Assembly (NCBI GenBank): GCA_030525785.1
Contig: JAUNEA010000001.1
Location: 62,001-126,000 of the forward strand
Reading direction: 5' to 3'
Source: Cardiobacteriaceae bacterium
Lineage (GTDB): Bacteria; Pseudomonadota; Gammaproteobacteria; Cardiobacteriales; Cardiobacteriaceae
Length of the DNA: 64,000 nucleotides
Every line of letters starts with the position of its first letter. Positions within the stretch are counted from its first letter, which is position 1. This document shows, piece by piece, positions 1-64,000 of this stretch. A program made the translations under genes and the position numbers. The notes below the pieces were generated by a model, which did not search any database, had not been told where the DNA came from, and saw nothing but the letters and a program-made list of their open reading frames with translations.

Positions 1-44
1 TAGATTAGCGCTATTAGTAAAGTTAAACAGAAAAAGGAACGGTC

Positions 45-182
45 ATGAAACCCAAGCCTTCTGCACGCAAAACCGCCCAATCTCAACTCAACGCCACCAA
101 AGCCTATTACGCCAAAGCTCTTGAAAATATAAATGTGATTTTGAGTCAGCATGATTATCCCCCAGCGATTTTATCTACATAA
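45..182 (+). CDS. Small protein, truncated paralog of the 3992-4201 gene
   Basis: An ATG with AAGGA 8 bp upstream opens a 45-codon frame. Its residues KTAQSQLNATKAYYAKALE and the following SQHD match the N-terminal half of the 69-residue protein at 3992-4201, then the sequence diverges and stops. It looks like a C-terminally truncated or shifted copy. The function is unknown. It lies on the plus strand, convergent to the minus-strand tail genes, like the other accessory genes of this prophage. Whether it is expressed is unclear. Confidence 0.55.
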   Translation: MKPKPSARKTAQSQLNATKAYYAKALENINVILSQHDYPPAILST

Positions 183-188
183 AACAGA

Positions 189-232
189 ATTTTTATTTGC
201 ACGATGATTTCAGATATGCTGCAAATAAAAAT
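189..232. repeat. Inverted repeat between convergent genes
   Basis: Arms ATTTTTATTTGCA and TGCAAATAAAAAT (13 bp, perfect) flank an 18-nt loop. It sits between the convergent genes ending at 182 and 278 and could stop transcription in both directions. The stem is AT-rich, so it may instead be a protein site. The string TTTATTTGCAC recurs near 31,560. Confidence 0.6.
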
Positions 233-277
233 CAAAATAGTGTAAATAAAAACGGTAGCGAAATCAGCATATGCACC

Positions 278-508
278 TCAAATCGTCAGATGGGTAAAGT
301 TTAGCGCTGGAGAAGATTTGACGATTTGATGATTTTGCGAATTATAGAAAACATGGTCGCCTATTTTGGCTTGTCCTGCAAGCAGGAGGGTTGTGCCACT
401 GGAGGTTTGGGCGATGATGGTTCCATCAGCTTTAATGCCAATAACTACAGCGTGATAGAGGGCATGATTTGGGTTAAGTGATTGCAGTTGCTGAAAAATG
501 TTGTACAT
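278..508 (-). CDS. Small phage tail-module protein (beta-rich)
   Basis: The 76-residue product starts at an ATG preceded by AGGAG and begins 9 bp before the end of the upstream tail gene, so the two are co-transcribed. Its middle (HAVVIGIKADGTIIAQ, then a glycine turn and KIGDHVFY) resembles the small OB-like or beta-barrel proteins found after tail-tip genes of many siphophages, with the pattern 'V..V..DGT..V....G...VG..V'. That family link is from memory of the pattern. It is probably virion-associated, with no named function. Confidence 0.65.
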   Translation of the reverse strand: MYNIFQQLQSLNPNHALYHAVVIGIKADGTIIAQTSSGTTLLLAGQAKIGDHVFYNSQNHQIVKSSPALNFTHLTI

Positions 509-516
509 AAAAACTC

Positions 517-2310
517 CTACAAAGCGCTTTGGAAGCGGTCAAGTGTGATGCTTTGACGCACTTCAAACCCGCGCGCCTCTATCTGAACACCGCGCACGAT
601 GCCATGCCAGCTTTCGCCGATTTCTTCAATCTGCCAGACCTCGCCAAGCTCTGCTAGTCTTGCTCCTTGTTTTTGATGCAAAAACGTTTCCACCGTTTCG
701 ATTTTATGCACCCCTGAGTCGGACAACACTTGCGTGGCTTTGGCAAGCCAAACGGGCTGGTCGGTGTATAGTGGGTGGACTTGGTCTGGAGCTTCAGGGC
801 TGCCGTCGGTGCCCTCGCGCGTGATGTAGCCTGCATTGCCCCCCGATTGCGGAATAACGCGTACGCCGTTTAACAAAGCGCTTTGGCGAGTATTGCCACT
901 AATGGCTTGAATCAGCGAGGCGGGCAATGTATGGCTTGGGCTTTGGGTTTGCCACGCGGGTTTGGGGTAGCGCGGTTTAAGATGCAAAAGCGCTTTGATG
1001 TGGTCGGATTCAACAAAGCCACCAGCTGCTTCTGCAATATCAGCAAGAGTAGCGATCAGGGTTTTGCCGCCAAGCGAGTAGGTATTCTCAGGCACAAACC
1101 AATCAGCAATCAGCCAGTTGCCGATTTTAAACCCCGTATTTTCCAAAAGCTCATCAGCGATTTGTCGCGCGTAACGACTGCCGTCAATCAGCCGTGTTTG
1201 CGGTTTAGCGTAATCGGCGCCGAGTTTTGCGGTGACTGAACGCATAGGAATTTGATACGATTTTCCACCGTGCGCTGCGTGTTGGCGTTTGTCGCGCACA
1301 TCGCGCTCAAGCATCATGCGCCACTGATAGCCATTAATATCAATGATAACAATAGGCTCATCGCCAATTTTGCGTTCGAAAAGCTTTAGCGCATCAAAAT
1401 CTTTGGGCGCAAGCTCAATAGAACCCTGCCATAAAGCGCTTTGGTCGTCAGTCTGAAGCGACAAAGCAAGCGCATCAAATGCTTTGTCGTCAATGGTGAT
1501 GGTGATTTGGTTGTACATGATGATGCCTGTGTTTCGTGGTTTTGTGATAACGGGCTCGTGCCAACAATTCAGCGGCAGCGGTATAAGTTTCGGGTTAACG
1601 TGTGGCGAGCGCGAAAGGGGCAAATGCAGGCGATTGGACGGCGGCGGTGGTTTACAAACGCTGGGCTTGGGCGGTGCGTCAAACTTAGGCAACACGAGCG
1701 CAACAAAGCGACACGGTGAGACGATGCGCTCCGCCTTGCTACTCAAAGCGCTTTGGCAACGCTGAGCTTTACCGCGCGTTGTTTGTTCCAACAAGCATTT
1801 GGCGAACATTGCGGAGGCGGTTTCTTTGACACTGAGACTCAAGCTCGCCTCGCGCGGCTTAGGTAAAGCGTGGCGCGTGCAATGTTGGCTTAATTCAACG
1901 CATTGTAGCCTTAAGCCCAAAGCGCTTTGCAGGCTGGGATTGTGGCGCGTGGTCAGTGTTTGCGCGTTGTGCAACGGAGAGAGACTAGCAAAGCGCTTTG
2001 CTTGACAGGCTTGCCATTTATACGCCATACCAGCGCGTAAGTCTTGACAGGCGTTCACGGACGCGGTAGCTGCTTCATTGGCAACCCAACGCGCCCCACG
2101 CGCGACGCTTGGACTTTGCGTTACCTGCTCACTTGAAGTCAAAGCGCTTGGTTTTGGCAACACGGTTTGACAGCCGCTGATGCTCACCAAACGCTTAACC
2201 ACCTCCTCGTCGATTTGATGATGGCGGCGTTTCAGTGGTAATGGCACCGCGCCCAAAGCGCTTTGACGACGCGAAAGGGGCAAGGGCAGCGGAAAAGGTG
2301 GCGCTATCAC
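517..2310 (-). CDS. Phage tail-tip protein, hub-like C-terminal half
   Basis: The 597-residue frame begins at GTG, overlapping the TGA of the upstream gene (GTGA), which favours this start. Residues 1 to about 260 are rich in Pro, Arg and Lys and look unstructured. From about residue 265 (an internal ATG at 1518) the sequence becomes a regular alpha/beta protein with segments such as SRYARQIADELLE and TYSLGGKTLIATLADIAEAAGG, resembling baseplate-hub or tail-tip proteins of siphophages. About seven AAAGCGCTTT copies fall inside. The C-terminal half could also be made alone from 1518, although no strong ribosome site is visible there. Confidence 0.7.
   Translation of the reverse strand: MIAPPFPLPLPLSRRQSALGAVPLPLKRRHHQIDEEVVKRLVSISGCQTVLPKPSALTSSEQVTQSPSVARGARWVANEAATASVNACQDLRAGMAYKWQACQAKRFASLSPLHNAQTLTTRHNPSLQSALGLRLQCVELSQHCTRHALPKPREASLSLSVKETASAMFAKCLLEQTTRGKAQRCQSALSSKAERIVSPCRFVALVLPKFDAPPKPSVCKPPPPSNRLHLPLSRSPHVNPKLIPLPLNCWHEPVITKPRNTGIIMYNQITITIDDKAFDALALSLQTDDQSALWQGSIELAPKDFDALKLFERKIGDEPIVIIDINGYQWRMMLERDVRDKRQHAAHGGKSYQIPMRSVTAKLGADYAKPQTRLIDGSRYARQIADELLENTGFKIGNWLIADWFVPENTYSLGGKTLIATLADIAEAAGGFVESDHIKALLHLKPRYPKPAWQTQSPSHTLPASLIQAISGNTRQSALLNGVRVIPQSGGNAGYITREGTDGSPEAPDQVHPLYTDQPVWLAKATQVLSDSGVHKIETVETFLHQKQGARLAELGEVWQIEEIGESWHGIVRGVQIEARGFEVRQSITLDRFQSAL
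521..530. repeat. Highly iterated palindrome AAAGCGCTTT (first copy; family spread over whole window)
   Basis: This is the first exact copy of a perfect 10-bp palindrome, normally extended to CAAAGCGCTTTG. By eye there are about 29 exact copies in 1-10,000 and about 15 in 40,000-50,000, plus many 9-bp variants. The tape measure gene alone holds about 11. Because it is palindromic it reads identically on both strands, and in coding DNA it gives QSAL, KAL or KRF depending on frame. Possible roles are a DNA-uptake signal, a methylation or nucleoid-protein site, or a HIP1-like neutral repeat. The sequence alone does not decide among them. Confidence 0.95.
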
Positions 2311-2777
2311 GGACGTGTTAAACCCAATTCAGCAGCAAAAGCGCTTTGTTCGAGGGGGCTTAAATCGCTGGCAGGTGTGAGATTATCCCACGCGTAAGGC
2401 GCGTAATCGGCATGGTGGTCGCGCACCATCACAAGATAACGCTCATGTGGATTCAGTCCGCCCAAATAATAACGCCCATCGGGGCGTGACCACGTTGCCG
2501 CCACGACTTTCCGATAGCGCGGTGAAATCACCCACACAGGGCGTGAGGCAACACGCCCTGCAACCGTCACCAAGCCATCACCCATGCCCGCAAAATAGCC
2601 CGCACCACTGCAATAGATGTCACGCCGCTCGAGATGGAGCGGCAAAAGCTGATTTTTGGGCGCACGCAAACCGCGTGGATTTTTCCGCGTCTGCAAGCCA
2701 AGCTCGAGTATGCGGTTGGTTTTGCTGGATTTTCTCGACTTGCTGGACACCAGCCCCAGCGGCAGTATTTGACCCAT
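2307..2777 (-). CDS. Small phage tail protein with carboxypeptidase-regulatory-like fold
   Basis: The 156-residue product overlaps its neighbours at both ends (TGATG upstream, GTGA downstream), so it belongs to the tail operon. Residues from about 65 to 135 (GRVASRPVWVISP, then ATWSRPDGRYYLGGLNPHERYLV) follow the pattern of short CarboxypepD_reg-like beta-sandwich domains known in siphophage tail proteins. The first 55 residues are basic and low-complexity. The role in the virion is unknown. Confidence 0.65.
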   Translation of the reverse strand: MGQILPLGLVSSKSRKSSKTNRILELGLQTRKNPRGLRAPKNQLLPLHLERRDIYCSGAGYFAGMGDGLVTVAGRVASRPVWVISPRYRKVVAATWSRPDGRYYLGGLNPHERYLVMVRDHHADYAPYAWDNLTPASDLSPLEQSAFAAELGLTRP

Positions 2778-3652
2778 CAGATCGCCCAGTTGCTGACGTT
2801 GATAAAACTTGTGTGGTACTCGTGTTTGATAGCCATAAATTGATCGGTCGTGCCTTCAAAATGGTCAAGAATCGTAAAAGTCGGCTGGTTCATCTGATAA
2901 ACATCAGAAGCAAACACACCCGGCAAAAGCCCGCGCACGCTGGAATAATCCCCTTGCAAATGCTCGCGCAAAAATACGGGCGCGAGGTTCACGCCTTGAC
3001 AAATCGGGTCGGGATATTGAACAAAACCATGAAACAAAGCGCTTTGCGGCGATACTGTCACGGGATTAAGGGCGTTGTAATCCATAGCTACTGTGCCACG
3101 ATGATTGGGGTTGAAGCGTGGCCGCTGTGAGCCAGAGAGATAAGTTGAATCATCAACCGTATTGATTAAGCAGAAATTGTAGGGGTCAGCAGCAACAGTG
3201 CTTTTGAAATCGCCGATGAAGCTCATTTGACTGTATCGACTGTAATCGCCGCATGTAATAAACCAAAGCGCTTTGTCACAACCAATGAGCGCCCAATGTG
3301 TTTTGCGGTTATGCGGTGCATATTCGCTGACAATGCCAAGCGGGCGTTCAGGAAATTGCCCTGTTCCTTGATTTAAGGCGGTCATGGTGCGGTAGCCTGT
3401 GACTTGGGCGCGAGTCTTCTCGCTATTGTCGAGTTGGAAATACAGGCGACTCGATTGCTCGTTTTTGGAACGGAACACAGCGCGATGATTGTCAGAAAAA
3501 GGCATTTCAAAGCCCAGTGGCTGCTTGTCGCCATAGCCTGTAACAAGGCACGCCTCGAAGACAGTTTTAATCGCGCCTTCGGTTGGGGTGATTTGTGGTG
3601 CGTCTGCGTCAGTGGAGCGGTAAAGCGTCACGGGGGTTGTTGTCGTCAGCAT
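2777..3652 (-). CDS. Phage tail protein of unknown function
   Basis: I chose the ATG at 3652, which has an AACGAGG ribosome site; the open frame runs further upstream without a better start. The product is 291 residues with no signal peptide or membrane segment. It lies between the tape measure and the tail-tip genes and is translationally coupled to the next gene. I do not recognise the family. By position it should be a tail-shaft-to-tip or distal tail component. Confidence 0.65.
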   Translation of the reverse strand: MLTTTTPVTLYRSTDADAPQITPTEGAIKTVFEACLVTGYGDKQPLGFEMPFSDNHRAVFRSKNEQSSRLYFQLDNSEKTRAQVTGYRTMTALNQGTGQFPERPLGIVSEYAPHNRKTHWALIGCDKALWFITCGDYSRYSQMSFIGDFKSTVAADPYNFCLINTVDDSTYLSGSQRPRFNPNHRGTVAMDYNALNPVTVSPQSALFHGFVQYPDPICQGVNLAPVFLREHLQGDYSSVRGLLPGVFASDVYQMNQPTFTILDHFEGTTDQFMAIKHEYHTSFINVSNWAI

Positions 3653-3731
3653 AAAAACCTCGTTTAAGTGATATTGAACAAAACTTAAAACGAGCTTAAA
3701 TCCAAAGCGCTTTGGGGCAAGAGATGATGGC

Positions 3732-3760
3732 TTGATGTGTTTTATATTATATAATATAAT
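3732..3760 (+). promoter_or_regulatory. Sigma-70-like promoter for the Ibs-like toxin transcript
   Basis: TTGATG (3732-3737), a 17-bp spacer and a perfect TATAAT (3755-3760). The predicted leader is about 80 nt and contains two hairpins: AAAGGGTG/CACCCTTT, and CCGTCA/TGACGG just before the ribosome site. Confidence 0.7.
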
Positions 3761-3799
3761 TACAAGCATAAAGAAAGGGTGTTGGCGCACCCTTTCCAA

Positions 3800-3965
3800 A
3801 AGCCCAAACCGTCAGGGTTTTGGTTGACGGCTAGAAGGAGCATAGCGATGAACCCAACGAAATTCATCATTATTGTGATTCTGCTGTTGTTAAGCTTACC
3901 AGCTTACTAAGTAGAAAGCCTGAGCACACAGGCTGGGGGTTGGGCAACCGCCCCCTCTCCTTAAA
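3800..3965 (-). ncRNA. Candidate antisense (Sib-like) RNA opposite the hydrophobic peptide
   Basis: On the minus strand TTGACA (complement of 3993-3998) is followed 15-17 bp later by TATAAG/TAAGAT (3970-3977), giving a predicted start near 3963. Such a transcript would cover the whole toxin frame and its ribosome site. It contains an AGCCTG/CAGGCT hairpin and ends near the GGGTGCGCCAACACCC hairpin at about 3775-3797. The ends are estimates and no expression evidence exists. Confidence 0.4.
3848..3910 (+). CDS. Ibs-like type I toxin, 20-residue hydrophobic peptide
   Basis: The frame encodes MNPTKFIIIVILLLLSLPAY. It has a strong ribosome site (AAGGAG, 7 bp before ATG), a near-consensus promoter and a structured leader. 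The E. coli Ibs toxins are 18-19 residue inner-membrane peptides with a basic residue, an Ile/Leu/Val core and a C-terminal S-x-x-A-Y. This peptide has the same layout and ends in SLPAY. The last codons, AGCTTAC-CAGCTTACTAA, also resemble the ibs 3' end. In E. coli the antitoxin is an antisense RNA (Sib), and a candidate exists here. Toxicity is inferred. Confidence 0.7.
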   Translation: MNPTKFIIIVILLLLSLPAY

Positions 3966-3991
3966 AGTCATCTTATAAAAACGAGGTCGCT

Positions 3992-4201
3992 ATGTCAAAC
4001 CCCAAAACCGCTCAATGTCAACTTGATGCCGCGAAATCTTACCAAGCCAAAGCGCTTGAAACGTTTAAAATGCTCATAAGCCAACATGACCAAGATGTAT
4101 TTGACGCCCTCCAATCCATCAAAGCCCATCATCAGGGCAATCGCTCAGGCGCGGTCAAAGCTGCTATTTTGCATTATGCTCAAAGCTTAGAGTCTCAATA
4201 A
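3992..4201 (+). CDS. Small accessory phage protein downstream of the Ibs-like peptide
   Basis: The 69-residue product has an AACGAGG ribosome site and starts 81 bp after the Ibs-like frame. The C-terminal part (GNRSGAVKAAILHYAQ) would suit a small helical DNA- or protein-binding fold, perhaps ribbon-helix-helix-like, but I cannot assign it. Its stop overlaps the end of the tape measure gene, so the two genes converge. A truncated paralog lies at 45-182. The first 30 bp overlap the candidate antisense-RNA promoter. Confidence 0.6.
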   Translation: MSNPKTAQCQLDAAKSYQAKALETFKMLISQHDQDVFDALQSIKAHHQGNRSGAVKAAILHYAQSLESQ

Positions 4202-7200
4202 GCTCTTCTTTTAGCGGCGTTATAAAGCTCTTGTGCAAAGTGTTGTGCGCCGCGTTTTTCCGCCTCTTGAATCCGTTTATCCCACGCGCTCGCGACTTGC
4301 TCCGCTGACAAAGCGCTTTGGGTTTCTTGCTCTGCTGAGGGCTTCGCCCCCACACCCCCAGCAGGGGACGTGTCCCCTGCACCCCAGCCTTTGGTTTTTC
4401 GTTCAGCCTCTTGCTGTTTACGCGCGGCATCTTGTTTGTTTTGTTCAGCGTGGATTTGGCGCTGTAGCGCGAGGGCGCGTTCGTATTCCGCGACTTCATC
4501 ACGATTGCCGCGCCCCAAAGCGCTTTGACGTTTCTCTTCCAAAGCTTGCAGCTCTTTAGCTTGCTCGAGTGCGCGTGCTTTAGAATCATCGCCCTTGAGG
4601 CTAGACAATTTCGCTTCCAGCTCGTCCGCCGTGTCTTTGGCTTCATCACGCAAAGTTCCAAGCTTTTCACGCGCTTTATCAATGCTTTGATTCAAGCGTG
4701 ATAAGGTTGCTTTATCGAGCAGTGAAAAAGCGCTTTGGGTTTTCTTTGTGATAGCCTCTAAATCACTCATGGAAAGGGTGCCATCTTGAATTTTGCCCTC
4801 CAATGCCTCAATTTCTTCATTAGCTGCACGCATTTGTTTGGATAACTGGCTGATATGTTTAGCGAGATTATTCGCAACTTGCGCCGTTTGCCTCCCCACA
4901 AACGCTTTAAAAAACGCCTCTTCCCAGCGTCTGGCATGGGTTTCAAGCTCGGCGATTTGGTCTTTCAGCAGTCCTTGTTTTTGATACAAGCGTATAACCG
5001 TTGTCTCCGATTGCTCGCCTGCTTTTTTCACACTTTCCGCCACTTTTTCAACCGCTTTCGCGTTCTCCAAAGCGCTTTGGCTTGACGCTTGGTGGGCTTG
5101 AATTTGGGCTTGCGCGGTTTTTTGGCTTTGTTCGCTAACATTTTGATAAGCCAGCTCAATTTGCTTAACCGCTGCCGCGCCTCCCTGTGCGCCCACTTGC
5201 AAGACGTGCATTTGCTCGGTGGTCAAAAGTGCGGCGCTGCCTGTCTCCTGCAAAGCGCTTTGTAGTGCCTTGAAATCTTCGGCGCTGTTTAGGCTGGATT
5301 TAGCTCGCTCAAAAGCGCTTTGTACAGCTGTTGCGGTAAGCTCGCCAGACTCTTTCAAATAACCAAACCCCACGCGCCAGTTATCCACTGTCTCAGATAC
5401 ACCTGAAGAAAGACCGCGTTTAACATCTTCCAAAGACACCCCAAGCGATGCCAAAGCGCTTTGGGCTTGCTGTGCGCTATCCACCGCCTTTTGAGAGAAA
5501 TCTTTAAAGTTTTCCGCTGTTTGAATGACCTTGTCTGCTAAGCCAGTTGTGTGCGCTGTGCTTTCTTGCAAAGCGCTTTGCAAAAGTTTTTGCCCTTCAG
5601 CGCTTTGCCCGACCGCGTCACGCGCGGCATTGTAGGCACGGGCGAGTTGTTCTACGCTTTGCGTGTTGGTTGCCAGCACTGAAAAGGCATCAACGGCTTT
5701 TTGCGCTGATTCAGATACGCCCGTCTCAAATTCAGAAAACGACAAGCCCAAAGTCTCAAGCGCATCTTCATACTTGCTCCAATACTCAAGGTCCAGCGGC
5801 TTAACAATAGGCATAGCGCGAATGCTCTCGCCAAGCTTTTCAATCGCTTCTTCTGTTTCAGCGAAAGCCAAGCTGTTTTCTAGCCCAGCCTCTGTCATCA
5901 CTTCTAAAAAGGCTTGCAATGTGGCAATTTCGGCGCGTGCTGATCTCAAAGCGCTTTGGTAATCTTCTGCACTCAAGGTTTGCGTCTTCTGACTTTCTGT
6001 TGCCAAAGCGCTTTGTTTGGCAAGCGTTTCTTGTTGAGAAGCTAAGATTTCTGTTTCACGAGCAAGGCGAGCGCTGGCCTCTCTGCTGGTTTCAAACTGT
6101 GTAGCAACGTCTTCTAATGTTCGCTCTGTCACTAACGCATCAAGATAAGCCAAGCCGCGCGCAAGCTCATCGCCCAAAGCACGCGCCCAATCCGAACTCT
6201 CACGCAACCACGTCCCCAAGCTTTCGCCAACCTCAAATGCTGCAAACAAGGCAGTGGCTTTTTGTGTCCAGCTGACCAGCGTTTCCATGCGTGTTGCTAA
6301 GGTTTCCGTTGCCGTGCTGGCGTTCGTAAGCCCTGTTGTTGAGAGTGCGCCAGTAAGAGCATTCACGCCCGCCAAAGTGCTTTTAATCGCGAGCAATGAG
6401 GTTGCGAAAGCGGCAATCGTGGGGTGAGCTTTGGCTAATTCATTAAGCTCTTGAGTGAGTGCCGTAAATCCTTTTGCCGCGCCTTGAACAATAGGCAGAA
6501 ATTGGGTTCCGATCGTCTGCAAGAGATTATCAAGCGATGCTTCAGCGGCTTTAATTTGCGCTGAAGTTGTCGCTGAAGCTGCTGCAAACTCAGCATTCAT
6601 CGCGCCTGCGTTCTTTGCTTTGTCTGAAGTGAGCGCCAAAGCTTTTTGAAACTGGTCAAGGTTCTGAGTGAGCAGCGCAATATCGTCTGCATACTCTGCA
6701 CCGAAAAGCTTGCTGTTGATAATGGCTTGTTGTTGCTTGGGTAATTCAGCGAGTTTGCCCAAAAAGTTGCTTAAGGCTTGTTGCGGATTGGCAGCGATTT
6801 GTTGGGCGAGTTGGTCGGCGGATAATCCGATGCCTGCCAAAGCGCTTTGAAATTCTTTGCCCTGACTTTGGGCAGTCATCAGCTTTGTTAAAAGCGCATT
6901 GATGCCTGTCGCGGCCACCTCAGGCGATTTGCCCAGTGAAATCATCGCAGCAGCTAAGCTTGCTGCTTGCTCTTCTGCCAAACCAAACTGCCGCGCCGAA
7001 CCACCGATGCGCAGCATCGCCTCAACAATCTCGCGCTCTTTCGCTGCTGTGTTGTTGCCGAGCGTGTTAATGGCATCGCCCAGCTTTTCAACTTCTAAAA
7101 CAGGGATATTGAACACGTTCGCGAGTTTTGCGGCAGCATTGCCAGCCTCATCAGCTGTCATATTAAACGCAACCGACATTTTGCCCGCCATTTCTGAGAA

Positions 7201-7479
7201 TTTTGCTAATTCATCAATCGGTACGCCCAGCTGTCCACCTGCCGCCGCAAGCTCTGCAACGGCAACCGACCCCAGCCCCAAGTCCACGCCCAATTGCTGA
7301 ATCTGCTCATTGAGTTTTTGAAACTCTTCAGGCGTACCCTCAACAACTTTTTTCACACCCGCCATCGCGCTTTCAAAGTCAATCGCTTGTTTAATAGCCT
7401 TACCCAAGTCAGACGCCCCTACGGCGACTAAGGTACTGTTGAGGCTCCCAATACTGTTGCCTCCTAAATTTTGAGACAT
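4195..7479 (-). CDS. Phage tail tape measure protein (TP901 type)
   Basis: The 1094-residue product sets tail length by forming an extended helical ruler. Residues about 25-330 match the TP901 tape-measure core (FESAMAGVKKVVEGTPEEF, then GGQLGVPIDELAKF and GKSPEVAATGINALL). The rest is coiled coil, with a short hydrophobic stretch near residues 350-385. ATG 7479 is preceded by GGAGG. The DNA carries about 11 AAAGCGCTTT palindromes, mostly read as QSAL, and a GC-rich hairpin repeat near the 3' end. It starts a new unit, with a terminator and an ATCAACTC box just upstream. Confidence 0.95.
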   Translation of the reverse strand: MSQNLGGNSIGSLNSTLVAVGASDLGKAIKQAIDFESAMAGVKKVVEGTPEEFQKLNEQIQQLGVDLGLGSVAVAELAAAGGQLGVPIDELAKFSEMAGKMSVAFNMTADEAGNAAAKLANVFNIPVLEVEKLGDAINTLGNNTAAKEREIVEAMLRIGGSARQFGLAEEQAASLAAAMISLGKSPEVAATGINALLTKLMTAQSQGKEFQSALAGIGLSADQLAQQIAANPQQALSNFLGKLAELPKQQQAIINSKLFGAEYADDIALLTQNLDQFQKALALTSDKAKNAGAMNAEFAAASATTSAQIKAAEASLDNLLQTIGTQFLPIVQGAAKGFTALTQELNELAKAHPTIAAFATSLLAIKSTLAGVNALTGALSTTGLTNASTATETLATRMETLVSWTQKATALFAAFEVGESLGTWLRESSDWARALGDELARGLAYLDALVTERTLEDVATQFETSREASARLARETEILASQQETLAKQSALATESQKTQTLSAEDYQSALRSARAEIATLQAFLEVMTEAGLENSLAFAETEEAIEKLGESIRAMPIVKPLDLEYWSKYEDALETLGLSFSEFETGVSESAQKAVDAFSVLATNTQSVEQLARAYNAARDAVGQSAEGQKLLQSALQESTAHTTGLADKVIQTAENFKDFSQKAVDSAQQAQSALASLGVSLEDVKRGLSSGVSETVDNWRVGFGYLKESGELTATAVQSAFERAKSSLNSAEDFKALQSALQETGSAALLTTEQMHVLQVGAQGGAAAVKQIELAYQNVSEQSQKTAQAQIQAHQASSQSALENAKAVEKVAESVKKAGEQSETTVIRLYQKQGLLKDQIAELETHARRWEEAFFKAFVGRQTAQVANNLAKHISQLSKQMRAANEEIEALEGKIQDGTLSMSDLEAITKKTQSAFSLLDKATLSRLNQSIDKAREKLGTLRDEAKDTADELEAKLSSLKGDDSKARALEQAKELQALEEKRQSALGRGNRDEVAEYERALALQRQIHAEQNKQDAARKQQEAERKTKGWGAGDTSPAGGVGAKPSAEQETQSALSAEQVASAWDKRIQEAEKRGAQHFAQELYNAAKRRAY
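4338..4386. repeat. GC-rich hairpin repeat inside the tape measure gene
   Basis: GAGGGCTTCGCCCCC followed by AGCAGGGGACGTGTCCCCTGC gives two small stem-loops, close in sequence to the intergenic element at 43881-43929. It is in frame in the tape measure C-terminus (around GAGDTSPAGGVGA) and does not break the gene. Confidence 0.75.
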
Positions 7480-7524
7480 AAGACCTCCAAATCTCCTACG
7501 CTAAACGCCAAAGCGCTTTGGATT

Positions 7525-7532
7525 GAGTTGAT
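7525..7532 (-). promoter_or_regulatory. ATCAACTC box before the tape measure gene
   Basis: On the minus strand ATCAACTC lies 46 bp before ATG 7479. Nineteen bases later comes TTTAGCGTAG. The palindrome occupies the spacer. The same two-box layout precedes the terminase gene. Confidence 0.45.
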
Positions 7533-7534
7533 AG

Positions 7535-7556
7535 CAAAAAAGCCCCGAATGGGGCT
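7535..7556 (-). terminator. Rho-independent terminator
   Basis: On the minus strand AGCCCC-ATTC-GGGGCT is followed by TTTTTTG, ending the unit that includes 7561-7950, just before the tape measure unit. Confidence 0.85.
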
Positions 7557-7560
7557 ATCG

Positions 7561-7950
7561 TTACACGGTCAAAAAGTACAAGGTGGCGTGGTAGGGGACA
7601 TTTATTTGATCGTGGTACCAAAGCACAGGCGCGAGGCTCAAAGCGCTTTTGGCAAAGCAGACAGTCAATTGGCGTCCGTGATAATCAAGCGTCATGGTAA
7701 GCTCAGGCACGTCCGCCCAATCGAGCAAGGTTTGGGCAGTGTGGTAATCCAGCCAATTGTGCTTGTCGTCCCCGCCCAGCGTGACAGGTCGCCCCGCCAG
7801 TTTGCGCCCTTGCTGCAGCACAAACGCGCCTGACAGCGTGTACTCGCCATCGGTTTGGGCAATCGCTCGCCACGCATGCTCGTCTGTAAAACGCAAGCCA
7901 TTGGGCAAGATTAAACTTGCGTCCGTATCGTTACGCGTTAAAGTAATCAT
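7561..7950 (-). CDS. Putative phage tail protein
   Basis: The 129-residue product starts at ATG 7950, overlapping the stop of the preceding gene (ATGA). It looks beta-rich and has no membrane segment. It lies between a tail-terminator-like protein and the tape measure, the place of tail-tube accessory or chaperone genes. I do not recognise the family. A terminator follows within 5 bp of its stop. Confidence 0.65.
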   Translation of the reverse strand: MITLTRNDTDASLILPNGLRFTDEHAWRAIAQTDGEYTLSGAFVLQQGRKLAGRPVTLGGDDKHNWLDYHTAQTLLDWADVPELTMTLDYHGRQLTVCFAKSALSLAPVLWYHDQINVPYHATLYFLTV

Positions 7951-8399
7951 GACAGCACCGCCACATCGCACACAAAGCGAGTTGGAAAAAAGGCATAGCC
8001 CTGATGGTATTGAATCGGCAAAGGATTTTGGGCTTTAAACGGGCGCACGCAAAGCGCTTTGCCGTCCTCATCAATTGGGTCAAAGCCACAAAGCGCTTTG
8101 AGGATTTGAGTCAAAATGGCACCGACCGAATCAGCGGTAGGGCTTGGGGTGTAGTGGCGTTTAACCAAAATCACGCTAAAGCCAAGCTCAAACAGCTGCT
8201 CGCGGCGCTGGCTGTTGTCTTCGCGCGGCGTAAAGCCATCAAACACCAAATACACCGCGCCATCAAGCGGCGCCAGCGACCGCTCGCGCGTTAAACTGTC
8301 CAATGCCTGCGCCTCCAGCACGGTTTTGATACCCTTAATGCCTTGTAAACGCTCAAGTAAATACGGATACACCGCCAGCATATTATCGCGCCAAGCCAC
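7947..8399 (-). CDS. DUF1834 / Mu gp37-like tail terminator protein
   Basis: The 150-residue product starts at GTG 8399 with GGAGG upstream, overlapping the preceding gene by 17 bp. The order gpG-like, this gene, tail genes, and segments such as YLLERLQGIKGIKTV and FSVILVKRHYT, fit the Mu gp37/DUF1834 family thought to cap the tail. Two palindromes lie within it. Confidence 0.7.
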   Translation of the reverse strand: MAWRDNMLAVYPYLLERLQGIKGIKTVLEAQALDSLTRERSLAPLDGAVYLVFDGFTPREDNSQRREQLFELGFSVILVKRHYTPSPTADSVGAILTQILKALCGFDPIDEDGKALCVRPFKAQNPLPIQYHQGYAFFPTRFVCDVAVLS

Positions 8400-8814
8400 G
8401 ATTGCCTCCTAAAAAATAGTCGTTGATGAGTTCACGCAAGTCGTGTTCGTCCTGCTGTGAGATGCCCAAAAAAGCGCGTTGTGGGGCGAATTTCGTGCCG
8501 TCTTGCGCAAAAATGCCGTATGCCTGATGGGTGCCAATCGCCACCCCAGAATCCCGAGCCTGAAAGCCCAAGCCTTCCAACCTATCGCCATGCTCGTCCA
8601 GAATATCGCGCTTGCGTAAGATGATTCTGAGGGTGAGCGGCGCCCACGGCTTGCCCTCTGGGTCTTGCTCGTCTTCAAAGCGCTTTTGTGTGCTGCTTTC
8701 TAGCAAACCGCCGATAGCACGCGTAAGCGGTTGTAAAGAACCGTTAAAACGGCGTTCCATTTGGCTTAAATGCTCGTTTAAGCGTGGAAAAGTGTGGAAG
8801 ATTTGTATTAACAT
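8383..8814 (-). CDS. Phage virion morphogenesis protein (Mu gpG family)
   Basis: The 143-residue product carries the family pattern: FEDEQDPEGKPWAPL, then KRDILDEHGDRLEGLGF and VAIGTHQAYGIFAQDGT, ending with AFLGIS. The family acts in head completion or head-tail joining. Start ATG 8814 lies 21 bp from the start of the divergent plus-strand gene. In most Mu-type phages gpG follows the portal and gpF genes; here it follows DUF1320, another sign of rearrangement. Confidence 0.88.
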   Translation of the reverse strand: MLIQIFHTFPRLNEHLSQMERRFNGSLQPLTRAIGGLLESSTQKRFEDEQDPEGKPWAPLTLRIILRKRDILDEHGDRLEGLGFQARDSGVAIGTHQAYGIFAQDGTKFAPQRAFLGISQQDEHDLRELINDYFLGGNRGLAR

Positions 8815-8835
8815 GATGAGGTACTCGGAGGGCTA

Positions 8836-9276
8836 ATGAATTTTCATGAAATTGATTTAGAACAAATAGATAAAGATACTTTGGAGCGCTTGGTTATGAT
8901 TTTGAACTTAAAACAACTGGATATTACCAACGAAAAATTTAAGGAAGAACTGCGCCTGATGCGTGAACGCGATGCTTTGGAACGCCAGCGTTATGAACAA
9001 GAGCGCGAGGAAGCCAAAGCACGTTATGAACAGGAGCGCGAGGAAGCCAAAGCACGTTATGAACAAGAACGCGAGGAAAGAAACAAACGCCATGAAGAGG
9101 AACGCCAGCGTTACGAGCGCGAACGCGAAGAATCCAAAGCCAGAAGTGAAGCAGAGCTTTTAAGATGGCGAGCGGAAACCCGTAAATACAACATGGAGGG
9201 CTTACTGTATCCCTTCATTGCGGGGGCAACGATTATGGGAGCATTTGCAGCCTTGCTGAATTATCTGCGTCCTTAA
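8836..9276 (+). CDS. Coiled-coil protein with C-terminal membrane anchor (accessory gene)
   Basis: The 146-residue product has a short acidic N-terminus, then a charged coiled coil (about residues 40-112) with the tandem repeat RYEQEREEAKA, then a C-terminal membrane segment (about residues 121-143). Ribosome site CGGAGGG. It sits on the plus strand between two minus-strand late genes. Its C-terminus (RKYNMEGLLYPFIAGA) is similar in layout to that of 14236-14526 (RKVRMDWLLAPILAAV), so the two are probably paralogs on opposite strands. The function is unknown. Exclusion or an anchoring role are guesses. Confidence 0.65.
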   Translation: MNFHEIDLEQIDKDTLERLVMILNLKQLDITNEKFKEELRLMRERDALERQRYEQEREEAKARYEQEREEAKARYEQEREERNKRHEEERQRYEREREESKARSEAELLRWRAETRKYNMEGLLYPFIAGATIMGAFAALLNYLRP

Positions 9277-9289
9277 TGCCGACTTTCTT

Positions 9290-9679
9290 TTACGCTAAAA
9301 CAGAGGCAGGAGCGATCGCAATTCCAGACAAAGCGCTTGGGCTGGGTTCAGGGCCGATTTTTAAAAGTCTTGGATTTTTCACCACTTCTTTCAAAAAGCT
9401 GATGGCTTGCTGGTAACGTGCCTCAACAACGGTCGTCACGCCATCTTGGTGCAAATAATACCGCGCCATATCGCACACCTTAATCTTCAAAATCGGTGCC
9501 GTATGCACGATGGCATCACTTAAACCCGCGGCGCGTAAATAGCTTTTGGCTTCTGCTTCAGCGTCTAAAATAGCAGCCTTTAACACGTCTTCGTTGATGT
9601 GTTGGTAATGCTCGCGATCGGTGAGACGGATTAATTCCGCCTCGCCAAAGCGCTTTGTCAAATCATCGCGCGTTATCAT
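9290..9679 (-). CDS. DUF1320 / Mu gp36-like head-tail connector protein
   Basis: The 129-residue product starts at ATG 9679 (MITRDDLTKRFGEAEL), overlapping the capsid stop (ATGA). The start MITRDDL..RFG, a central DAEAEAKSYL and the ICDMARYYL-type helix are typical of the DUF1320 family, placed directly after the major capsid gene in Mu-type phages. KRF in the N-terminus is encoded by a palindrome copy. Confidence 0.85.
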   Translation of the reverse strand: MITRDDLTKRFGEAELIRLTDREHYQHINEDVLKAAILDAEAEAKSYLRAAGLSDAIVHTAPILKIKVCDMARYYLHQDGVTTVVEARYQQAISFLKEVVKNPRLLKIGPEPSPSALSGIAIAPASVLA

Positions 9680-10662
9680 GTCATCACCAAATCCCACACC
9701 AAATCAGGGCGCTTCACAAGTGGCAAAGGGTTAGATTGGGCGTAAAGCTCAAATCCTGCTTCATGCTTGAGTTTTTCGCGAGAAGCGTAATAAGGAAGCG
9801 CTTTGGTGTTCACTGTGCTGCTCATATTGGCAGGCGCAAAGTATTCAGCAAATGCATCTTTAAGACCTTTGGGCAAGAAAATGGCTTGATTGTCTTCAAT
9901 TTTTAAACCGCTCTCGTATGCTGTGGCGTATTGCACAAACTCAATGCCCGCGGTTACGAATCGCCCGTCAAAGCCATCATGCAACGTTTTAGCGCCTTGA
10001 TAACGAAGATAAATATCAAGCATGGACTTGTGGGCAATCAGTTTTTCAAAAAAAGACGTTGAACACAAACACACCCAACCGCTCACGCTCTCCGCGCCCT
10101 TTTGACTGCGCAAAGCGCTTTTCACGCGCTCAAATTCAAGCGTTAAATTCGCGTTGGAGGCATGGTTGATAGCAGCATTTTGACGACTCAAACCAAAGCG
10201 CTTATAAAGATCAACCAATTCACGCCCATCAGCATCAACGATTTTGCCTTGCAAAGCGCCCAGCATTAAATGCTCACGCGTGTATTCAATATCAGCTTTC
10301 ATCGCCGAAAGCTTATCATTGACCAGCTCTGCAACCGTTTGCGCTTGATTATTTGAACCTTGCCACGCCTGCACATTTTGCACATCGTCTGCATAAATAA
10401 CGTCTGTTTTAGGCAAGTGCAACATATCAAAATTGCCGATATGGTTGTATTCAATATCAACGCCATGACCTGTTGCGCCACGAGGCTGGTGGGGAACCAA
10501 GTTTAAGGTCTGATTTTTCTCGCCAACGCGCACGAATGTTGTGGTTTGAGGTTTGGGCGTGAAAATGCCTAAACTGCGGATAACCGTAGGCGTTGTGGGG
10601 ATTTTGTTAATGGCTTCTGTCATCGGGCGGACGCCAAAATGACTTTCACTGGATAGAGGCAT
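9676..10662 (-). CDS. Major capsid protein, lambda gpE family
   Basis: The 328-residue product has an ATG with GGAG upstream. The C-terminal signature YAQSNPLPLVKRPDLV and the central REHLMLGALQGKIVDADG match the lambda E-type (HK97-fold) capsid family. Mu itself uses gpT, so this prophage combines a Mu transposition core with an E-type shell. Palindrome copies give KRFG and KSAL here. It forms the head with the protease/scaffold encoded upstream. Confidence 0.88.
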   Translation of the reverse strand: MPLSSESHFGVRPMTEAINKIPTTPTVIRSLGIFTPKPQTTTFVRVGEKNQTLNLVPHQPRGATGHGVDIEYNHIGNFDMLHLPKTDVIYADDVQNVQAWQGSNNQAQTVAELVNDKLSAMKADIEYTREHLMLGALQGKIVDADGRELVDLYKRFGLSRQNAAINHASNANLTLEFERVKSALRSQKGAESVSGWVCLCSTSFFEKLIAHKSMLDIYLRYQGAKTLHDGFDGRFVTAGIEFVQYATAYESGLKIEDNQAIFLPKGLKDAFAEYFAPANMSSTVNTKALPYYASREKLKHEAGFELYAQSNPLPLVKRPDLVWDLVMT

Positions 10663-10712
10663 CGGTACTCCTTGTGATTGAAAAGATTAAAAATGGGCTG
10701 GCGTGGGCTGAT

Positions 10713-11141
10713 CTACGGCAAGCTCGGCGGCTCTACCTGAGGTGGAGAGGGGGGCGATGGCTGAGGTAATGTTTGAACTTGCTCTAAGCGCTTTTGCAGT
10801 TTTTCAACGCCAATATAGGTAATGCCAAGCGCTGTGCCTGAGGCGAGCAGTTTTTGCAACAAATCCTGCGGTTGCTCTGCATTAAAATGGCCGTATTGGG
10901 GATTAAGCGAACCGTGCATTTTCAAATGCTCAGGCCTTAAATGCGAAAGATCGACCACACACGCGCTGGGCTGAATCAATACTTTGCCGTGTTCACTGTT
11001 AGACAAAGCCACCAGCAAATGCATTTCTTGATACGCCACCAGCTCGCCAATCTTCACGCCTTCCAACAAAGCGCTTTGACGTTGGTTGGGGTCTGATTCA
11101 GATTTGAGCAAATCACCAAGTGAGAGTTCTTTGTGAGTCAT
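10713..11141 (-). CDS. Putative head protein between protease and capsid genes
   Basis: The 142-residue product has GGAGG before ATG 11141 and ends in a Pro/Ser-rich tail (about residues 125-142). It occupies the place of a head decoration or accessory protein, just before the capsid gene, but I do not recognise the family. The first 74 bp of its coding region and its leader are duplicated at 11521-11612. Confidence 0.55.
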   Translation of the reverse strand: MTHKELSLGDLLKSESDPNQRQSALLEGVKIGELVAYQEMHLLVALSNSEHGKVLIQPSACVVDLSHLRPEHLKMHGSLNPQYGHFNAEQPQDLLQKLLASGTALGITYIGVEKLQKRLEQVQTLPQPSPPSPPQVEPPSLP

Positions 11142-11150
11142 CGCGCCTCC

Positions 11151-11282
11151 TTAAATGCCCATCAACGCCAAATCAAATAAATCCAAAACCTCAGGCGTGA
11201 GCTGGTGGGCTTGAATATTCTGCAAATGTGGGAAAATTTCTTTTATGATTTCAAGGTAATTCTGTTGATGATGTGAGGTCAT
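11151..11282 (-). CDS. Short paralog of the 11604-11951 protein
   Basis: The 43-residue product (NYLEIIKEIFPHLQ... ending DLALMGI) matches the two ends of the 115-residue protein at 11604-11951 (HYLKLLRELYPQL... ending LELALIGI), so it looks like an internally shortened copy. Ribosome site AAGGAACC. Its ATG overlaps the start codon of the divergent lipoprotein gene. The function is unknown. Confidence 0.55.
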   Translation of the reverse strand: MTSHHQQNYLEIIKEIFPHLQNIQAHQLTPEVLDLFDLALMGI

Positions 11283-11487
11283 GATGGTTCCTTTAAACGA
11301 TAAAATGAAACAGGGTTTATGGTTGTTGGGGGCGTTGTTTTTGCTGTTGGTGTTGGCGATGTGCGGCGAAAGGGACAACACGGACTACCAAGCGCTTTGC
11401 GCCGAAGGCAAAATCCAAACCGCCAACACCAACACCTACCGCCTGCGTTTTGAACTGCATTGCCCACCGCCAGAAAACGCTAAATAA
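11281..11487 (+). CDS. Small lipoprotein, copy 1 (accessory gene)
   Basis: The 68-residue product has a basic N-terminus, a hydrophobic stretch and a lipobox-like LAMC, followed by a short Cys-containing domain (CAEGKIQTANTNTYRL...C). The start may be 11281, 11284 or 11305; GAGGT suits 11284. It is antisense to the late operon and divergent from 11151-11282. It is similar to copy 2 at 11973-12158. Phage lipoproteins of this size often act in superinfection exclusion, which is a guess here. Confidence 0.6.
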   Translation: MMVPLNDKMKQGLWLLGALFLLLVLAMCGERDNTDYQALCAEGKIQTANTNTYRLRFELHCPPPENAK

Positions 11488-11612
11488 AAGCGCTTTGCTG
11501 GGCTTTATCGAGCGAGAGCAAAAGCGCTTTGGCGTTGGTTGGGGTCTGATTCAGATTGAAGCAAATCACCAAGTGAGAGTTCTTTGTGAGTCATCGCACC
11601 TCCTTAAATGCC
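11477..11612. repeat. Three-part mosaic duplication joined at palindromes
   Basis: Segment 11477-11497 equals 12148-12168 (21/21). Segment 11487-11532 equals 12296-12341 (46/46) from the scaffold coding region. Segment 11521-11612 matches 11068-11159 without gaps and with few mismatches (start of the head gene). The overlaps of neighbouring segments are exactly the AAAGCGCTTT copies at 11487 and 11521, so each seam is a palindrome. Confidence 0.9.
11505..11594 (-). pseudogene. Duplicated 5' end of the 10713-11141 gene
   Basis: It encodes MTHKELSLGDLLQSESDPNQ and nine more residues with the same ribosome site as the parent, then enters a fragment of the scaffold gene out of frame and stops. 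It is a by-product of the mosaic duplication. Confidence 0.8.
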
Positions 11613-11951
11613 GATTAAAGCCAACTCAAGGGCAGAACGCCATTTAAGAGCGATGGTCTGAGTTAAAAAGCGATAACGGTGATTGCTGTTAAGGATTTCA
11701 ACAATATCCAAAGTGGCTCCCAGAAGGGCTTTGGAGAAATCGTAAGGATTTTTGGCAAGAAACAGGTCAAGCGCTTTGCTGGCAAGATAAGCGGTTAAAG
11801 CGATTTGCTTGGTTGTTTCTATGAGTTCCCGCATCAAACCATCAAGCATATCGGCAACATCATGATTAATATGGTGAATTTGATAATGGTTGAGCTGTGG
11901 GTACAATTCTCGCAAAAGTTTAAGATAATGCTCTCGGCTTTCTGTGTTCAT
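11604..11951 (-). CDS. Phage protein of unknown function, divergent partner of a lipoprotein
   Basis: The 115-residue, mainly helical soluble product is placed between the protease gene and the duplicated head-gene fragment. Ribosome site CCTAGGAG. A 43-residue shortened copy lies at 11151-11282, and each copy is divergent from a small lipoprotein gene, so the pair (helical protein plus lipoprotein) has been duplicated as a unit. The function is unknown; one could guard or regulate the other. Confidence 0.6.
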   Translation of the reverse strand: MNTESREHYLKLLRELYPQLNHYQIHHINHDVADMLDGLMRELIETTKQIALTAYLASKALDLFLAKNPYDFSKALLGATLDIVEILNSNHRYRFLTQTIALKWRSALELALIGI

Positions 11952-11956
11952 AAAGT

Positions 11957-11966
11957 CTCCTAGGAG
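11957..11966. promoter_or_regulatory. Palindromic CTCCTAGGAG usable as ribosome site in both directions
   Basis: The perfect palindrome lies 5 bp from the minus-strand ATG (11951) and 6 bp from the plus-strand ATG (11973), providing AGGAG to both divergent genes. The 21-bp gap leaves no room for promoters between them. Confidence 0.6.
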
Positions 11967-11972
11967 GGAAGA

Positions 11973-12158
11973 ATGGAAAAATGGCTTAAGCCTTTGCTGT
12001 TGGCTTGGTTCTGCTTTGCTTTATTGCTATTGGCAACGTGTTCTTCTGTGAATCAAGAGAATGCTAAGCGCTTTGAAGAGGCGTGTGCCAAAGCGCACGA
12101 TGGCAAGATTTATACGCGATATGCTATTGGTGGCATTACTTGCCATGACGCTAAATAA
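11973..12158 (+). CDS. Small lipoprotein, copy 2 (accessory gene)
   Basis: The 61-residue product has a signal anchor (about residues 7-22) and lipobox-like LATC. The tail (CAKAHDGKIYTRYAIGGITCHDAK) parallels copy 1 (DGKI/EGKI, second Cys, ending AK). Ribosome site GGAGGG. Its stop overlaps the 3' end of the protease/scaffold gene. The two Cys residues of the mature domain could form a disulphide. Its role is probably in the cell envelope; superinfection exclusion is a hypothesis. Confidence 0.6.
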   Translation: MEKWLKPLLLAWFCFALLLLATCSSVNQENAKRFEEACAKAHDGKIYTRYAIGGITCHDAK

Positions 12159-13053
12159 AAGCGCTTTGTTTGGCGCGTTGTTCAGCATCTTGAAGCAAGG
12201 GATTGTCTGAAAGCTTGACATCAGGAGTATTCAAAGCGCTTTGGTGCGGTTCAAATAAGGCTTTCGGTGCTGCTTTGGGTGCTAAATCAGCGAGCAAAGC
12301 GCTTTGCTGGGCTTTATCGAGCGAGAGCAAAAGCGCTTTGGTGTTATCAGATAAGCCCAACCATTGCCCCTTGGCATCTTTTTGAAACCCACGTGCGGAA
12401 AGTTCAGCGTTTAGGTCTTGCTCACGTTTTGCTTGTTCTTTTTCTTGCTCAAGTTTTTGTTTTTCGGCGGCGAGGGTTTGGATTTGGTTTTTAAGATTGG
12501 CAATTTCAGCCAAGGCTTCTTCAAGATTCATCTGGTTTTCCTTTGGGTTAAAAGATTCTGATAAAACAACAGCATGGGTGTGATTATCCACACCTGTTGG
12601 CGTAAAACTCACTTCGCGCACCAAGCAGTTGCGATAAATAGCGATTTCGCCGTGTACGGTTTGACCGTTCACCAAAGCGCTTTGCCCTGCCTTGATTTCG
12701 TCAATGCGCGTGGGCTGAAGATGGGCAGAGAGTTGCCATGGGAAACCCTCGTCAGCATCTTGCGAGACCGTTTTGCCGTGTTCGTTAGAAAGCAGCGTGC
12801 CTGCGATGATTAAGCCGTCAGCGCCAAGCGTAAGACGCGCCACGCCTGCGCGCTTCTGGCGATCGTGTTCAATGAGTACGGGAATTTGTTCGGCAAACTG
12901 CAAAGCCGATAAATCAACAACGCAACGCTTGCCGTTGTGGACAAATGGCTTGCCCGAATGCGCCACGCCTGCAAAAGTGCGCGGGCTGGCGTTGGGGGTG
13001 CCTGCATCAAGTGCAGCGAGTTGTAACGACGCTGAAAGCAATAAAGAGGACAT
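12151..13053 (-). CDS. Phage head maturation protease with nested scaffold (Mu gpI-like)
   Basis: The 300-residue product begins at ATG 13053 with GGAG upstream; the frame is open further but without a ribosome site. Residues about 30-165 carry the Mu-I protease pattern (KRCVVDLSALQFAEQIPVL, then a helix ending in REVSFTPTGVDNHTHAVVL). From about residue 175 the protein is coiled coil (QTLAAEKQKLEQEKEQAKRE), typical of scaffolds. An in-frame ATG at 12531 with AAAGGA would give a 126-residue scaffold alone, like Mu Z inside I. Confidence 0.85.
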   Translation of the reverse strand: MSSLLLSASLQLAALDAGTPNASPRTFAGVAHSGKPFVHNGKRCVVDLSALQFAEQIPVLIEHDRQKRAGVARLTLGADGLIIAGTLLSNEHGKTVSQDADEGFPWQLSAHLQPTRIDEIKAGQSALVNGQTVHGEIAIYRNCLVREVSFTPTGVDNHTHAVVLSESFNPKENQMNLEEALAEIANLKNQIQTLAAEKQKLEQEKEQAKREQDLNAELSARGFQKDAKGQWLGLSDNTKALLLSLDKAQQSALLADLAPKAAPKALFEPHQSALNTPDVKLSDNPLLQDAEQRAKQSAFI

Positions 13054-13108
13054 GGCTTGGTCTCCAAAAACGACAAAGCGCATTGTGTGGCGATGGGGGG
13101 CAAGCCAT

Positions 13109-13116
13109 GAGTTGAT
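13109..13116 (-). promoter_or_regulatory. ATCAACTC box before the protease gene
   Basis: The minus-strand box lies 56 bp before ATG 13053 and left of the terminator at 13249-13276, so it could start the head-gene unit. Confidence 0.4.
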
Positions 13117-13248
13117 GACCAAACAAAGCGCTTTTTCATCACACCGTTCAAAATCACGCCCCCCCCTAAACCTTGTTTAAAACCTTTTTAAAATCGCCCC
13201 CATTTATTTAAAAATTTTGGACAAGGGGGTAAGCCTCACCCCAAAGCA

Positions 13249-13276
13249 AAAAACCGCCAAAAAGGCGGTTTTTTTT
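13249..13276. terminator. Bidirectional rho-independent terminator
   Basis: AAACCGCC-AAAAA-GGCGGTTT with a run of T on the plus strand and of A on the other side. It separates the leftward head unit from the plus-strand Panacea cassette and would stop leftward read-through from the terminase genes. Confidence 0.85.
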
Positions 13277-13339
13277 AACCCAATGCACCAAGCTGCTGTA
13301 CAATACGAACTTAAGAATCTCAACCTTAAAGGAAATGCT

Positions 13340-13810
13340 ATGACGTACCCCATTTATCGCGCGGTTGATGTAGCTGATGCTTTAGTGCGTTTGTCGTTGT
13401 CGGAACAAAAGCCTCTCACCAACCTTAAAATTCAAAAATTGACTTATATTGTCTACGGCTACTGGCTGGGGTTTACCAATTTTCAGTTGTTTCAAGATAC
13501 GGTTGAGGCTTGGCAATACGGTCCAGTGATTCCCGAGTTATATAAACAACTCGCACGGCATGGCGCAAACTTTATCCAAGAACCCATTTTGAAAAAAAAC
13601 ACGATTCCCAAAGATAGCGATGCTTACCAGCTGATTTGCGCAGTTTATAACAAATACAAAAATCTAGAGGCTTGGCAACTGGTTTATTTAACCCACCAGC
13701 CCAACACGCCCTGGAGTCAAACCGAACAAGCTTTACCCAATCGCAAAGCTGTTATTTCTCCTGATGTTATTCGCGACTACTATAAAACTCATATGATAAA
13801 ACCAGAATGA
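13340..13810 (+). CDS. Panacea-domain (DUF4065/SocA-like) antitoxin
   Basis: The 156-residue product has the core Panacea motifs: LTNLKIQKLTYIVYGYWLG (residues about 27-45) and EAWQYGPVIPELYKQL (about 57-72). The family serves as antitoxin to many unrelated toxins, membrane proteins among them, and as adaptor in SocAB-type proteolysis. I chose ATG 13340 because AAAGGA precedes it. The stop overlaps the next ATG (ATGA), so the downstream membrane protein is its likely partner. It is an accessory gene opposite to the late operon. Confidence 0.88.
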   Translation: MTYPIYRAVDVADALVRLSLSEQKPLTNLKIQKLTYIVYGYWLGFTNFQLFQDTVEAWQYGPVIPELYKQLARHGANFIQEPILKKNTIPKDSDAYQLICAVYNKYKNLEAWQLVYLTHQPNTPWSQTEQALPNRKAVISPDVIRDYYKTHMIKPE

Positions 13811-14181
13811 GAACATCATTTTCAGAACGTTTGGGCAGTCCAGAGTCCACAGAGTAGCCTGATTTAGCTTTACAACAAAGCTCTTTGCAAGCCGTTGAAG
13901 AAATGGAAATTGCGCTTAAAAAAGATGCTTTGGATATTCGTGAGCGTGAAAGTAGCCTTGCGCAAAATGAAGAGTTACACCAATTTCGCCAACGGGGCTA
14001 TTTAGCTTTGTTTGGTTTAATTGTGGCTTGGCTGGTCTTTATTGCTGTTGTTTTATATAGCTCGGGGCGTGGATTATTAGTATTGGCAAATAGCGTGTTA
14101 ATCACCTTACTCACCACTTCAACCGCAACCGTTTTAGGCATTTTTGCCATTGCTGCCAAGTGGTTATTTCCTAAAAATTAA
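13807..14181 (+). pseudogene. Coiled-coil, two-helix membrane protein partner of Panacea, amber at codon 17
   Basis: The frame starts in the ATGA overlap with the antitoxin gene, reads 16 codons, meets TAG at 13855-13857, then stays open in the same frame for 107 codons. The product would have a helical N-half (EEMEIALKKDALDIRERES) and two membrane helices (about residues 63-81 and 90-115). Panacea toxins include small membrane proteins, so this is a plausible toxin inactivated by a nonsense mutation. Re-initiation at TTG 13885 or ATG 13903 could still give the membrane part. Confidence 0.7.
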
Positions 14182-14222
14182 TCCCCCAAATCGCCTAATG
14201 GCAACTTTTTGGGAGGATATCA

Positions 14223-14297
14223 ATGAGTGACCAATTCAGCCCAACCACTTCAGTGCGGCAACTGTTGCACTGCTCGCGGCAACGGCTGCCAAGATAG
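14223..14297 (+). other. Short orphan frame with strong ribosome site
   Basis: GGGAGGATATCA precedes an ATG opening 24 codons (MSDQFSPTTSVRQLL...) that run into the 3' end of the opposite-strand gene. It may be the start of a lost third gene of the Panacea cassette, cut off by the inverted coiled-coil gene. Confidence 0.35.
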
Positions 14298-14526
14298 GCG
14301 CGAGTAACCAATCCATGCGAACCTTTCGGCTCTCGTTGCGCATTTTTTCTATTTCGTGTTCATGTCGCTCACGGCGCAAAGCCATTTCTTTTTCGTATCG
14401 CTCGCGTTCTTGTTCGTGGCGCTCACGCATAAGGCGCGTTTCCTCGTCCATTTTTCGCAACACAGCAATCATGTTCATTTTATTCAGCTCCTGTTCGGTC
14501 AAACCGCTCAAATCTTCCCAGTTCAT
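14236..14526 (-). CDS. Coiled-coil protein with C-terminal membrane segment
   Basis: The 96-residue product starts at ATG 14526 with GGAG upstream. Residues about 30-65 are a charged coiled coil (MRERHEQERERYEKEM), and residues about 72-94 a membrane helix. It shares layout and the basic-M-x-LL-x-P entry to the membrane segment with 8836-9276, so the two look like paralogs. It follows the terminase gene within 45 bp. The role is unknown. Confidence 0.6.
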   Translation of the reverse strand: MNWEDLSGLTEQELNKMNMIAVLRKMDEETRLMRERHEQERERYEKEMALRRERHEHEIEKMRNESRKVRMDWLLAPILAAVAASSATVAALKWLG

Positions 14527-14570
14527 GATCTACTCCAGTATTTCACGCATCATACCACAAAGCGCTTTGG

Positions 14571-16175
14571 CTACTCGCGCGGTTCAGGCAGGGTAAAACT
14601 TTGCGCTAAAGCGCTTTGGGCAGAGCTGGTGGCTAAAGCCCAAAGCATATGCAAAGCGTCTGGCCCATCGTCGTGGTCGGCTTTGGGGAAGTGGCGCAAT
14701 TGCTCCAGCAAAGCGCTTTGTTCTGGCTTGAACAGGATTAAGCCGTTGGCAATATGTGGCTGTAGGGATTCAATGCGCAGCATTTTATCGGCGTTGGGCG
14801 TAACCGCACGCGCTGGCACAGGATTGCCGCGCAAAGCGCTTCGTTTCACCAGTTCTGTGCGCAAAAATTCTTGAAACTGCACTGCTTCCACTGCCCATAC
14901 CTGACAACGATAGCGCTCATGAAATGCCATGACATCTTCAATAATGCGATCAGGCAAGCGCTTTTTGATGCTCGCCTCCAGCACAAACAGCTTGCCCGTT
15001 GTCGTTTGATACGCGCCCACCACAATAGCCGATGGGTCGCGCCCTGTGCCATGTTTGCCGAGTGATGGGTCTACCGCGCCGAAAGTGAGGCAGTCGTGCG
15101 GCAGATCGCCGTAAAACTGCATACAATCTGCAAATGGCGCATCATCGCTACTTACGGGGTCATTTTGCAATTCTGTGTCGAAATTTTGATGCCCTTCTTT
15201 CGCGCGGATACGCATCAGTTCATACAGCGGACGCGATGCCCACGAAACCACCGCTCCTTTGTCCATTTCTGCTTGGTTTTCAAGGTAAAATCTTTCTGCT
15301 GCGGCATCGCCTTCACTGTGAAAAATCGCCTCGAACTCGTCCCAGAGCGCCATATTATCAGGATAAACACAAAGCGCTTTGAACAGCGCCGTTTTCCAAC
15401 CTTTGTTTTTTAGAACACGATTTAAAACAGAGTCGTAATGCAAAATCGTGCCAATGTAAAACACGTCAAACTTTTCGCCCACCGCTCCAAGCTTCATCAC
15501 CGTTGCATTCAACCAGTTTTGCAGCTTGTCGCGCTGCTCAGGTTTGCGCACGTTCTCATCGTTCTCGAGGTCGTCCAAAATCACCAAATCAGGGCGATAC
15601 GCGCCATGCACAAAACCCCGAAGCGCTTTGGCAGCGCCTGCCATTTGGATTTTTACGCCGTTTCGGGTGATGATTTTTTCCACTTGCCACACGCTGCCCT
15701 CGCCAAAACATTCAGGAAAATCAATCTTAAGGCGCGGATTGGCTTCCAGTTCTGTTTTGATCGCCGCCAGAAATTCTGCCGCTTGGTCTGAGGTGTTGGA
15801 GATGATGACAATGTAGCGCTTTTGTGACGTTATCGCGCAGTACAAGCTAAACAAACGCGTCACAATGGTTGATTTGGCTTCACCGCGCGGAGCAGCGAGC
15901 GCATAGCTTTCTGAACGCGGCGATTTGAGCATCGCTGGCAATTGTGCAAATAAATACTCATGCATCAGACTTTGGTTTTGATGGCGCAAATAGTGTGGAA
16001 AATAATTTTTGACAAAATATTCAAAGCCGTGTGTTTTATCGAACACTTTGGCATGCCGCGCTTCAATGGCGGTTTTGCGGTCGTCCCAACCCTCAAAAGA
16101 GGCTTCAATTTGCTGCTTCAAAGCGCTTTGTAATTCCGCTAAACGCTTATTGAATTCCTGCTGCTTCATGCTCAT
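14571..16175 (-). CDS. Phage terminase large subunit
   Basis: The 534-residue DNA-packaging motor has an ATPase half with a Walker-A-like APRGEAKST (residues 95-103) and Walker B LVILDDLE (197-204), and an RNase-H-like nuclease half with acidic residues in FGAVDPSLGK, VWAVEAVQF and DHDDGPDALHML. This is the TerL type found in many transposable phages. The start may be ATG 16175 or 16169; both have weak ribosome sites. About six palindromes lie inside. The portal normally follows but is displaced to 19516-20664. Confidence 0.93.
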   Translation of the reverse strand: MSMKQQEFNKRLAELQSALKQQIEASFEGWDDRKTAIEARHAKVFDKTHGFEYFVKNYFPHYLRHQNQSLMHEYLFAQLPAMLKSPRSESYALAAPRGEAKSTIVTRLFSLYCAITSQKRYIVIISNTSDQAAEFLAAIKTELEANPRLKIDFPECFGEGSVWQVEKIITRNGVKIQMAGAAKALRGFVHGAYRPDLVILDDLENDENVRKPEQRDKLQNWLNATVMKLGAVGEKFDVFYIGTILHYDSVLNRVLKNKGWKTALFKALCVYPDNMALWDEFEAIFHSEGDAAAERFYLENQAEMDKGAVVSWASRPLYELMRIRAKEGHQNFDTELQNDPVSSDDAPFADCMQFYGDLPHDCLTFGAVDPSLGKHGTGRDPSAIVVGAYQTTTGKLFVLEASIKKRLPDRIIEDVMAFHERYRCQVWAVEAVQFQEFLRTELVKRSALRGNPVPARAVTPNADKMLRIESLQPHIANGLILFKPEQSALLEQLRHFPKADHDDGPDALHMLWALATSSAQSALAQSFTLPEPRE

Positions 16176-16214
16176 CTCAAAATCACCACCCTAAAGCCCA
16201 AAGCGCTTTGGTTT

Positions 16215-16222
16215 GAGTTGAT
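16215..16222 (-). promoter_or_regulatory. ATCAACTC box before the terminase gene
   Basis: The minus-strand ATCAACTC, 19 bases containing a palindrome, then TTTAGGGTGG: the same two-box arrangement as at 7525, 40 bp from the ATG. Confidence 0.45.
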
Positions 16223-16330
16223 ACCTCACCCAAAAGAAAATCCGCTCTCTCCCACTTGTGATGGAGGGTTAGGGTGCTGAATTTGGGGCGAAGTTGCGCC
16301 ACCACCACAATGCTGTCGTGGCAATACCCG

Positions 16331-16822
16331 TCACAGATCTTTGAGGGTTTCGCCAAACGGGGCAAGGATTTCTATAAACGGCTGTAACAAATCAGGTTTT
16401 TTGAGCTTAAGATAATCAGCTAAGCGCTCTAACACCAACAGTGCGATGGCAAGTTTGGAAGTTTCGGGCAGCAATTTTTTATTCGCGGCAATGGCTTTGT
16501 GGTAACTGTCGGCGAGTGAGGTTAAAAGCGCGACGCGTTCTTTCGCCTCCAGCGGCTCGTGGTTGAGCGCGTCCATTGTCGCTTTAAATTGCAAGACAAG
16601 GTCGGTCAAAAGCTGGCGAGCAACATCCTCAATTTCGCCGCCTGCTATGGTGTGGGCGGCGCGCACTTTATCCCAGTTATCGCCGTTTTGCTTGGCTTCA
16701 CTTTTCCAGCGCTTGGCGCTGGCGTAAGAGATTTGACACAAATCAGCCGCGCGTTCCAGCCCCATGCGCTCAAAGCAATACAGCTGGCGCAACTTGTCTT
16801 TTAGGGTCACATCGTGTGCCAT
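16331..16822 (-). CDS. DUF1804 protein, probable terminase small subunit
   Basis: The 163-residue product begins with a helix-turn-helix region (LRQLYCFERMGLERAADLCQISYASAKRWK, residues about 10-40) followed by helical bundle segments, typical of the DUF1804 family (Mu gp27-like) that recognises DNA for packaging. It abuts the previous gene and precedes the large subunit by 155 bp. Confidence 0.85.
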   Translation of the reverse strand: MAHDVTLKDKLRQLYCFERMGLERAADLCQISYASAKRWKSEAKQNGDNWDKVRAAHTIAGGEIEDVARQLLTDLVLQFKATMDALNHEPLEAKERVALLTSLADSYHKAIAANKKLLPETSKLAIALLVLERLADYLKLKKPDLLQPFIEILAPFGETLKDL

Positions 16823-17017
16823 TTAGCCCCCAAATTTGGCTTTGATCATCTCGATGCCAATCGTCACCATCGCGCCCGAGATGGAGCCTGCCACACCACC
16901 TGCCACAGCACCGCGTCGGGTGGCGGTTTGCTCGAGTTCGTCGATGCGGTTTAACAACTGTTGTTGCTGCCCATGGATTTCACGCAACAGGCGCATGATT
17001 TCGGGATTGTCGTTCAT
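16823..17017 (-). CDS. Small phage protein with glycine-rich membrane segment
   Basis: The 64-residue product overlaps DUF2730 by ATGA. An N-terminal helix (EIMRLLREIHGQQQQLLNRIDELEQ) is followed by a Gly/Ala-rich hydrophobic segment (GAVAGGVAGSISGAMVTIG). Such genes occur between DUF2730 and DUF1804 in Mu-like prophages. It may be a small membrane or assembly protein; the function is unknown. Confidence 0.65.
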   Translation of the reverse strand: MNDNPEIMRLLREIHGQQQQLLNRIDELEQTATRRGAVAGGVAGSISGAMVTIGIEMIKAKFGG

Positions 17018-17289
17018 TTGTCTGCCTTTTGGTCAAGTTTGTCATTGATGCGAGTGATTTGGTGTTTAATGTCGCGCAGCATCTCCATCAAAGCGCTTTG
17101 GTCTTTGTGGGCATCATCGCGGCGCTGGTAATGGTGGCGGATTTCAGCCAAAGCGCTTTGGGTGCGCTCTTCTATTTTGTCCATGCGGGCTTTATCCTCG
17201 TCTTGTTTTTTGTCGATGCTGCGTACCCAGTACCAAAACACCGCCAGCAAAAGCCCCATCATGCTGTTAAACAGCTGGTCAAGATTCAT
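17014..17289 (-). CDS. DUF2730-like phage protein
   Basis: The 91-residue product has one N-terminal membrane helix (MMGLLLAVFWYWV, about residues 10-22) and a long coiled coil. This size and layout fit the DUF2730 family (Mu gp25-like) located between the lysis and terminase genes. Two palindromes encode QSAL inside the coil. It lies 4 bp from the lipoprotein gene. Confidence 0.75.
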   Translation of the reverse strand: MNLDQLFNSMMGLLLAVFWYWVRSIDKKQDEDKARMDKIEERTQSALAEIRHHYQRRDDAHKDQSALMEMLRDIKHQITRINDKLDQKADK

Positions 17290-17292
17290 GGG

Positions 17293-17487
17293 TCAAGGCT
17301 CATCTGCACCTCCGCAAAGCTCGCGGTGGGTTTGGTTGTGGGTGAGGATTTGGCGCTTGGTTTCCACCGTGTCGCGCTTGCTCGCCGAGATGGGGACGAA
17401 GGCGTAACAACTGCTGTCGAGGTAAACGGCTTTCTGTTCGCAGGCACTCAGCAAAACCACCAAAAGCGCTTGGGGGACTTTACTCAT
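17293..17487 (-). CDS. Probable outer-membrane spanin (Rz1-like lipoprotein)
   Basis: The 64-residue product has a short signal peptide with lipobox LLSAC (Cys16). It overlaps the end of the upstream gene, which encodes a membrane/coiled-coil protein, in a different frame. This matches Rz/Rz1-type spanin pairs that disrupt the outer membrane at lysis. The mature part has two further Cys. Start ATG 17487 was chosen because the signal peptide begins there. Confidence 0.6.
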   Translation of the reverse strand: MSKVPQALLVVLLSACEQKAVYLDSSCYAFVPISASKRDTVETKRQILTHNQTHRELCGGADEP

Positions 17488-17719
17488 CACGCAACGCCCC
17501 CAGTTTTTCAAGCTCGGCATCAAGTGCAGCATGGTTAAGATTTTGATTGTGCGCCAAACGCTGAGCGCGATGCCTGACTTTTTCCAGCAAAGCGCTTTGG
17601 GCTTTGAGCTGGTGCTCTTGTTCAGCCAAAGCGCTTTTTAAGGCTTTTTTAACGGTCGTTAAATACGCCCACAGCAGCCCAAGCAAAAACCAAGGCAGTA
17701 AGGTCAATAAATTACTCAT
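17480..17719 (-). CDS. DUF2681-like protein, probable inner-membrane spanin
   Basis: The 79-residue product has an N-terminal membrane helix (LLTLLPWFLLGLLWAYL) followed by a coiled coil (ALKSALAEQEHQLKAQSALLEKVRH). AAAGGAG precedes ATG 17719. Overlaps on both sides place it in the lysis cassette between a holin-like gene and a lipoprotein gene. The DUF2681 assignment and the Rz role are inferred from layout. Confidence 0.65.
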   Translation of the reverse strand: MSNLLTLLPWFLLGLLWAYLTTVKKALKSALAEQEHQLKAQSALLEKVRHRAQRLAHNQNLNHAALDAELEKLGALRDE

Positions 17720-17963
17720 CTCGCGCTCCTTTTTGCTGATAGCTGGACACAACCCCTTTACTGATGGTTAAACCGCCACAGTAACTGGCAAAAATCAAAT
17801 ACAGCTCGCTCGTCTGCTCACGATTGAGCAACACGCTGAGCATCAACAGCAGTGCCAACACGACAAAGCCCACGGTTTGTATGGTTTTGGTGGTGGAGAG
17901 GTGACCATCACGGTGGCTGATTAAGGCGATGGTTTTTTGTTTGGTTACATCGCTAAACCTCAT
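17712..17963 (-). CDS. DUF2644-like protein, possible holin
   Basis: The 83-residue product starts at ATG 17963 (GAGGAG upstream), overlapping the endolysin stop. It has two hydrophobic helices (about residues 28-45 and 53-66). The gene directly after an endolysin with this profile is a good holin candidate, and DUF2644 proteins of Pasteurellaceae Mu-like prophages occupy the same place. Confidence 0.65.
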   Translation of the reverse strand: MRFSDVTKQKTIALISHRDGHLSTTKTIQTVGFVVLALLLMLSVLLNREQTSELYLIFASYCGGLTISKGVVSSYQQKGARDE

Positions 17964-18468
17964 GACGCTGCTCCTCGCAAACATGCCGCAGCAATGGCTG
18001 ACGATTGCTTTGCAGCCAAGTGGCGACATCAAACCCCGGACAGATTTTGAGCCATTCGTGCGGCTCAACCGTGCCATCGCCATCTAAATCAGGGGACAAA
18101 TCCCGATGCCCACAACAAAGCGCTTGAGGGTAAAGTGCTTGGAGGCGTTGCACCAAATCCGCCAAAGTCGCCCACTGTTGCGGTGTAAATTTATCCGTAC
18201 CGACCAAGCAAATGCCCACACTGCCCACGTTATGCCCACGCACATGCGCCCCAGTCTCGCCAAGCTCGCGCCCAGTGTAGAGCGTGCCATCGGTCTCAAT
18301 CACAAAGTGATAACCGATGTGGGGCAAATGCGCGTTATAACGCAGGTTTTGGCGTTTAAAACCTCGCGCCTTGTGCCAGTTGTCAATGCGCTTGGCAGCA
18401 CTCTCCGTCAGCGTTCTCAAAGGTTTGCCGTTCGGGCTGGCCGAACAATGCACCACGATTTTTTGCAT
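17953..18468 (-). CDS. Endolysin, N-acetylmuramoyl-L-alanine amidase (Ami_2)
   Basis: The 171-residue product cleaves the amide bond between MurNAc and the stem peptide. Zinc-site motifs are VVHCSAS (His7) near the start and GHRDLSPD in the C-terminal third, with the family's YNAHLPHIGYHFVI between them. No signal peptide, so export would need the holin. ATG 18468 has GGAGG 6 bp upstream. It is the first gene of the lysis unit, behind an ATCAACTC box. Confidence 0.92.
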   Translation of the reverse strand: MQKIVVHCSASPNGKPLRTLTESAAKRIDNWHKARGFKRQNLRYNAHLPHIGYHFVIETDGTLYTGRELGETGAHVRGHNVGSVGICLVGTDKFTPQQWATLADLVQRLQALYPQALCCGHRDLSPDLDGDGTVEPHEWLKICPGFDVATWLQSNRQPLLRHVCEEQRHEV

Positions 18469-18517
18469 CACAATCCTCCAAAAAACCGCTACGCTACGCC
18501 CCAAACACCAAGCCCAC

Positions 18518-18525
18518 GAGTTGAT
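18518..18525 (-). promoter_or_regulatory. ATCAACTC box before the endolysin gene
   Basis: The minus-strand box lies 50 bp before ATG 18468, followed after 20 bases by GTAGCGTAGC, which parallels TTTAGCGTAG at the tape measure gene. Here the spacer carries no intact palindrome. Confidence 0.45.
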
Positions 18526-18555
18526 GCTAAGGTTTGAATCGTAAGCAACTAAACC

Positions 18556-18580
18556 AAAGCCCCCATTTGGGGGCTTTTTT
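18556..18580. terminator. Terminator hairpin after the major tail gene
   Basis: AAAGCCCCC-ATTT-GGGGGCTTTTTT. It is nearly identical to the hairpin at 21136-21160. The T run favours the plus strand, but the stem is 24 bp beyond the minus-strand tail gene and may act there too. Confidence 0.8.
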
Positions 18581-18603
18581 GTGGCAAAACAAAGGGGTTT
18601 GGC

Positions 18604-19344
18604 TTACTCGGTGTACTCGGTGAAGCGCATGGTGGGCTTGCTATCTTCTTTGATGAGCGTGCCTTCCATGCCATTTTCCCACCAGTCATCGCTAAACCAA
18701 TCCAGATCGCCAGCGCTTGACAACACCGCGTGCGGAATCCACAAAGACCCCTCGCGCCCTGAAATGCGGTCTTTGCCCTCCAGTAAAAGCTCAAGCTCAA
18801 TTTTGGGCAAGGTGTTGGAGTCAATAGAAAAGCCTGCGCGTTCTTTGGTTTGATAGCTGATTTTGACGGCATCGCCTGCTGTCAAAGCGCTTTGTTCGGT
18901 GAGTTCGACCATGCCCAACACAGCGCGAAGCTTGTAAGTATCGGGGTCTTGCTTTTGGTCAGACTCATCAAACAGTTCAAATGTTGTGGGGTCAATGTCT
19001 TGATGTTCGAGTTTTAAAAAGCCAGCTTTGGGCAGGGTAAAACTTTGTTTATCCACCGTTTGCTTGGATTTTGCTTTATCCACCGCTTCACCCATCAAAG
19101 CCCGCGCCAAACCGTCTTTATTGAAGCTGTTAAAGCTTAAATTGATCTTGGTTTCTGATGGCTTGATTTCAACAGAAATGGCTTGCCCATAATCATCGGC
19201 TCCTGTGGATTTCAACACGTCTTGCTCAATTTCGGTGCTGGTTTTCAAGCCTGAAACATTGCCCAATTTTTCAAAGCCGTCTTGGCTGCCGAATTTACGA
19301 CCGTACAAGTCTCCTGAATACTTGCGCCCCTGTAGTTTGTCCAT
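18604..19344 (-). CDS. Major tail tube protein
   Basis: The 246-residue product has AAGGAG before ATG 19344. It opens with a MDKLQGRKYSGDLYGRKFG module, contains repeated beta-rich segments, and ends with LWIPHAVLSSAGDLDWFSDDWWENGMEGTL, as in tail tube proteins of B3/D3112-type phages. It lies far from the other tail genes, between the lysis cassette and the inverted portal block. Confidence 0.75.
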   Translation of the reverse strand: MDKLQGRKYSGDLYGRKFGSQDGFEKLGNVSGLKTSTEIEQDVLKSTGADDYGQAISVEIKPSETKINLSFNSFNKDGLARALMGEAVDKAKSKQTVDKQSFTLPKAGFLKLEHQDIDPTTFELFDESDQKQDPDTYKLRAVLGMVELTEQSALTAGDAVKISYQTKERAGFSIDSNTLPKIELELLLEGKDRISGREGSLWIPHAVLSSAGDLDWFSDDWWENGMEGTLIKEDSKPTMRFTEYTE

Positions 19345-19393
19345 ATTTGCTCCTTAAAAAGTCCCATGCTACAAGGCAAAGCGCTTTGGGCTG

Positions 19394-19401
19394 GAGTTGA
19401 T
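19394..19401 (-). promoter_or_regulatory. ATCAACTC box before the major tail gene
   Basis: The minus-strand box is 50 bp before ATG 19344, with 20 bases holding a palindrome and then TGTAGCATGG. A second palindrome follows at 19425-19434. Confidence 0.45.
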
Positions 19402-19515
19402 GGAGGAGTTTGTCAACTGGGGACAAAGCGCTTTATGCCGTAGGCTTCAGTTTTTTGCAACAGGATAAACATGTGTCAAACAACCACCAAAACCAGCCTT
19501 TGATGGAGGCGCGTG

Positions 19516-20664
19516 ATGATTAAAAATGCCCCATCGCTTAAGGCGCTAACCACCAACCTTGATGCCAACCTAGACACCAATGATGGCAGCCTTGACGACT
19601 TAATCGCTGAGACAGGCAAAAGCGCGTTAGAAATCTTGAGCTTTTGCTTATCCGATGACGAGGTCGAGAGTTGCCGCGAGGATTTGTTTGCCGCGATGAT
19701 GGCACGTCCGTTTCGGATTTGGGGCGAGGGTGTGGACGAGGTGACGATTAACCGTCTGTACCGCATCATGCAAAGCGCTTTGCCTGTCTTTATCGATTTG
19801 GCGATTGTGTCCAAATTATACGGTTACGCGGTGGCGGAATACGTTTATCGACAAGATGCCGACGGTTTTTTGAGCCTCAAGCAAGTGCACTCCAAAGACG
19901 GCTTACTCGATCGCTACCAGCCCAAAGCCGATGGACTGTGGTATCAAGGTGATAACGGAGAGGAGCTTTTGGACCAACAACTTAAATTTTTGTTGCTGAC
20001 CCACAAAGCCACGCCATCGCGCCCCAAAGGCGAGATAAGCATTATCCGCCTCTATCCTGCCGTGCAATTGCGTAAACGAGTAATGGCGTACGCGGGGCAA
20101 TTTGTGCGCCGTTATGCGCAACCGTATGTGGTCGGCAAGCAAGCAGGCTTTGCACCGCTGACCGATTTTGTCAAGCAACTGTTTGGATTTTCCAACGGTG
20201 GCGCGGCAGCCATTGGCAAAGACGATGAGATAACACTGCACCAACTGCAAGGCGATGGCGAGGCATTTGCCAAACTTGAGCGCATTGCCAATGCGCGGAT
20301 ACAAAAGCTGTTGCTGGGGCGCGTCAAAACCTCCGACCTCCAAAACGCCAGCCGTGCCGCGCAAACGGTCGAAGAAGCCACGCGCAACGAGCGCATCGGC
20401 GGCTATCTCTTGATGTTGAGCAATGCCATGCAACACGCTATCGATGCGATGTTGCGCGTGAATCAGCTGTACGGCAAGCCTATTCACGCACCGCAGGGGG
20501 TGTGGTTTGAGTTTCAGACGCCAGCGGCGGTTGATATCGCACGCGCCGAGCGCGATGCCATCTATTTGCAAAATGGCGTGACTTTAACGCGCGAGTATTA
20601 TCAAAACATGGTGGGATTGGAAGAATCGCACTTTGAGATAAACGCCTCATCTGGCTTGGATTAA
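19516..20664 (+). CDS. Portal protein, DUF935 (Mu gp29-like), inverted
   Basis: The 382-residue product starts at ATG 19516, 7 bp after GGAGG. Segments FCLSDDEVESCREDLFAAMMARPFRIWG, RRYAQPYVVGKQAG and the C-terminal TREYYQNMVGLEE are typical of the DUF935 portal family. Only a few hundred bp of a gpF-like remnant follow. In related phages the portal follows the terminase on the same strand; here it is on the opposite strand and about 3.3 kb from the terminase, so the block has been inverted and moved. Confidence 0.9.
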   Translation: MIKNAPSLKALTTNLDANLDTNDGSLDDLIAETGKSALEILSFCLSDDEVESCREDLFAAMMARPFRIWGEGVDEVTINRLYRIMQSALPVFIDLAIVSKLYGYAVAEYVYRQDADGFLSLKQVHSKDGLLDRYQPKADGLWYQGDNGEELLDQQLKFLLLTHKATPSRPKGEISIIRLYPAVQLRKRVMAYAGQFVRRYAQPYVVGKQAGFAPLTDFVKQLFGFSNGGAAAIGKDDEITLHQLQGDGEAFAKLERIANARIQKLLLGRVKTSDLQNASRAAQTVEEATRNERIGGYLLMLSNAMQHAIDAMLRVNQLYGKPIHAPQGVWFEFQTPAAVDIARAERDAIYLQNGVTLTREYYQNMVGLEESHFEINASSGLD

Positions 20665-21126
20665 TCAGCTCACCCAAGACAGAGACCTTAAAACCGTATT
20701 TAATCGCGCAGGGCTGGTGGGGCGAAAGCCTCATGACCGACCCCAAAACAGGCGAGCAACAGCGCGTGCAACTCGGCTCCGACCGTTGCCTCAAAACCAT
20801 CTACCGCACCAATATGCGTACCGCCTTTGCTGCTGGTAAATGGTAACAAATTCAATCCACTAAAGACGAGCTGCCCTATTTAAAATACCTCCCCAGCCGT
20901 GCCGAACATAAACGCGATGCCCACAACCACGACCGCCTCACGGCAATGCGTCAGCTGTATCAAGAAAAGCTACAACGCTGGCAGCATATTGAAAATAAAG
21001 AAGAAAAATCAAAGCGCTTTGAGGCGGAACTCCATGCCTACATGCTCGATTTAATCCACCAGAATGACTTCCAAAGCCAAACCTCAACCGTTTTATCTGT
21101 AGACTTTCAAAAGCGCTTTGCGCAAC
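20648..21126 (+). pseudogene. Remnant of Mu gpF-like head morphogenesis gene
   Basis: One frame gives INQLTQDRDLKTVFNRA. A second gives QGWWGESLMTDPKTGEQQ and VQLGSDRCLKTIYRTN before a TAA at 20844-20846. The same frame resumes with KDELPYLKYLPSRAEH and then jumps to a C-terminal portion. At least one frameshift, one nonsense codon and an internal deletion are visible. Intact family members are much longer and carry a Cys-containing central domain missing here. The prophage thus lacks an intact minor head protein. Confidence 0.85.
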
Positions 21127-21135
21127 CAAACAAGC

Positions 21136-21160
21136 AAAAGCCCCCATTTGGGGGCTTTTT
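21136..21160. terminator. Bidirectional terminator between gpF remnant and large tail gene
   Basis: AAAAGCCCCC-ATTT-GGGGGCTTTTT lies between two convergent units. A diverged copy with the following palindrome and tail-gene end is present near 31,945. Confidence 0.85.
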
Positions 21161-21180
21161 GGTTACCAAAGCGCTTTGGT

Positions 21181-24100
21181 TTAGGATAAATCCAGCGTGT
21201 TGCCACGCAAGCAGGTGGTGATGCCGTCTTTTTGGCTGTGGCGATTGCTGGAGGGTTGCACTGCGCGAATCAACCACACAGGCACTTGCGTGCCAAAAGT
21301 ATTAAAGCGAATGAGATTACGCGCCGCCCAGCCGCGTCCGAATGCCCCTTTGGGCAGGGTGAAATACGGCGTGTTGGTGGACGGATTAATCGGCGCTAAG
21401 TCGCTGAAAATATTGCCTTCAAACACCAAGCCCAAACTTTCGCCGATTAAATCAAAAGCGCTTTCGGTTTTAAACTGAATCGCCCAGCGCTGGGTAATCG
21501 CGCCCAAGCCATCGAGCTGGAACGGGTGATTGCGCACATCGAGCTGCGCCAAAAGTGGATCAGCCGTGCGCTGGTCTGACCAGCGTTTGTCCCACGCTTG
21601 CTGGCTAAAGGGTTCTGAAACGCGTACCATCAAATCGCCACCCATCAAGGCATTGGAAACCATCGTCTCTCCTGCCTTAAACGCAATATCCAGCGGAAAT
21701 TGCAGGGTTAATTCGCCTGAAATATCCACGCCAACCACGCGGTTCTCGCGTTCAATGGTGTGGAAGGCGGTGAGCGGCATCTGGTAGGGCGACAAATCCA
21801 GCCCTGTGCTGCTCCATGTTATCGCGCCTGCCTCTAAATCCACCGTATAAAGCTCAGGCGAAAGCGCTTTGCCACCAGCATCTTTGAGGCAGACTTTTGA
21901 AAGCCCAGCACGAGAGAGTTTGACGGTTTTGCCGCTTTGATGCGCCGCGCCCAGTCCGTCTTTTTTGAGATGAGACAACACAACCATATCGCCCACCGCA
22001 ACCCACGGCACGCGCCCATCAATCGGCAAACGCACGGCATTAATGCCAATCTGGCGCGAATCAAGCGGCAAATAACTGTAGCTGATGGCGCTGAATTTAA
22101 TCGTATCAGCGTGAACGTAAATGGGCTGCCAGATGTTGCCTTGCGCGTCTACGTTTTCTGCTACAAACCACGGCTCGCTCTCTTTGCCTGCTGCTTTCAC
22201 CATTTTGCCAAACCGCGCCGTCACCACGCCGAATTGTTCGTGAACCTTGCCTGCAACCTCTGCTCCTTCCAAAGCGCTTTGTTTGTTTAGCACAGCTTTT
22301 ATCTCGCCACCGCCGAGTTTTACTGCGGTGAGCGTGAGCGATTGCGGACGAATCGGAGCCACTGGCACGCGGAAGGTGACTGCATCGACAGGTGTATGGT
22401 TCAAATAAGTGGCAAGGCTTTCAAGCTTTAAGCTTGCAGGGTCGCCGATAAAATCCTCCAAAAGCGCTTTGCCCGTGTGGTAATTGATTTGCCCACAAAG
22501 TCTTGCCTCGCCTGTGGGCTGGTGGTCGGTGTAAATCGCGCCACGGCGGTCGGTGTAGCGTTTGCCTGAAATCGCAAACGACACCGTGCCTGCTTTGATT
22601 GGCTCAGCGTGATTGGGCAACAAATCAAGGCTTAAGTCTTTTAAAATCAAGGTTTCTTGCTTGGCTTCCAAAGCGCTTTGGCTGCGGTATTTCACTTCAA
22701 CCTTAAAACTTTCATCAATCGGCGCTGTGGCTGCCGCTGGCACGTACTCAAGCTCGGTGAAAAGATTGCGTGCAAAGCGCTTGACTGTTTCCGTACCATC
22801 GCCGTTGTTTACCACTTCCTCGCCCACGACTTGTGGGGAGAATTTTGGTTTGGGAATGGTGACGGTGGTGTCTGGATTAAAGCTGATTTTACCGCTGGCG
22901 TAATCGATTGAGCCAAAGCGCTTTGCATTCGTGTCTAACAAATTGCCGTTACCATCGTCAAACACGGTAATGTAAGGATCGACTGGGAAGGTTTGAGTAG
23001 GCTTACGCTCTTCGCTAAGCAGATAAACCGTTGAAGCGTCATAATCTTGGATTAACACATTCCAGACCATTGAAAAGCTGCGCGGAGCAATGGGCTTTTG
23101 TTCAAGCGTCACATTCACAGCGCCCGTGTGATCGCGCAAGGGGGCGGTAAAACTTTGGGCTTTGGGTTCGCCGCTTTGATAGTTTACGCTGAGTTCAAGG
23201 TTGCGACTTTTGTGGTAACCGTTGGGGTTTAAAAGGATTTTGCCTGTGGGGTAATGGATGGTGCCTGATAGCTTGCCTGTGAGATTGCCCACGCCATCAT
23301 CGCTGATTTGGTGGTCGCCGTGGTCATCAGTAAAGCTGATGTTTAGACTGCTCGGCGCAACGGGCGCATCTTTAAGCTGCAGCTCATAAAGCGCTTTGGG
23401 CTTGGAGTCGTGGCGCTTTTCAATCGAAACCTTGCTCCCCCAAGTAAACAAAATACTTGAGCCCACATCAGGCAAGGCACCGCATTGCACATAAATCTCG
23501 CCTGTGACAACATTCACAAAGCCAGATCCATGATTGGGATTGCGCCCACGCAACGCGCCTGTGCCGTCATCGATTAAATCGTACCACACCCCTTGTGCGC
23601 GATAAGATACTTGTGTACTGCCTAAAGCAGGCGCTGGATTAACGGTAATTGTGTGGTTAAACGCTTGGTTATTGATCGAAATTTCTTTACTCGCCGAATC
23701 TGAAACGCGTTCAATAACAGCCGCTGGTTTGAATGAAGCTCTTGAATCGTACAAATGATAACTTCCGCCCAGACTTCTTAACACGCCGTGCGCGTAATCA
23801 ATACTGCCTACCGTCTCATCTCCACGCTTGAGATTGCCCGCCCCATCATCTTTGATTTGATTATAAGTATCCGTGTAACTGCCCGGCATGATGCCGCAGC
23901 CCACGTGATACGCTGTATTTTGATTTAACACGCCACTGGTGAAAATCTTCATGCTTTCGCCTGCTTCAAGCAAAAGCGCTTTGTTGCCTGCGGCGTTTAA
24001 GCCCAACATTGGCGTTTCCGTTTGCGCCGTTGGCACGATTTTTTCAAACAAGCCGTTGGTGTGGATTTTTAAGTCGCCAGCTTTGGCATCTTGAGAAAGC

Positions 24101-24810
24101 GCTTTGGCGCCGTAATACTTGGCAGCGGCTGCCACATGCGTTTCTTTAATCTCGCATGGTGGGTTAGCTGAACCTTCAACAGGATAATCCACGCCGATAA
24201 AATCATGTTCTAGTGCTGTGCTAGTCTCCATTTTGACCACCATCACCGTGAATTTTTTACCGCTGGGGCTGGTGAATTGTCGCTTCTCGCCCTCAGCTTT
24301 GATGATTTGTACGTACTGCTCGGCTTCAGGATAACCACGCATCTCTTGTTTCAAACAGTACACATCGCCAACCAGCGGCAGCGGCTCATTTTCTTCTTGA
24401 TACGCCAAGACCATGCGCGAACCTTTGGTCTGCTGGGCAAATAGTGTCATGCGTGATTTGACGGAGGCGACCGAATACGCCTCAATCCGATTCATCACCT
24501 CAAAGCGCTTTTCGGCGTATTTATCGGCTGGAAACAGCATGTAACTGACATTCTCTGCTTTGGGCAACTCGGAGATGATGGCATGCGCTCCGTAAAGGCT
24601 TGCGGTACCTTGCTTTTGCACCGCGTAATAGAGCAGCCGCGCATCAAACGCGCCCTTCACTCTATCCACATCAGAGACAGGTGGAAAAATCTCGCCGTCC
24701 GCGCCTGTGAGTGGGCTTGATGCCATTGCGCCACCGCCGTCAGCGTGATCGTGCATTTGAAGACTGGGGAAAATTTTGAGATCTTGGGGGGAAAGTTCGG
24801 TTTTTGTCAT
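21181..24810 (-). CDS. Large phage tail protein with repeated DDGxGNL/SIDYxTGKI modules
   Basis: The 1209-residue product is mostly beta-structured. The pattern DDG-x-G-N/A-L, a short gap, then G-S/T-I-D/H-Y-x-x-G-K-I recurs at residues about 321-343, 414-440, 504-525 and 618-643, with a weaker fifth copy near 770. The N-terminus and C-terminus are unrelated to the repeats. It is likely a side or tip structure of the virion; receptor binding is possible. Similar long proteins accompany tail genes of siphophage-like transposable prophages. About ten palindromes fall within it. Confidence 0.7.
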   Translation of the reverse strand: MTKTELSPQDLKIFPSLQMHDHADGGGAMASSPLTGADGEIFPPVSDVDRVKGAFDARLLYYAVQKQGTASLYGAHAIISELPKAENVSYMLFPADKYAEKRFEVMNRIEAYSVASVKSRMTLFAQQTKGSRMVLAYQEENEPLPLVGDVYCLKQEMRGYPEAEQYVQIIKAEGEKRQFTSPSGKKFTVMVVKMETSTALEHDFIGVDYPVEGSANPPCEIKETHVAAAAKYYGAKALSQDAKAGDLKIHTNGLFEKIVPTAQTETPMLGLNAAGNKALLLEAGESMKIFTSGVLNQNTAYHVGCGIMPGSYTDTYNQIKDDGAGNLKRGDETVGSIDYAHGVLRSLGGSYHLYDSRASFKPAAVIERVSDSASKEISINNQAFNHTITVNPAPALGSTQVSYRAQGVWYDLIDDGTGALRGRNPNHGSGFVNVVTGEIYVQCGALPDVGSSILFTWGSKVSIEKRHDSKPKALYELQLKDAPVAPSSLNISFTDDHGDHQISDDGVGNLTGKLSGTIHYPTGKILLNPNGYHKSRNLELSVNYQSGEPKAQSFTAPLRDHTGAVNVTLEQKPIAPRSFSMVWNVLIQDYDASTVYLLSEERKPTQTFPVDPYITVFDDGNGNLLDTNAKRFGSIDYASGKISFNPDTTVTIPKPKFSPQVVGEEVVNNGDGTETVKRFARNLFTELEYVPAAATAPIDESFKVEVKYRSQSALEAKQETLILKDLSLDLLPNHAEPIKAGTVSFAISGKRYTDRRGAIYTDHQPTGEARLCGQINYHTGKALLEDFIGDPASLKLESLATYLNHTPVDAVTFRVPVAPIRPQSLTLTAVKLGGGEIKAVLNKQSALEGAEVAGKVHEQFGVVTARFGKMVKAAGKESEPWFVAENVDAQGNIWQPIYVHADTIKFSAISYSYLPLDSRQIGINAVRLPIDGRVPWVAVGDMVVLSHLKKDGLGAAHQSGKTVKLSRAGLSKVCLKDAGGKALSPELYTVDLEAGAITWSSTGLDLSPYQMPLTAFHTIERENRVVGVDISGELTLQFPLDIAFKAGETMVSNALMGGDLMVRVSEPFSQQAWDKRWSDQRTADPLLAQLDVRNHPFQLDGLGAITQRWAIQFKTESAFDLIGESLGLVFEGNIFSDLAPINPSTNTPYFTLPKGAFGRGWAARNLIRFNTFGTQVPVWLIRAVQPSSNRHSQKDGITTCLRGNTLDLS

Positions 24811-24875
24811 CGCGCATTCCTAAAAAATTTTAGACTAATCTCTAAAGCGCTTTGGCGGAGAGATGACAACCACAC

Positions 24876-24931
24876 AAAATAATCAAAAAAGATTATTTTT
24901 TACCTTGACAAAATAAGCAAAAATGATTATA
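24876..24931. promoter_or_regulatory. Paired operators upstream of hicAB
   Basis: AATAATC-AAAAAA-GATTATT (24878-24897) is a perfect inverted repeat. A second, weaker copy AATAAGC-AAAAAT-GATTATA (24912-24931) is offset by 34 bp, inside the promoter spacer and -10. HicB proteins with HTH domains autorepress their operons, so these are likely HicB sites. Confidence 0.7.
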
Positions 24932-24933
24932 AT
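24905..24933 (+). promoter_or_regulatory. Consensus sigma-70 promoter of hicAB
   Basis: Perfect TTGACA (24905-24910), 17-bp spacer and perfect TATAAT (24928-24933), 29 bp before the hicA ATG. Confidence 0.9.
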
Positions 24934-24962
24934 AACTCTATCATCAACGATAGGAACCAACC

Positions 24963-25136
24963 ATGAAAAGGCGAGATTTGATTCAACTTTTAACCCAGCA
25001 CGGTGCTGTTTTTAAAGAAGGTGCGAAACACACAAAAGTCTACTTAAACGGCAAACAAACCACTATCCCACGTCACCAAGAAATCAAAAAAGAAACCGCA
25101 AAAGCCATATTAGAACAACTGCAAGTGGGGGGATAA
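24963..25136 (+). CDS. hicA: HicA toxin, mRNA interferase
   Basis: The 57-residue double-stranded-RNA-binding-like fold protein starts MKRRDLIQLLTQHG and contains KEGAKHTKVYLNGKQTTIPRH, where the His in AKHTKVY corresponds to the catalytic His of HicA. The family cleaves mRNA independently of ribosomes. It is upstream of hicB, the usual order, with a strong promoter and paired operators. It is an accessory module on the plus strand between late and early prophage genes. Confidence 0.92.
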   Translation: MKRRDLIQLLTQHGAVFKEGAKHTKVYLNGKQTTIPRHQEIKKETAKAILEQLQVGG

Positions 25137-25204
25137 CCCCCACTTGCTCAAACAGGAAATCCTCACGTTGATGATGTTTATTTAATTATTTTTAAGGAGA
25201 CTGT

Positions 25205-25621
25205 ATGTACTATCCAGCCCAATTGATTGCCGCAGAAGAGGGCGGTTTTGTGGTGAAGTTTCGCGATATTCCAGAAGCCATTACACAAGGCGACAGCAAA
25301 GAAGAGGCGCTCGCCATGGCGCAAGACGCACTTTTAACTGCTATTGAATTTTACATCGAAGACGAACGAACCGTGCCGCCGCCCAGCAAAGCCAAAAAGA
25401 ACGAGGAGCTGGTGGCTCTGCCTGTCAGCGTTTACGCTAAAATCTTGTTAATCAACGAACTAATCGCCCAGCAACTCACGCAAGCCGAATTAGCACGTCG
25501 TTTAAAGACTCGTCCACAGGAGGTGCAACGTATTGTCGATTTAAATCATAGCACTAAGATTGACACCATTGCGCAAGCCTTGCATCAACTGGGCAAACGT
25601 TTAGATGTTGTGGTGTCGTAA
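25205..25621 (+). CDS. hicB: HicB antitoxin with HTH domain
   Basis: The 138-residue product has AAGGAG before the ATG. The N-terminal HicB fold (residues about 1-60: GGFVVKFRDIPEAITQGDSKEEAL) binds the toxin, and the C-terminal HTH (about 92-130: LTQAELARRLKTRPQEVQRIV) should bind the operators at 24876-24931. It lies 68 bp after hicA and is followed by a terminator. Confidence 0.93.
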   Translation: MYYPAQLIAAEEGGFVVKFRDIPEAITQGDSKEEALAMAQDALLTAIEFYIEDERTVPPPSKAKKNEELVALPVSVYAKILLINELIAQQLTQAELARRLKTRPQEVQRIVDLNHSTKIDTIAQALHQLGKRLDVVVS

Positions 25622-25640
25622 GCGCTTTGAGCATGCCATA

Positions 25641-25664
25641 AAAAAGCCCCTTTCGGAGCTTTTT
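25641..25664 (+). terminator. Terminator after hicB
   Basis: AAAAAGCCCC-TTTC-GGAGCTTTTT, an imperfect stem with a T run, between convergent hicB and mor. Confidence 0.75.
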
Positions 25665-25688
25665 GTGGGTGGGGGGTTAGGGTGGGGT

Positions 25689-26129
25689 TTAGAGGGTGAT
25701 TTGTCCGTTGCGCTGCTGGCGCAAAAGCTCGTTGGCGAGGCGCTCGTTGATGCCATAGTGATAACCAATTTTTTGGATTGCGAGCTTTTGGCTTTCGCCT
25801 TGCGCCATCAGCTCAGCAAGATGCCGCAAGAAATGCCGCACTTTCACCGCGCGAAATGCCTCGCGACACATGTAAATGTAGCAATTGGCACCACCGTAGA
25901 TTTGCATGAGCTTGTCTGCAGCTGCCACGCCCAAAATTTCTTTTAAATACATTCCTCTCGGGCAATCTTGTCCGCCTTTGGGGATATAGTAATCACAACC
26001 ACCAAGGTAGTGAGCAAGCTTCATGGCTGCTTCCACCCCAATCACGGCAGCGATTTCTTGCATGCCGCGGGGCATGTGGTCGGCAAAAACCTCAATATCA
26101 CGCTGTTCATTGATTTTCAAATCAAACAT
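25689..26129 (-). CDS. mor: Mor-family middle transcription activator
   Basis: The 146-residue product starts at ATG 26129, 8 bp after GGAG. It has a dimerisation half (IAAVIGVEAAMKLAHYLGGCDYYIPKG) and a C-terminal HTH (KLAIQKIGYHYGINERLANELL), the Mor/C pattern. In Mu, Mor activates the middle promoter and so the late cascade. It carries no AAAGCGCTTT copy. The upstream ATCAACTC box is inside the end of gemA. Confidence 0.9.
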   Translation of the reverse strand: MFDLKINEQRDIEVFADHMPRGMQEIAAVIGVEAAMKLAHYLGGCDYYIPKGGQDCPRGMYLKEILGVAAADKLMQIYGGANCYIYMCREAFRAVKVRHFLRHLAELMAQGESQKLAIQKIGYHYGINERLANELLRQQRNGQITL

Positions 26130-26169
26130 CACACCACTCCTAAAATCCATACCCCCATCATGTTCCGCT

Positions 26170-26610
26170 TTATTGCTCCCATGCAGGAGTTGATGATCTG
26201 GCATGATGGTGTCGTTTCTCTTTTTGCAAAATTTTAAAAATCTGCAACACGCCCACATCATCAAGGTCGTTAAATAGGCATTGATAATTGCGTTGCGCGA
26301 TGGCGTTGAGGTAGCTGGGGGTTTTCCCAAGCTCCTTTAAAAGCGCTTTGATTTGCAACAAACGCTTGTTTAACAATTGTTTGGGCGTTGTGATGGGGCG
26401 TGGTTCTCGAGCTTTGTAGGCTTCAAAGCCTTGAGCTTTCAGCGCTTCCAGCACCAATGACAGTTGCGCAATGCCCATGTCTTTACAACTCGGGCAGCCT
26501 GTGGCGCTGATGAGTAAGTGGCGGTAAGCCTCTTCGCTGAGATTTAAGAATTTTTTTCCAATGTGGATTTTGGCGATTAAGGTTTGGCGGAGGTTTTGTC
26601 TTGATTTCAT
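26170..26610 (-). CDS. gemA: GemA (Mu gp16-like) protein
   Basis: The 146-residue product has the family start (LIAKIHIGKKFLNLSEEAYRHLLISATGCPSCKDM) and a C-terminal KALLKELGKTPSYLNAIAQRNY. In Mu, GemA affects host gene expression and DNA supercoiling. It lies between gam and mor as in Mu. Confidence 0.9.
   Translation of the reverse strand: MKSRQNLRQTLIAKIHIGKKFLNLSEEAYRHLLISATGCPSCKDMGIAQLSLVLEALKAQGFEAYKAREPRPITTPKQLLNKRLLQIKALLKELGKTPSYLNAIAQRNYQCLFNDLDDVGVLQIFKILQKEKRHHHARSSTPAWEQ
26187..26194 (-). promoter_or_regulatory. ATCAACTC box before mor
   Basis: The minus-strand box lies 58 bp before ATG 26129, within the end of gemA. The second box is not clear here, so this member is weaker. 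Confidence 0.3.
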
Positions 26611-26663
26611 AACATTTCCTTAATTTTCCCCACCCAAAGCGCTTTGGGTGGAGAGAGGGGTGT

Positions 26664-27167
26664 TTAAGCGCTTTGTTCAAATGGGCGAATGATGAAATCC
26701 TCGCGCCCTGAAAGAATTGAGATACCAGACAGGGTCGCCGCCAAACTCGGCTCAGCAAGCATTGCCTCTTTATTGATTTCTTCTTTGTGGCGAATAAATC
26801 GCTCCAAGCCCAAAGCGTGCAGGTTTTCAAGGACTTGTTCCACACCGCGCACTGTGACCGATGGCGGACGCGTGCGCCAAGAAACCTCGCCTGTGATAAG
26901 GTTTGCCGTCTTACCGCCATCAGCGCAAAGCGCTTCGCGATTTGCCTCACACCAAGCTTGTATACCTGCTTGTAAGTAGGCGATTTTGTCATCGTAACCA
27001 TTGATGGCTTCTTTGTAACGCTCTGTAATAGCTGCGATTTGGTCGTTCATTTCAGTTAAAAGACGCTCACGCTGACGGCTTTGATCGCCCAAGCGCTTGA
27101 TCCAAGCCTGTGCTTCTGTGCGATTTTTCGGCGTATCTATCGCTTGAGATTTGTGTTTTTTGCTCAT
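26664..27167 (-). CDS. gam: Mu Gam-like host-nuclease inhibitor
   Basis: The 167-residue product is close to the 174 residues of Mu Gam, which binds DNA ends and protects them from exonucleases. Recognisable parts are AQAWIKRLGDQSRQRERLLTEMNDQIAAI, a long helix, and GGKTANLITGEVSWRTRPPSVTVRG. I chose ATG 27167, 6 bp after GGAG. Confidence 0.92.
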   Translation of the reverse strand: MSKKHKSQAIDTPKNRTEAQAWIKRLGDQSRQRERLLTEMNDQIAAITERYKEAINGYDDKIAYLQAGIQAWCEANREALCADGGKTANLITGEVSWRTRPPSVTVRGVEQVLENLHALGLERFIRHKEEINKEAMLAEPSLAATLSGISILSGREDFIIRPFEQSA

Positions 27168-27177
27168 CATGTTCTCC

Positions 27178-27426
27178 TCACAAAAAATGCTCAGGAATGG
27201 CGTAAGCAAAGCCCAAAAATTGCTGTAAGTAGACAATGGCTACAGTATGTCGCTGAGCGCAAAGCGCTAAGCCGACTGGGCAACCCTCGACCGCTTGAAG
27301 AAAATCAGCGCTATAAGTAACATCGTTAAGGCGTACTTTGCCAGCTGTTACTTCGCGAAAGTAAAGAAAATCATCGGTTTGACTGAGAGATGACGGAGGG
27401 ATTGAATCAAAATCGATACGAGACAT
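27178..27426 (-). CDS. Early-region protein of unknown function
   Basis: The 82-residue product has AAGGAAC before the ATG and lies between B and gam. It is soluble, with two Cys and no motif I recognise. Semi-essential early genes of Mu-type phages commonly sit here. Confidence 0.6.
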   Translation of the reverse strand: MSRIDFDSIPPSSLSQTDDFLYFREVTAGKVRLNDVTYSADFLQAVEGCPVGLALCAQRHTVAIVYLQQFLGFAYAIPEHFL

Positions 27427-27467
27427 AAGAGTTCCTTGTTGTTTAGAAGTAGATTGCGCGGAAAGCG

Positions 27468-28343
27468 TTAATCGATGAGCATTTGCGCGTAACGCTCGAT
27501 AAAAGCGCTTTCAATGGGGCGCTGATTAATCATTGAAAGCCGATACACGCCCTTCAATAACTTTGAAAGCCTTCTTGTGTTGCCTTTTGAGAATTTGTAA
27601 AGTTCTTGATTAAAATCAGATGTTTGCAAAGCGCTTTGGGCGATTTGAGCGCAATCCTCTAAACTGATTTTGTCTTTCAAATCTAAGCAGCAGCCCACGC
27701 GGCTATAAAGCTGTTTGTACTCGCCACGCGAGCCGCGCAAATTAGCGCGCAATCTCGGCATACCTGCCAAGACCAAGCCAACGCCAGCTTTATCATGAAT
27801 ACGGCGCAGGATTTCCAACGGTTGATGCGCGAGTAGCTCCGCTTCATCAACAATAATTAAACGATTAGAATCTTTGAGTTTTTCAACCACCGCATCAAGC
27901 ATGGCGGCATTGGTGCGCTCTGCTCGTAACCCCAGCTTTTCACAAAGCGCTTTGAGTAAAGTTTTAGCCGTGTAAGTGGGGTCTATTTCTAGCATGATGA
28001 CATGGCTATGGTTTTCAGCGTAATGTTTCAGCGCAACGGTTTTACCAAGCCCAGCTTCTCCGATAACCACGTGACACTCATTCATCGCGTGCGCTAAACC
28101 AACAATCTCAAGAATGCGAGCGGCTGTTTTGGTTTTGACAAACACAAACTCCAAAGCGCTTTCTTTTGCAAGCTTCTCGCGCTTAATCATGTCAACCACC
28201 GCTTTATCAAGCTTTGAAACATCGCCCTGATATTTGTTTTGCAAGTACTGATTGACGGCTGCTACAGAAACGCCGAGTTTTTGAGCTATTTCCGCTTGCG
28301 TCAGATGGTGCTTTTCGATATACTTTTTGAGTTCTTTTTCCAT
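27468..28343 (-). CDS. B: Transposition target-DNA activator, Mu B-like AAA ATPase
   Basis: The 291-residue product has an N-terminal Cro-like HTH (residues about 12-35: HLTQAEIAQKLGVSVAAVNQYL), Walker A GEAGLGKT (95-102) and Walker B LIIVDEAEL (162-170). Mu B (312 residues) binds target DNA, delivers it to transposase A and confers target immunity. Gene order A-B is conserved. Confidence 0.95.
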   Translation of the reverse strand: MEKELKKYIEKHHLTQAEIAQKLGVSVAAVNQYLQNKYQGDVSKLDKAVVDMIKREKLAKESALEFVFVKTKTAARILEIVGLAHAMNECHVVIGEAGLGKTVALKHYAENHSHVIMLEIDPTYTAKTLLKALCEKLGLRAERTNAAMLDAVVEKLKDSNRLIIVDEAELLAHQPLEILRRIHDKAGVGLVLAGMPRLRANLRGSRGEYKQLYSRVGCCLDLKDKISLEDCAQIAQSALQTSDFNQELYKFSKGNTRRLSKLLKGVYRLSMINQRPIESAFIERYAQMLID

Positions 28344-28502
28344 AGGACACTCCTAAAATCAAAAGGTTAAAGAGGTGGGATAGGCGTTTTGAGGGCGCAC
28401 AAACCCCTAACGCTGCAAAGCGCTTTGCCTCGGTGTTACTGTGGTTTAACCGTGTGTTACGGTGCGTTTAAGTGTTTTTTAAAGCTTACTTAAGCGCTTT
28501 TT

Positions 28503-30464
28503 TTATGGCTGTTGATCGCTGGCAAAAAGTAATATTTCAGCCTCCTCTTTTACAGGGTTAAAGGTTTGCCAATCTAAGTCACCCACCAAAGCGCTTAAAT
28601 CTTCCTGTGCCTGCAGCTCAATCGCTGGTCGTAGCTCAGCTTTGGCTTTGCGTGCCTCATCTTCGAGGCGTTGCAACTTGCGTTCGGCGCGTTTTTGGCG
28701 TGATTGCTCAATCAGGGATTGGGCAAAAGCAGGTGCCGTGTTGCCGTTTAATTGCGCCTCACAGAGGTAGCGTCCATCTAAATCGCGGACAATCACCGTG
28801 CGTGGGTCGTGCTGATCCACCAGCATCAACACCTCTTGCTCGTTCAAAGCTTCCAAATGGTTGTGCCAGTAGTGCTGATTAAATAAGGTCAGCCAGCCAC
28901 GTTGTACCTTGCGTTTAAAGGCTGGGCGGAACAATTCTTTGGCTTCCCATTCGGATAACATCACAACATCATCGTCAGGATAAAGCGCTTTGAGTTCTTC
29001 GCGCCGCTGAAAAGGCGTGCATTTAAGCTCTGAATGCTGATGATGATGGTTGTAGTTATCCACAGATTCTTGAATCACGGTGAGTAACTCGCGCCATTTC
29101 GGTAGCTTGCCCAAAGCGCTTTGCTGTTTTAGTGTCAGCTCGGTGCGTTTTTCCGCAATCGCTTTGGATAACGACACTGTGGCTTGGCTGATTTGACGTA
29201 CAGCATCACGGTCTGCCCCTGTGCCGTAATAAGTCTGAAATCTTCTCGCGATCGGATAAGCCAAAGTTTGCATCACGCGCTCAATAATGCCGCGCCCCTG
29301 TGGGTTGCCCGGTATCCCCGTTTGATGGTCAATGCCCAAGCGGTGCAAAATCCCTGTTAAATCAGCGTCCAAAATTTTTGAAGTTTGACCAGCGCCATTG
29401 TCTGAATAGTAAAGCGCTGGAATGCCGTGATTTATCATAGCGTTACGCAAAGCATCAGCGACCGCAAAGGTATTTTCACTGTACGCCAAGCTCCAACCCA
29501 CAATGTAGCGACTCGCTGCGTCCATAATCAGCGTGAGTTCAGGCGTAAACGGCTGTCCGTGTTCGGGGTGTGCCACTTTCATCTTCAAACTATGACCATC
29601 GCCCACCCAGACATCATTATTATGTAGCACCGACCAATCGCGTTTGGTGTAGGTCGCCATCGCTCGCAAAGCGCTTTGCCCTTTACGCCCACGCTCGCGC
29701 ACCAAAGGTGGGATTTTGCGCATCACTTGACGCACCAAGTGTTCTGACGGCAAGGACTGATGCGGATATAGGCCTGCAAAACGCAAGGCAAAATTGCGAT
29801 AAGCCTCCGCCAAGGGAATCCCTGTAAATACCTGATAGCATTCCAAAAAATCTGGTAGCCAAAAATACTGCGACAAGGATTTTTTCGACCGACCACAACC
29901 TACAGGCGCAAAAGTTAAGGTGGTTTGCACCAAACCTTGACAGCGCTCCGACTGACAAAGCCATTCGTTCAACGTCCGCACGCCAATCCCATTGCCTGTA
30001 TTGCGTGCCAATGCCTTGGGCAAAGCCTGAGCAATGTTTTCAGGCAAGCGACCTTCGCGACTCTCGCGGCTCACACGCTCCAACGTCACACGACGTTTGT
30101 CGCCTGATTTTAAAAGCGCTTTGATGTAATCCACCACCAACAGTCGCGCCTCAACCGTCTCGCGCTGTTTATCGGTTAAAGCACTCATGCGCTTCGCCAC
30201 TTGCTTGTCCGCTGCAACCCTCTGCTCCCGTGCTGCTTTCGCCTCCGCCAAAGTGCTTTCTGCCAGCGTCAAAGCCTCTCGCTCCGCCAATGCACGCTGG
30301 ACTTCAAGGGGGAGGGAGGTAATCAAGTATTCGTACACGTTGCCTTCTGCATTGGGTTTTCTTCGTCGTATCCAGTTTTCGCGTTTTGCTTTTTGGTTAA
30401 TACCTTGTACTGTGCTTGGCAAAGTATTAACGCTCATCAATTCAACTATTGTTACCCATTTCAT
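28503..30464 (-). CDS. A: Mu-type DDE transposase A
   Basis: The 653-residue product is near Mu A length. It has an N-terminal Mu-type HTH (residues about 1-60), then end-binding domains, then the rve catalytic core with Asp289 (VGDGH), Asp355 (YSDNG) and Glu395 (IIERV), and a C-terminal B-interacting region. All three acidic residues are present. I chose ATG 30464 with GAGGTGG upstream; it overlaps the ner stop (TGATG). It should perform strand transfer for replicative transposition. Confidence 0.96.
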   Translation of the reverse strand: MKWVTIVELMSVNTLPSTVQGINQKAKRENWIRRRKPNAEGNVYEYLITSLPLEVQRALAEREALTLAESTLAEAKAAREQRVAADKQVAKRMSALTDKQRETVEARLLVVDYIKALLKSGDKRRVTLERVSRESREGRLPENIAQALPKALARNTGNGIGVRTLNEWLCQSERCQGLVQTTLTFAPVGCGRSKKSLSQYFWLPDFLECYQVFTGIPLAEAYRNFALRFAGLYPHQSLPSEHLVRQVMRKIPPLVRERGRKGQSALRAMATYTKRDWSVLHNNDVWVGDGHSLKMKVAHPEHGQPFTPELTLIMDAASRYIVGWSLAYSENTFAVADALRNAMINHGIPALYYSDNGAGQTSKILDADLTGILHRLGIDHQTGIPGNPQGRGIIERVMQTLAYPIARRFQTYYGTGADRDAVRQISQATVSLSKAIAEKRTELTLKQQSALGKLPKWRELLTVIQESVDNYNHHHQHSELKCTPFQRREELKALYPDDDVVMLSEWEAKELFRPAFKRKVQRGWLTLFNQHYWHNHLEALNEQEVLMLVDQHDPRTVIVRDLDGRYLCEAQLNGNTAPAFAQSLIEQSRQKRAERKLQRLEDEARKAKAELRPAIELQAQEDLSALVGDLDWQTFNPVKEEAEILLFASDQQP

Positions 30465-30670
30465 CACGCCACCTCGTAACGTTCTGCCCAAATTTCGCAA
30501 GGCTGCACCCCAATGGCTTCTGCAATAATGCGCTCTCCTTTCGGATAACGCATGCGCAAAGCATTCTTAAGTGTCGCGGGTGCCAATCCCGCTTGCACAC
30601 TCAAGGCACTTAACGTTAATCCTCGTTCGGCAAGCTCGTATTTAATCCGTGCGTTGCTCCAATTTTTCAT
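30464..30670 (-). CDS. ner: Ner-like regulator
   Basis: The 68-residue HTH protein (IKYELAERGLTLSALSVQAGLAPATLKNAL) is typical of the Ner/Nlp family that turns down early transcription and the repressor gene in Mu. ATG 30670 has GGAGG upstream. It is the first gene of the early operon, divergent from the repressor gene. Confidence 0.92.
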   Translation of the reverse strand: MKNWSNARIKYELAERGLTLSALSVQAGLAPATLKNALRMRYPKGERIIAEAIGVQPCEIWAERYEVA

Positions 30671-30743
30671 CACTCTTTCCTCCTACTGTTTACAATAAGC
30701 CGTTTACACCGTCAGGCGCTTACTCGTGCGCCTTGTGAGGCAA

Positions 30744-30854
30744 GTTTATTTCAAAATAAACATAATCAGCAAGAGCAAAATAAACTATTTTTTCCTAACT
30801 TGTTGCTTTATTTTGAAATAAATGATGAAAAATTTGTTTATTTTGTGTTTATTT
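30744..30854. promoter_or_regulatory. Repressor/Ner operator region
   Basis: Perfect inverted repeats GTTTATTT-CA-AAATAAAC (30744-30761) and TTTATTT-TG-AAATAAA (30807-30822), a half site AAAATAAAC (30777-30785) and direct half sites GTTTATTTT (30836 and 30847). Together they form an AAATAAAC-type operator array between ner and the repressor gene. Confidence 0.8.
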
Positions 30855-30865
30855 TGGGGTGGGAT

Positions 30866-31300
30866 ATGGGATCATGGATTACGCTTAAAGAACTCAAAGA
30901 GTTTCTCGAGTTATCAGGTAAAAAAATCACGATGCAAGGATTGAATCAGTCGGCAAAACGACAAAAATGGAAGCGTCGTCGCAAAGAGGGCGTTGGTGGC
31001 AATGTCTACGAATACCTTGTGAGCTCCTTGCCTCCTGAAGCCCAAAGCGCTTTGCTCAAACAAACACACGCCACAAGCACAAACGACCCAGACATCAACG
31101 CACAAATCAGTAGGCTACAAAATGAAATCCATACGCTTAAAACACAAGTATCCAATCAAAGCGCTTTGGATAGTCTTAGTGAACAAGAACAAACCCTTAT
31201 CCATCTATTTCGCAACGCCACCGAGATGGGCAAAATCGCTATCCTCGCCACCGCTCATGGAGCAGAAAAAAAAGCTTCTGTGGTTAATCAAGTAGCCTAA
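30866..31300 (+). CDS. Mu c-like lysogeny repressor
   Basis: The 144-residue product has an N-terminal Mu-type HTH (WITLKELKEFLELSGKKITMQGLNQSAKRQKWKRRRKEG..GNVYEYLVSSLP) similar to the first 55 residues of transposase A, followed by a coiled coil (residues about 84-115), as in Mu c. In Mu, c and A compete for the same operator DNA. ATG 30866 has GGGGTGGG upstream. It is divergent from ner. Confidence 0.88.
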   Translation: MGSWITLKELKEFLELSGKKITMQGLNQSAKRQKWKRRRKEGVGGNVYEYLVSSLPPEAQSALLKQTHATSTNDPDINAQISRLQNEIHTLKTQVSNQSALDSLSEQEQTLIHLFRNATEMGKIAILATAHGAEKKASVVNQVA

Positions 31301-31311
31301 CTCAAAGGAAA

Positions 31312-31480
31312 ATGAAAATGAAAGATACACAAAATATGCGTAATCGTCTTTACGCATAGATTCATGTAAATGTGGAAAATGTGGTATCGAGAACACTTGA
31401 AAAGTCGTTATGGAGTATATAGCGCCTCAGAATTTGGTCGCGACTATCTATTTCAGCAGAAGTAGTACTTAAAAATGGTT
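31312..31480 (+). pseudogene. Degenerate small gene after the repressor
   Basis: AAAGGAA precedes MKMKDTQNMRNRLYA followed by TAG (31357-31359). Other frames continue with CKCGKCGIENT (zinc-ribbon-like) and YGVYSASEFGRDYLFQQK before stops. This suggests a broken zinc-ribbon gene, at low certainty. Confidence 0.35.
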
Positions 31481-31662
31481 TAAATGATCTCAAAACGAGC
31501 AAATAAAAAGCTCAAAAAAATCCACTTTGGGCGTGTTTTCGCTCATTTTGATACAATGCCTTTATTTGCACAAGGTAGTGCGCAGGGCTTTGCAATAACT
31601 GACTTTATTCCCAACGACCGCGCCACCTCGCCTGTGCAAATATAATCCCTCCCCCTCAGACA

Positions 31663-31815
31663 TACAAAGCGCTAAAGTGGTATCGTGCAGGGATTAAGGC
31701 GACACAAGATAAAAGCGAGCTTTATTTGATTACTTTATTTCAAACCAACCAGCAACAGATGTGGAATTTGATTGAAAAAGCAAGCCAAGAGGGCAAAGTG
31801 TTGTATCAAAAATAA
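31663..31815 (+). pseudogene. Orphan C-terminal coding fragment
   Basis: The frame YKALKWYRAGIKATQ...EKASQEGKVLYQK ends at 31815 with codon use like its neighbours, but there is no start with a ribosome site. It is probably the tail of a lost prophage gene. The surrounding 31480-31945 stretch shows no intact gene, only an inverted pair TCAAAACGAGC/GCTCATTTTGA (about 31490 and 31550) that might be transposase end sites. Confidence 0.35.
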
Positions 31816-31944
31816 AGCCTTGATGGGGAGGCACGAATCCACTCCCACGCGGTCATGAAGCCCCGCTTCAAGCCTACGGCATCGTGATTCACCGTGTTTC
31901 ATCAAAGCTTACTCTATGATACCGCTATGCTTATAAAAACAAAA

Positions 31945-32203
31945 CCCTCATTGTGGGGGCTTTGTTTTGGGGCACTGTTTTGCCAAAGCGCTTTGGCTAA
32001 TCTTCCTCTCGCGTTTGCGGTGGAGCTAGCCCAAATCCAGCGTGTTGCCACGCAAGCAGGTGGAGATGCCGTCTTTTTGGCTTTGGCGATTACTGGAGGG
32101 TTGCACGGCACGAATCCATCACACAAGTACTTGTGTGCCAAATGTATTGAAACGAATGAGATTGCGTGCCACACAGCCCACGCCCAAACGTTGCAAAATA
32201 TTC
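31945..32203 (-). pseudogene. Diverged duplicate of the 3' end of the large tail gene and its terminator
   Basis: CCAGCGTGTTGCCACGCAAG and the following ~150 bp match 21190-21350, and the preceding GGGGGCTTT hairpin and palindrome match 21136-21178. The copy has many substitutions and no open frame of length. It ends at the stop of the first host gene. It is a relic of an older prophage or of a rearrangement of this one. Confidence 0.8.
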
Positions 32204-33838
32204 TTACGGTCTGGTAAGCCAATTCAATAGACGTTTTAAAGCGGCTTGAATTTCTCGCGCAAAACGTTCAACTTCAGCACTTTTATAGCGTGGGTGAGTA
32301 ATGAGAAGACTGATAGTATTGCGTTGAAAGCTGTAACTGATGCTGATTCCATCAGAGGTTGTGGGAGCGAAACAGAGATTTTGAATCCATTCGCTACTGT
32401 GGTTGATGGTGACAAAAGGATGTTGGCGAAACCATGACCAATGCGTATCTTGGAAGAAAAGAGGCGGGTTAGGTTGAAGTAGGCGCTCGAGATGGCTCAG
32501 TTGCTGATGAGGATTATTGCCTGTAAGACTAAGGGTTTGGCGACGCTGATATTCTGTGATGTAATCACGCATCAAAGCGCTTTGCGGACGTTCTTGATTG
32601 ACCAAAGCTTCTGCTAGTTTAACTGCAGCAGAACTGACTGTTTCTTGCATGATGGGTTGTGAGGCATGGAATTCGATGGCAAAGGTGCTGCGTAGTTGTT
32701 TATAGGTACGCAGTTGAGCGTAATGCAAGAGGAGATGAAAGAGGGCATGTGGGTGGTTCTGGTGAAACCGTTTTCTCTCTTCATCGCTTAGGAAGAAATG
32801 GTAAGGCGTGCTGATGAGGCGTTCAGCTTGGCGCTCATAGATGGCATGCTGTTCTTGTAGCATCTCACGCGTAGATGGGTCAAATGACCAATCAAGGGCT
32901 TGACGAGGAAGTTTATCAGGTAGATAGTTGCGACGAGGGAAATTGGCAGCATGATAATGGGCTTGAACCGCCATAAGATGATTGGTGACTTCTGCTGGAT
33001 TGATGAGGCTGGTTTCGCTGTGGAGATAGTAGTGGTTGTCGCTTAAATTGGCATGATAACTAAGCGCTTTGACGCAAAGATATTGCCCACCATCGCCAAA
33101 GCTGGCATGGAAGAGGGCATCTTCAGGGTCGCTGATGTGGTTATCGTCAAGGCTGATGCTAAAAAGTGCTTGAGTGATTGCCTCACAGATGCGTTGCTGA
33201 TGATGAGTAGCATGTTGGAGCAACTCGATTTGTACTTCGCGAGTGAGATAACAAGGTAGGGCAAAAGGCAAATCAGCACTTTCGCGCGTTTGGCGCATCA
33301 AATCATAGAGCGAATTTTCCAATTGTGCAGGTGTTGCGGGGCGACCTTTAATATCAGTAACCAGCATTTTCCATGCATGACCTTTGTATAACACCAGTAG
33401 ATAACGGCGACCTAAGCGATTGGAACCAAAGGCGTATTGGTCTTGCTCAAGTGCTGGTATACGCGTTGCACTCAAGGCGCTGATATGGCTAGGTTGGAGA
33501 TGTTGAATAAGCAACGCATTCAGGAAATGAGTAAAGCGCTTTAGTCCTTTTTGTTGGGTAGAAGACCAACGAATTTGCGAACTTATATTGCTGGATAGTG
33601 CCAACGATTGGCGATTGCTCAGAGCCAAATAACGCTGATGATTCAAGGATTGATGACTATTTTCCAGTTCAGAGATAGCTTGTTGCGTATCTTCATACAA
33701 GCTTTGATACAAGCTTTCGGCATGCTGATAACCTTTATCATCGATTAATGGTCGAATGGTGCGCAGATACTCACGTTCCAGATTGTGCAAGGTGCTGGAG
33801 CGTGAGGAGGGATTATTGAGGAGATGAGAGGAGTTCAT
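32204..33838 (-). CDS. Choline/carnitine O-acyltransferase family protein
   Basis: The 544-residue product shows family landmarks: [15 protein letters not shown] with [16 protein letters not shown], then [10 protein letters not shown], then YYLHSETSL, whose His aligns with the catalytic His of carnitine acyltransferases, and late [21 protein letters not shown]. Family members transfer acyl groups between CoA and carnitine or choline. Such enzymes are uncommon in bacteria, so the substrate is unknown. The gene starts 26 bp inside the end of parC, so it is co-transcribed. Confidence 0.75.
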
Positions 33839-36068
33839 CGTGTGCAGGTATGGGTTTGGGTTCAGAGAGGCTTACGCGGATAGGGGATTTTAGCGAAAGC
33901 GCTTTGCCTTTGTTTCCTCGTGCTTGACGATAAGCTTCACGGTCATGCGGAGGGATAGGGAGGGTTTGTTTGCCATGTTGTAGGGAGATGTGAGTATGTT
34001 CGTTAAGCAGAGCCAATGTGCTGAGTTGTTTACCCTGTGTAAAAGCTTTGGCAGGAATACTGATAAGCATCATGCCTTTGCCTTTGTTGAGCTCAGGTAA
34101 TTCATGAGTTGGCATAATGAGGGCATGACCATCGTTGCTGATGAGTAACAACTCCTTCGCCTCATGCAAAGCTTGCAGACAAAGCGCTTTGCCCTCTCCA
34201 GTGGTTAAAAGCGCTTTGCCATTTTTGGTTTTGCTAACCAAATCAGAGCCATGTACCTTAAATCCATAGCCATGTGTTCCAGCAACCACATACCAAGCCT
34301 TTTCATCAAGCAAAACAGCTTGCACAAGGCTGGCTTCAGCCTCCATTTGGAAACGGCTACTTAATGGCTCGCCCTGCCCACGCGCACTGGGCAATTGATG
34401 CAGGGGGAGTGTGTAAACGCGACCATTGCTCATGAGAAGGCAAGCGCTTTGGTTGCTTTTACCATTGAGTTGAAGCAAGAACCCATCGCCGTTTTTGTAG
34501 CTCAAACTTTCGCCTTCAACTTGATGACCTTTTGCGCCACGTATCCAGCCCATTTGTGAAACAATCAAAGCGATGGATTCAGAGGGAGCAAGGCTTTGTT
34601 CATCAAGTGCTTGAGGCAGAGCTTGTGGGCGGATTTGGCTACGGCGAGGGCTATGATATTGTTCGCCATCATGTCGCAATTCTTCGGCGAGCAAAGAGCG
34701 TAAGGCATTGGGGTTGTTGAGTTGATGTTGGAGTAAATCACGTTCTTGTTGCAAAGCGCTTTGTTCGCGTTCAAGTGTGATTTTTTCAAGCTTGGCAAGC
34801 TGTTTGAGTCGAGTATTCAAAATCATCTCAGCTTGTTCCAAATCCAGATTAAAGCTTGCCATCAAAGCGCTTTGGGGCAAATCTTCCTCGCGGATAATCC
34901 GAACCACTTCGTCTAAATTCAAATGTGCCACCATCAAAGCACGAAGCAAATGCAGGCGTTGTAAGACACGGTGCAAACGGCTGTGGAGGCGACGTGTGAG
35001 GGTTTGTTCGCGATATTGGAGCCATTCTGTGAGTAAGCGGCGCAGATTTTGGGTGCTGGGTTTGCCATCAAGCCCAATCACATTCATTTGGCTGTTGTAG
35101 CGTTTTTCCAAATCTGAACTGGCGAACAGATGCTCCATAACGCGCTCATGCTCAATTCTTCCTTTGGGGATTAACACAAGCCGCGTAGGGTGTTGGTGGT
35201 CGCTTTCATCGCGAATATCGTCCAAATAGGGCAACTTTTTGGCTTGCATCAGCTTGGCAAGTTGTTCTTGGATTTTGCTCCCTGAGACTTGATAAGGAAG
35301 TTCTGTGATGACAATCTGTTGTTTTTCCAAATGATATTTTGCGCGAACGCGAACGGTTCCGCGCCCTGTAAGATAAAGTTGTGCCAAATCCTCAGGGCTG
35401 GAGACAATCTCGCCACCTGTAGGAAAATCAGGCGCAGGTACTAAATCCAAAAGCGCTTTATCCTCAAGTTCAGGATTTTCCAAAAGTGCCAGACAGGCTT
35501 GCACCAGCTCTTCAATATTATGAGGCAAGATGGTGGTGGATAGCCCTACTGCAATGCCCATCGCGCCATTGATGAGGACATTGGGTAGACGTGCTGGCAA
35601 AGATTTGGGTTCTTGCAATGAACCATCAAAATTGGGTTTCCAATCAACCGTATCTTCTGATAATTCTTGTAAAAGCGCTTTGGCATAAGGGGTAAGGCGG
35701 CTTTCTGTATAACGCATGGCAGCGAAAGATTTGGGGTCATCAGCGCTGCCCCAGTTGCCTTGCCCATCAATCAGCGGTTGGCGGTAGCTGAAGGGTTGTG
35801 CCATCAGAACCATCGCTTCATAACAGGCGCTATCGCCATGAGGGTGGTATTTACCAATCACATCACCAACCGTACGCGCGGATTTTTTGGGCTTACTTTG
35901 TGCCGATAAGCCCAGCTCGCTCATGGCATAAATAATCCGCCGTTGAACAGGTTTCAAACCATCGCCCACAAAAGGCAGAGCGCGGTCTAAAATCACATAG
36001 AGCGAGTAATCCAGATAGGCTTGTTCCACAAAGGGGCTTAAAGCATGTTGTTCATTCTTTTCAAACAT
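33813..36068 (-). CDS. parC: DNA topoisomerase IV subunit A
   Basis: The 751-residue product begins at MFEKNEQ; with this start the numbering fits E. coli ParC, with Ser80 and Glu84 ([10 protein letters not shown]) and catalytic Tyr120 (AAMRYTE). Ser80/Glu84 are the quinolone-sensitive residues. The N-terminal breakage-reunion domain is followed by a C-terminal beta-pinwheel. About eight palindromes occur inside. A palindrome doublet lies between parE and parC. Confidence 0.97.
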
Positions 36069-36090
36069 CGTCATCATCACAGAAAAAAAC

Positions 36091-36125
36091 AAAGCGCTTT
36101 GTAACAAAAATCCTCAAAGCGCTTT
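36091..36125. repeat. Palindrome doublet between parE and parC
   Basis: Exact AAAGCGCTTT copies at 36091-36100 and 36116-36125 in the short gap. Similar doublets lie at 19378/19425, 39295/39331, 48340/48367, 53876/53898 and 55218/55242. Confidence 0.9.
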
Positions 36126-36139
36126 GGGAAACAAAGAGA

Positions 36140-38026
36140 TTATTCTAGCTGGGCATGGAGAGCATTTTGCTCAATCCAAACACGGCGGTCAGCCGCGCGT
36201 TTGTCAGATAACAGCATATCCATCAAGGTGTTGGCTTGTTCGTCATAATGCATTTGCAAGAGGCGGCGAGTATCAGGATTCATGGTGGTTTCTCGCAACT
36301 GCTCAGGGTTCATTTCGCCCAAGCCTTTGAAGCGCGTGATGTTGATTTGCCCTTTGAAGCCATCTTGTTGAATACGAGAGAGAATTTGTTCACGTTCAGC
36401 CTCATCAAGAGCATATTCCACCCGTTTGCCTGCATCAATGCGATATAAGGGTGGCATGGCGATGTAGAGATGTCCAGCACGTACCAATGCTGGAAAATGT
36501 TTCACAAACAAGGCACAAAGTAGTGTTGCGATATGTTGTCCATCAGAATCAGCATCTGCCAAGATGCAAATTTTGTGGTAACGCAAGCTACTTAAATCAT
36601 CAGAAGCTGGGTCTAAGCCAATGGCTACCGCGATATCATGGATTTCTTGCGAGCTTAAAACGTGTGTACTCTCATCTTCCCAAGTATTTTTGATTTTGCC
36701 TTTGAGGGGCATGATGGCTTGCGTACGGCGGTCACGAGCCTGTTTGGCGCTGCCTCCTGCGCTATCACCTTCAACCAAAAAGAGTTCACTTTGGCTGGGA
36801 TCTTGGTGTGTGCAATCAGCAAGTTTGCCTGGTAGTGCTGGGCCTTGCGTGATTTTCTTACGCGTGACCACTTTTTGGCTGTTTAAACGTTTGGTTGCCC
36901 GTGCAAGAGCAAGCTGGGCGATGGATTCACCGATGTGGGGGTGTTGATTGAGATAAAGGGCGAATTGATCTTTCATCAAGGTTGCCAACCAAGAAGCGCA
37001 TTGGCGTGAGGTCAAGCGTTCTTTGGTTTGGCTGGAGAATTGAGGTTCGCTGATTTTAACGGATAACACAAATTGGCAATCGTCCCACACATCTTCAGGG
37101 GCAAGTTTGATGGTGCGTGGTAAGAGGTTTCGAAATTCGCAAAACTCGCGCAATGCTTCTACTACGCCAGTACGTAAACCATTCACATGCGTACCGCCGC
37201 CGATGGTTGGAATTAGGTTGGCATAGCTTTCGTTCACACGCAAAGCGCTTTGTTCTACTTGCCACGTTAAAGCCACTTCCAGTTGTCCATTATCGTCTTG
37301 ATGTTTCAGGTGATACGGTTCAGTAGGCAGAGTTTCTTGTTCGCCGAGTTGTTCACGCAAATAGGAACCAAGCCCTTCTTGGTATTGCCAAGTAAAACTT
37401 TCTTGTTTGATTTCATCAAAGTATTCGATTTTTAAGCCAGAACATAGAACCGCTTTGGCTTTGAGAGACTGCTGAAGACGCGAGCTGGAAAGATGAGGGC
37501 TATCGAAATAGCGTTCATCAACCCAAAAACGAACCATCGTTCCATGCTGACGGGCTGGGGCAGTACCGATTTCTCGCAAAGCTTCTACCACCTCGCCATG
37601 TTCACATGCCATAGCAAAGCGCTTTGACTCACGCTCAATCACCACTTCCAAACGTTTAGAAAGCGCATTGACAACCGATACGCCAACACCATGTAAACCA
37701 CCGCTGAACGTGTAGTTTTTTTGGCTGAATTTGCCACCTGCGTGTAGGCGAGTCAAAATCAGCTCCACCCCTGAAATGCCTTCTTCAGGGTGTAAATCAG
37801 TGGGCATACCGCGCCCGTTATCTTGCACACTTAAGGAGCCATCTCGATGGCGAATGACTTGTATCCAATTGGCATGACCTGCCAGCGCTTCATCAACACT
37901 GTTATCAATCACCTCCATTGCTAAGTGGTTGGGGCGAGTGGTATCGGTATACATACCAGGTCGGCGTTTGACAGGGTCAAGCCCTTTCAAAACATCAAGA
38001 TCTGCAGCGCGGTAGCTTTGACTCAT
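36140..38026 (-). CDS. parE: DNA topoisomerase IV subunit B
   Basis: The 628-residue product has a GHKL ATPase domain ([13 protein letters not shown], then DNGRGMP and [15 protein letters not shown]), a transducer, and a TOPRIM domain ([28 protein letters not shown]). With ParC it decatenates daughter chromosomes. It starts 4 bp after the end of pilU, so it is probably in one transcript with pilTU. Confidence 0.97.
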
Positions 38027-38029
38027 GGA

Positions 38030-39277
38030 TTAACTCTCGCCTTTGCCTGCATTGGCTTTACGTTTGGCAGCTTCACGCTCAGCACGATCTTTCAGAATCA
38101 ACTCATGCTCAATTTGTTCGTTGGTTAAAACGTTGAAATTAGAGCCTGAAAGCTGGAGTTCTGGTGGTAAGGGGCGCTTAGATTCTGCACGTAATTTAAT
38201 ACGGAAGTTGTTGGGTGATTCTACATACTGCAATGCGTCTTCATAGTTAATTGCGCCTTGTTCGTACAAATCAAAGATAGAGCGTTCGAAGGTGAAAACG
38301 CCATCATCAGGATTACCACGTGCCATTGCTTCAGGAATATCTCCAAGATTTCCTTCTAAAATCAATTGACTAATATAAGGTGTGTTCATCATCATTTCCA
38401 TTGCAACCACACGACCATTGCCGTCAGAGCGTGGTAATAATCGTTGGGTAATCAGGCAGTGTAAGTTTTCGGATAATTCTGATTGCAGCTGTTTACGCAG
38501 TTCACGAGGGAAGAAGTTGTAAATACGGTCAAGTGCTTGTACGGAGTTGGTAGCGTGGAGTGTAGCTAAGCATAAGTGACCTGTTTCAGCAAAGTGCATC
38601 GCATATTGCATGGTTTCAGAGTCACGAATCTCACCAATAAGAATCACATCAGGGGCTTGGCGGAGCGAGTTTTTCAAGGCTATGCCATAAGATTTGGTAT
38701 CAATACCAATTTCGCGCTGAATAACAACCGATTGCTTGCTGTTGTACATAAACTCAATCGGATCTTCTACTGTGATGATATGGTTTTGAGCATTAGCATT
38801 GCGGTGGTCAATCATAGAGGCGAGGGTAGTGGATTTACCGTTACCTGTTGCCCCGATAACAATCACCAAGCCACGCTTAATCATCGCCACTTTTTTCAGA
38901 AGTTTTGGGCGTGGCAGATTTAATTCATCAAGGTTAGGAATTTGGCTAGGAATCAAACGCATGACCAGACCTGGCAAGCCACGTTGTTTGTAGGCATTGA
39001 TACGAAGGTAAGTCACATTTGGCACCTCCACCATGAAGTTTAGCTCATTTTCATTCAAGAAATCTTGATAACTTTGGGGGTGGGAGATGGTTTCGATGAG
39101 ATGGTAAACATCTTCCTCATCAAGATGAAGGTCATTGAGTTGATTTAAGCGACCATCAACTTTAACTCCAACGGCGCTGTCGCAGTTGATAAAAATATCA
39201 GAGGCTTTATGTTCTGCTGCAAATGTGACGAGTCGGTCAAATAAGGGGCGGATTTCTTCTTGTTTTATCGTACTCAT
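38030..39277 (-). CDS. pilU: Type IV pilus retraction ATPase PilU
   Basis: The 415-residue hexameric ATPase has Walker A GATGNGKST, ASP box and Walker B VILIGEIRDSETM, and a His box (GHLCLATLHA). The C-terminal extension and AIRxE-poor tail (SKRPLPPELQLSGSNF) distinguish it from PilT. It acts with PilT in pilus retraction, twitching and DNA uptake. I see no exact palindrome inside the gene. Confidence 0.95.
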   Translation of the reverse strand: MSTIKQEEIRPLFDRLVTFAAEHKASDIFINCDSAVGVKVDGRLNQLNDLHLDEEDVYHLIETISHPQSYQDFLNENELNFMVEVPNVTYLRINAYKQRGLPGLVMRLIPSQIPNLDELNLPRPKLLKKVAMIKRGLVIVIGATGNGKSTTLASMIDHRNANAQNHIITVEDPIEFMYNSKQSVVIQREIGIDTKSYGIALKNSLRQAPDVILIGEIRDSETMQYAMHFAETGHLCLATLHATNSVQALDRIYNFFPRELRKQLQSELSENLHCLITQRLLPRSDGNGRVVAMEMMMNTPYISQLILEGNLGDIPEAMARGNPDDGVFTFERSIFDLYEQGAINYEDALQYVESPNNFRIKLRAESKRPLPPELQLSGSNFNVLTNEQIEHELILKDRAEREAAKRKANAGKGES

Positions 39278-39352
39278 GGTTTCTTCCTATTAAGAAAGCG
39301 CTTTGTATGCTTTGCAGGGCGCAAAGAGACAAAGCGCTTTGGCTAACGCGAT

Positions 39353-40408
39353 TTAGTAAACGCCAAATAAGCTCTTATCTTGTGCTTTCGAGGCTGCTGT
39401 GTCACGGTCAATAACGCCTTGTTGCACCAAACGCTGCAAGTTTTGGTCAAGGGTTTGCATACCATCGCGTGAGCCTGTTTGAATCATGGAGTAAATCTGA
39501 GCGATTTTATCTTCACGAATCAAGTTTTTAATAGCAGATGTTCCCACCAAAACCTCATGCGCTGCCACACGTCCACCGCCGATTTTCTTCAACAAGGTTT
39601 GCGCCACAACAGCACGCAAAGATTCAGACAACATAGAGCGAACGAGTTGTTTTTCTTCGCCCGGGAATACGTCAATGATACGGTCGATGGTTTTGGCAGC
39701 CGATGAAGTGTGCAAGGTTCCGAATACTAAGTGACCTGTTTCTGCAGCAGTTAATGCCAAACGAATGGTTTCCAAGTCACGCATCTCACCCACCAGAATA
39801 ATATCAGGGTCTTCACGAAGTGCAGCACGAAGCGCATTGGAGAAGCTTCGAGTATCACGGTGTACTTCACGTTGGTTGACCAAGCATTTTTTGGATTCAT
39901 GCACGAATTCGATAGGGTCTTCGATGGTCAAAATATGCTCGTTTTTGGTTTCGTTGATATGATTCAACATACCTGCCAAAGTTGTGGATTTACCCGAACC
40001 CGTAGGCCCTGTTACCAATACCAAACCACGAGGCACATCAATGATTTCTTTAAATTTCTCTGGGGCATTCAGCTCTTCTAGCGTTAAAACTTTCGAGGGA
40101 ATGGTACGGAAAACTACTGCAATTCCTCGGTTTTGGTTGAATACGTTGACACGGAAACGCGCAATGCCTTTCACTTCCGTTGAGAAGTCAGCTTCCCAAG
40201 TTTCTTCAAAACCGCGCACCTGTTCATCGGTCATGATGCCGTAAATCATAGCTCGGAGTTGTTCAGATTCAAGGGCAGGGCCATTGATACGGCGGACATC
40301 GCCGTCAATCCGCACCATAGGAGGTAAGCCAGAGCTTAAGTGCAAGTCGGAGGCTTTTTGTTTAAAGGTAAAGCGTAGGAGGTCGTCTAATTTGACTTCT
40401 TCTGACAT
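39353..40408 (-). CDS. pilT: Type IV pilus twitching motility ATPase PilT
   Basis: The 351-residue product starts at MSEEVKLDDLL (ATG 40408); the frame is open upstream but without homology. Walker A GPTGSGKST, Walker B DIILVGEMRDLET and the PilT motif AIKNLIRE are present. It powers pilus retraction, which in related bacteria pulls DNA into the periplasm. No exact palindrome lies inside; two occur between it and pilU. Confidence 0.97.
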   Translation of the reverse strand: MSEEVKLDDLLRFTFKQKASDLHLSSGLPPMVRIDGDVRRINGPALESEQLRAMIYGIMTDEQVRGFEETWEADFSTEVKGIARFRVNVFNQNRGIAVVFRTIPSKVLTLEELNAPEKFKEIIDVPRGLVLVTGPTGSGKSTTLAGMLNHINETKNEHILTIEDPIEFVHESKKCLVNQREVHRDTRSFSNALRAALREDPDIILVGEMRDLETIRLALTAAETGHLVFGTLHTSSAAKTIDRIIDVFPGEEKQLVRSMLSESLRAVVAQTLLKKIGGGRVAAHEVLVGTSAIKNLIREDKIAQIYSMIQTGSRDGMQTLDQNLQRLVQQGVIDRDTAASKAQDKSLFGVY

Positions 40409-40507
40409 GATTCTTCTCTCAAAGTAGGGGATAAAAATGGGTAATGGGTCAAACGCGCCAGTGGCGTGATAAAATGGGCATTTGGTTTTGGTACTTAAGG
40501 AATGGTT

Positions 40508-41377
40508 ATGTCCTCTTATACTCTTGGCTTTTTGGGCGCTGGTCATTTGAATCAGGCGCTGATAAGTGGTTTATTGCAGCAAAAATCCGAAACACCCACT
40601 CATCAACAAAGCGCTTTGCCTCAAATCATTGCAACCTGCAAAAGCCCCGAAAACGCCGATAAGGTTTCCTCGCATTATAAAATCAAATGCACCACAAATA
40701 ATAGATGGCTGATTGAGCAGGCTGATTTTATTGTGTTGGGCGTGAAGCCACAGCAAATGAAGGAAGTTTTGGAGATGCTGGGCGAGTATGATTTGGGGGA
40801 TAAAATTCTCATCAGTGTCGCGGCGGGGATAACTTTGGAGCAGTATCGTTTGATTTTAGATGATGATGTTCGCCTCATTCGCGCCATGCCCAATATTGCC
40901 GCCAGCAAACAAGCCGCTTTAACAGGAATTTACTCGGATATTGAGTTGTCTGAAGAAGAGATGGAGCGTATTGAAGCGCTTTTCGGTGCTGTGGGTGGAG
41001 TGGAATGGTTAGAAGATGAAACTCAACTTGACGGCATTCTCGCTCTTTCAGGCTCTGGCATTGGCTTTGTTTTCCGTATGATGCAGGCGATGGCAAAAGC
41101 TGGTGAGCGTTATGGCTTTGAGGAAGATGCGCTGTATGACATTATTGCGCAAACAGTTTTTGGCGCTGGCGTATTGGCGTTGGAAAATGAACAAGAAACC
41201 CCACGTTTCCAAGATTTTATCCGCCAAATTGCACGTAAAGGTGGTACAACAGAAGCAGGTTTAAGCGCTTTGGATACGCAAATTGACCGCTTGATGGAAG
41301 AGGCTTTTGGAGCGACTGTTGCTCGTAATCAAGCATTGGGTGAAGAGTTGACACGAGATTGGGGAACGCGTTCATGA
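40508..41377 (+). CDS. proC: Pyrroline-5-carboxylate reductase
   Basis: The 289-residue product catalyses the last step of proline synthesis. It has the N-terminal NAD(P)-binding LGFLGAGHLNQALI, the AMPN motif (RAMPNIAASKQAA) and a C-terminal GGTTEAGLSAL dimer motif. Start ATG 40508 is 7 bp after AAGGA. It overlaps yggT by ATGA. Confidence 0.96.
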   Translation: MSSYTLGFLGAGHLNQALISGLLQQKSETPTHQQSALPQIIATCKSPENADKVSSHYKIKCTTNNRWLIEQADFIVLGVKPQQMKEVLEMLGEYDLGDKILISVAAGITLEQYRLILDDDVRLIRAMPNIAASKQAALTGIYSDIELSEEEMERIEALFGAVGGVEWLEDETQLDGILALSGSGIGFVFRMMQAMAKAGERYGFEEDALYDIIAQTVFGAGVLALENEQETPRFQDFIRQIARKGGTTEAGLSALDTQIDRLMEEAFGATVARNQALGEELTRDWGTRS

Positions 41378-41940
41378 GTTTGGTATTAGGCATTTTCGGT
41401 TGGCTGATAAAGCTTTTGGTGATGGTGTTGTGCATTCGTTTTCATACACGAGGCTATTTTCTGCCCAGCAATGAGCTAGTGAAAGGCTTGCGACGATTAA
41501 CTGATGCTTTGGTATTGCCTTTTGAACGCTTGCTCCCAACAAAGCGCTTTGACCGCGCAGCTTTGGCGGCGGGATTGGTCGTGTGTTTGCTGCACTCGCT
41601 TATTTTGTTGTGGAACTTGAATTCCTTTTCCCTGTTGGCGTTGCTTCGTATTGGCGTGGGTAATTTCTTGCTTTCATGGTCAGATATGATTTTTTACTGC
41701 ATTATCATTGGCGTGATTGCATCTTGGCTACAAACACCAGCTCATAATCCTGTTATGCAAGTGGTTCATTCTTGTAGCCAGTGGTATCTAGCACCTATTC
41801 GCAAATGGATTCCCTCGCTTCCCATGCCCAAGAGTTTAGGGGGCGGATTGGCGCTGGATTTGTCGCCTTTGGTTGCCATGTTGGGGCTGTTTTTGTTTCA
41901 GACGATGGTCATTGGCTCAATCTTGAAGATGTTCATGTAA
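41374..41940 (+). CDS. yggT: YggT family membrane protein
   Basis: The 188-residue integral membrane protein has two YggT repeats, each with hydrophobic helices (about residues 5-25, 65-85, 92-120 and 160-185). ATG 41374 overlaps the proC stop. The proC-yggT order is widespread. The family is linked to cell division, osmotic tolerance and DNA organisation in different bacteria. TKRFD in its middle is palindrome-encoded. Confidence 0.88.
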   Translation: MSLVLGIFGWLIKLLVMVLCIRFHTRGYFLPSNELVKGLRRLTDALVLPFERLLPTKRFDRAALAAGLVVCLLHSLILLWNLNSFSLLALLRIGVGNFLLSWSDMIFYCIIIGVIASWLQTPAHNPVMQVVHSCSQWYLAPIRKWIPSLPMPKSLGGGLALDLSPLVAMLGLFLFQTMVIGSILKMFM

Positions 41941-42005
41941 CAAGGGATTTCTAAAGCGCTTTGAAGAGAGCTTTAAAACGATAACAACAGAAGAAAGAGA
42001 GTATT

Positions 42006-43862
42006 ATGAAATATCCCAAGCATTATGATGTGATTGTGGTGGGTGGTGGTCATGCGGGTGTGGAGGCTGCTTTGGTTTCTGCGCGTATGGGCGTACAAAC
42101 CTTGCTTTTAACCCACAATATTGAAACCATTGGGCAAATGAGTTGTAACCCTGCCATTGGCGGCATCGGCAAAGGGCATTTGGTGAAAGAAATTGATGCC
42201 TTAGGGGGCATTATGGCGCTGGCGGCTGATAAATCAGGCATTCAGTGGCGAACACTCAATAGTCGCAAAGGCCCTGCCGTTCGCGCCACTCGCGCCCAAA
42301 TTGACCGTAATCTCTACAAAGCGCTTATTCGTCATGCTGTGGAAAATCAAGAAAATCTCGAGGTTTTCCAAAGCCCTGTAACGGATATTATGGTGGAAGG
42401 CGAGAAAGTAGTGGGGGTAAAAACGGAACATCAAATTGATTTTTACGCGCACACGGTCGTTCTAACTGCAGGAACCTTCTTGGACGGTAAAATCCATGTT
42501 GGACTTCATAACTTTGCAGGCGGACGAGCAGGCGATCCACCCGCCAAAGCGCTTGCCTATCAATTACGTGAATTGAATCTTGGCACAGGGCGACTTAAAA
42601 CAGGCACACCGCCGCGCATTGACCGCCGTACCGTCAATTTCGCCAAACTCCAAGAGCAAGCAGGCGATACACCGATGCCACATTTTTCCTATTTGGGAAG
42701 CGCTTTGCTTCACCCTGAGCAGGTCTCTTGTTTCATCGCACGAACCAATGAACAAACGCATGACATTATCCGCCGTTATCTTGACCAATCTCCCATGTAT
42801 GCTGGTGTGATTGATGCCAAAGGCCCACGCTATTGCCCTTCGATTGAAGATAAAATCGTGCGTTTTGCCGATAAAGAAAGCCATCAGATTTTCATTGAAC
42901 CAGAGAGTTTAACCACCAACGAACTTTATCCTAACGGCGTTTCAACCAGCTTGCCATTTGAAGCACAAATTCAATACATTCGTAGCATGGAAGGCTTGGA
43001 AAATGCGCGTATTACTCGTGCTGGCTATGCCATTGAATACGATTATTTTGACCCACAACGCTTACACCATCATTTGGAAACCAAAGCGCTTTCTCATCTC
43101 TTTTTCGCAGGGCAAATCAATGGCACGACAGGTTACGAAGAGGCGGCGGCGCAAGGTATTTTGGCAGGCATCAATGCGGCATTGCGTGTGAAAGGTGAAG
43201 AGCCTTGGTATCCAACGCGTGAGCAAGCTTATTTAGGCGTTCTGATTGATGATTTGATTACGCAAGGCACAACAGAGCCGTATCGTATGTTTACGAGCCG
43301 TGCTGAGCATCGTTTGTTGTTGCGAGAAGATAATGCTGACCAACGTTTGACGGCGATTGGTTACCAATTGGGCAGCGTTGATGAGGCGCGTTATCGTGTC
43401 TTTTCGGAAAAAATGGAACAATTGGAGCGTGAGCGGGAACGCTTGAAAGATGTGGTGATTAAAGCGGAAAGTGTCGCGCATTTAACGCAAATGAGCCAGA
43501 ACTTGCCAGCGCTTGAATTGTTAAAACGCCCTGAAATCGATTATGAAACACTAAGCGCTTTGCCCGAATTCCATGCGCCTGATTTGAGCGATGAAATTGT
43601 GGAGCAAATCAATATCTTGGTCAAATATGAAGGCTATATTCGCCGTCAGCAATTGGAAATTGATAAATTACAAAACAATCGACAAATGAAGCTGCCTGTT
43701 CCATTTGACTACCATCAAATCAAGGGCTTATCTGCAGAACTTACCGAAAAACTTCAGCGAACCCAGCCCATTGACTTGGAACAAGCAGGGCGTATCGCAG
43801 GCATTACACCTGCAGCCTTATCGCTTATTATGATTTATTTGAAGAAACACAAAGCGCTTTGA
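42006..43862 (+). CDS. mnmG: tRNA uridine-5-carboxymethylaminomethyl modification enzyme MnmG
   Basis: The 618-residue FAD protein works with MnmE on wobble uridine 34. It has an N-terminal [19 protein letters not shown], the [22 protein letters not shown] signature, ATRAQIDR and a C-terminal helical domain. An intergenic palindrome lies 60 bp upstream and another encodes the last residues (KHKAL). It is followed by hairpins shared with the adhesin side. Confidence 0.97.
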
Positions 43863-43880
43863 AGATTAGGTTCTTTATCT

Positions 43881-44051
43881 CGGGGCTTTGCCCCGAACCC
43901 CAGCAGGGGCATGATGCCCCTGCACCCCGCAAAGTATTTTAAAAAGTAAAACCCCCACCAAAACTTTGTTTTGCGTGGGGGTTTTACTTTTTAATGCTCT
44001 GGGGTCAAGGGGTGTAACACCCCTTGTGGGGGCTTGGGGGTGAAATCCCCA
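43881..44051. repeat. GC-rich hairpin cluster between mnmG and the adhesin gene
   Basis: One element (43881-43929: GGGGCTTTGCCCC, then AGCAGGGGCATGATGCCCCTGC) and one inverted relative (44001-44051: AAGGGGTGTAACACCCCTT with flanking GGGG runs) bracket a strong terminator. The first closely resembles 4338-4386 in the tape measure gene. Confidence 0.8.
43941..43992. terminator. Bidirectional terminator with 18-bp perfect stem
   Basis: AAAAAGTAAAACCCCCAC pairs perfectly with GTGGGGGTTTTACTTTTT, with A and T runs at both ends, between convergent mnmG and the adhesin gene. Confidence 0.95.
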
Positions 44052-44083
44052 AATAAATAGCCCTCATCTCAAAGCGCTTTGTG

Positions 44084-46972
44084 TTACCACTGATAACCAT
44101 AAGAAACGCCGACCATCGGGTGTTTTTTGCCTTTTGCGTTTACAGAGCCGCTAACCTTAATAATATGTTGGCTATTATCAGACAAAGCCGAATAGCCAAT
44201 AGCGACAGCAGGTTGTCCACGATAAGTGACAGCGCCCACACCAATCAGTGATTTGCCAGAGAGATGAGGTTGAGGGAGCATTGCCATTGCTCCAGCCACC
44301 GCAGCTCCTTGGTGCAATTTCTCGCTCAAAGCTTCTTGTGCATAGTAGAGCTGAGCGCCGTTAACGGCTTCCAAAGAGGTGGGTGAGATTTCTGCAGGTT
44401 TGACATTAATCACATTCTGATGGTTAGCATCAATGCCTGAGGGGGTAATATAGGTGTTGCCACCAATAGTTAAGCCAGCATCGCTTAAGCCAGCGTAGCC
44501 TGTTTGTGTGACATAGGTGTTGGAGATAACGGTGGTATGGCTGACAATTTCTGGCGTTGAAATACTGATGGAGCCATCAGCTTTATTCGTTAAGGTAATG
44601 TTTTTGCCAGCATCTAAAGTTATGGTTGAGCCAGGTTTGACGAATTGATTACCTGCTACGCCTGTAGAATTAGTAACCACGCCAGTCACAGGGTGTTTGG
44701 TTTCAGTAATCACAGTTCCGCCATTAGAAGCGGTTGTTTTTAAACTAAAACCAGCGTTATTGATGGCATTAGCGATATCGCCAGCAGTCATAAGCGCATT
44801 GGCTGCATCGCCTGTTGGCTCTTTCACTTTGCCCGTATCATCAACTTCTAATGGAGCGGTTTTTAGTAAATGATAAAGCTGTGATCCATTAATGGCATCG
44901 GTAGATTCAGCGGAGATTAAGCCTGCGGCAACGTTAATAATACGGCGTTCATTGCCAAGACCACCAACTGAAACAACGCCTGTTGCGTCTTTGCCAGAGA
45001 AATAATATTTTGAGTAATCAATCGTACCACCACCAAAACGCTCAATTTTGGCATCGCTCACTTCGCCAATGCCATCGGAGATGGCGCCTTTTCCGTAATA
45101 AGCGGACGCATTCCCCAAAAACACAGAATTAGCAACATCTGCTGTGACATTGTTACCTAGCACAAAGCTATTTTGTGCCGTAACGGTATTGTTATTCCCC
45201 ACCACACGCGAGCCAGAGGCATCTGTTTCACCTGTTAAACCTGCACTTGGGTCTAATTTTGAGCCATCGTAGGTAGCTTTAGCCCCAATTTGGTTATTGT
45301 TACCAAAAGCGCCTGTGTTTGTCGATTGGCTACCAATAGCATTGTCGTTACCTACGCCATAAGAGCCAGCACCTGCAATAATAGAGGGGTCACCAAGCGC
45401 TCCTGCATCTTTTGCCGTAACTTTATTACCAGTGCCAATAGAGATACTGTTTTCTCCTAAAGCTTCTGAGCCTGTGCCAATGGCAATAGCATTGGTTGCA
45501 TTGGTGTTAGCACGCGCTCCTGTGCCAATGGCAATGGTATCTTTTGCATAAGCTTTGGTATCTTTGCCGAGCGCTATGCCATTCTCTGCATCACTTGATG
45601 CTCTTGCACTTTCGCCAATCGCAATTGAACTCACAGCTTCAGCGCGTGAGCCTGTACCAATGGCTGTTGCGTTACTGGCGGAGGCATTGGCTGAGCGACC
45701 AAGCGCATTAGCATTTTCACCACTGGCGTTTGCATTATGACCTGTGGCAATAGCACTTTCAGCACTGGCATTGGCGTTATTGCCAAGAGCTAGAGTGTTA
45801 TTATTATTAGCTTTAGTATTAGCGCCAATAGCAATGGCTTGTGCGTGACTAGACTGTGCCTTAATACCGATAGCAATGCTATTGTCGCCAGATGCATTAG
45901 CAGAGTTGGTTGCAGCAAAGGCGTTTTTAGCGCTGGCTGTCACGTTACTGCCAAATGCAATAGCGTTGTGTCCAGAGGCATTAGATGAAACGCCAACAGA
46001 AATTGTATTGTTGGCGCTGGATTTTGTACTTGCGCCAATGGCAATACTGTTTTCACCAGATGCGTTGGCGGAATTTACGGCAGCAAACGCATTGTTAGCT
46101 GTGGCATTTGCTCTATTGCCGAGACTGATGGTGTTGTTGCTGGTGGCATTAGCTTCAGCACCGATAGAAATACTGTTGCGACCAATCGCATTGCTTTTAA
46201 CCCCGAGAGCTATGGTGTTTGCTTCAGATGCGGTAGCGTTTGAACCAGCAGCAAAAGCGTTAGCCTTTGTTGCATTAGCTCCATGTCCCAAAGCAAAAGC
46301 ATTGATTCCGTTAGATGAGCTGCTAGACCCAATGGCAACAGCTTGCTTATCTAAGGCTTTGGCATCGTTACCAATAGCAATAGTATTGGTGCTGCTAGCT
46401 GTTGCATTGCTTGAAATGGCTACGCTGTGTATATCAGTTGCATTGCTATTCCAACCAACAGCAACCGCATTATTTTGGCTTGCCTTAGCCAGATAGCCAA
46501 TCGCTACGGCGCGTATTCCTGTTGCGTTAGCTTCTTGACCTACAGCCGTTGCATTATCTTTTTCTGCTTTGCTTTTAGCGCCAATAGCAATAGCATTATT
46601 GGCAGTAACGTTACTCTCAGCACCGATAGCAATAGAATTTTTTACATCTTGAAGGGTAATTCTATTCCCAAAGGCAATACTGTCTCCTGATTTGTTGTTT
46701 GAATTCCCAGTATTTTGTGTTCCTCCCCCAATGGCGATGTTGTTGAAGTCTGCTTTCGCATTTCCATTTGGCATTCCAGTCATGCCGATAGGTAAGCCTG
46801 TCCCCAATCCTGGAATCATTCCACCCAAAGCGCTTTGGGAGAGGGTTAGGGCAAGGAAGGTGAGAGCTATGTGTTTTTTGGTAGAAGATTTTCCTTTACC
46901 TTTTGCAAGTTCTGACACAACTGACCACAGGCCAGTAGCATGATTAAAAACAACCTTGTAAATCTTATTCAT
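44084..46972 (-). CDS. Trimeric autotransporter adhesin (YadA/Hia type)
   Basis: The 962-residue product has an extended signal peptide region (MNKIYKVVFNHATGLWSVVSE, ESPR type), a long head of YadA-like repeats (units such as SIAIGAESNVTANNAIAIG, residues about 80-560), a neck/stalk, and a C-terminal beta-barrel anchor (GAAVAGAMAMLPQP... ending VSYGYQW). Three chains form one surface adhesin. It has almost no palindromes (one near the signal sequence), unlike its neighbours, which fits repeat-driven evolution or later arrival. Confidence 0.95.
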   Translation of the reverse strand: MNKIYKVVFNHATGLWSVVSELAKGKGKSSTKKHIALTFLALTLSQSALGGMIPGLGTGLPIGMTGMPNGNAKADFNNIAIGGGTQNTGNSNNKSGDSIAFGNRITLQDVKNSIAIGAESNVTANNAIAIGAKSKAEKDNATAVGQEANATGIRAVAIGYLAKASQNNAVAVGWNSNATDIHSVAISSNATASSTNTIAIGNDAKALDKQAVAIGSSSSSNGINAFALGHGANATKANAFAAGSNATASEANTIALGVKSNAIGRNSISIGAEANATSNNTISLGNRANATANNAFAAVNSANASGENSIAIGASTKSSANNTISVGVSSNASGHNAIAFGSNVTASAKNAFAATNSANASGDNSIAIGIKAQSSHAQAIAIGANTKANNNNTLALGNNANASAESAIATGHNANASGENANALGRSANASASNATAIGTGSRAEAVSSIAIGESARASSDAENGIALGKDTKAYAKDTIAIGTGARANTNATNAIAIGTGSEALGENSISIGTGNKVTAKDAGALGDPSIIAGAGSYGVGNDNAIGSQSTNTGAFGNNNQIGAKATYDGSKLDPSAGLTGETDASGSRVVGNNNTVTAQNSFVLGNNVTADVANSVFLGNASAYYGKGAISDGIGEVSDAKIERFGGGTIDYSKYYFSGKDATGVVSVGGLGNERRIINVAAGLISAESTDAINGSQLYHLLKTAPLEVDDTGKVKEPTGDAANALMTAGDIANAINNAGFSLKTTASNGGTVITETKHPVTGVVTNSTGVAGNQFVKPGSTITLDAGKNITLTNKADGSISISTPEIVSHTTVISNTYVTQTGYAGLSDAGLTIGGNTYITPSGIDANHQNVINVKPAEISPTSLEAVNGAQLYYAQEALSEKLHQGAAVAGAMAMLPQPHLSGKSLIGVGAVTYRGQPAVAIGYSALSDNSQHIIKVSGSVNAKGKKHPMVGVSYGYQW

Positions 46973-47016
46973 AGAGTACCTCAGTAATTTGATGATAAAG
47001 CGCTTTATTATGGCGC

Positions 47017-47057
47017 TTGGTTATAAAATGAGTGAAACGATGGTTTTTTATAACCAA
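47017..47057. promoter_or_regulatory. Inverted repeat upstream of the adhesin gene
   Basis: TTGGTTATAAAA (47017-47028) and TTTTATAACCAA (47046-47057), a perfect 12-bp pair with a 17-nt gap, 45 bp before the adhesin start codon. It may be a regulator site or leader hairpin. Confidence 0.55.
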
Positions 47058-47162
47058 TCATTATAATCCAAATCTATCCTTGCCATTTTTATGCCAACTA
47101 TAGAAATCTTGATGGCGTAAGGTTGATTAGATTGATTAATTTGTCAAACTGTAGAATGATTG

Positions 47163-48311
47163 TTATTTAGTTATTTCGATTGACCATAAGCTATTATCAC
47201 TGAGTAAAGCCCAAGCGCTTTGGGAATTGGCTCGGAGCTGTTGAATTTTTTTGCCGTCAAAATCGAGGGATTGGCTGAATCCATTTGAGGTTAAAACCGC
47301 AAGCGATTGGTAGTTGCGATGAGGGATTAGCGCGAAGTTTTCTGTGATGGCGGTGAGGTTGGTTTGGTGGTCATGGATTTTGTGGTTACTGTAACCTGTG
47401 CCAAATGATTGAAGGGGCAAAGCGCTTTGTTTGTCTTGGAAATCATATTGCACCAGTTCTCCTGATAAATGAGGCATACGAACGGCATAGAGTTTATCTT
47501 GAAAGGCAAAAGGCGATTGCCAGCGATGGCTTGGTAAGGCTTCGCTTTGGCTCATGATTTCGAGTTTATTTTGGGCTTGTCTGATGATAACCGTTCGCGC
47601 TCCTTTACCATCGCCTGCGACTGTGCTTACGGCAAAGCGCTTTTGAAACGGCTGAACTTCATTGGCTTCAAAGACCAGCCCCTCTTCCAACACCAAAGGC
47701 TCTGCGAGATTCTCCAAGCTATGGCGTTCTAAGTAATAAAGCGCTTTGGCTTCGAGGCTATCGCCGAGTACACCATGTTGGTAGGTTTTTCCATCAGGTT
47801 GCCCTAAAACCACCAAATGCTCACCCGAGCCTAAATCCATTTGCTTGACTACCGCATCAGGTAAGACTTCAAAATCTCTACGTATTGCCACCATTTCCAA
47901 AGCCTCGCCGCGTTGTTCAAATCGCGCGATATGGAATTTTTGCCCCTCTTGGACGATAGCAATGGTAGCAAGAGGCAGTGCCAAAATGGGAGCTAGAGGG
48001 CTGATGGTTTCCTTAGCGTGGGCTTGGCTTTGATTGTGTAGAACCGTTAAACGTTGTTCACGGTCTGCCAAAGCGATACGACCAAATTGGGCGATGGGCG
48101 CAGGGCTGGTGGCAAAGGTTTCTTGGCTGATTGCTTGAGCTTGGTTTTGATGGAGGGCATAGAGTTTGCCGTGTTGGTCAAGCCAGATGGGGTTGCCTTG
48201 TTCGTTGAGGGTAAAATGGGTGATGGGAGCGGTGTGGGTGATGGTGTGTGTGGTGTGCATATTGGCTCCATAGCTTAGGCTGGTGAGTAAAAGGAATGTC
48301 CATTTCCACAT
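47163..48311 (-). CDS. Exported protein of unknown function, possibly beta-propeller
   Basis: The 382-residue product starts at MWKWTFLLLTSLSYGANM, a typical signal peptide. The rest consists of short beta-like repeats with W/Y and G turns, suggesting a periplasmic or surface propeller, but no family is recognised. It lies 93 bp after macB on the same strand, separated by a palindrome doublet. It may be the last gene of the macAB unit. Confidence 0.65.
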   Translation of the reverse strand: MWKWTFLLLTSLSYGANMHTTHTITHTAPITHFTLNEQGNPIWLDQHGKLYALHQNQAQAISQETFATSPAPIAQFGRIALADREQRLTVLHNQSQAHAKETISPLAPILALPLATIAIVQEGQKFHIARFEQRGEALEMVAIRRDFEVLPDAVVKQMDLGSGEHLVVLGQPDGKTYQHGVLGDSLEAKALYYLERHSLENLAEPLVLEEGLVFEANEVQPFQKRFAVSTVAGDGKGARTVIIRQAQNKLEIMSQSEALPSHRWQSPFAFQDKLYAVRMPHLSGELVQYDFQDKQSALPLQSFGTGYSNHKIHDHQTNLTAITENFALIPHRNYQSLAVLTSNGFSQSLDFDGKKIQQLRANSQSAWALLSDNSLWSIEITK

Positions 48312-48404
48312 AAAAAGTGTTCTCCAAAGATAAAAGGGAAAAGCGCTTTGAGGGATTTTAGAGAACAAAGCGCTTTGGAAAAATGATGGGGGGTTTATAA
48401 GGAA

Positions 48405-50345
48405 TTATTCACGACTGAGTGCCTCAACAGGGTCAAGCCTTGCGGCATTGCGTGCAGGTAAATAGCCAAAGAGTAAACCAATGCCAGTTGAGCATAAAAC
48501 CGCCACCACAATGCTTTGGCTAGAATAAATCAGGCGCATATCACTGCCCAATAAATGCGGAACATAGCCCAAAGCATAAGCCAAGCCAACGCCAATCGCG
48601 CCCCCCATAAAACACAGCATCAAAGATTCAATCAAAAACTGCTGCATGATGTCGCGCTGGCGTGCGCCGATTGCCATGCGAATGCCGATTTCTTGCGTGC
48701 GTTCTGTTACAGAAACCAGCATGATATTCATCACGCCAATGCCTCCAACCAACAACGCAATAGCGGCAATGGTGGAGATGAGCAGGGTAAGCGCTTTGGA
48801 GGTTTCGGTGATGGCTTTGCGGATTTGGTCACTGTTGAATAAGCTAAAATCTTTGGCGCGGTGTCTTCGTTCTAAAATGCGTGTGATAGCATCTTCTGCC
48901 ATTTGCGCCTCAACACCATCTCGAATGCGTAACACCAAGCTGCTTAAATGGCTACGCCCAAGTAGACGGTTCATGGCGGCGGTGTAGGGCATCAGCATCA
49001 TGATTTGGTTATTATTACCGCCCAAGCGTTGGTTTTTGCTGGTGTCGATCACGCCGATGATTTTTACAGGCACATTTTCCAACAAAACCACCTCGCCCAA
49101 AGCGCTTTGTGGCGATGAGAAGAGTTTTGTCGCGCCTTCTTGATTGATGAGGGCAACGGCATGGTAACCTTCGATGTCGTGTCGGTTAAAGTTTCTGCCT
49201 GCTGCCAGAGGGAGATTGTACACCTGCAAATATTGCTCACCCACGCCTGTAATATTGGCATTCAAGCTTTGGGCTTGGTAACGCAAGACGGAAGAGGAAT
49301 TAACCACAGGCGTGGCGCTATCAATAAAGGATTGTTCTGCCAAAACGGTGGCATCATCTGGAATGAGCGTGCGGATACGAAAGGAGCGGCGGTCGCCAAA
49401 AGTGCCAGGGAAAACTTCAATGGTATTGGAGCCTAAATCGCTGATTTGCGCCAAAACCTGCTGTTGTGAACCTTGCCCCAATGCCACCATGCTCACCACC
49501 GATGCAATGCCAATGATGATGCCAAGCATGGTCAAAAATGCACGGAGTTTGTGACCAAAAATGGCTCGCACCGCCATGCTCAGTGCATTGCCCAGTTGCC
49601 CAAAAAGGGAATGGCGCTTGGGCTGTGCGGGTGGAAGCGCTTTGTTGGGGCTGGTGGTTATCACTTTGCGTTCATCGCGCAGGATTTCGCCATCTTTTAG
49701 TTCAATGACACGGTCAGCGTGGTCGGCGATTTCGCGGTCGTGGGTGACCAAAATGACCGTATGCCCTTCGGCGTGTAATTCGCGCAAAATGGTCATTACT
49801 TCTGCACCACTTCTGCTATCCAACGCCCCTGTGGGTTCATCTGCGAAGATAATCTCGCCACCATTCATCAGAGCGCGAGCAATAGAGACGCGTTGCTGCT
49901 GACCGCCTGAAAGCTGATTGGGGTAATGATGGATTCGTTCAGAAAGCCCAAGTCTCGTTAAAAGCGCTTTGGCGCGTGTTTCTCGTTCCTGTAGCCCCAT
50001 GCCTGCATAAACCGCAGGCATCGCCACGTTTTCCCACGCCGACAAGCCTACAATCAGGTGATAACGTTGGAAAATAAAGCCGATATGCTCACGGCGTAAT
50101 TGTGCGCGTTCTTCAGGGCTGAGGTTAGAGACATTTTGACCTTTGATGAAATACTCACCTGAAGTGGCGGTATCGAGAGTCCCCAGAATGTTCATCAGAG
50201 TGGATTTGCCCGAGCCTGATTGACCAATGATGGCGATCATTTCGCCTGCTTGAATCTCCAAATCTAAGCCTTTCAAAATCTCGACAATTTGATCGCCGTT
50301 TTGAAATTGGCGGCGGAGGTTTTTGATGCTGATGAGAGGTGTCAT
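48405..50345 (-). CDS. macB: MacB-type ABC transporter, fused ATPase/permease
   Basis: The 646-residue product has a cytoplasmic ATPase (Walker A GQSGSGKST, signature LSGGQQQRVSIARAL, Walker B IIFADEPTGALD), then a membrane helix, a large periplasmic domain (residues about 295-520) and three C-terminal helices with FtsX fold. With MacA and an outer-membrane channel it exports macrolides, peptides or lipids. It follows macA by 54 bp. Confidence 0.95.
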   Translation of the reverse strand: MTPLISIKNLRRQFQNGDQIVEILKGLDLEIQAGEMIAIIGQSGSGKSTLMNILGTLDTATSGEYFIKGQNVSNLSPEERAQLRREHIGFIFQRYHLIVGLSAWENVAMPAVYAGMGLQERETRAKALLTRLGLSERIHHYPNQLSGGQQQRVSIARALMNGGEIIFADEPTGALDSRSGAEVMTILRELHAEGHTVILVTHDREIADHADRVIELKDGEILRDERKVITTSPNKALPPAQPKRHSLFGQLGNALSMAVRAIFGHKLRAFLTMLGIIIGIASVVSMVALGQGSQQQVLAQISDLGSNTIEVFPGTFGDRRSFRIRTLIPDDATVLAEQSFIDSATPVVNSSSVLRYQAQSLNANITGVGEQYLQVYNLPLAAGRNFNRHDIEGYHAVALINQEGATKLFSSPQSALGEVVLLENVPVKIIGVIDTSKNQRLGGNNNQIMMLMPYTAAMNRLLGRSHLSSLVLRIRDGVEAQMAEDAITRILERRHRAKDFSLFNSDQIRKAITETSKALTLLISTIAAIALLVGGIGVMNIMLVSVTERTQEIGIRMAIGARQRDIMQQFLIESLMLCFMGGAIGVGLAYALGYVPHLLGSDMRLIYSSQSIVVAVLCSTGIGLLFGYLPARNAARLDPVEALSRE

Positions 50346-50399
50346 ACCATTCCTTTACAAAGCGCTTTGGGTGTGTGGCGTGTTGATGAGGCGAGAAAA

Positions 50400-51557
50400 C
50401 TAAAACATACGAGGTGTTCGTGGCATATTGGGCGTGCCTTGTCTGTTTTGGCTGACCACCACCGCATCGCCTTCCTTCAAGCCCGATTTAACCTCCACCA
50501 TAACGCCATCATTTAAGCCCGTTTCGATGATTTGGCTGCGAGCAATGCCATTGTCCACCACCTGCACCGATTCGCCCTCAGCCGTATTTTGCACCGCCGT
50601 CATCGGAATCAACAGGGCGTGTTCTGCCTCTTCAATGGTAATCACGACATTGGCTGTCATGCCCATGCGCAATAAACCTTCATCGTTTTCATGCAACAGG
50701 CGTGCGTAATAATAGACGGCGCTATCGCTTGAGCTGGTGTTGTTGGAAATGGCAAGTGGGGCAGGGTCAATGGATTCGATTTGGGTTTCAAAGCGGCGTT
50801 TATTGTTGCCGAGCAGAGTGAAATAAGCTTTCATGCCCACGCTGATTTTGTTCACATCGGCTTCGGCGATTTCTGCTTTGATGCGCATGGTATCGGTTTG
50901 GGCGAGGGTGACTAAAGTGGGGCTATTTTGGACTGCATTAACCGTTTGCCCTTCCTCAACCGCAACCGCAATCACCACACCATCAATCGGCGCTAAAACC
51001 CGCGTACGACTCAGGGATAATTGGCTGTTGGCTAAGGCAATTTCATAGCGGCGAACCTCTGATTTAGCTTGTTCCAAAGCGCTTTTTGCCTGTTCCAAAG
51101 CGCTTTTGGCACTGTCTAAACTTTCTTTGCTTTCTGCCCCTGATTGGTTGAGATTTTGGCGGCGGTTGTAGGTTTGTTGAGCTTCTTGGCGTTTGACTTC
51201 AGCCGCGCTTAATTGAGCTTTGCTGGCTTCAAGCAATGCCAAAGCGCTTTTTTGCTCGTTTTGTTGAGTGCGAGAATCAATGGTGGCAATCAAATCCCCT
51301 TTCTTCACTCGGTCGCCAATTTTTACAGGCAACTGGCTGATTTCGCCCGAAACTTGCGCCCCAACTTTCACTTCTTTCATCGCTTGCACAGAGCCCGTTG
51401 CCAAAACGGTGTCGGCAATCTTACCCCGCCGCACCATTTCTGTAATATAAGTAGGCTGTTGGGGAGCTTGGTTTTGTTGTTGATGGTAAACGTAAGCTCC
51501 GCCTGCCAAAGCTAAAAGCATGATGAGCTTGCCGAAGCCAAAGCGCTTTGTTGCCAT
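50400..51557 (-). CDS. macA: MacA-type periplasmic adaptor
   Basis: The 385-residue product has an N-terminal anchor (GKLIMLLALAGGAYVY), lipoyl halves flanking a coiled-coil hairpin (EASKAQLSAAEVKRQEAQQTYNRRQ), a beta-barrel and a membrane-proximal domain. It links MacB to a TolC-like protein. Its N-terminus (MATKRFGFG) and hairpin (KSALEQAKSALEQAKSE) carry palindrome-coded peptides. It starts 3 bp after the phosphoesterase gene. Confidence 0.95.
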   Translation of the reverse strand: MATKRFGFGKLIMLLALAGGAYVYHQQQNQAPQQPTYITEMVRRGKIADTVLATGSVQAMKEVKVGAQVSGEISQLPVKIGDRVKKGDLIATIDSRTQQNEQKSALALLEASKAQLSAAEVKRQEAQQTYNRRQNLNQSGAESKESLDSAKSALEQAKSALEQAKSEVRRYEIALANSQLSLSRTRVLAPIDGVVIAVAVEEGQTVNAVQNSPTLVTLAQTDTMRIKAEIAEADVNKISVGMKAYFTLLGNNKRRFETQIESIDPAPLAISNNTSSSDSAVYYYARLLHENDEGLLRMGMTANVVITIEEAEHALLIPMTAVQNTAEGESVQVVDNGIARSQIIETGLNDGVMVEVKSGLKEGDAVVVSQNRQGTPNMPRTPRMF

Positions 51558-51560
51558 GTT

Positions 51561-52712
51561 TTACTCCTTGCCTGTGATATGCATGATGACCACTTCTGAG
51601 CGCGAACCTAAACGCAATGGTACGCCCCAAAAGCCGTAGCCTGAAGTGGTGAAGAAATGTCCATTGCCCCATTGTGCGTAGCCATGATGGAGAGGATACA
51701 TTTTTTGGGTGATGAAATTGGCGGGGAAGATTTGCCCTTTGTGGGTGTGTCCTGAAACTTGAATATCGATATTTAAATCAGCGTGCTGCAGCATTTGGTC
51801 AGGGCGATGATCCAGCAGGAAAATGGGCAATTGGCTGAGGGATTGGGGAGGTAAGAGTTGGGCGGTTTCGGTGCGATGGTCTTGAACGTCAGGGAGCAAA
51901 TCCTCAAGCAGTTCATCGAGTAATTCGGTGGTGGTAGCGCGGTTGCGGTTCATTTGGTCATCACGACCCACGATAACCCATTTGCCATCAACAACCTGTA
52001 TCTCATCGCGCAACAGCTGAATGCCACCATCGCGTAAGGCTTGGGCGTTTCTCAATTCATTGCCGTAAAATTCGTGGTTGCCCATTGTTCCGAATACGCC
52101 AAGCGGAATGCGTGAAGAAAGCGCTTTGAGGGCTTTATCCATGCCTTGTGCGTAGTAAGGCGTGGCATCATCGTTGATGATGTCACCAGGCATTAGCACC
52201 ATATCCACTTGTTCTTGCTGGAAAATATTAGAAAGCCTCTCGATTTCTTTCACGCCAACCTGATTGCCCAAATGCAAATCCGCCACAAAGCCAATGGTGA
52301 GCTTGGGGGAGGGTTTGTTGAGGGTGATGTGATAATGTTGAACGACAGGGCTATGGGCGTTGAACCATGCATAAGCCACCATGATCACAAACAAAACAGG
52401 CAATGCAGTACGGCAGGCTTGTTGCCACCAAAGCGCTTTGCTGACCAAACTTGCCAGACTGACCACCGCGCTAACCATCGCAAAAATCCATAATAGCGCC
52501 AAAAAGGTGGCAAAAATGGCGAAAATGCCATGAAAACCATGTAACGTTCGTGAAAAAGCTAAAATGATTAGCGTAATGGCTGGCACAAAAAAGCCAAGAC
52601 AAAGCGCTTTGGAAGGTTTAAGCCCAAAGCTCCAACAAATGCCACGATAAAAAATATAAACCAGAGCCAAAAACAAGCCCATCATGGTCAGCAACCATGC
52701 GATGCGTCCCAT
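51561..52712 (-). CDS. Membrane-anchored calcineurin-like metallophosphoesterase
   Basis: The 383-residue product has four N-terminal membrane helices (residues about 5-135) and a phosphoesterase domain with metal motifs ADLHLG, MPGDIIND, GNHE and SGHTHKGQ. The family (YaeI/YkuE type) often acts on phospholipids or UDP-diacylglucosamine at the membrane. The substrate here is unknown. Its 3-bp spacing to macA suggests co-expression with the exporter. Confidence 0.88.
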   Translation of the reverse strand: MGRIAWLLTMMGLFLALVYIFYRGICWSFGLKPSKALCLGFFVPAITLIILAFSRTLHGFHGIFAIFATFLALLWIFAMVSAVVSLASLVSKALWWQQACRTALPVLFVIMVAYAWFNAHSPVVQHYHITLNKPSPKLTIGFVADLHLGNQVGVKEIERLSNIFQQEQVDMVLMPGDIINDDATPYYAQGMDKALKALSSRIPLGVFGTMGNHEFYGNELRNAQALRDGGIQLLRDEIQVVDGKWVIVGRDDQMNRNRATTTELLDELLEDLLPDVQDHRTETAQLLPPQSLSQLPIFLLDHRPDQMLQHADLNIDIQVSGHTHKGQIFPANFITQKMYPLHHGYAQWGNGHFFTTSGYGFWGVPLRLGSRSEVVIMHITGKE

Positions 52713-52815
52713 TGAATCCTCCCATAATGTATTTATGTTGTGTGAAAAATGGGAAATGGTAGAGGAAAAAGCGCTTTGGGGTGATGAAGAAGTGGTGATT
52801 TTTAAGCTAGAATGC

Positions 52816-52836
52816 AGTTTCAGCTTATCTGAAACT
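52816..52836. promoter_or_regulatory. Inverted repeat in the gloA leader
   Basis: AGTTTCAG-CTTAT-CTGAAACT, perfect 8-bp arms just after a TAGAAT -10-like box (52808-52813). It could be an operator or a leader hairpin. Confidence 0.5.
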
Positions 52837-52853
52837 TTCCCTTAGGAGCTTGT

Positions 52854-53321
52854 ATGAACAAAAATTTCCGATTTAATCACACTATGTTGCGCGTTAAAGA
52901 TGCCAAAGTTTCTTTGGATTTTTATACCCGTATTTTGGGTATGCGCTTATTGCGCGAAAGTCATTACCCAGAAGGCAAATTTAGTTTGTATTTTTTGGCT
53001 TATGTTGATGAAAAACAAGATTTGCCCAGCGATGAAAGCGCTTTGAAGGTTTGGATTGCAGAGCAGGCTGGTGTATTGGAATTAACCCACAATTGGGGAA
53101 CGGAAAGTGATGAACATTTTGCTTACCATCATGGCAACAGTGAGCCTCGTGGTTTTGGGCATATTTGTGTGAGCGTGCCTGATTTGAAGGCGGCGGTGGA
53201 GCATTTTGATCGCGAGGGCGTGGTGTTCCAAAAGCGCTTAGAACAAGGCAGTATGCGTGATATTGCTTTTATCAAAGACCCTGATGGCTATTGGATTGAG
53301 ATTATCAGCTATCGTGAATAA
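52854..53321 (+). CDS. gloA: Lactoylglutathione lyase (glyoxalase I)
   Basis: The 155-residue product converts the methylglyoxal-glutathione adduct to S-lactoylglutathione. Metal ligands are visible in FNHTMLRVKD, VLELTHNWGT, GFGHICVSV and YWIEI. The LTHNWGTE segment and length put it in the longer class also found in eukaryotes and Pseudomonas. Ribosome site TTAGGAG. It is followed by a terminator. Confidence 0.94.
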   Translation: MNKNFRFNHTMLRVKDAKVSLDFYTRILGMRLLRESHYPEGKFSLYFLAYVDEKQDLPSDESALKVWIAEQAGVLELTHNWGTESDEHFAYHHGNSEPRGFGHICVSVPDLKAAVEHFDREGVVFQKRLEQGSMRDIAFIKDPDGYWIEIISYRE

Positions 53322-53334
53322 TTAGAGATAAAAG

Positions 53335-53362
53335 AAAAAGCCACCATGAGGGTGGCTTTTTT
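53335..53362 (+). terminator. Terminator after gloA
   Basis: AAAAAGCCACC-ATGAG-GGTGGCTTTTTT, with T and A runs on both sides, between convergent gloA and mscL. Confidence 0.9.
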
Positions 53363-53388
53363 GAGATGGGAAGAAAGCGCTTTGTCTT

Positions 53389-53841
53389 TTATTCTTTGCG
53401 CAACAGATTGTTTTGCTGAACCATTTGTTTGCGAATGGTCAAAAGCTCTTTAATATCGCGCAACAATAAAACTTCTTCGCTTGGCTCAGGCTCAGGCTCA
53501 GGCTGTGGAGCCGCTTCTTCTTCTTTCTTCAATTTTGCCGTTAATTTATTCATTGGCGTGACCACAAAGCTATAAATCGCTAACGCTATCAGAAAGAAAT
53601 TGACGACTGCTGTAATGATTTTGCCGTATTCAAAAACCGTTGGCTCTTCGCCTAATAATGGTGGTAGAGTAAAAACCAAAGCATCAAAATTAGGCTTGCC
53701 TACCAGCCAAGCAATCAACGGATTGATAAAGCTTTCTACCAAGCCATTCACTACTGCTCCAAAGGCAGCACCAATCACAACACCTACAGCTAAATCGACC
53801 ACATTGCCACGCGCAACAAATTTTTTAAATCCTGATAGCAT
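53389..53841 (-). CDS. mscL: Large-conductance mechanosensitive channel
   Basis: The 150-residue product starts at MLSGFKKFVARGNVVDLAVGVVIGAAFG (ATG 53841), the classic N-terminal amphipathic helix and first membrane helix. The second membrane helix is at about residues 75-95. The C-terminal helix follows a PEPEPEPSEE linker. It opens under membrane tension to release solutes. Confidence 0.96.
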   Translation of the reverse strand: MLSGFKKFVARGNVVDLAVGVVIGAAFGAVVNGLVESFINPLIAWLVGKPNFDALVFTLPPLLGEEPTVFEYGKIITAVVNFFLIALAIYSFVVTPMNKLTAKLKKEEEAAPQPEPEPEPSEEVLLLRDIKELLTIRKQMVQQNNLLRKE

Positions 53842-53942
53842 AATTGTTCCAAGTAATAAAATGTAAAGGCACAAAAAAGCGCTTTGGCGCAAAAACCAAA
53901 GCGCTTTGGGCGAAGTTTAACGAACGCCTGATAGCAATAGGA

Positions 53943-55166
53943 TTAAACTTTGTCTAAGCCGAAAGCATCGTGCAAGGTGCGAACCGCAAGTTCTAAATAT
54001 TTCTCATCAATTCCTACCGAGATTTTGATTTCTGATGTGCTAATCAAACGAATATTAATGCCTTCTTTCGCAAGAGCTTGGAACATGCGACTAGCAACCG
54101 ATGCATGCGAACGCATGCCCACGCCCACAACAGAAACTTTCGCAATGGGTGAACCCGAAACTTTAACCGAACCGCCTTCAGGGAATTGTTTTTTCAAAAT
54201 TTCAAGGGTTTGATCGTAATCGGTTTGGGCGACAGTGAAGGTGAAATCGGTTTTGCCGTCTTCGCCAATGTTTTGGATAATCATATCCACGTTGATATTG
54301 GCATCTCCTACGGGCGCTAAAATTTGATACGCCACGCCAGGTTGGTCTAAAACATCAACCACATTGATTTGCGCCTCATCACGATTGAACGCAATGCCTG
54401 TAATAACCGCTGATTCCATTTCATTTCCTTCTTCTAAACTGATTAATGTTCCTGAATGCTCGCCTTCCTCAAAAGAAGAAAGAACACGCAAAGGCACTTT
54501 GTATTTTCCTGCAAACTCAACTGAGCGAATTTGTAACACTTTTGAGCCTAAACTCGCCATTTCCAACATTTCTTCAAAAGTAATGCGGTTAAGTTTTCGG
54601 GCTTTGGGTTCTACGCGTGGGTCAGTGGTGTAAACGCCATCAACATCGGTGTAAATTTGGCATTCATCAGCTTTTAAAGCAGCGGCAAGAGCAACCGCTG
54701 TGGTATCCGAGCCACCACGACCTAAAGTGGTGATATTACCTTCAGAGTCAGCGCCTTGAAATCCAGCCACCACAACCACTTTGCCCTCAGAAAGCGCTTT
54801 GCGAATGTTGGTATCATCGATAGAGCGAATACGAGCTTTGGTGTGGGCGCTGTCGGTTTCAATTTTCACTTGTGCGCCTGTCATCGAGATAGCGGGCTGT
54901 CCACGTTTTTCCAGAGCAATCGCTAAAAGTGCAATGCTGACCTGTTCGCCTGTACTCATAATAACGTCCATTTCACGAGGGTTCGGGCGTTTGGTAATGT
55001 CATTGGCGAGCTTGATGAGGCGGTTGGTCTCGCCACTCATGGCGGAAACCGTGACCACCACATCATGCCCAGCTTGGCGTGTACGAATCACGCGTTCGGC
55101 AACATTTTCAATGCGCTCAATGGAACCCATTGAAGTGCCGCCATATTTTTGTACGATTAATGCCAT
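53943..55166 (-). CDS. lysC: Aspartate kinase
   Basis: The 407-residue product starts the lysine/threonine/methionine pathway. Motifs are KYGGTSMGS at the start, FQGADSEGNITTLGRGGSDTTAVALA and two C-terminal ACT domains (GDANINVDMIIQN and VGVGMRSHASVASRMFQALA) that bind amino-acid inhibitors. One palindrome lies inside. It follows alaS by 94 bp with a palindrome doublet in the gap. Confidence 0.96.
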   Translation of the reverse strand: MALIVQKYGGTSMGSIERIENVAERVIRTRQAGHDVVVTVSAMSGETNRLIKLANDITKRPNPREMDVIMSTGEQVSIALLAIALEKRGQPAISMTGAQVKIETDSAHTKARIRSIDDTNIRKALSEGKVVVVAGFQGADSEGNITTLGRGGSDTTAVALAAALKADECQIYTDVDGVYTTDPRVEPKARKLNRITFEEMLEMASLGSKVLQIRSVEFAGKYKVPLRVLSSFEEGEHSGTLISLEEGNEMESAVITGIAFNRDEAQINVVDVLDQPGVAYQILAPVGDANINVDMIIQNIGEDGKTDFTFTVAQTDYDQTLEILKKQFPEGGSVKVSGSPIAKVSVVGVGMRSHASVASRMFQALAKEGINIRLISTSEIKISVGIDEKYLELAVRTLHDAFGLDKV

Positions 55167-55260
55167 GTGTTGTCCTATGAATAATCAATAAAATAATAGC
55201 CAAATAGGAGGAAAGACAAAGCGCTTTGGGGAGTCTCCTGCAAAGCGCTTTGGGGTTAGA

Positions 55261-57888
55261 TTACGCTGGTGGTAAAGCAGATTCAAGAGCAGCCAAAGCG
55301 CTTTCTAGCTGGGCAACCTCTTTGCCACCTGCTTGTGCAAAGTCAGGACGACCACCGCCTTTGCCACCAATTTTCTCTGCCAAAACTTTGATAATATTGC
55401 CTGCGTGCAAGCCACGCTCAACAGCAGCTTTCGAAACCGATACCACCAAACGAGCGGTATCCTCATCAACAGCGCCGATGATAACGGCATCAGCTTGTTG
55501 TTTATCGCGTAATTGGTCAGCAGTATCGCGCAAAGTGGCGTTATCAAAACCATCACGGCGAACCGCTAAAACTTTCCAGCCATGAATTTCGCGTAAACTT
55601 TCTGAACCAGCCCCTTGCCCTGTAGCAAGTTGGCGTTTGAGGTTTTGAATTTCGCGTTCAGCATTTTTAAGCTGTTGTTGCAAGCCAATGACACGCTCAA
55701 CTATTTGAGGCGTATCGGTTTTTAAGATGGCGGTCAGTTGTTGCATTCTTTGTGTGCCTTCACGGAAAATCTCCATCAAAGCTTGCCCTGCCACGCATTC
55801 AACACGGCGAACCCCACTTGACACAGCCGATTGAGAAACAATTTTCACCAAACCGATATCGCCTGTGTTCGCCACATGTGTACCACCACAAAGCTCAATC
55901 GAATAATCATTTTCACCCATGCGTACCACACGCACTACATCACCATATTTTTCACCAAAAAGCGCCATTGCGCCAAGCGCTTTGGCTTCATCAAAAGGCA
56001 TTTCTTTAATGATAATAGGGGTGTTGGCAAGGATTTGGGCATTGATGCGATTCTCCACCTGCACCAATTCTTCATCAGTTAAGGCGTTATCATGAGAGAA
56101 GTCAAAACGGGTTTTGAACTCATCAACCAACGAGCCTTTTTGTTGCACATGAGTGCCAAGTGTTTCGCGAAGCGCTTTGTGTAATAGGTGAGTGGCTGAG
56201 TGATGACGTTTGATTTGCGCACGGCGTACGCTGTAAATCTCGGCTTTAACTGATTGCCCTTGACGTAACTCACCTTGTTGTAGCATGCCAAAATGGAGCA
56301 AATTATCACCTTGTTTTTGTGTATCTTGCACAATAAAAGTGCCAAATTCGCCAATAATGAGACCGTGATCGCCCACTTGCCCGCCACTTTCTCCATAGAA
56401 GGGGGTTTGATTCAAAACCATCACCGCAGGATCGCCACTACTCAAAGCGCTTACTTCTTGACCATCAACGAAAATAGCCACAATGCTGGATTCACTTTGC
56501 TCTTCGGTGTAACCCAAAAATTGGGTTTTGCCTGTCAGCGGATAGTGGGTGTTGGCTTTGAATTTACCAGCACTTTTGGCGAGTTCTCGCTGTTTTTCCA
56601 TCGCTTGTTCATAGCCTTTCATATCCAGCGTTAAGCCGCGTTCACGAGCAATATCAGCTGTTAAATCAACAGGGAAGCCGAAGGTGTCATAAAGTTTGAA
56701 GACAGTCTCGCCAGCAATTTCTGTGCCACTCAAAGCGCTTAAATCGCGTTCTAAAACTGCCATGCCTGAATCAAGTGTTTGAGCAAAACGTTCTTCTTCG
56801 CGCAAAATGGCTTGTTCGATGCGTTGCTGAGCTTCTCGAATTTCAGGGTAGGCTTCGCCCATTTCAGCGACCAGAGTTGCAACCAAACGATGGAAGAACG
56901 GCTGTTTTTGCCCTAATTTATAACCATGACGAATAGCGCGGCGCATAATACGGCGTAATACATAACCGCGTCCTTCATTGGCTGGCAGAACGCCATCAAC
57001 CATGAGGAAAACGGTGGCACGAATATGGTCAGCAATCACTTTGAGGGAAGGGTGGTGTAAATCTTCACGGTAGCCTGTCGCCTCTGAAGCGCTTTGAATC
57101 AGATGCTGGAAAATATCGATTTCATAATTGGAATGGACACCTTGAAGTACAGCTGCAATACGCTCTAATCCCATGCCCGTATCAATGGAGGGTTTGGGCA
57201 ATGGCTTCATATTACCTGAGGCATCGCGTTCAAATTGCATGAAAACAATGTTCCAAATTTCAATGAAACGATCGCCATCTTCTTCTGCAGAACCAGGAGG
57301 CCCACCCCAAACATCAGCGCCGTGATCGTAGAAAATCTCAGAACAAGGGCCACATGGGCCTGTATCGCCCATTGCCCAAAAATTGTCTGACTCATATTTT
57401 CCTTTGCCTGCTTTATCGCCGATACGAATAATTTTATCTTTGGGTAAGCCCACCACTTCATGCCAGATATTGAAGGCTTCATCGTCTTCATGGTAGACCG
57501 TAACCAAGAGTTTTTCTTTTGGAATACCAAAAACTTGTGTAATTAAATTCCAAGCAAAGGGAATGGCATCAGCTTTGAAATAATCGCCAAAAGAGAAGTT
57601 GCCGAGCATTTCAAAGAAAGTGTGATGGCGAGCGGTATAGCCAACATTTTCCAAATCGTTATGTTTACCACCAGCGCGGACGCAACGTTGCGATGAGGTG
57701 GCGCGATGATAATCGCGTTTTTCTGCGCCTGTGAAAATATCTTTAAATGGCACCATGCCCGCGTTGGTAAACAGCAATGTTGGATCATTACCAGGAACCA
57801 ATGAGGCAGAATGCACAATTTTATGCCCATGTTCAGCAAAATACTGAAGGAATTTTTGGCGGATTTCTTGCGTTGATAGTTTTTTCAT
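55261..57888 (-). CDS. alaS: Alanyl-tRNA synthetase
   Basis: The 875-residue product starts at MKKLSTQEIRQKFLQYFAEHGH (ATG 57888). It has a class II catalytic domain (NAGMVPFKDIF, TGMGLERIAAVLQ), an editing domain with zinc-type motifs HHSATHLLH and CGGTHVANTGD, and a C-terminal DHHA1 domain (GGKGGGRPDFAQAGG). It is full length. It follows recX by 41 bp, the common recA-recX-alaS order. Confidence 0.97.
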   Translation of the reverse strand: MKKLSTQEIRQKFLQYFAEHGHKIVHSASLVPGNDPTLLFTNAGMVPFKDIFTGAEKRDYHRATSSQRCVRAGGKHNDLENVGYTARHHTFFEMLGNFSFGDYFKADAIPFAWNLITQVFGIPKEKLLVTVYHEDDEAFNIWHEVVGLPKDKIIRIGDKAGKGKYESDNFWAMGDTGPCGPCSEIFYDHGADVWGGPPGSAEEDGDRFIEIWNIVFMQFERDASGNMKPLPKPSIDTGMGLERIAAVLQGVHSNYEIDIFQHLIQSASEATGYREDLHHPSLKVIADHIRATVFLMVDGVLPANEGRGYVLRRIMRRAIRHGYKLGQKQPFFHRLVATLVAEMGEAYPEIREAQQRIEQAILREEERFAQTLDSGMAVLERDLSALSGTEIAGETVFKLYDTFGFPVDLTADIARERGLTLDMKGYEQAMEKQRELAKSAGKFKANTHYPLTGKTQFLGYTEEQSESSIVAIFVDGQEVSALSSGDPAVMVLNQTPFYGESGGQVGDHGLIIGEFGTFIVQDTQKQGDNLLHFGMLQQGELRQGQSVKAEIYSVRRAQIKRHHSATHLLHKALRETLGTHVQQKGSLVDEFKTRFDFSHDNALTDEELVQVENRINAQILANTPIIIKEMPFDEAKALGAMALFGEKYGDVVRVVRMGENDYSIELCGGTHVANTGDIGLVKIVSQSAVSSGVRRVECVAGQALMEIFREGTQRMQQLTAILKTDTPQIVERVIGLQQQLKNAEREIQNLKRQLATGQGAGSESLREIHGWKVLAVRRDGFDNATLRDTADQLRDKQQADAVIIGAVDEDTARLVVSVSKAAVERGLHAGNIIKVLAEKIGGKGGGRPDFAQAGGKEVAQLESALAALESALPPA

Positions 57889-57929
57889 GATGTTACCGTA
57901 GATAATCAAGGGAAAGAAGGCGCGTTTTT

Positions 57930-58397
57930 TCAGGTTTTCATGACGGTTTGAATGGTTGAAAAGTCGAAACCACGCGAAGCCAGAAAACGCATACGTTTTG
58001 CGCGTTCCTGAGGTGTTTGGGGAGGATTAGGGTATTTGCGTTGATAAAGTGCCAAAGCGCTTTGGGCAAAATCCAAAGCTTCCCCTTCGGATTGAGCATC
58101 GGCTAAAGCTTGTTGGATTTGTTCTCGTGAGATGCCTTTGTCATGCAAAGCGCTTTGGATTTTGCGTAAACCCTGACCACGCGAGGCTTTGCTGCGTAAA
58201 TAGCTTGCCACAAATCGAGCATCATTTTGTAAATCCAGTTGCTGTAATTCTGATAAAACCTGCTCAACCAAATCAGGCGAAAAGCTTTTGCGATGGCAAA
58301 GCGCTTTGTGGCGTAACTCCGCCAAGCTGTATTCACGTGTAGACAACAGGCGGAGAAGATACGATTTTAGGCTGTGAAAATCAGAAGTTGTCTTCAT
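57930..58397 (-). CDS. recX: RecA regulator RecX
   Basis: The 155-residue helical-repeat protein ([36 protein letters not shown]) limits RecA filaments. Start ATG 58397 overlaps the recA stop by 17 bp. Three QSAL/KAL-type palindromes occur in this short gene. Confidence 0.92.
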
Positions 58398-59445
58398 GGT
58401 CTTCGGCATCAGCGGCAGCACTTTGTTTGTCTGCTTCACTCATTTCATTGCTAACCTCGCCACTTAAGAATTTATCGCGAATGGCGCGTTCAATTTCTGT
58501 TGCAAGATTCGGATTTTCTTTCAAAAACAGGCGGACTTTTTCTTTGCCTTGCCCAATTTTCTCACCATTGTAGCTGTACCAAGCTCCTGATTTTTGAATC
58601 ACACTGGCAGCAACCCCCAAATCGATAATCTCACCAATGCGCGAAATACCTTCGCCATACATGATGTCAAATGTCGCTTGTTTGAAGGGAGGTGCAACTT
58701 TGTTTTTCACCACTTTGACGCGAGTCTCGCTGCCCAACACTTCTTCGCCATCTTTAACAGAACCTGTACGGCGAATATCCATACGAACAGAAGCATAGAA
58801 TTTAAGCGCATTGCCGCCTGTGGTGGTTTCAGGTGAGCCAAACATGACTCCAATTTTCATACGGATTTGGTTGATGAAAATAACCAGCGTATTGGCTTTT
58901 TTGATATTGGCGGTTAATTTGCGCAAGGCCTGACTCATCAAACGCGCTTGTAGACCCATATGGGAGTCGCCCATTTCGCCTTCGATTTCGGCTTTAGGCG
59001 TGAGAGCTGCAACGGAATCAATTACAATCACAGAAAATGCGCCAGAGCGAACCAAAGCATCAGCAATTTCAAGAGCTTGTTCACCTGTGTCAGGTTGAGT
59101 AATGTATAAATCATCAGTATTAACGCCTAATTTACGTGCGTAAATAGGATCAAGAGCATGTTCAGCATCAATAAAAGCACAGGCTCCGCCTTCTTTTTGT
59201 GCCTCTGCAATGACTTGCAAAGTGAGCGTGGTTTTTCCTGAGGATTCAGGGCCGTAAATCTCCACAATACGACCTTTGGGAAGACCACCAATCCCTAAAG
59301 CAATATCCAAGCCTAAAGAGCCTGTGGAAATAGCTTCAATATTTTGGTTCACTTGGTCGCCAAGACGCATGACAGTGCCTTTACCAAATTGCTTGTCTAA
59401 TTGAGCTAAAACAGCGCTAAGCGCTTTCTGTTGCTGTTCATTCAT
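58381..59445 (-). CDS. recA: Recombinase RecA
   Basis: The 354-residue product has Walker [10 protein letters not shown], the MAW-type [10 protein letters not shown] region, loop L2 ([25 protein letters not shown]) and an acidic C-terminus. It handles strand exchange, SOS induction and, in competent cells, integration of incoming DNA. I saw no clear LexA box upstream. Only an imperfect palindrome (AAGCGCTTT) lies near its start codon. Confidence 0.98.
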
Positions 59446-59465
59446 AAATATATGACCTTTTTGAG

Positions 59466-60077
59466 TTATTTATCTTTGGGAAGTAATTTAGATAGTGCTT
59501 CCAAACGCTCGTTTATCATAGCATCATCGGGATTTTGTTGATGTGCCTTTTCAAAAGCGCTTTGTGCTAACTGGAGGTAAATTTCTCCTCGATTACGATG
59601 TACATTTTTTTGTTCTGGGTGGGCTTGGCTAAGTTCGCGTAAAATGAGTTCTGCCTCGATGAGTTTGCCTTGAGCTTGGTAAATCACAGCAAGCGCATTG
59701 TATGGCTGAGGCAGTTTGGGGAATTGTTGTCGCATACTTAAGAACCAAGCCTCTGCATTCTCTCGTCTACCCAATTGCATTAAGATTAAGCCTTTCAGAT
59801 AAGAGGCTTTGGCATCGTTAGGGGCTTGAGTGAGTCGAGTTTCAAGTAGAGCAAGAGCTTCGGTAGCCTGTCCATTTTGCGCCATGCTTTCTACTTTAGC
59901 GTAATCATTCCAAACTGCTGGAACGGCTTCATGATTTGAAGGAGCTTGTGATGGCATAGGTAAAGCGCTTTCTGGGGCTTGATTGGCAGGAGATAACAAA
60001 GCCACAGGAGGCGGGGTATCAGCCAAAGCGCTTTGGGTTAAAAAAGCGAAAAGGGTGGGAAAGATTAATTTCTCCAT
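59466..60077 (-). CDS. Exported TPR-repeat protein
   Basis: The 203-residue product starts at [24 protein letters not shown], a signal peptide ending in ALA. A Pro/Ala linker follows, then about four TPR units (residues about 60-195: [39 protein letters not shown]). It is probably a periplasmic or outer-membrane-associated scaffold. It lies between the permease and recA genes and overlaps the permease by 13 bp. The role is unknown. Confidence 0.8.
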
Positions 60078-60874
60078 CGTAAAATCCAACGTTCAATGAA
60101 AGTCATGAGTGTGCCCAATACTAACCCAAGCAATGCCAGAATCACTACGCCAGCTAGCAATTGGTCAATTTGATACAAAGCGCCTGCATTAGAAATGTAA
60201 GCGCCAATGCCATAATGGGCATTCATCATCTCAGCTACTACTAAGAGTGTAATGGCAATAGAGATGGAGATACGAAAGCCTGCAAAAATGCCAGCCATCG
60301 CACCTGGTAAAAGAATATGGCGAATAATGGTTGGCTGAGGAACACCAAAGGCAATACCCATGCGAATCAGGCTTCTATCCACGCCATCAATGGCGCTATA
60401 GGTTGCGATAACCGTTGGGAAAAAGGTGCCAAAGGCAATAGTGGCTATTTTTGAGCCTTCTCCGATGCCAAACCACACCAAAAACAATGGCAATAATGCT
60501 ACTTTTGGCACAGGAAATAGAGCTGAACTTAGGGGTAATAATGTTGCACGCGCCAGTCGAGAAATACCAATCATCACTCCAACCAACACGCCCAAAGCGC
60601 TTCCTAAGCCAAAGCCAAAGCCTAATCGTTTGAGGGAGGCGGCGAGGTGTTTGAGCAGTTCGCCAGAGTTCCAGAGTTGTACCAGTTGATGATAAATTTC
60701 GCTGGGGGCGGCAATAAAAGCCCGATTGAGCCAACCGAAACGAACAGCTCCTTCCCATAGTAACAATAGCGCCAAAAACATCAAAGCGCTTTGCCACCAA
60801 TGCCCTGTTTGACCAAAATGATGTTGGCGCAGCGGAATAGGGGTTTGAATTTCTGAGGCTAAATGATGGCTCAT
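60065..60874 (-). CDS. ABC transporter permease, SsuC/TauC/nitrate family
   Basis: The 269-residue inner-membrane protein has six or so helices and the EAA-like loop (GVPQPTIIRHILLPGAMAGIFAGFRISISIA). The family imports alkanesulfonates, taurine, nitrate or thiamine precursors. No solute-binding protein is encoded nearby, so the substrate is open. It overlaps the ATPase gene by ATGA-type coupling. Confidence 0.88.
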   Translation of the reverse strand: MSHHLASEIQTPIPLRQHHFGQTGHWWQSALMFLALLLLWEGAVRFGWLNRAFIAAPSEIYHQLVQLWNSGELLKHLAASLKRLGFGFGLGSALGVLVGVMIGISRLARATLLPLSSALFPVPKVALLPLFLVWFGIGEGSKIATIAFGTFFPTVIATYSAIDGVDRSLIRMGIAFGVPQPTIIRHILLPGAMAGIFAGFRISISIAITLLVVAEMMNAHYGIGAYISNAGALYQIDQLLAGVVILALLGLVLGTLMTFIERWILRWRN

Positions 60875-61647
60875 GTTTTCGCTCCTGTTTCTAACTCTCG
60901 GTCAGCTTCGATAATTTCTTGGCGCATTTCTTGCCAAAGCGCTTCCTCAAGAGCGACAAGGTGTGGGTCATGTTTGTGGCGTTCGGAAATGGGGGTATCC
61001 ACACGAATGATGCTGCGGATTCTGCCAGGCCGTCTGGATAACACCATAATCTGATGACCCAAACGAACCGCCTCACCTAAATGATGGGTGACATAAACGG
61101 CGGAAAAGGGTTGTTGTTGCCATAGTTGCACAAAATCCTCCAAAACCAATTCTTTGGTTTGACTATCAAGTGCGGATAGAGGTTCATCAAGCAACATAAT
61201 GGCAGGATTAACCGCCAATGCTCGTGCAATTGCAACCCTTTGTTTCATGCCTCCTGAGAGTTGATGAATCCATGCATGGGCGAAGTCGGTTAGCTGAGTA
61301 CGTGCTAGAACATTCATGATGCGTGAATGCTGTTCTTCCGCTGAAAGGCGATGGTGCTGTAGAACCAAAGCAATGTTGTCATAAACTTTTTTCCAAGGGA
61401 GCAGAGCAAAATCTTGGAAGACGTAGGTGAGCGGATTCAAAGCGCTTTGGGGTGGCTGACCTTCCGTGTAAATCTTGCCCGAACTGGGAGCTTCTAAGCC
61501 ACCTAAAAGGCGTAATAAAGTTGATTTGCCACACCCTGATGGCCCAATGATGCATAGAATTTCTCCAGCAGGGAGCTGAAAGGAAATATCCTGCAAAATG
61601 GTACGTTTTTGATAATGATGATGAAGTTGTTCAACGGTTAATTGCAT
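60871..61647 (-). CDS. ABC transporter ATP-binding protein, SsuB/TauB family
   Basis: The 258-residue product has Walker [11 protein letters not shown]-loop [11 protein letters not shown], signature [15 protein letters not shown], Walker [13 protein letters not shown] and the switch His [11 protein letters not shown] chose the start [13 protein letters not shown] (61647), which overlaps the end of argF by 10 bp. It drives the permease encoded next. Confidence 0.9.
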
Positions 61648-62663
61648 ACCGAATCCTGAGAAGGCAGGGTGGGGCATAAGGTTGCAACCAAAAGCGCTTT
61701 GATGGTGTGCATTCGGTTTTCAGCTTGGTCAAAGACCACTTCAGCGTGTTGTTCAAAGACAGCATTATCCACTTCAATCCCTTCTAAGCCATATTGCTGG
61801 TAAAACTGTTCACCTGTAGGGGTATTTCTATCGTGGTAGCTGGGTAGGCAGTGCATGAATTTGGCGGCTGGGTGAGCGTGTTTCATCAATTCTGGGGTAA
61901 TGCGGTAGGGCATCAACAGTTTGATGCGTTCTTCCCATACTTCTTTAGCTTCACCCATAGAAACCCAAATATCAGTGTGAACAAAATCAACTCCCTGCAC
62001 AGCCATTTGGGCATCTTCGGTGATGAGGATTTTTGCACCAGATTGGGCTGCTAAGCGCTTTGCTTCGGATAAAATGGCTTCACTTGGCTGAAGCGCTTTG
62101 GGGGCTGCGATACGAACGTCCATGCCTAGCAATGCCCCTGTTAAAAGTAAAGAATTGCCCATATTGAATCGAGCATCGCCTAAGTAGGCAAAGGAAATAT
62201 CACAAAGCGCTTTGCCCGTATGCTCTTGCATAGTTAGCATGTCAGCAAGCATTTGGGTAGGGTGGAACTCATCGGTTAGACCATTGTAGACAGGAACTGT
62301 TGCAAAACGCTCCAATTCTTGAACTTTTGCATGTGCAAATCCTCGATACTCAATGGCATCGTAAAGACGACTGAACAAACGGGCAGTATCGGCAATGCTT
62401 TCTTTATCGCCGATTTGACTATCTTTTGAGCTGATAAAAGTAGGATTAGCTCCTTGATCAAAACAAGCAACTTCGAAAGCACAACGTGTGCGTGACGACG
62501 TTTTCTCAAAAATCAACACAATATTTTTACCACGTAAATAAGCATGCTCTTGTCCTGATTTTTTGGCAGATTTTAGTAGGGTAGCGAGTTCAATCAGTGT
62601 GTGAATAGCAGAGGCTGGGTGGTCAGCGATGCGTAGCAATGAGCGTTGGTACCAGTAATTCAT
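61638..62663 (-). CDS. argF: Ornithine carbamoyltransferase
   Basis: The 341-residue product starts at [14 protein letters not shown] (ATG 62663). It has the carbamoyl-phosphate motif [14 protein letters not shown] and the ornithine motif MHCLPSYHD. It makes citrulline in arginine synthesis, or works in reverse in arginine catabolism; no arcA or arcC neighbour is seen, which favours synthesis. Five palindromes or near-copies occur within. Confidence 0.95.
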
Positions 62664-62938
62664 GAGTATCTCCAAAGTGATAAAGCCATAAAGGCAATTA
62701 TAGCCAAGCACTTTGGCGTGGCAAGCCTTTTGAGTAAGAAAAAACCAAGCGCTTTGGGCAAAGGCTGTAGAAAAGTTACCATCAAGTGCTTTATTATATT
62801 TGTCATAATGCAAATTATTAAATAATAACAAATGAACAAAAAAATAAAAACAAAACCAAAAACAAAAAACAGTCTCTACCCAATCCCATAGAATCGCCTC
62901 ATAATATCTACCATCATTCTTTACAATTGGAGAAACGC
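62664..62938. other. AT-rich gap between divergent argF and kdsB
   Basis: It contains one AAGCGCTTT copy (about 62750) and a strongly A-rich stretch (62820-62875). It must hold the promoters of both genes; TATATT/TATTAT-like boxes exist but none is clear. I see no gene here. Confidence 0.6.
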
Positions 62939-63670
62939 ATGGATTCCTCTATATCTATTATCATTCCAGCACGCCTACGTTCAACACGCCTACCTAATAA
63001 AATGCTGCTTGATGTTCATGGCTTACCTTTAATTGTACGAACCGCTAAACAAGCGATGAGGGCAGGTTTTCCAGTATTGGTTGCTTATGATGATGAAGCA
63101 TTACGCAAGATTCTCGATGACCACCAAATCCCTTCAATCGCCACCCAACCTAGCCATGACAATGGCACAGAGAGGCTCGCAGAAGTAGTGATAACAAAGC
63201 GCTTTGACGATGAAGCTATTGTAGTGAATGTACAAGGTGATGAGCCTTTATTACCGCCTGAATTAATTCAGCAAGTTGTGCATACTTTACAAGCCAATCC
63301 TAACGCAGCTATGGCAACTTTAGCTTGCCCGTGTATGAATCCTGATTCTCCGAATGTGGTGAAAGTTGTATGCAATCAGGCTGGAGAAGCGCTTTATTTT
63401 AGTCGTGCGCCAATACCTGTGGTGCGAGATGGTGGGGCATTCCCTTATTTGCGGCATCTAGGCATTTATGCTTATCGTGCAAAAACCTTAAAACGTTACA
63501 CTCAATTAAGCCCAACCCCATTAGAGCAAGCCGAGAAACTCGAGCAATTGCGTTTTTTAGAACATGGTTTAACCATTGCGGTTGGTCAAGTTCAATCAGC
63601 GCCACCTCATGGCGTAGATACTCATGAGGATTGGCTTTCTATTTGCAACTATCTCTCTGATCTTAAATAA
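62939..63670 (+). CDS. kdsB: 3-deoxy-manno-octulosonate cytidylyltransferase
   Basis: The 243-residue product activates KDO with CTP for lipopolysaccharide. It has the N-terminal [25 protein letters not shown] and a C-terminal GVDTHEDW. Start ATG 62939 is 6 bp after GGAG; an upstream TTG in frame is less likely. It implies an outer membrane with LPS or LOS. Confidence 0.96.
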
Positions 63671-63690
63671 CTTGAATATCAAATATTTTA

Positions 63691-64000
63691 ATGGAAACAC
63701 GACGCCATTTTGACCCTCGCATTTTCTTAACACACGTCAGCCAGCAAGCTGGCGTATATCAAATGCGTAATCGAGAAGGGAAAGTGCTTTATGTTGGCAA
63801 AGCGAAAAATTTAAAAAAGCGCTTAGCCAGTTATTTTCGTGAAGATTTAAGCCCTAAAACAAGAGCTTTGATGAGTCAAGTGGTAGATATTAGCACCACC
63901 ATCACCTCGAATGAATTGGAAGCTCTTATCTTAGAAAGCAATCTCATCAAAGCTCATCAACCCAAATACAATATTCTGCTAAAAGACGATAAATCCTATC
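63691..64000 (+). CDS. uvrC: UvrABC excinuclease subunit C, 5' part
   Basis: The first 103 codons are present and the gene runs off the window. The GIY-YIG-type nuclease domain is clear ([25 protein letters not shown], then [25 protein letters not shown]). UvrC makes both incisions in nucleotide excision repair. It starts 20 bp after kdsB. Confidence 0.96.

What the first reader, a model, noticed from the sequence alone, without database searches (positions are those of the whole stretch)
11151..12158. Duplicated divergent pair: helical protein plus lipoprotein
Two units share the plan: a minus-strand helical protein (43 and 115 residues, both ending LALxGI) starting back to back with a plus-strand lipoprotein (68 and 61 residues, LAMC/LATC lipobox, later Cys, ending AK). 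In the first the two ATGs overlap; in the second a palindromic CTCCTAGGAG supplies both ribosome sites. Paired duplication implies joint function, perhaps exclusion with immunity, or a toxin pair.
Basis: partly seen in the sequence, partly recalled or inferred. Interest (0 to 1): 0.62.

Follow-up and report, generated by a model that had tools for sequence, protein, structure and literature searches.

The report
Phage-borne toxin-like protein with membrane partner
A prophage carries two copies, one of them broken, of a small all-helical protein whose relatives form the tail end of secreted toxin-like proteins and usually sit beside a tiny membrane protein that probably protects the cell.

Summary
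The ORFs, overlapping starts and palindromic ribosome site are as described. The units are true paralogues (59% DNA identity) between 93-98% identical flanks, a duplication apparently made through the species' AAAGCGCTTTG repeats. The 115-residue helical protein belongs to phrog_4513 (unknown function). A profile built without this genome finds it at 2.8e-15 and the 43-residue copy at 7e-6; the latter has lost its core. The same profile finds the domain (7e-14) as the C-terminus of a secreted 329-residue protein elsewhere in this genome. That locus is a tandem pair: one copy is broken, both small 2-TM neighbours are kept, and a third 2-TM copy lies between. In 22 of 28 loci examined (prophages, a 4.65-kb plasmid, chromosomes) a small membrane protein follows the helical gene, against 27 of 193 control genes. 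Two members are predicted to have five helices. This fits a toxin domain with a membrane immunity protein, like CDI ionophores or MafB cassettes; no toxicity has been tested. The window's partner is not a convincing lipoprotein (LATC/LAMC; a lone paralogue lacks the Cys); it looks like one TM helix with a two-Cys periplasmic tail. That it is the immunity protein is a guess. The exact pair occurs nowhere else searched.

The parts
11604..11951 (-). Helical protein 2, 115 aa, intact phrog_4513-family member; predicted five helices
   Evidence: hmmscan phrog_4513 3.4e-6; profile without own-genome rows 2.8e-15; AlphaFold2 pLDDT 75, helices 3-16, 30-50, 53-64, 69-89, 91-112; BFVD match TM 0.85
11973..12158 (+). 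Small membrane-anchored protein 2, 61 aa: one TM segment, then a tail with Cys38 and Cys57; candidate partner or immunity protein
   Evidence: hydropathy 2.36; relative at C11 58% identical, pN/pS 0.39
11957..11966 (.). Palindrome CTCCTAGGAG giving both divergent genes a ribosome site
   Evidence: sequence
11151..11282 (-). Helical protein 1, 43 aa: N-terminal ~37 residues plus last 6 of the same family, core deleted; probably a remnant
   Evidence: profile 7.2e-6 over positions 2-42; alignment
11281..11487 (+). Small membrane-anchored protein 1, 68 aa; start ATG overlaps that of helical protein 1; ORF intact
   Evidence: hydropathy 2.57; colinear with lipo2 at DNA level
11521..11629 (.). 93%-identical copy of 11068-11176: relic of the 5' end of the gene at 10713-11141 plus the 3' end of the helical gene
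   Evidence: direct repeat D1
11068..11176 (.). Partner copy of that 109-nt repeat
   Evidence: direct repeat D1
11487..11536 (.). 98%-identical copy of 12296-12345 from the 3' part of the protease gene; meets the other relic at an AAAGCGCTTTG repeat
   Evidence: direct repeat D5
12151..13122 (-). Head maturation protease, upstream neighbour in the late operon
   Evidence: phrog_3244 1.5e-25
10713..11141 (-). Probable head decoration protein (by position between protease and capsid), downstream neighbour
   Evidence: position only; same order annotated in related phages; no family match

Best explanation
The locus is an accessory ('moron') cassette in the late operon of a Mu-like prophage. Shown: the helical protein is a phrog_4513-family domain (five helices predicted); the family also occurs as the C-terminal domain of a secreted protein in this genome; and members are usually followed by a small hydrophobic membrane protein. 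Inferred: the domain is a membrane-acting toxin (an ionophore-like bundle) and the small membrane protein is its immunity partner. In this prophage the usual co-directional 2-TM gene is missing. A divergent one-TM protein with a two-Cys periplasmic tail takes its place and would shield the lysogen. A tandem duplication through AAAGCGCTTTG repeats made two units. The helical gene of unit 1 then lost its core, leaving its small partner as an orphan, as seen in the secreted locus on contig C18. How the standalone domain would reach a target (release at lysis, or action inside the host on superinfection or prophage loss) is unknown.
For: Family: 11 of 11 rows hit phrog_4513; unbiased profile; reversed sequences gave nothing. 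Secreted form: C18 329-aa protein with a signal peptide (by eye) and this domain at its end, 7e-14, in a tandem pair whose first copy has a TGA and a truncated C-terminus while its 75-aa membrane neighbour is intact, plus an extra 2-TM copy. Partner gene: the script found a small hydrophobic ORF behind 23 of 28 family loci; I discount one that is antisense to another gene, giving 22 of 28, against 27 of 193 control ORFs. Broken helical gene with open partner: C18 copy 1, C9:296k, window unit 1, G397, two G732 loci, G698:C3. Orphan partner copies also in G736. Mobility: on a 4,650-bp Neisseria musculi plasmid, in Mu-like phages between Mor and protease, and behind a phage-repressor-like gene. 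Five helices predicted for two members; CDI ionophore domains are five-helix bundles with 72-100-residue two-helix membrane immunity proteins (PMC11630599: abstract and section 6 read).
Against: No toxicity or protection is shown anywhere in this work. The glycine zipper shared by CDI ionophores is absent in 18 of 18 rows, one of them the core-deleted unit 1 and one a truncated copy. The domain is not strongly hydrophobic (best 17-residue mean 0.8-1.7 in the 16 members measured before the script stopped). No PDB fold matched (Foldseek best E 1.4 and 0.43; VIA-align best Z 4.3 and 3.5). The window's small protein resembles none of the usual 2-TM partners and lies on the opposite strand. Phage copies have no signal peptide. 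The secreted N-domain was found only in this genome among 188 searched, so swapping of tails, the hallmark of polymorphic toxins, is not demonstrated. Relics are found mainly by their conserved C-terminal end, so the apparent retention of partners may be partly a detection bias; in G701 the partner itself looks split. Exceptions without a co-directional 2-TM gene: window x2, G759, G754 (convergent ~115-aa lipoprotein), G763 (convergent 3-TM), G080.
Confidence: 0.42

Rival explanations
1. Superinfection-exclusion moron: the helical protein and a small envelope protein act together in the lysogen to block entry or assembly of related phages; variable partners reflect variable targets.
For: Found in prophages, and in G736 right behind a CI/LexA-like phage repressor (by eye) on the same strand, where lysogenic expression is expected; small membrane proteins are typical of exclusion; two diverged copies in one prophage.
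Against: No PADLOC match for any of 11 rows. The same domain at the end of a secreted protein, a plasmid copy and chromosomal copies are not expected. In Mu-like phages the pair lies between Mor and the protease, a lytic operon.
Confidence: 0.2
2. Incidental neighbours: the helical protein is a phage moron of its own and the divergent small membrane gene is an unrelated passenger, duplicated only because both lay on one segment.
For: The small protein has a solitary relative at C11. No helical relative elsewhere that I examined has this small protein. Unit 1 keeps the small ORF without an intact helical gene. One segmental duplication explains the pairing.
Against: Relatives of the helical gene recurrently have some small membrane or lipoprotein gene beside them (22 of 28 downstream; lipoproteins beside L047, L052, L053, L054). 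The shared palindromic ribosome site couples the two genes closely.
Confidence: 0.23
3. Intracellular toxin-antitoxin or abortive-infection module: the toxin stays in the producing cell and the membrane partner is an antitoxin that keeps the prophage or plasmid in place.
For: Standalone members lack signal peptides; one is on a small plasmid; some CDI ionophores are toxic from the cytosol (PMC11630599 section 13).
Against: A secreted version exists; orphan partner copies fit immunity against others better than addiction.
Confidence: 0.15

Closest known systems
phrog_4513 (PHROGs v4, unknown function)
   Same: The 115-aa protein is a member by profile, with the C-terminal motif of (R/K)(S/T) then LxGI/L
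   Different: PHROG gives no function; this work links the family to a secreted toxin-like protein and to small membrane partner genes. The window copy has a divergent one-TM neighbour instead of a downstream 2-TM gene
CDI type-10 alpha-helical ionophore domains with two-TM CdiI (PMC11630599; abstract, sections 6, 13 and part of 14 read)
   Same: Small five-helix bundle as a C-terminal domain; small hydrophobic two-helix partner encoded just downstream; strong sequence divergence of both
   Different: No GxxxGxxxG in 18 of 18 rows; not on CdiA; often standalone on phages and a plasmid; window partner has one TM only; activity untested
Maf (MafB/MafI) polymorphic toxins and silent mafB-CT cassettes (PMC4287609; passages read)
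   Same: Signal peptide, N-domain, then toxic C-terminal domain, small immunity gene after it, extra C-terminal and immunity cassettes nearby (the C18 locus)
   Different: The N-domain is not DUF1020 (no Pfam match above cut-off); the phage units have no N-domain at all
Imm17 / Imm-CdiI two-TM immunity proteins (PMC3482391; passages read)
   Same: Two TM helices, small, next to a toxin cassette, as in most relatives here
   Different: None of the partners tested matched any Pfam family above its cut-off; the window's own partner has one TM and a periplasmic tail

Membership tests
phrog_4513 | Profile match over the domain | tested here: met
   Unit 2 3.4e-6; unbiased profile 2.8e-15 over positions 3-120 of 120
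phrog_4513 | Full-length domain in unit 1 | tested here: not met
   Only positions 2-42 match plus the last six residues; core missing
CDI type-10 ionophore | Five-helix bundle | tested here: met
   Predicted only: five helices in unit 2 and in a Neisseria phage member; not compared with a CDI ionophore model
CDI type-10 ionophore | Glycine zipper GxxxGxxxG | tested here: not met
   0 of 18 rows
CDI type-10 ionophore | C-terminus of CdiA, after VENN | tested here: not met
   Window units are standalone; the C18 carrier is 329 aa and shows no VENN in the printed sequence
CDI type-10 ionophore | 72-100-aa two-TM immunity protein next to it | tested here: not met
   Not in the window: no small hydrophobic ORF downstream of either unit; in relatives such genes are usual (about 49-118 aa)
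CDI type-10 ionophore | Dissipates membrane potential | not testable with these tools
   needs bench work
Polymorphic toxin (MafB-like) | Signal peptide and N-domain followed by this C-terminal domain and an immunity gene | tested here: inconclusive
   C18 has the plan but the window units do not; tail swapping not seen (N-domain in 1 of 188 genomes, the own one)
MafB | DUF1020 (PF06255) | tested here: not met
   Pfam scan of the C18 protein, best hits far below cut-off
Bacterial lipoprotein | Lipobox with G, A or S before the Cys (rule recalled) | tested here: not met
   LATC and LAMC; C11 paralogue reads LTYS
Known anti-phage defence systems (PADLOC-DB 2.0.0) | Profile match | tested here: not met
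   0 families for 11 members; helical proteins only, the small partners were not scanned

The most novel reading that the evidence does not exclude
phrog_4513 is an unrecognised family of small membrane-depolarising toxin domains that moves among Mu-like phages, plasmids and secreted host proteins, with a small membrane protector; in this prophage the protector has been replaced by a different kind, a one-TM protein with a periplasmic disulfide tail, read from a shared palindromic ribosome site.
Probability: 0.3. Interest if true: 0.68.

Novelty: new variant of a known kind. Interest (0 to 1): 0.5.

Why it matters
It gives a testable function (toxin domain with membrane immunity) to a phage protein family that has none. 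It also shows one domain both as a standalone gene in phage late operons and as the end of a secreted host protein, which would let one trace how toxin cassettes pass between phages and their hosts.

Tried and rejected
Lipoprotein reading: rejected on the lipobox and on the C11 paralogue. Rz/Rz1 spanin for the small protein: only phrog_6073 at 0.031, not followed. Homology of the small proteins to the 2-TM partners or to the lipoproteins beside other members: none seen by eye, not tested formally. Structural homologues in the PDB: none significant; Bcl-2-like folds top the second Foldseek list at E 0.43 with TM 0.24 and are not evidence; sequence search of PDB chains with the A2 profile gave, besides two designed proteins at 1e-5 with no stretch passing on its own, only chance-level rows. 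Hits to DapD in G690-G693 are false positives, as are, by eye, the phosphopantetheinyl-transferase-like hit in G005 and the OmpA/Pal-like hits in G462 and G570. Promoter and terminator scan: no excess over shuffles. No relatives of the window proteins by single-sequence search in phages, viral contigs or genome contigs (one search gave one chance row). Paper searches on exclusion, morons, phrog_4513 and prophage polymorphic toxins showed nothing on this family in the listings; listings only, not read.

Counts and rows dropped: the 28 loci leave out near-identical copies (L042-L046, L058, L060, L061, L085) and weak or heavily interrupted hits (L067, L078, L079, L082, L087, L088, L091). Several of the 28 are close relatives, so they are not independent. 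The 193 controls are longest open frames, not curated genes. In three loci (L012, L072, L073) the script picked a longer ORF than the one I take as the partner. In Neisseriaceae 21 of 83 genomes match at E 1e-3, 4 of them DapD, so at most 17 of 83, including relics.

Full report
Setting. The window holds a Mu-like transposable prophage: Mu transposase 28503-30500, AAA/MuB-like ATPase, Gam, Mor, Mu portal and tape measure, with head genes on the minus strand: protease 12151-13122 (phrog_3244) and capsid 9676-10662 (Phage_cap_E). In related phages protease, decoration protein and capsid are adjacent. Here two divergent gene pairs lie between the protease and the probable decoration gene.

The observation. 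Coordinates, lengths, overlapping ATGs and the palindrome are right. The two units are paralogous DNA (59% over 340 columns, E 2e-11). Between and around them lie 93%- and 98%-identical copies of the neighbouring genes' ends (11521-11629 = 11068-11176; 11487-11536 = 12296-12345), which meet at AAAGCGCTTTG. This is the footprint of a tandem duplication of decoration-5'/unit/protease-3'. The 10-mer AAGCGCTTTG occurs 252 times in the window against 0.8 expected. Why the flanks are far more alike than the units (93% against 59%) is open: fast divergence of the units, or crossing-over between prophages carrying different units.

The helical protein. It hits phrog_4513 (3.4e-6). Relatives were collected from a Helicobacter-hosted prophage record, Neisseria Mu-like phages, a 4,650-bp Neisseria musculi plasmid and several chromosomes. 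All 11 rows of one alignment hit phrog_4513. A profile from 14 relatives, with none of this genome's own sequences, was run over 143,779 bases of this genome. It finds unit 2 (2.8e-15), the C-terminus of a 329-aa protein on C18 (7e-14), a truncated copy at C9:296k (2.8e-10; a tRNA-Arg lies nearby), unit 1 (7e-6) and the broken neighbour on C18 (2e-4), with nothing in reversed sequence. Unit 1 keeps only the first ~37 and last six residues. AlphaFold2 gives five helices for unit 2 (pLDDT 75) and for a Neisseria phage member (pLDDT 83, pTM 0.80). The only significant fold match is a phage protein of unknown function (BFVD A0A8S5T565, TM 0.85).

The secreted relative. On C18 two tandem genes encode a signal peptide (by eye), a ~170-aa N-domain and this domain. 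The second is intact; the first has a TGA and lacks most of the domain. Each is followed by a small membrane protein (75 and 76 aa), and another copy of the 76-aa protein lies between. This is the plan of polymorphic toxins with immunity genes. Among 188 genomes searched the N-domain was found in this one only. In G080 a gene for a secreted-looking 193-aa protein runs straight into the helical gene.

The partner. Of 28 family loci, a script found a small hydrophobic co-directional ORF within 150 nt in 23; I discount one antisense to a lipoprotein gene, leaving 22, against 27 of 193 long ORFs taken as controls. In seven loci the helical gene is broken while the small partner is open (C18 copy 1, C9:296k, window unit 1, G397, two in G732, G698:C3); in G701 the partner looks split. 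The exceptions without such a gene include both window units. Small lipoproteins stand beside the gene in the plasmid and G736 (upstream) and in G759 and G754 (convergent). The window's small proteins match nothing known; the only relative is a solitary gene on C11 under purifying selection (58% identity, pN/pS 0.39), lacking the supposed lipid-Cys but keeping the two tail Cys.

Mechanism. By analogy with CDI ionophores (five-helix domains, small two-helix immunity proteins; PMC11630599) and MafB cassettes (PMC4287609 passages), I infer a membrane-acting toxin domain with a membrane protector. Against strict membership: no glycine zipper in 18 of 18 rows, no CdiA carrier, and a one-TM partner in the window. 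The toxin role is inferred; that the window's small protein is the protector is the weakest step.

Verdict. Real, partly decayed duplication of an accessory cassette; a new variant of a known kind; function testable with simple expression assays.

Noticed in passing
window 1-64000: AAGCGCTTTG (often as the palindrome CAAAGCGCTTTG) occurs 252 times on both strands against 0.8 expected; it also sits at the duplication joints.
   Followed up: partly
window 13217-13810 and 13885-14181, + strand: Panacea/SocA-like antitoxin (Pfam 8.6e-15; NCBIfam SocA below cut-off) followed by a 98-aa membrane ORF: possibly a Panacea-type toxin-antitoxin pair inside the same late operon.
   Followed up: no
window 8836-9276 (+) and 14236-14526 (-): Two coiled-coil proteins with a C-terminal TM segment look like paralogues, again on opposite strands within the head and tail genes.
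   Followed up: no
window 19513-20664, + strand: The Mu-type portal gene is on the opposite strand to the other phage structural genes identified.
   Followed up: no
L099 5191-7901 (own genome, C18): Tandem secreted proteins ending in the phrog_4513 domain, each with a small membrane protein; first copy broken.
   Followed up: partly
L092 9251-11894 (G736): Small island between an IS3-like element and lpxB (names by eye): repressor, lipoprotein, helical gene, 2-TM gene, with further 2-TM copies.
   Followed up: partly

Follow-up and report, generated by a model that had tools for sequence, protein, structure and literature searches.

Three duplicated blocks joined at copies of an iterated palindrome in a Mu-like prophage

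Two versions of a small cassette between head genes

The window, by which we mean the whole stretch of 64,000 nucleotides analyzed here, comes from the draft genome of a Cardiobacteriaceae bacterium (1.6 Mb in 18 contigs). It contains the following prophage genes, with strands given where they matter for the locus:

4195-7479, tape measure gene
9676..10662, - strand, major capsid protein gene (Phage_cap_E; Pfam PF03864, E=2.3e-73; PHROG major head protein)
10713..11141, - strand, gene X, an ORF of 142 aa between the protease and capsid genes
11151..11282, - strand, short Z ORF of cassette 1 (43 aa), homologous to the N-terminus of the long Z
11305..11487, + strand, small putative membrane protein of cassette 1 (60 aa), from its translation
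11604..11951, - strand, long Z ORF of cassette 2 (115 aa; PHROG 4513, unknown function, E=3.4e-6)
11973..12158, + strand, small putative membrane protein of cassette 2 (61 aa)
12151..13122, - strand, gene Y, head maturation protease (PHROG 3244, E=1.5e-25)
14571-16175, terminase gene, from Pfam and PHROG searches
27468-28343, AAA partner of the MuA-type transposase (AAA match)
28503-30500, MuA-type transposase (Mu-transpos_C and HTH_Tnp_Mu_1)

The prophage encodes a MuA-type transposase together with its AAA partner, the pair by which we recognized Mu-like transposable phages, and the stretch that concerns us (11477-11612) lies within a Mu-like prophage. Gene X matched no family in Pfam or PHROG. 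It is located just upstream of the capsid gene, in the position of a decoration protein, and this position suggests a putative role of that kind. A portal-like ORF at 19513-20664 is on the + strand, the other head genes of the prophage being on the - strand. No Rfam family was detected in the window.

About 1 kb separates the protease gene Y from gene X, and this interval holds two diverged versions of one cassette, each made up of a Z ORF on the - strand and a putative small membrane protein gene on the + strand. From low to high coordinate, the order is X, short Z, small protein 1, Y tail / X start, long Z, small protein 2, Y. The two cassettes align only as distant protein homologues. The N-termini of the short and long Z are homologous (alignment score reached by 0 of 500 shuffles), and the 60-aa and 61-aa proteins show weak similarity (score reached by 1 of 500 shuffles). 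The 61-aa protein (11973-12158) also has 57% identity, including a conserved cysteine pair, to the product of a chromosomal gene (G000:C11:240340-240522) that adjoins DNA glycosylase-like and panC-like genes.

In five distant relatives from IMG/VR (L005-L009, protease identity at most 47%) the protease gene abuts the next head gene and the cassette is absent. The gene order there is protease, a short or mid-sized head gene and capsid, the capsid gene of L005-L007 being assigned by position only. A relative with a single cassette was not found among 40 related genomes, IMG/VR, phage records and one GTDB genome scan; these searches returned distant protease relatives only (at most 47% identity) or nothing.

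Three blocks share 11 bp at each of two seams

The stretch at 11477-11612 is a composite of three duplicated blocks, all in direct orientation. The blocks, their seams and their source regions are listed below; the palindrome mentioned is AAAGCGCTTT.

11477..11497, block 1, equal to 12148-12168 (21/21)
11487..11497, seam 1, AAAGCGCTTTG common to blocks 1 and 2
11487..11532, block 2, copy of the Y tail with a 138-bp in-frame gap, equal to 12296-12341 (46/46, the next base differs)
11521..11531, seam 2, AAAGCGCTTTG common to blocks 2 and 3
11521..11612, block 3, copy of the X start including ATG and ribosome-binding site, 88/92 against 11068-11159 with no gaps
11068..11159, parent of block 3, X start and upstream sequence, beginning at the palindrome 11068-11077
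12158..12339, Y tail, with palindromes at 12158, 12233, 12296 and 12330

The first-pass annotation of this DNA had reported all three correspondences, and our counts agree with it. It had further stated that neighboring blocks have nothing but copies of the palindrome in common. This proved correct except for the shared length, which is the 11 bp of AAAGCGCTTTG at each seam and not 10 bp.

Block 3 carries a truncated reading frame of 29 aa; its match to the X start fades by 11629, the extended match being 101/109. In the Y tail, the interval 12158-12296 (138 bp, 46 codons) is absent from the scar copy. The scar version reads KALLLSLDKAQQSAFI*, and intact Y reaches the same ending after 46 additional residues, so that the C-terminal QSAFI and stop are retained after the 46-codon gap. 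No inversion was seen at the composite locus.

We compared the flanks of all palindrome pairs of the window in both orientations (38,364 comparisons). At the ends of the 46-bp block the exact flank matches run for 36 and 34 bases; no other comparison of the 38,364 exceeds 10. Blocks 2 and 3 are therefore far beyond chance. Block 1 extends 10 bases beyond the palindrome, the third longest of the 38,364, and the rest run 9, 8 and 7; on its own this match is weak. It is supported because both copies form the last codons and stop of a + strand small-protein gene.

Palindrome abundance is sufficient for the two seams

The window contains 139 copies of the palindrome AAAGCGCTTT, where 0.47 would be expected, and the 1.6-Mb genome contains 3149 (against 3 for the reversed control), which places it far above genome-wide expectation, as in HIP-like repeats. 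The 11 other family genomes contain 0-72 copies, and among the genomes compared the iteration is confined to this genus. No description of the motif as a genome-wide repeat was found among 20 titles from the 24 papers containing the string. For HIP-like palindromes one looks for an orphan methyltransferase that acts on an internal sequence. One C5 methyltransferase was found and was considered as a possible enzyme for the palindrome; its gene adjoins a second ORF, as in a restriction-modification pair.

About 2% of bases lie within a palindrome, and the chance that two random breakpoints both fall on one is near 5e-4. Short-homology events, however, depend on homology. We therefore listed the exact direct repeats in the window that are at least 11 bp long and lie 60-1500 bp apart. 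Of these 526 repeats, 377 contain the palindrome and 55 more contain its core AGCGCT (432 in all, 82%). The corresponding share is 77% over 543 kb, taken as stretches, on which the genome statistics rest. Given the 82%, two seams would both be expected on the palindrome about two times in three, and therefore its abundance is enough to account for both and no special property is needed at the composite locus. The proposal that the palindrome served twice as the crossover point is borne out to the extent that both joins fall on it and that these are genuine recombination seams. The further proposal, that it acts as a special seam in either orientation, does not follow from this evidence: most local repeats contain the palindrome or its core, every block is in direct orientation and, as described next, three other local duplications break elsewhere.

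Three other resolvable local duplications in the sampled genome have breakpoints that do not fall at a palindrome: a 33-bp tandem at 8989-9078, a 144-bp tandem at C12:10887-11230 and the pair that begins at 21188 and 32033. The last is a 146-bp direct duplication (21188-21333 and 32033-32178, 88% identity) that copies the 3' end of a prophage gene coding for 1209 aa. Its duplicate at 32033-32178 is close to the end of the prophage, flanked by the transposase gene and by a gene resembling carnitine acyltransferases.

Most of the dispersed hairpin elements inspected are bounded by the palindrome

Self-comparison of the 543 kb exposed a family of hairpins. These are dispersed cruciform-like elements of about 200-250 bp, with one copy in the window (43851-44080) and further copies elsewhere (for instance, L049, L051, L054, L060, L061 and L082). 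The folding energy of one copy is -169.8 kcal/mol (z = -17.9). Among 31 inspected copies, 27 are flanked on both sides by AAAGCGCTTT, compared with 3.7% of random 180-bp segments, where a flank was counted if a palindrome with at most one mismatch lay within 60 bp on each side.

The arms between palindrome and core are locus-specific, yet complementary within a copy (14.4 of 20 positions within a copy, 6.0 between copies), and they differ between loci even where the cores are 97-99% identical. Two copies, at C6:11377 and C17:64845, share their arms too (243 identities over 252-254 bp), and on each side their homology stops 3 bp beyond the palindrome. Two further loci, L087 (G000:C14:70250-71100) and L088 (G000:C7:33700-34500), are inside-out versions in which the right half is followed by the palindrome or palindromes and then the left half, the arrangement that circular permutation or an origin between two adjacent elements would give. 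A search for hairpins built on two palindromes but lacking the dispersed core, which could represent empty elements, gave nothing above chance. The elements are absent from the 11 other family genomes and match no Rfam family.

Origin of the composite stretch

Two joins, each at AAAGCGCTTTG, would explain the whole stretch. We think it probable that two related Mu-like phages recombined here by way of short homology (illegitimate or relaxed recombination) and that the stretch is the resulting scar. Each parental phage would have carried its own version of Z and the small membrane-protein cassette between Y and X. The AAAGCGCTTTG in the Y tail of one phage would have paired with the AAAGCGCTTTG in the X start of the other, giving the product X - cassette 1 - Y tail / X start - cassette 2 - Y with its junction at 11521-11531. 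The seam at 11487-11497 would record a 138-bp in-frame deletion in one Y-tail version, or an insertion in the other, between two AAAGCGCTTTG copies. What made the palindrome the joining point would be that most of the local homology lies in it, and not that it is palindromic. As expected of short-homology products, the presumed parents share few bases at the joins (11 bp at both seams). A ComEC-type competence gene is present in the source genome, which makes uptake of donor DNA a possibility. We infer the two parents, the order of events and the recombination pathway from these features. Because no single-cassette genome was found, the same applies to the parental arrangement and to the direction of the 138-bp change; no close relative with the unrecombined arrangement appeared in family genomes, IMG/VR or phage records.

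The head-to-tail repetition of the order X'-Z-small protein-Y' could also reflect a simple tandem duplication within one genome, running from the X start to the Y tail with its ends at palindromes, after which one cassette diverged or was replaced. This is quite improbable, given how the scar ends (still 96-100% identical) contrast with the cassettes, which are related only distantly. A single tandem duplication in one genome would therefore be insufficient, a second donor would be required anyway, and two phages are the simplest source. An assembly error that joined two related prophages might be suspected in a draft of 18 contigs with dispersed repeats at some contig ends. We consider this very unlikely, as the 11-bp overlaps are below the usual assembly overlap and a second such prophage was not found in the genome.

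A further alternative is that a protein cuts or binds AAAGCGCTTT, making it a dedicated site of recombination or template switching that acts as a seam genome-wide, as suggested for HIP1 in cyanobacteria (reviewed in PMC4390886). Site-specific recombination predicts the same core site at the joins, and AAAGCGCTTTG is present at both seams. The palindromes on both sides of most hairpin elements and the pair of copies whose homology ends 3 bp beyond the palindrome at either edge also point this way. The other local duplications break elsewhere, no inversion is seen, no recombinase was identified beyond the Mu-type transposase noted in the phage, and palindrome abundance alone predicts the seams at the composite locus; we regard a dedicated site as unlikely. 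It is mainly because of the hairpin elements that a seam role should not be dismissed: the repeated use of the palindrome at their boundaries leaves room for a more specific process. A special role elsewhere in the genome is possible but unproven.

Significance and comparison with known systems

Read as a product of short-homology recombination between two phages, the locus would be a readable fossil of a phage acquiring a second version of a cassette. It also illustrates that a word repeated every ~500 bp can steer the location of such recombination. A broader idea, that AAAGCGCTTT is a genome-wide HIP1-like seam where DNA preferentially breaks, re-primes or rejoins, is in our view doubtful. 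If true, it would yield both prophage seams as well as the palindrome-bounded hairpins with their mutually inverted, locus-specific arms, and the hairpin elements make such a seam role worth testing. Should the palindrome be used beyond its share, an iterated palindrome would have a role in recombination outside cyanobacteria, and the old question of the function of highly iterated palindromes would become directly testable.

The seams are of the kind known from phage mosaicism, in which genomes are reassorted by illegitimate or by relaxed homologous recombination (for instance, PMC3945230). The present locus resembles such mosaicism in its sharp joins between blocks of different ancestry, its temperate phage and the short shared sequence at the join. 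It differs in that the shared sequence is a word of the host genome repeated thousands of times, and in that two cassette versions stand side by side. The cassettes are also reminiscent of the morons of tailed phages. They consist of small genes, one of them on the opposite strand, and separate head genes that are directly adjacent in relatives (L005-L009), although here there are two versions of the cassette.

The hairpin elements are short, dispersed and strongly folding, like MITEs, REPINs and Correia elements, but the arms beside their flanking palindromes vary between loci and are complementary within each copy. For the palindrome itself, the closest likeness is to HIP1 (GCGATCGC) of cyanobacteria, which is likewise iterated thousands of times and has been linked to site-specific and illegitimate recombination; the repeat module SDR5, for instance, inserts precisely into HIP1 sites (reviewed in PMC4390886). 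The motif described here is AAAGCGCTTT, not GCGATCGC, in another host lineage.
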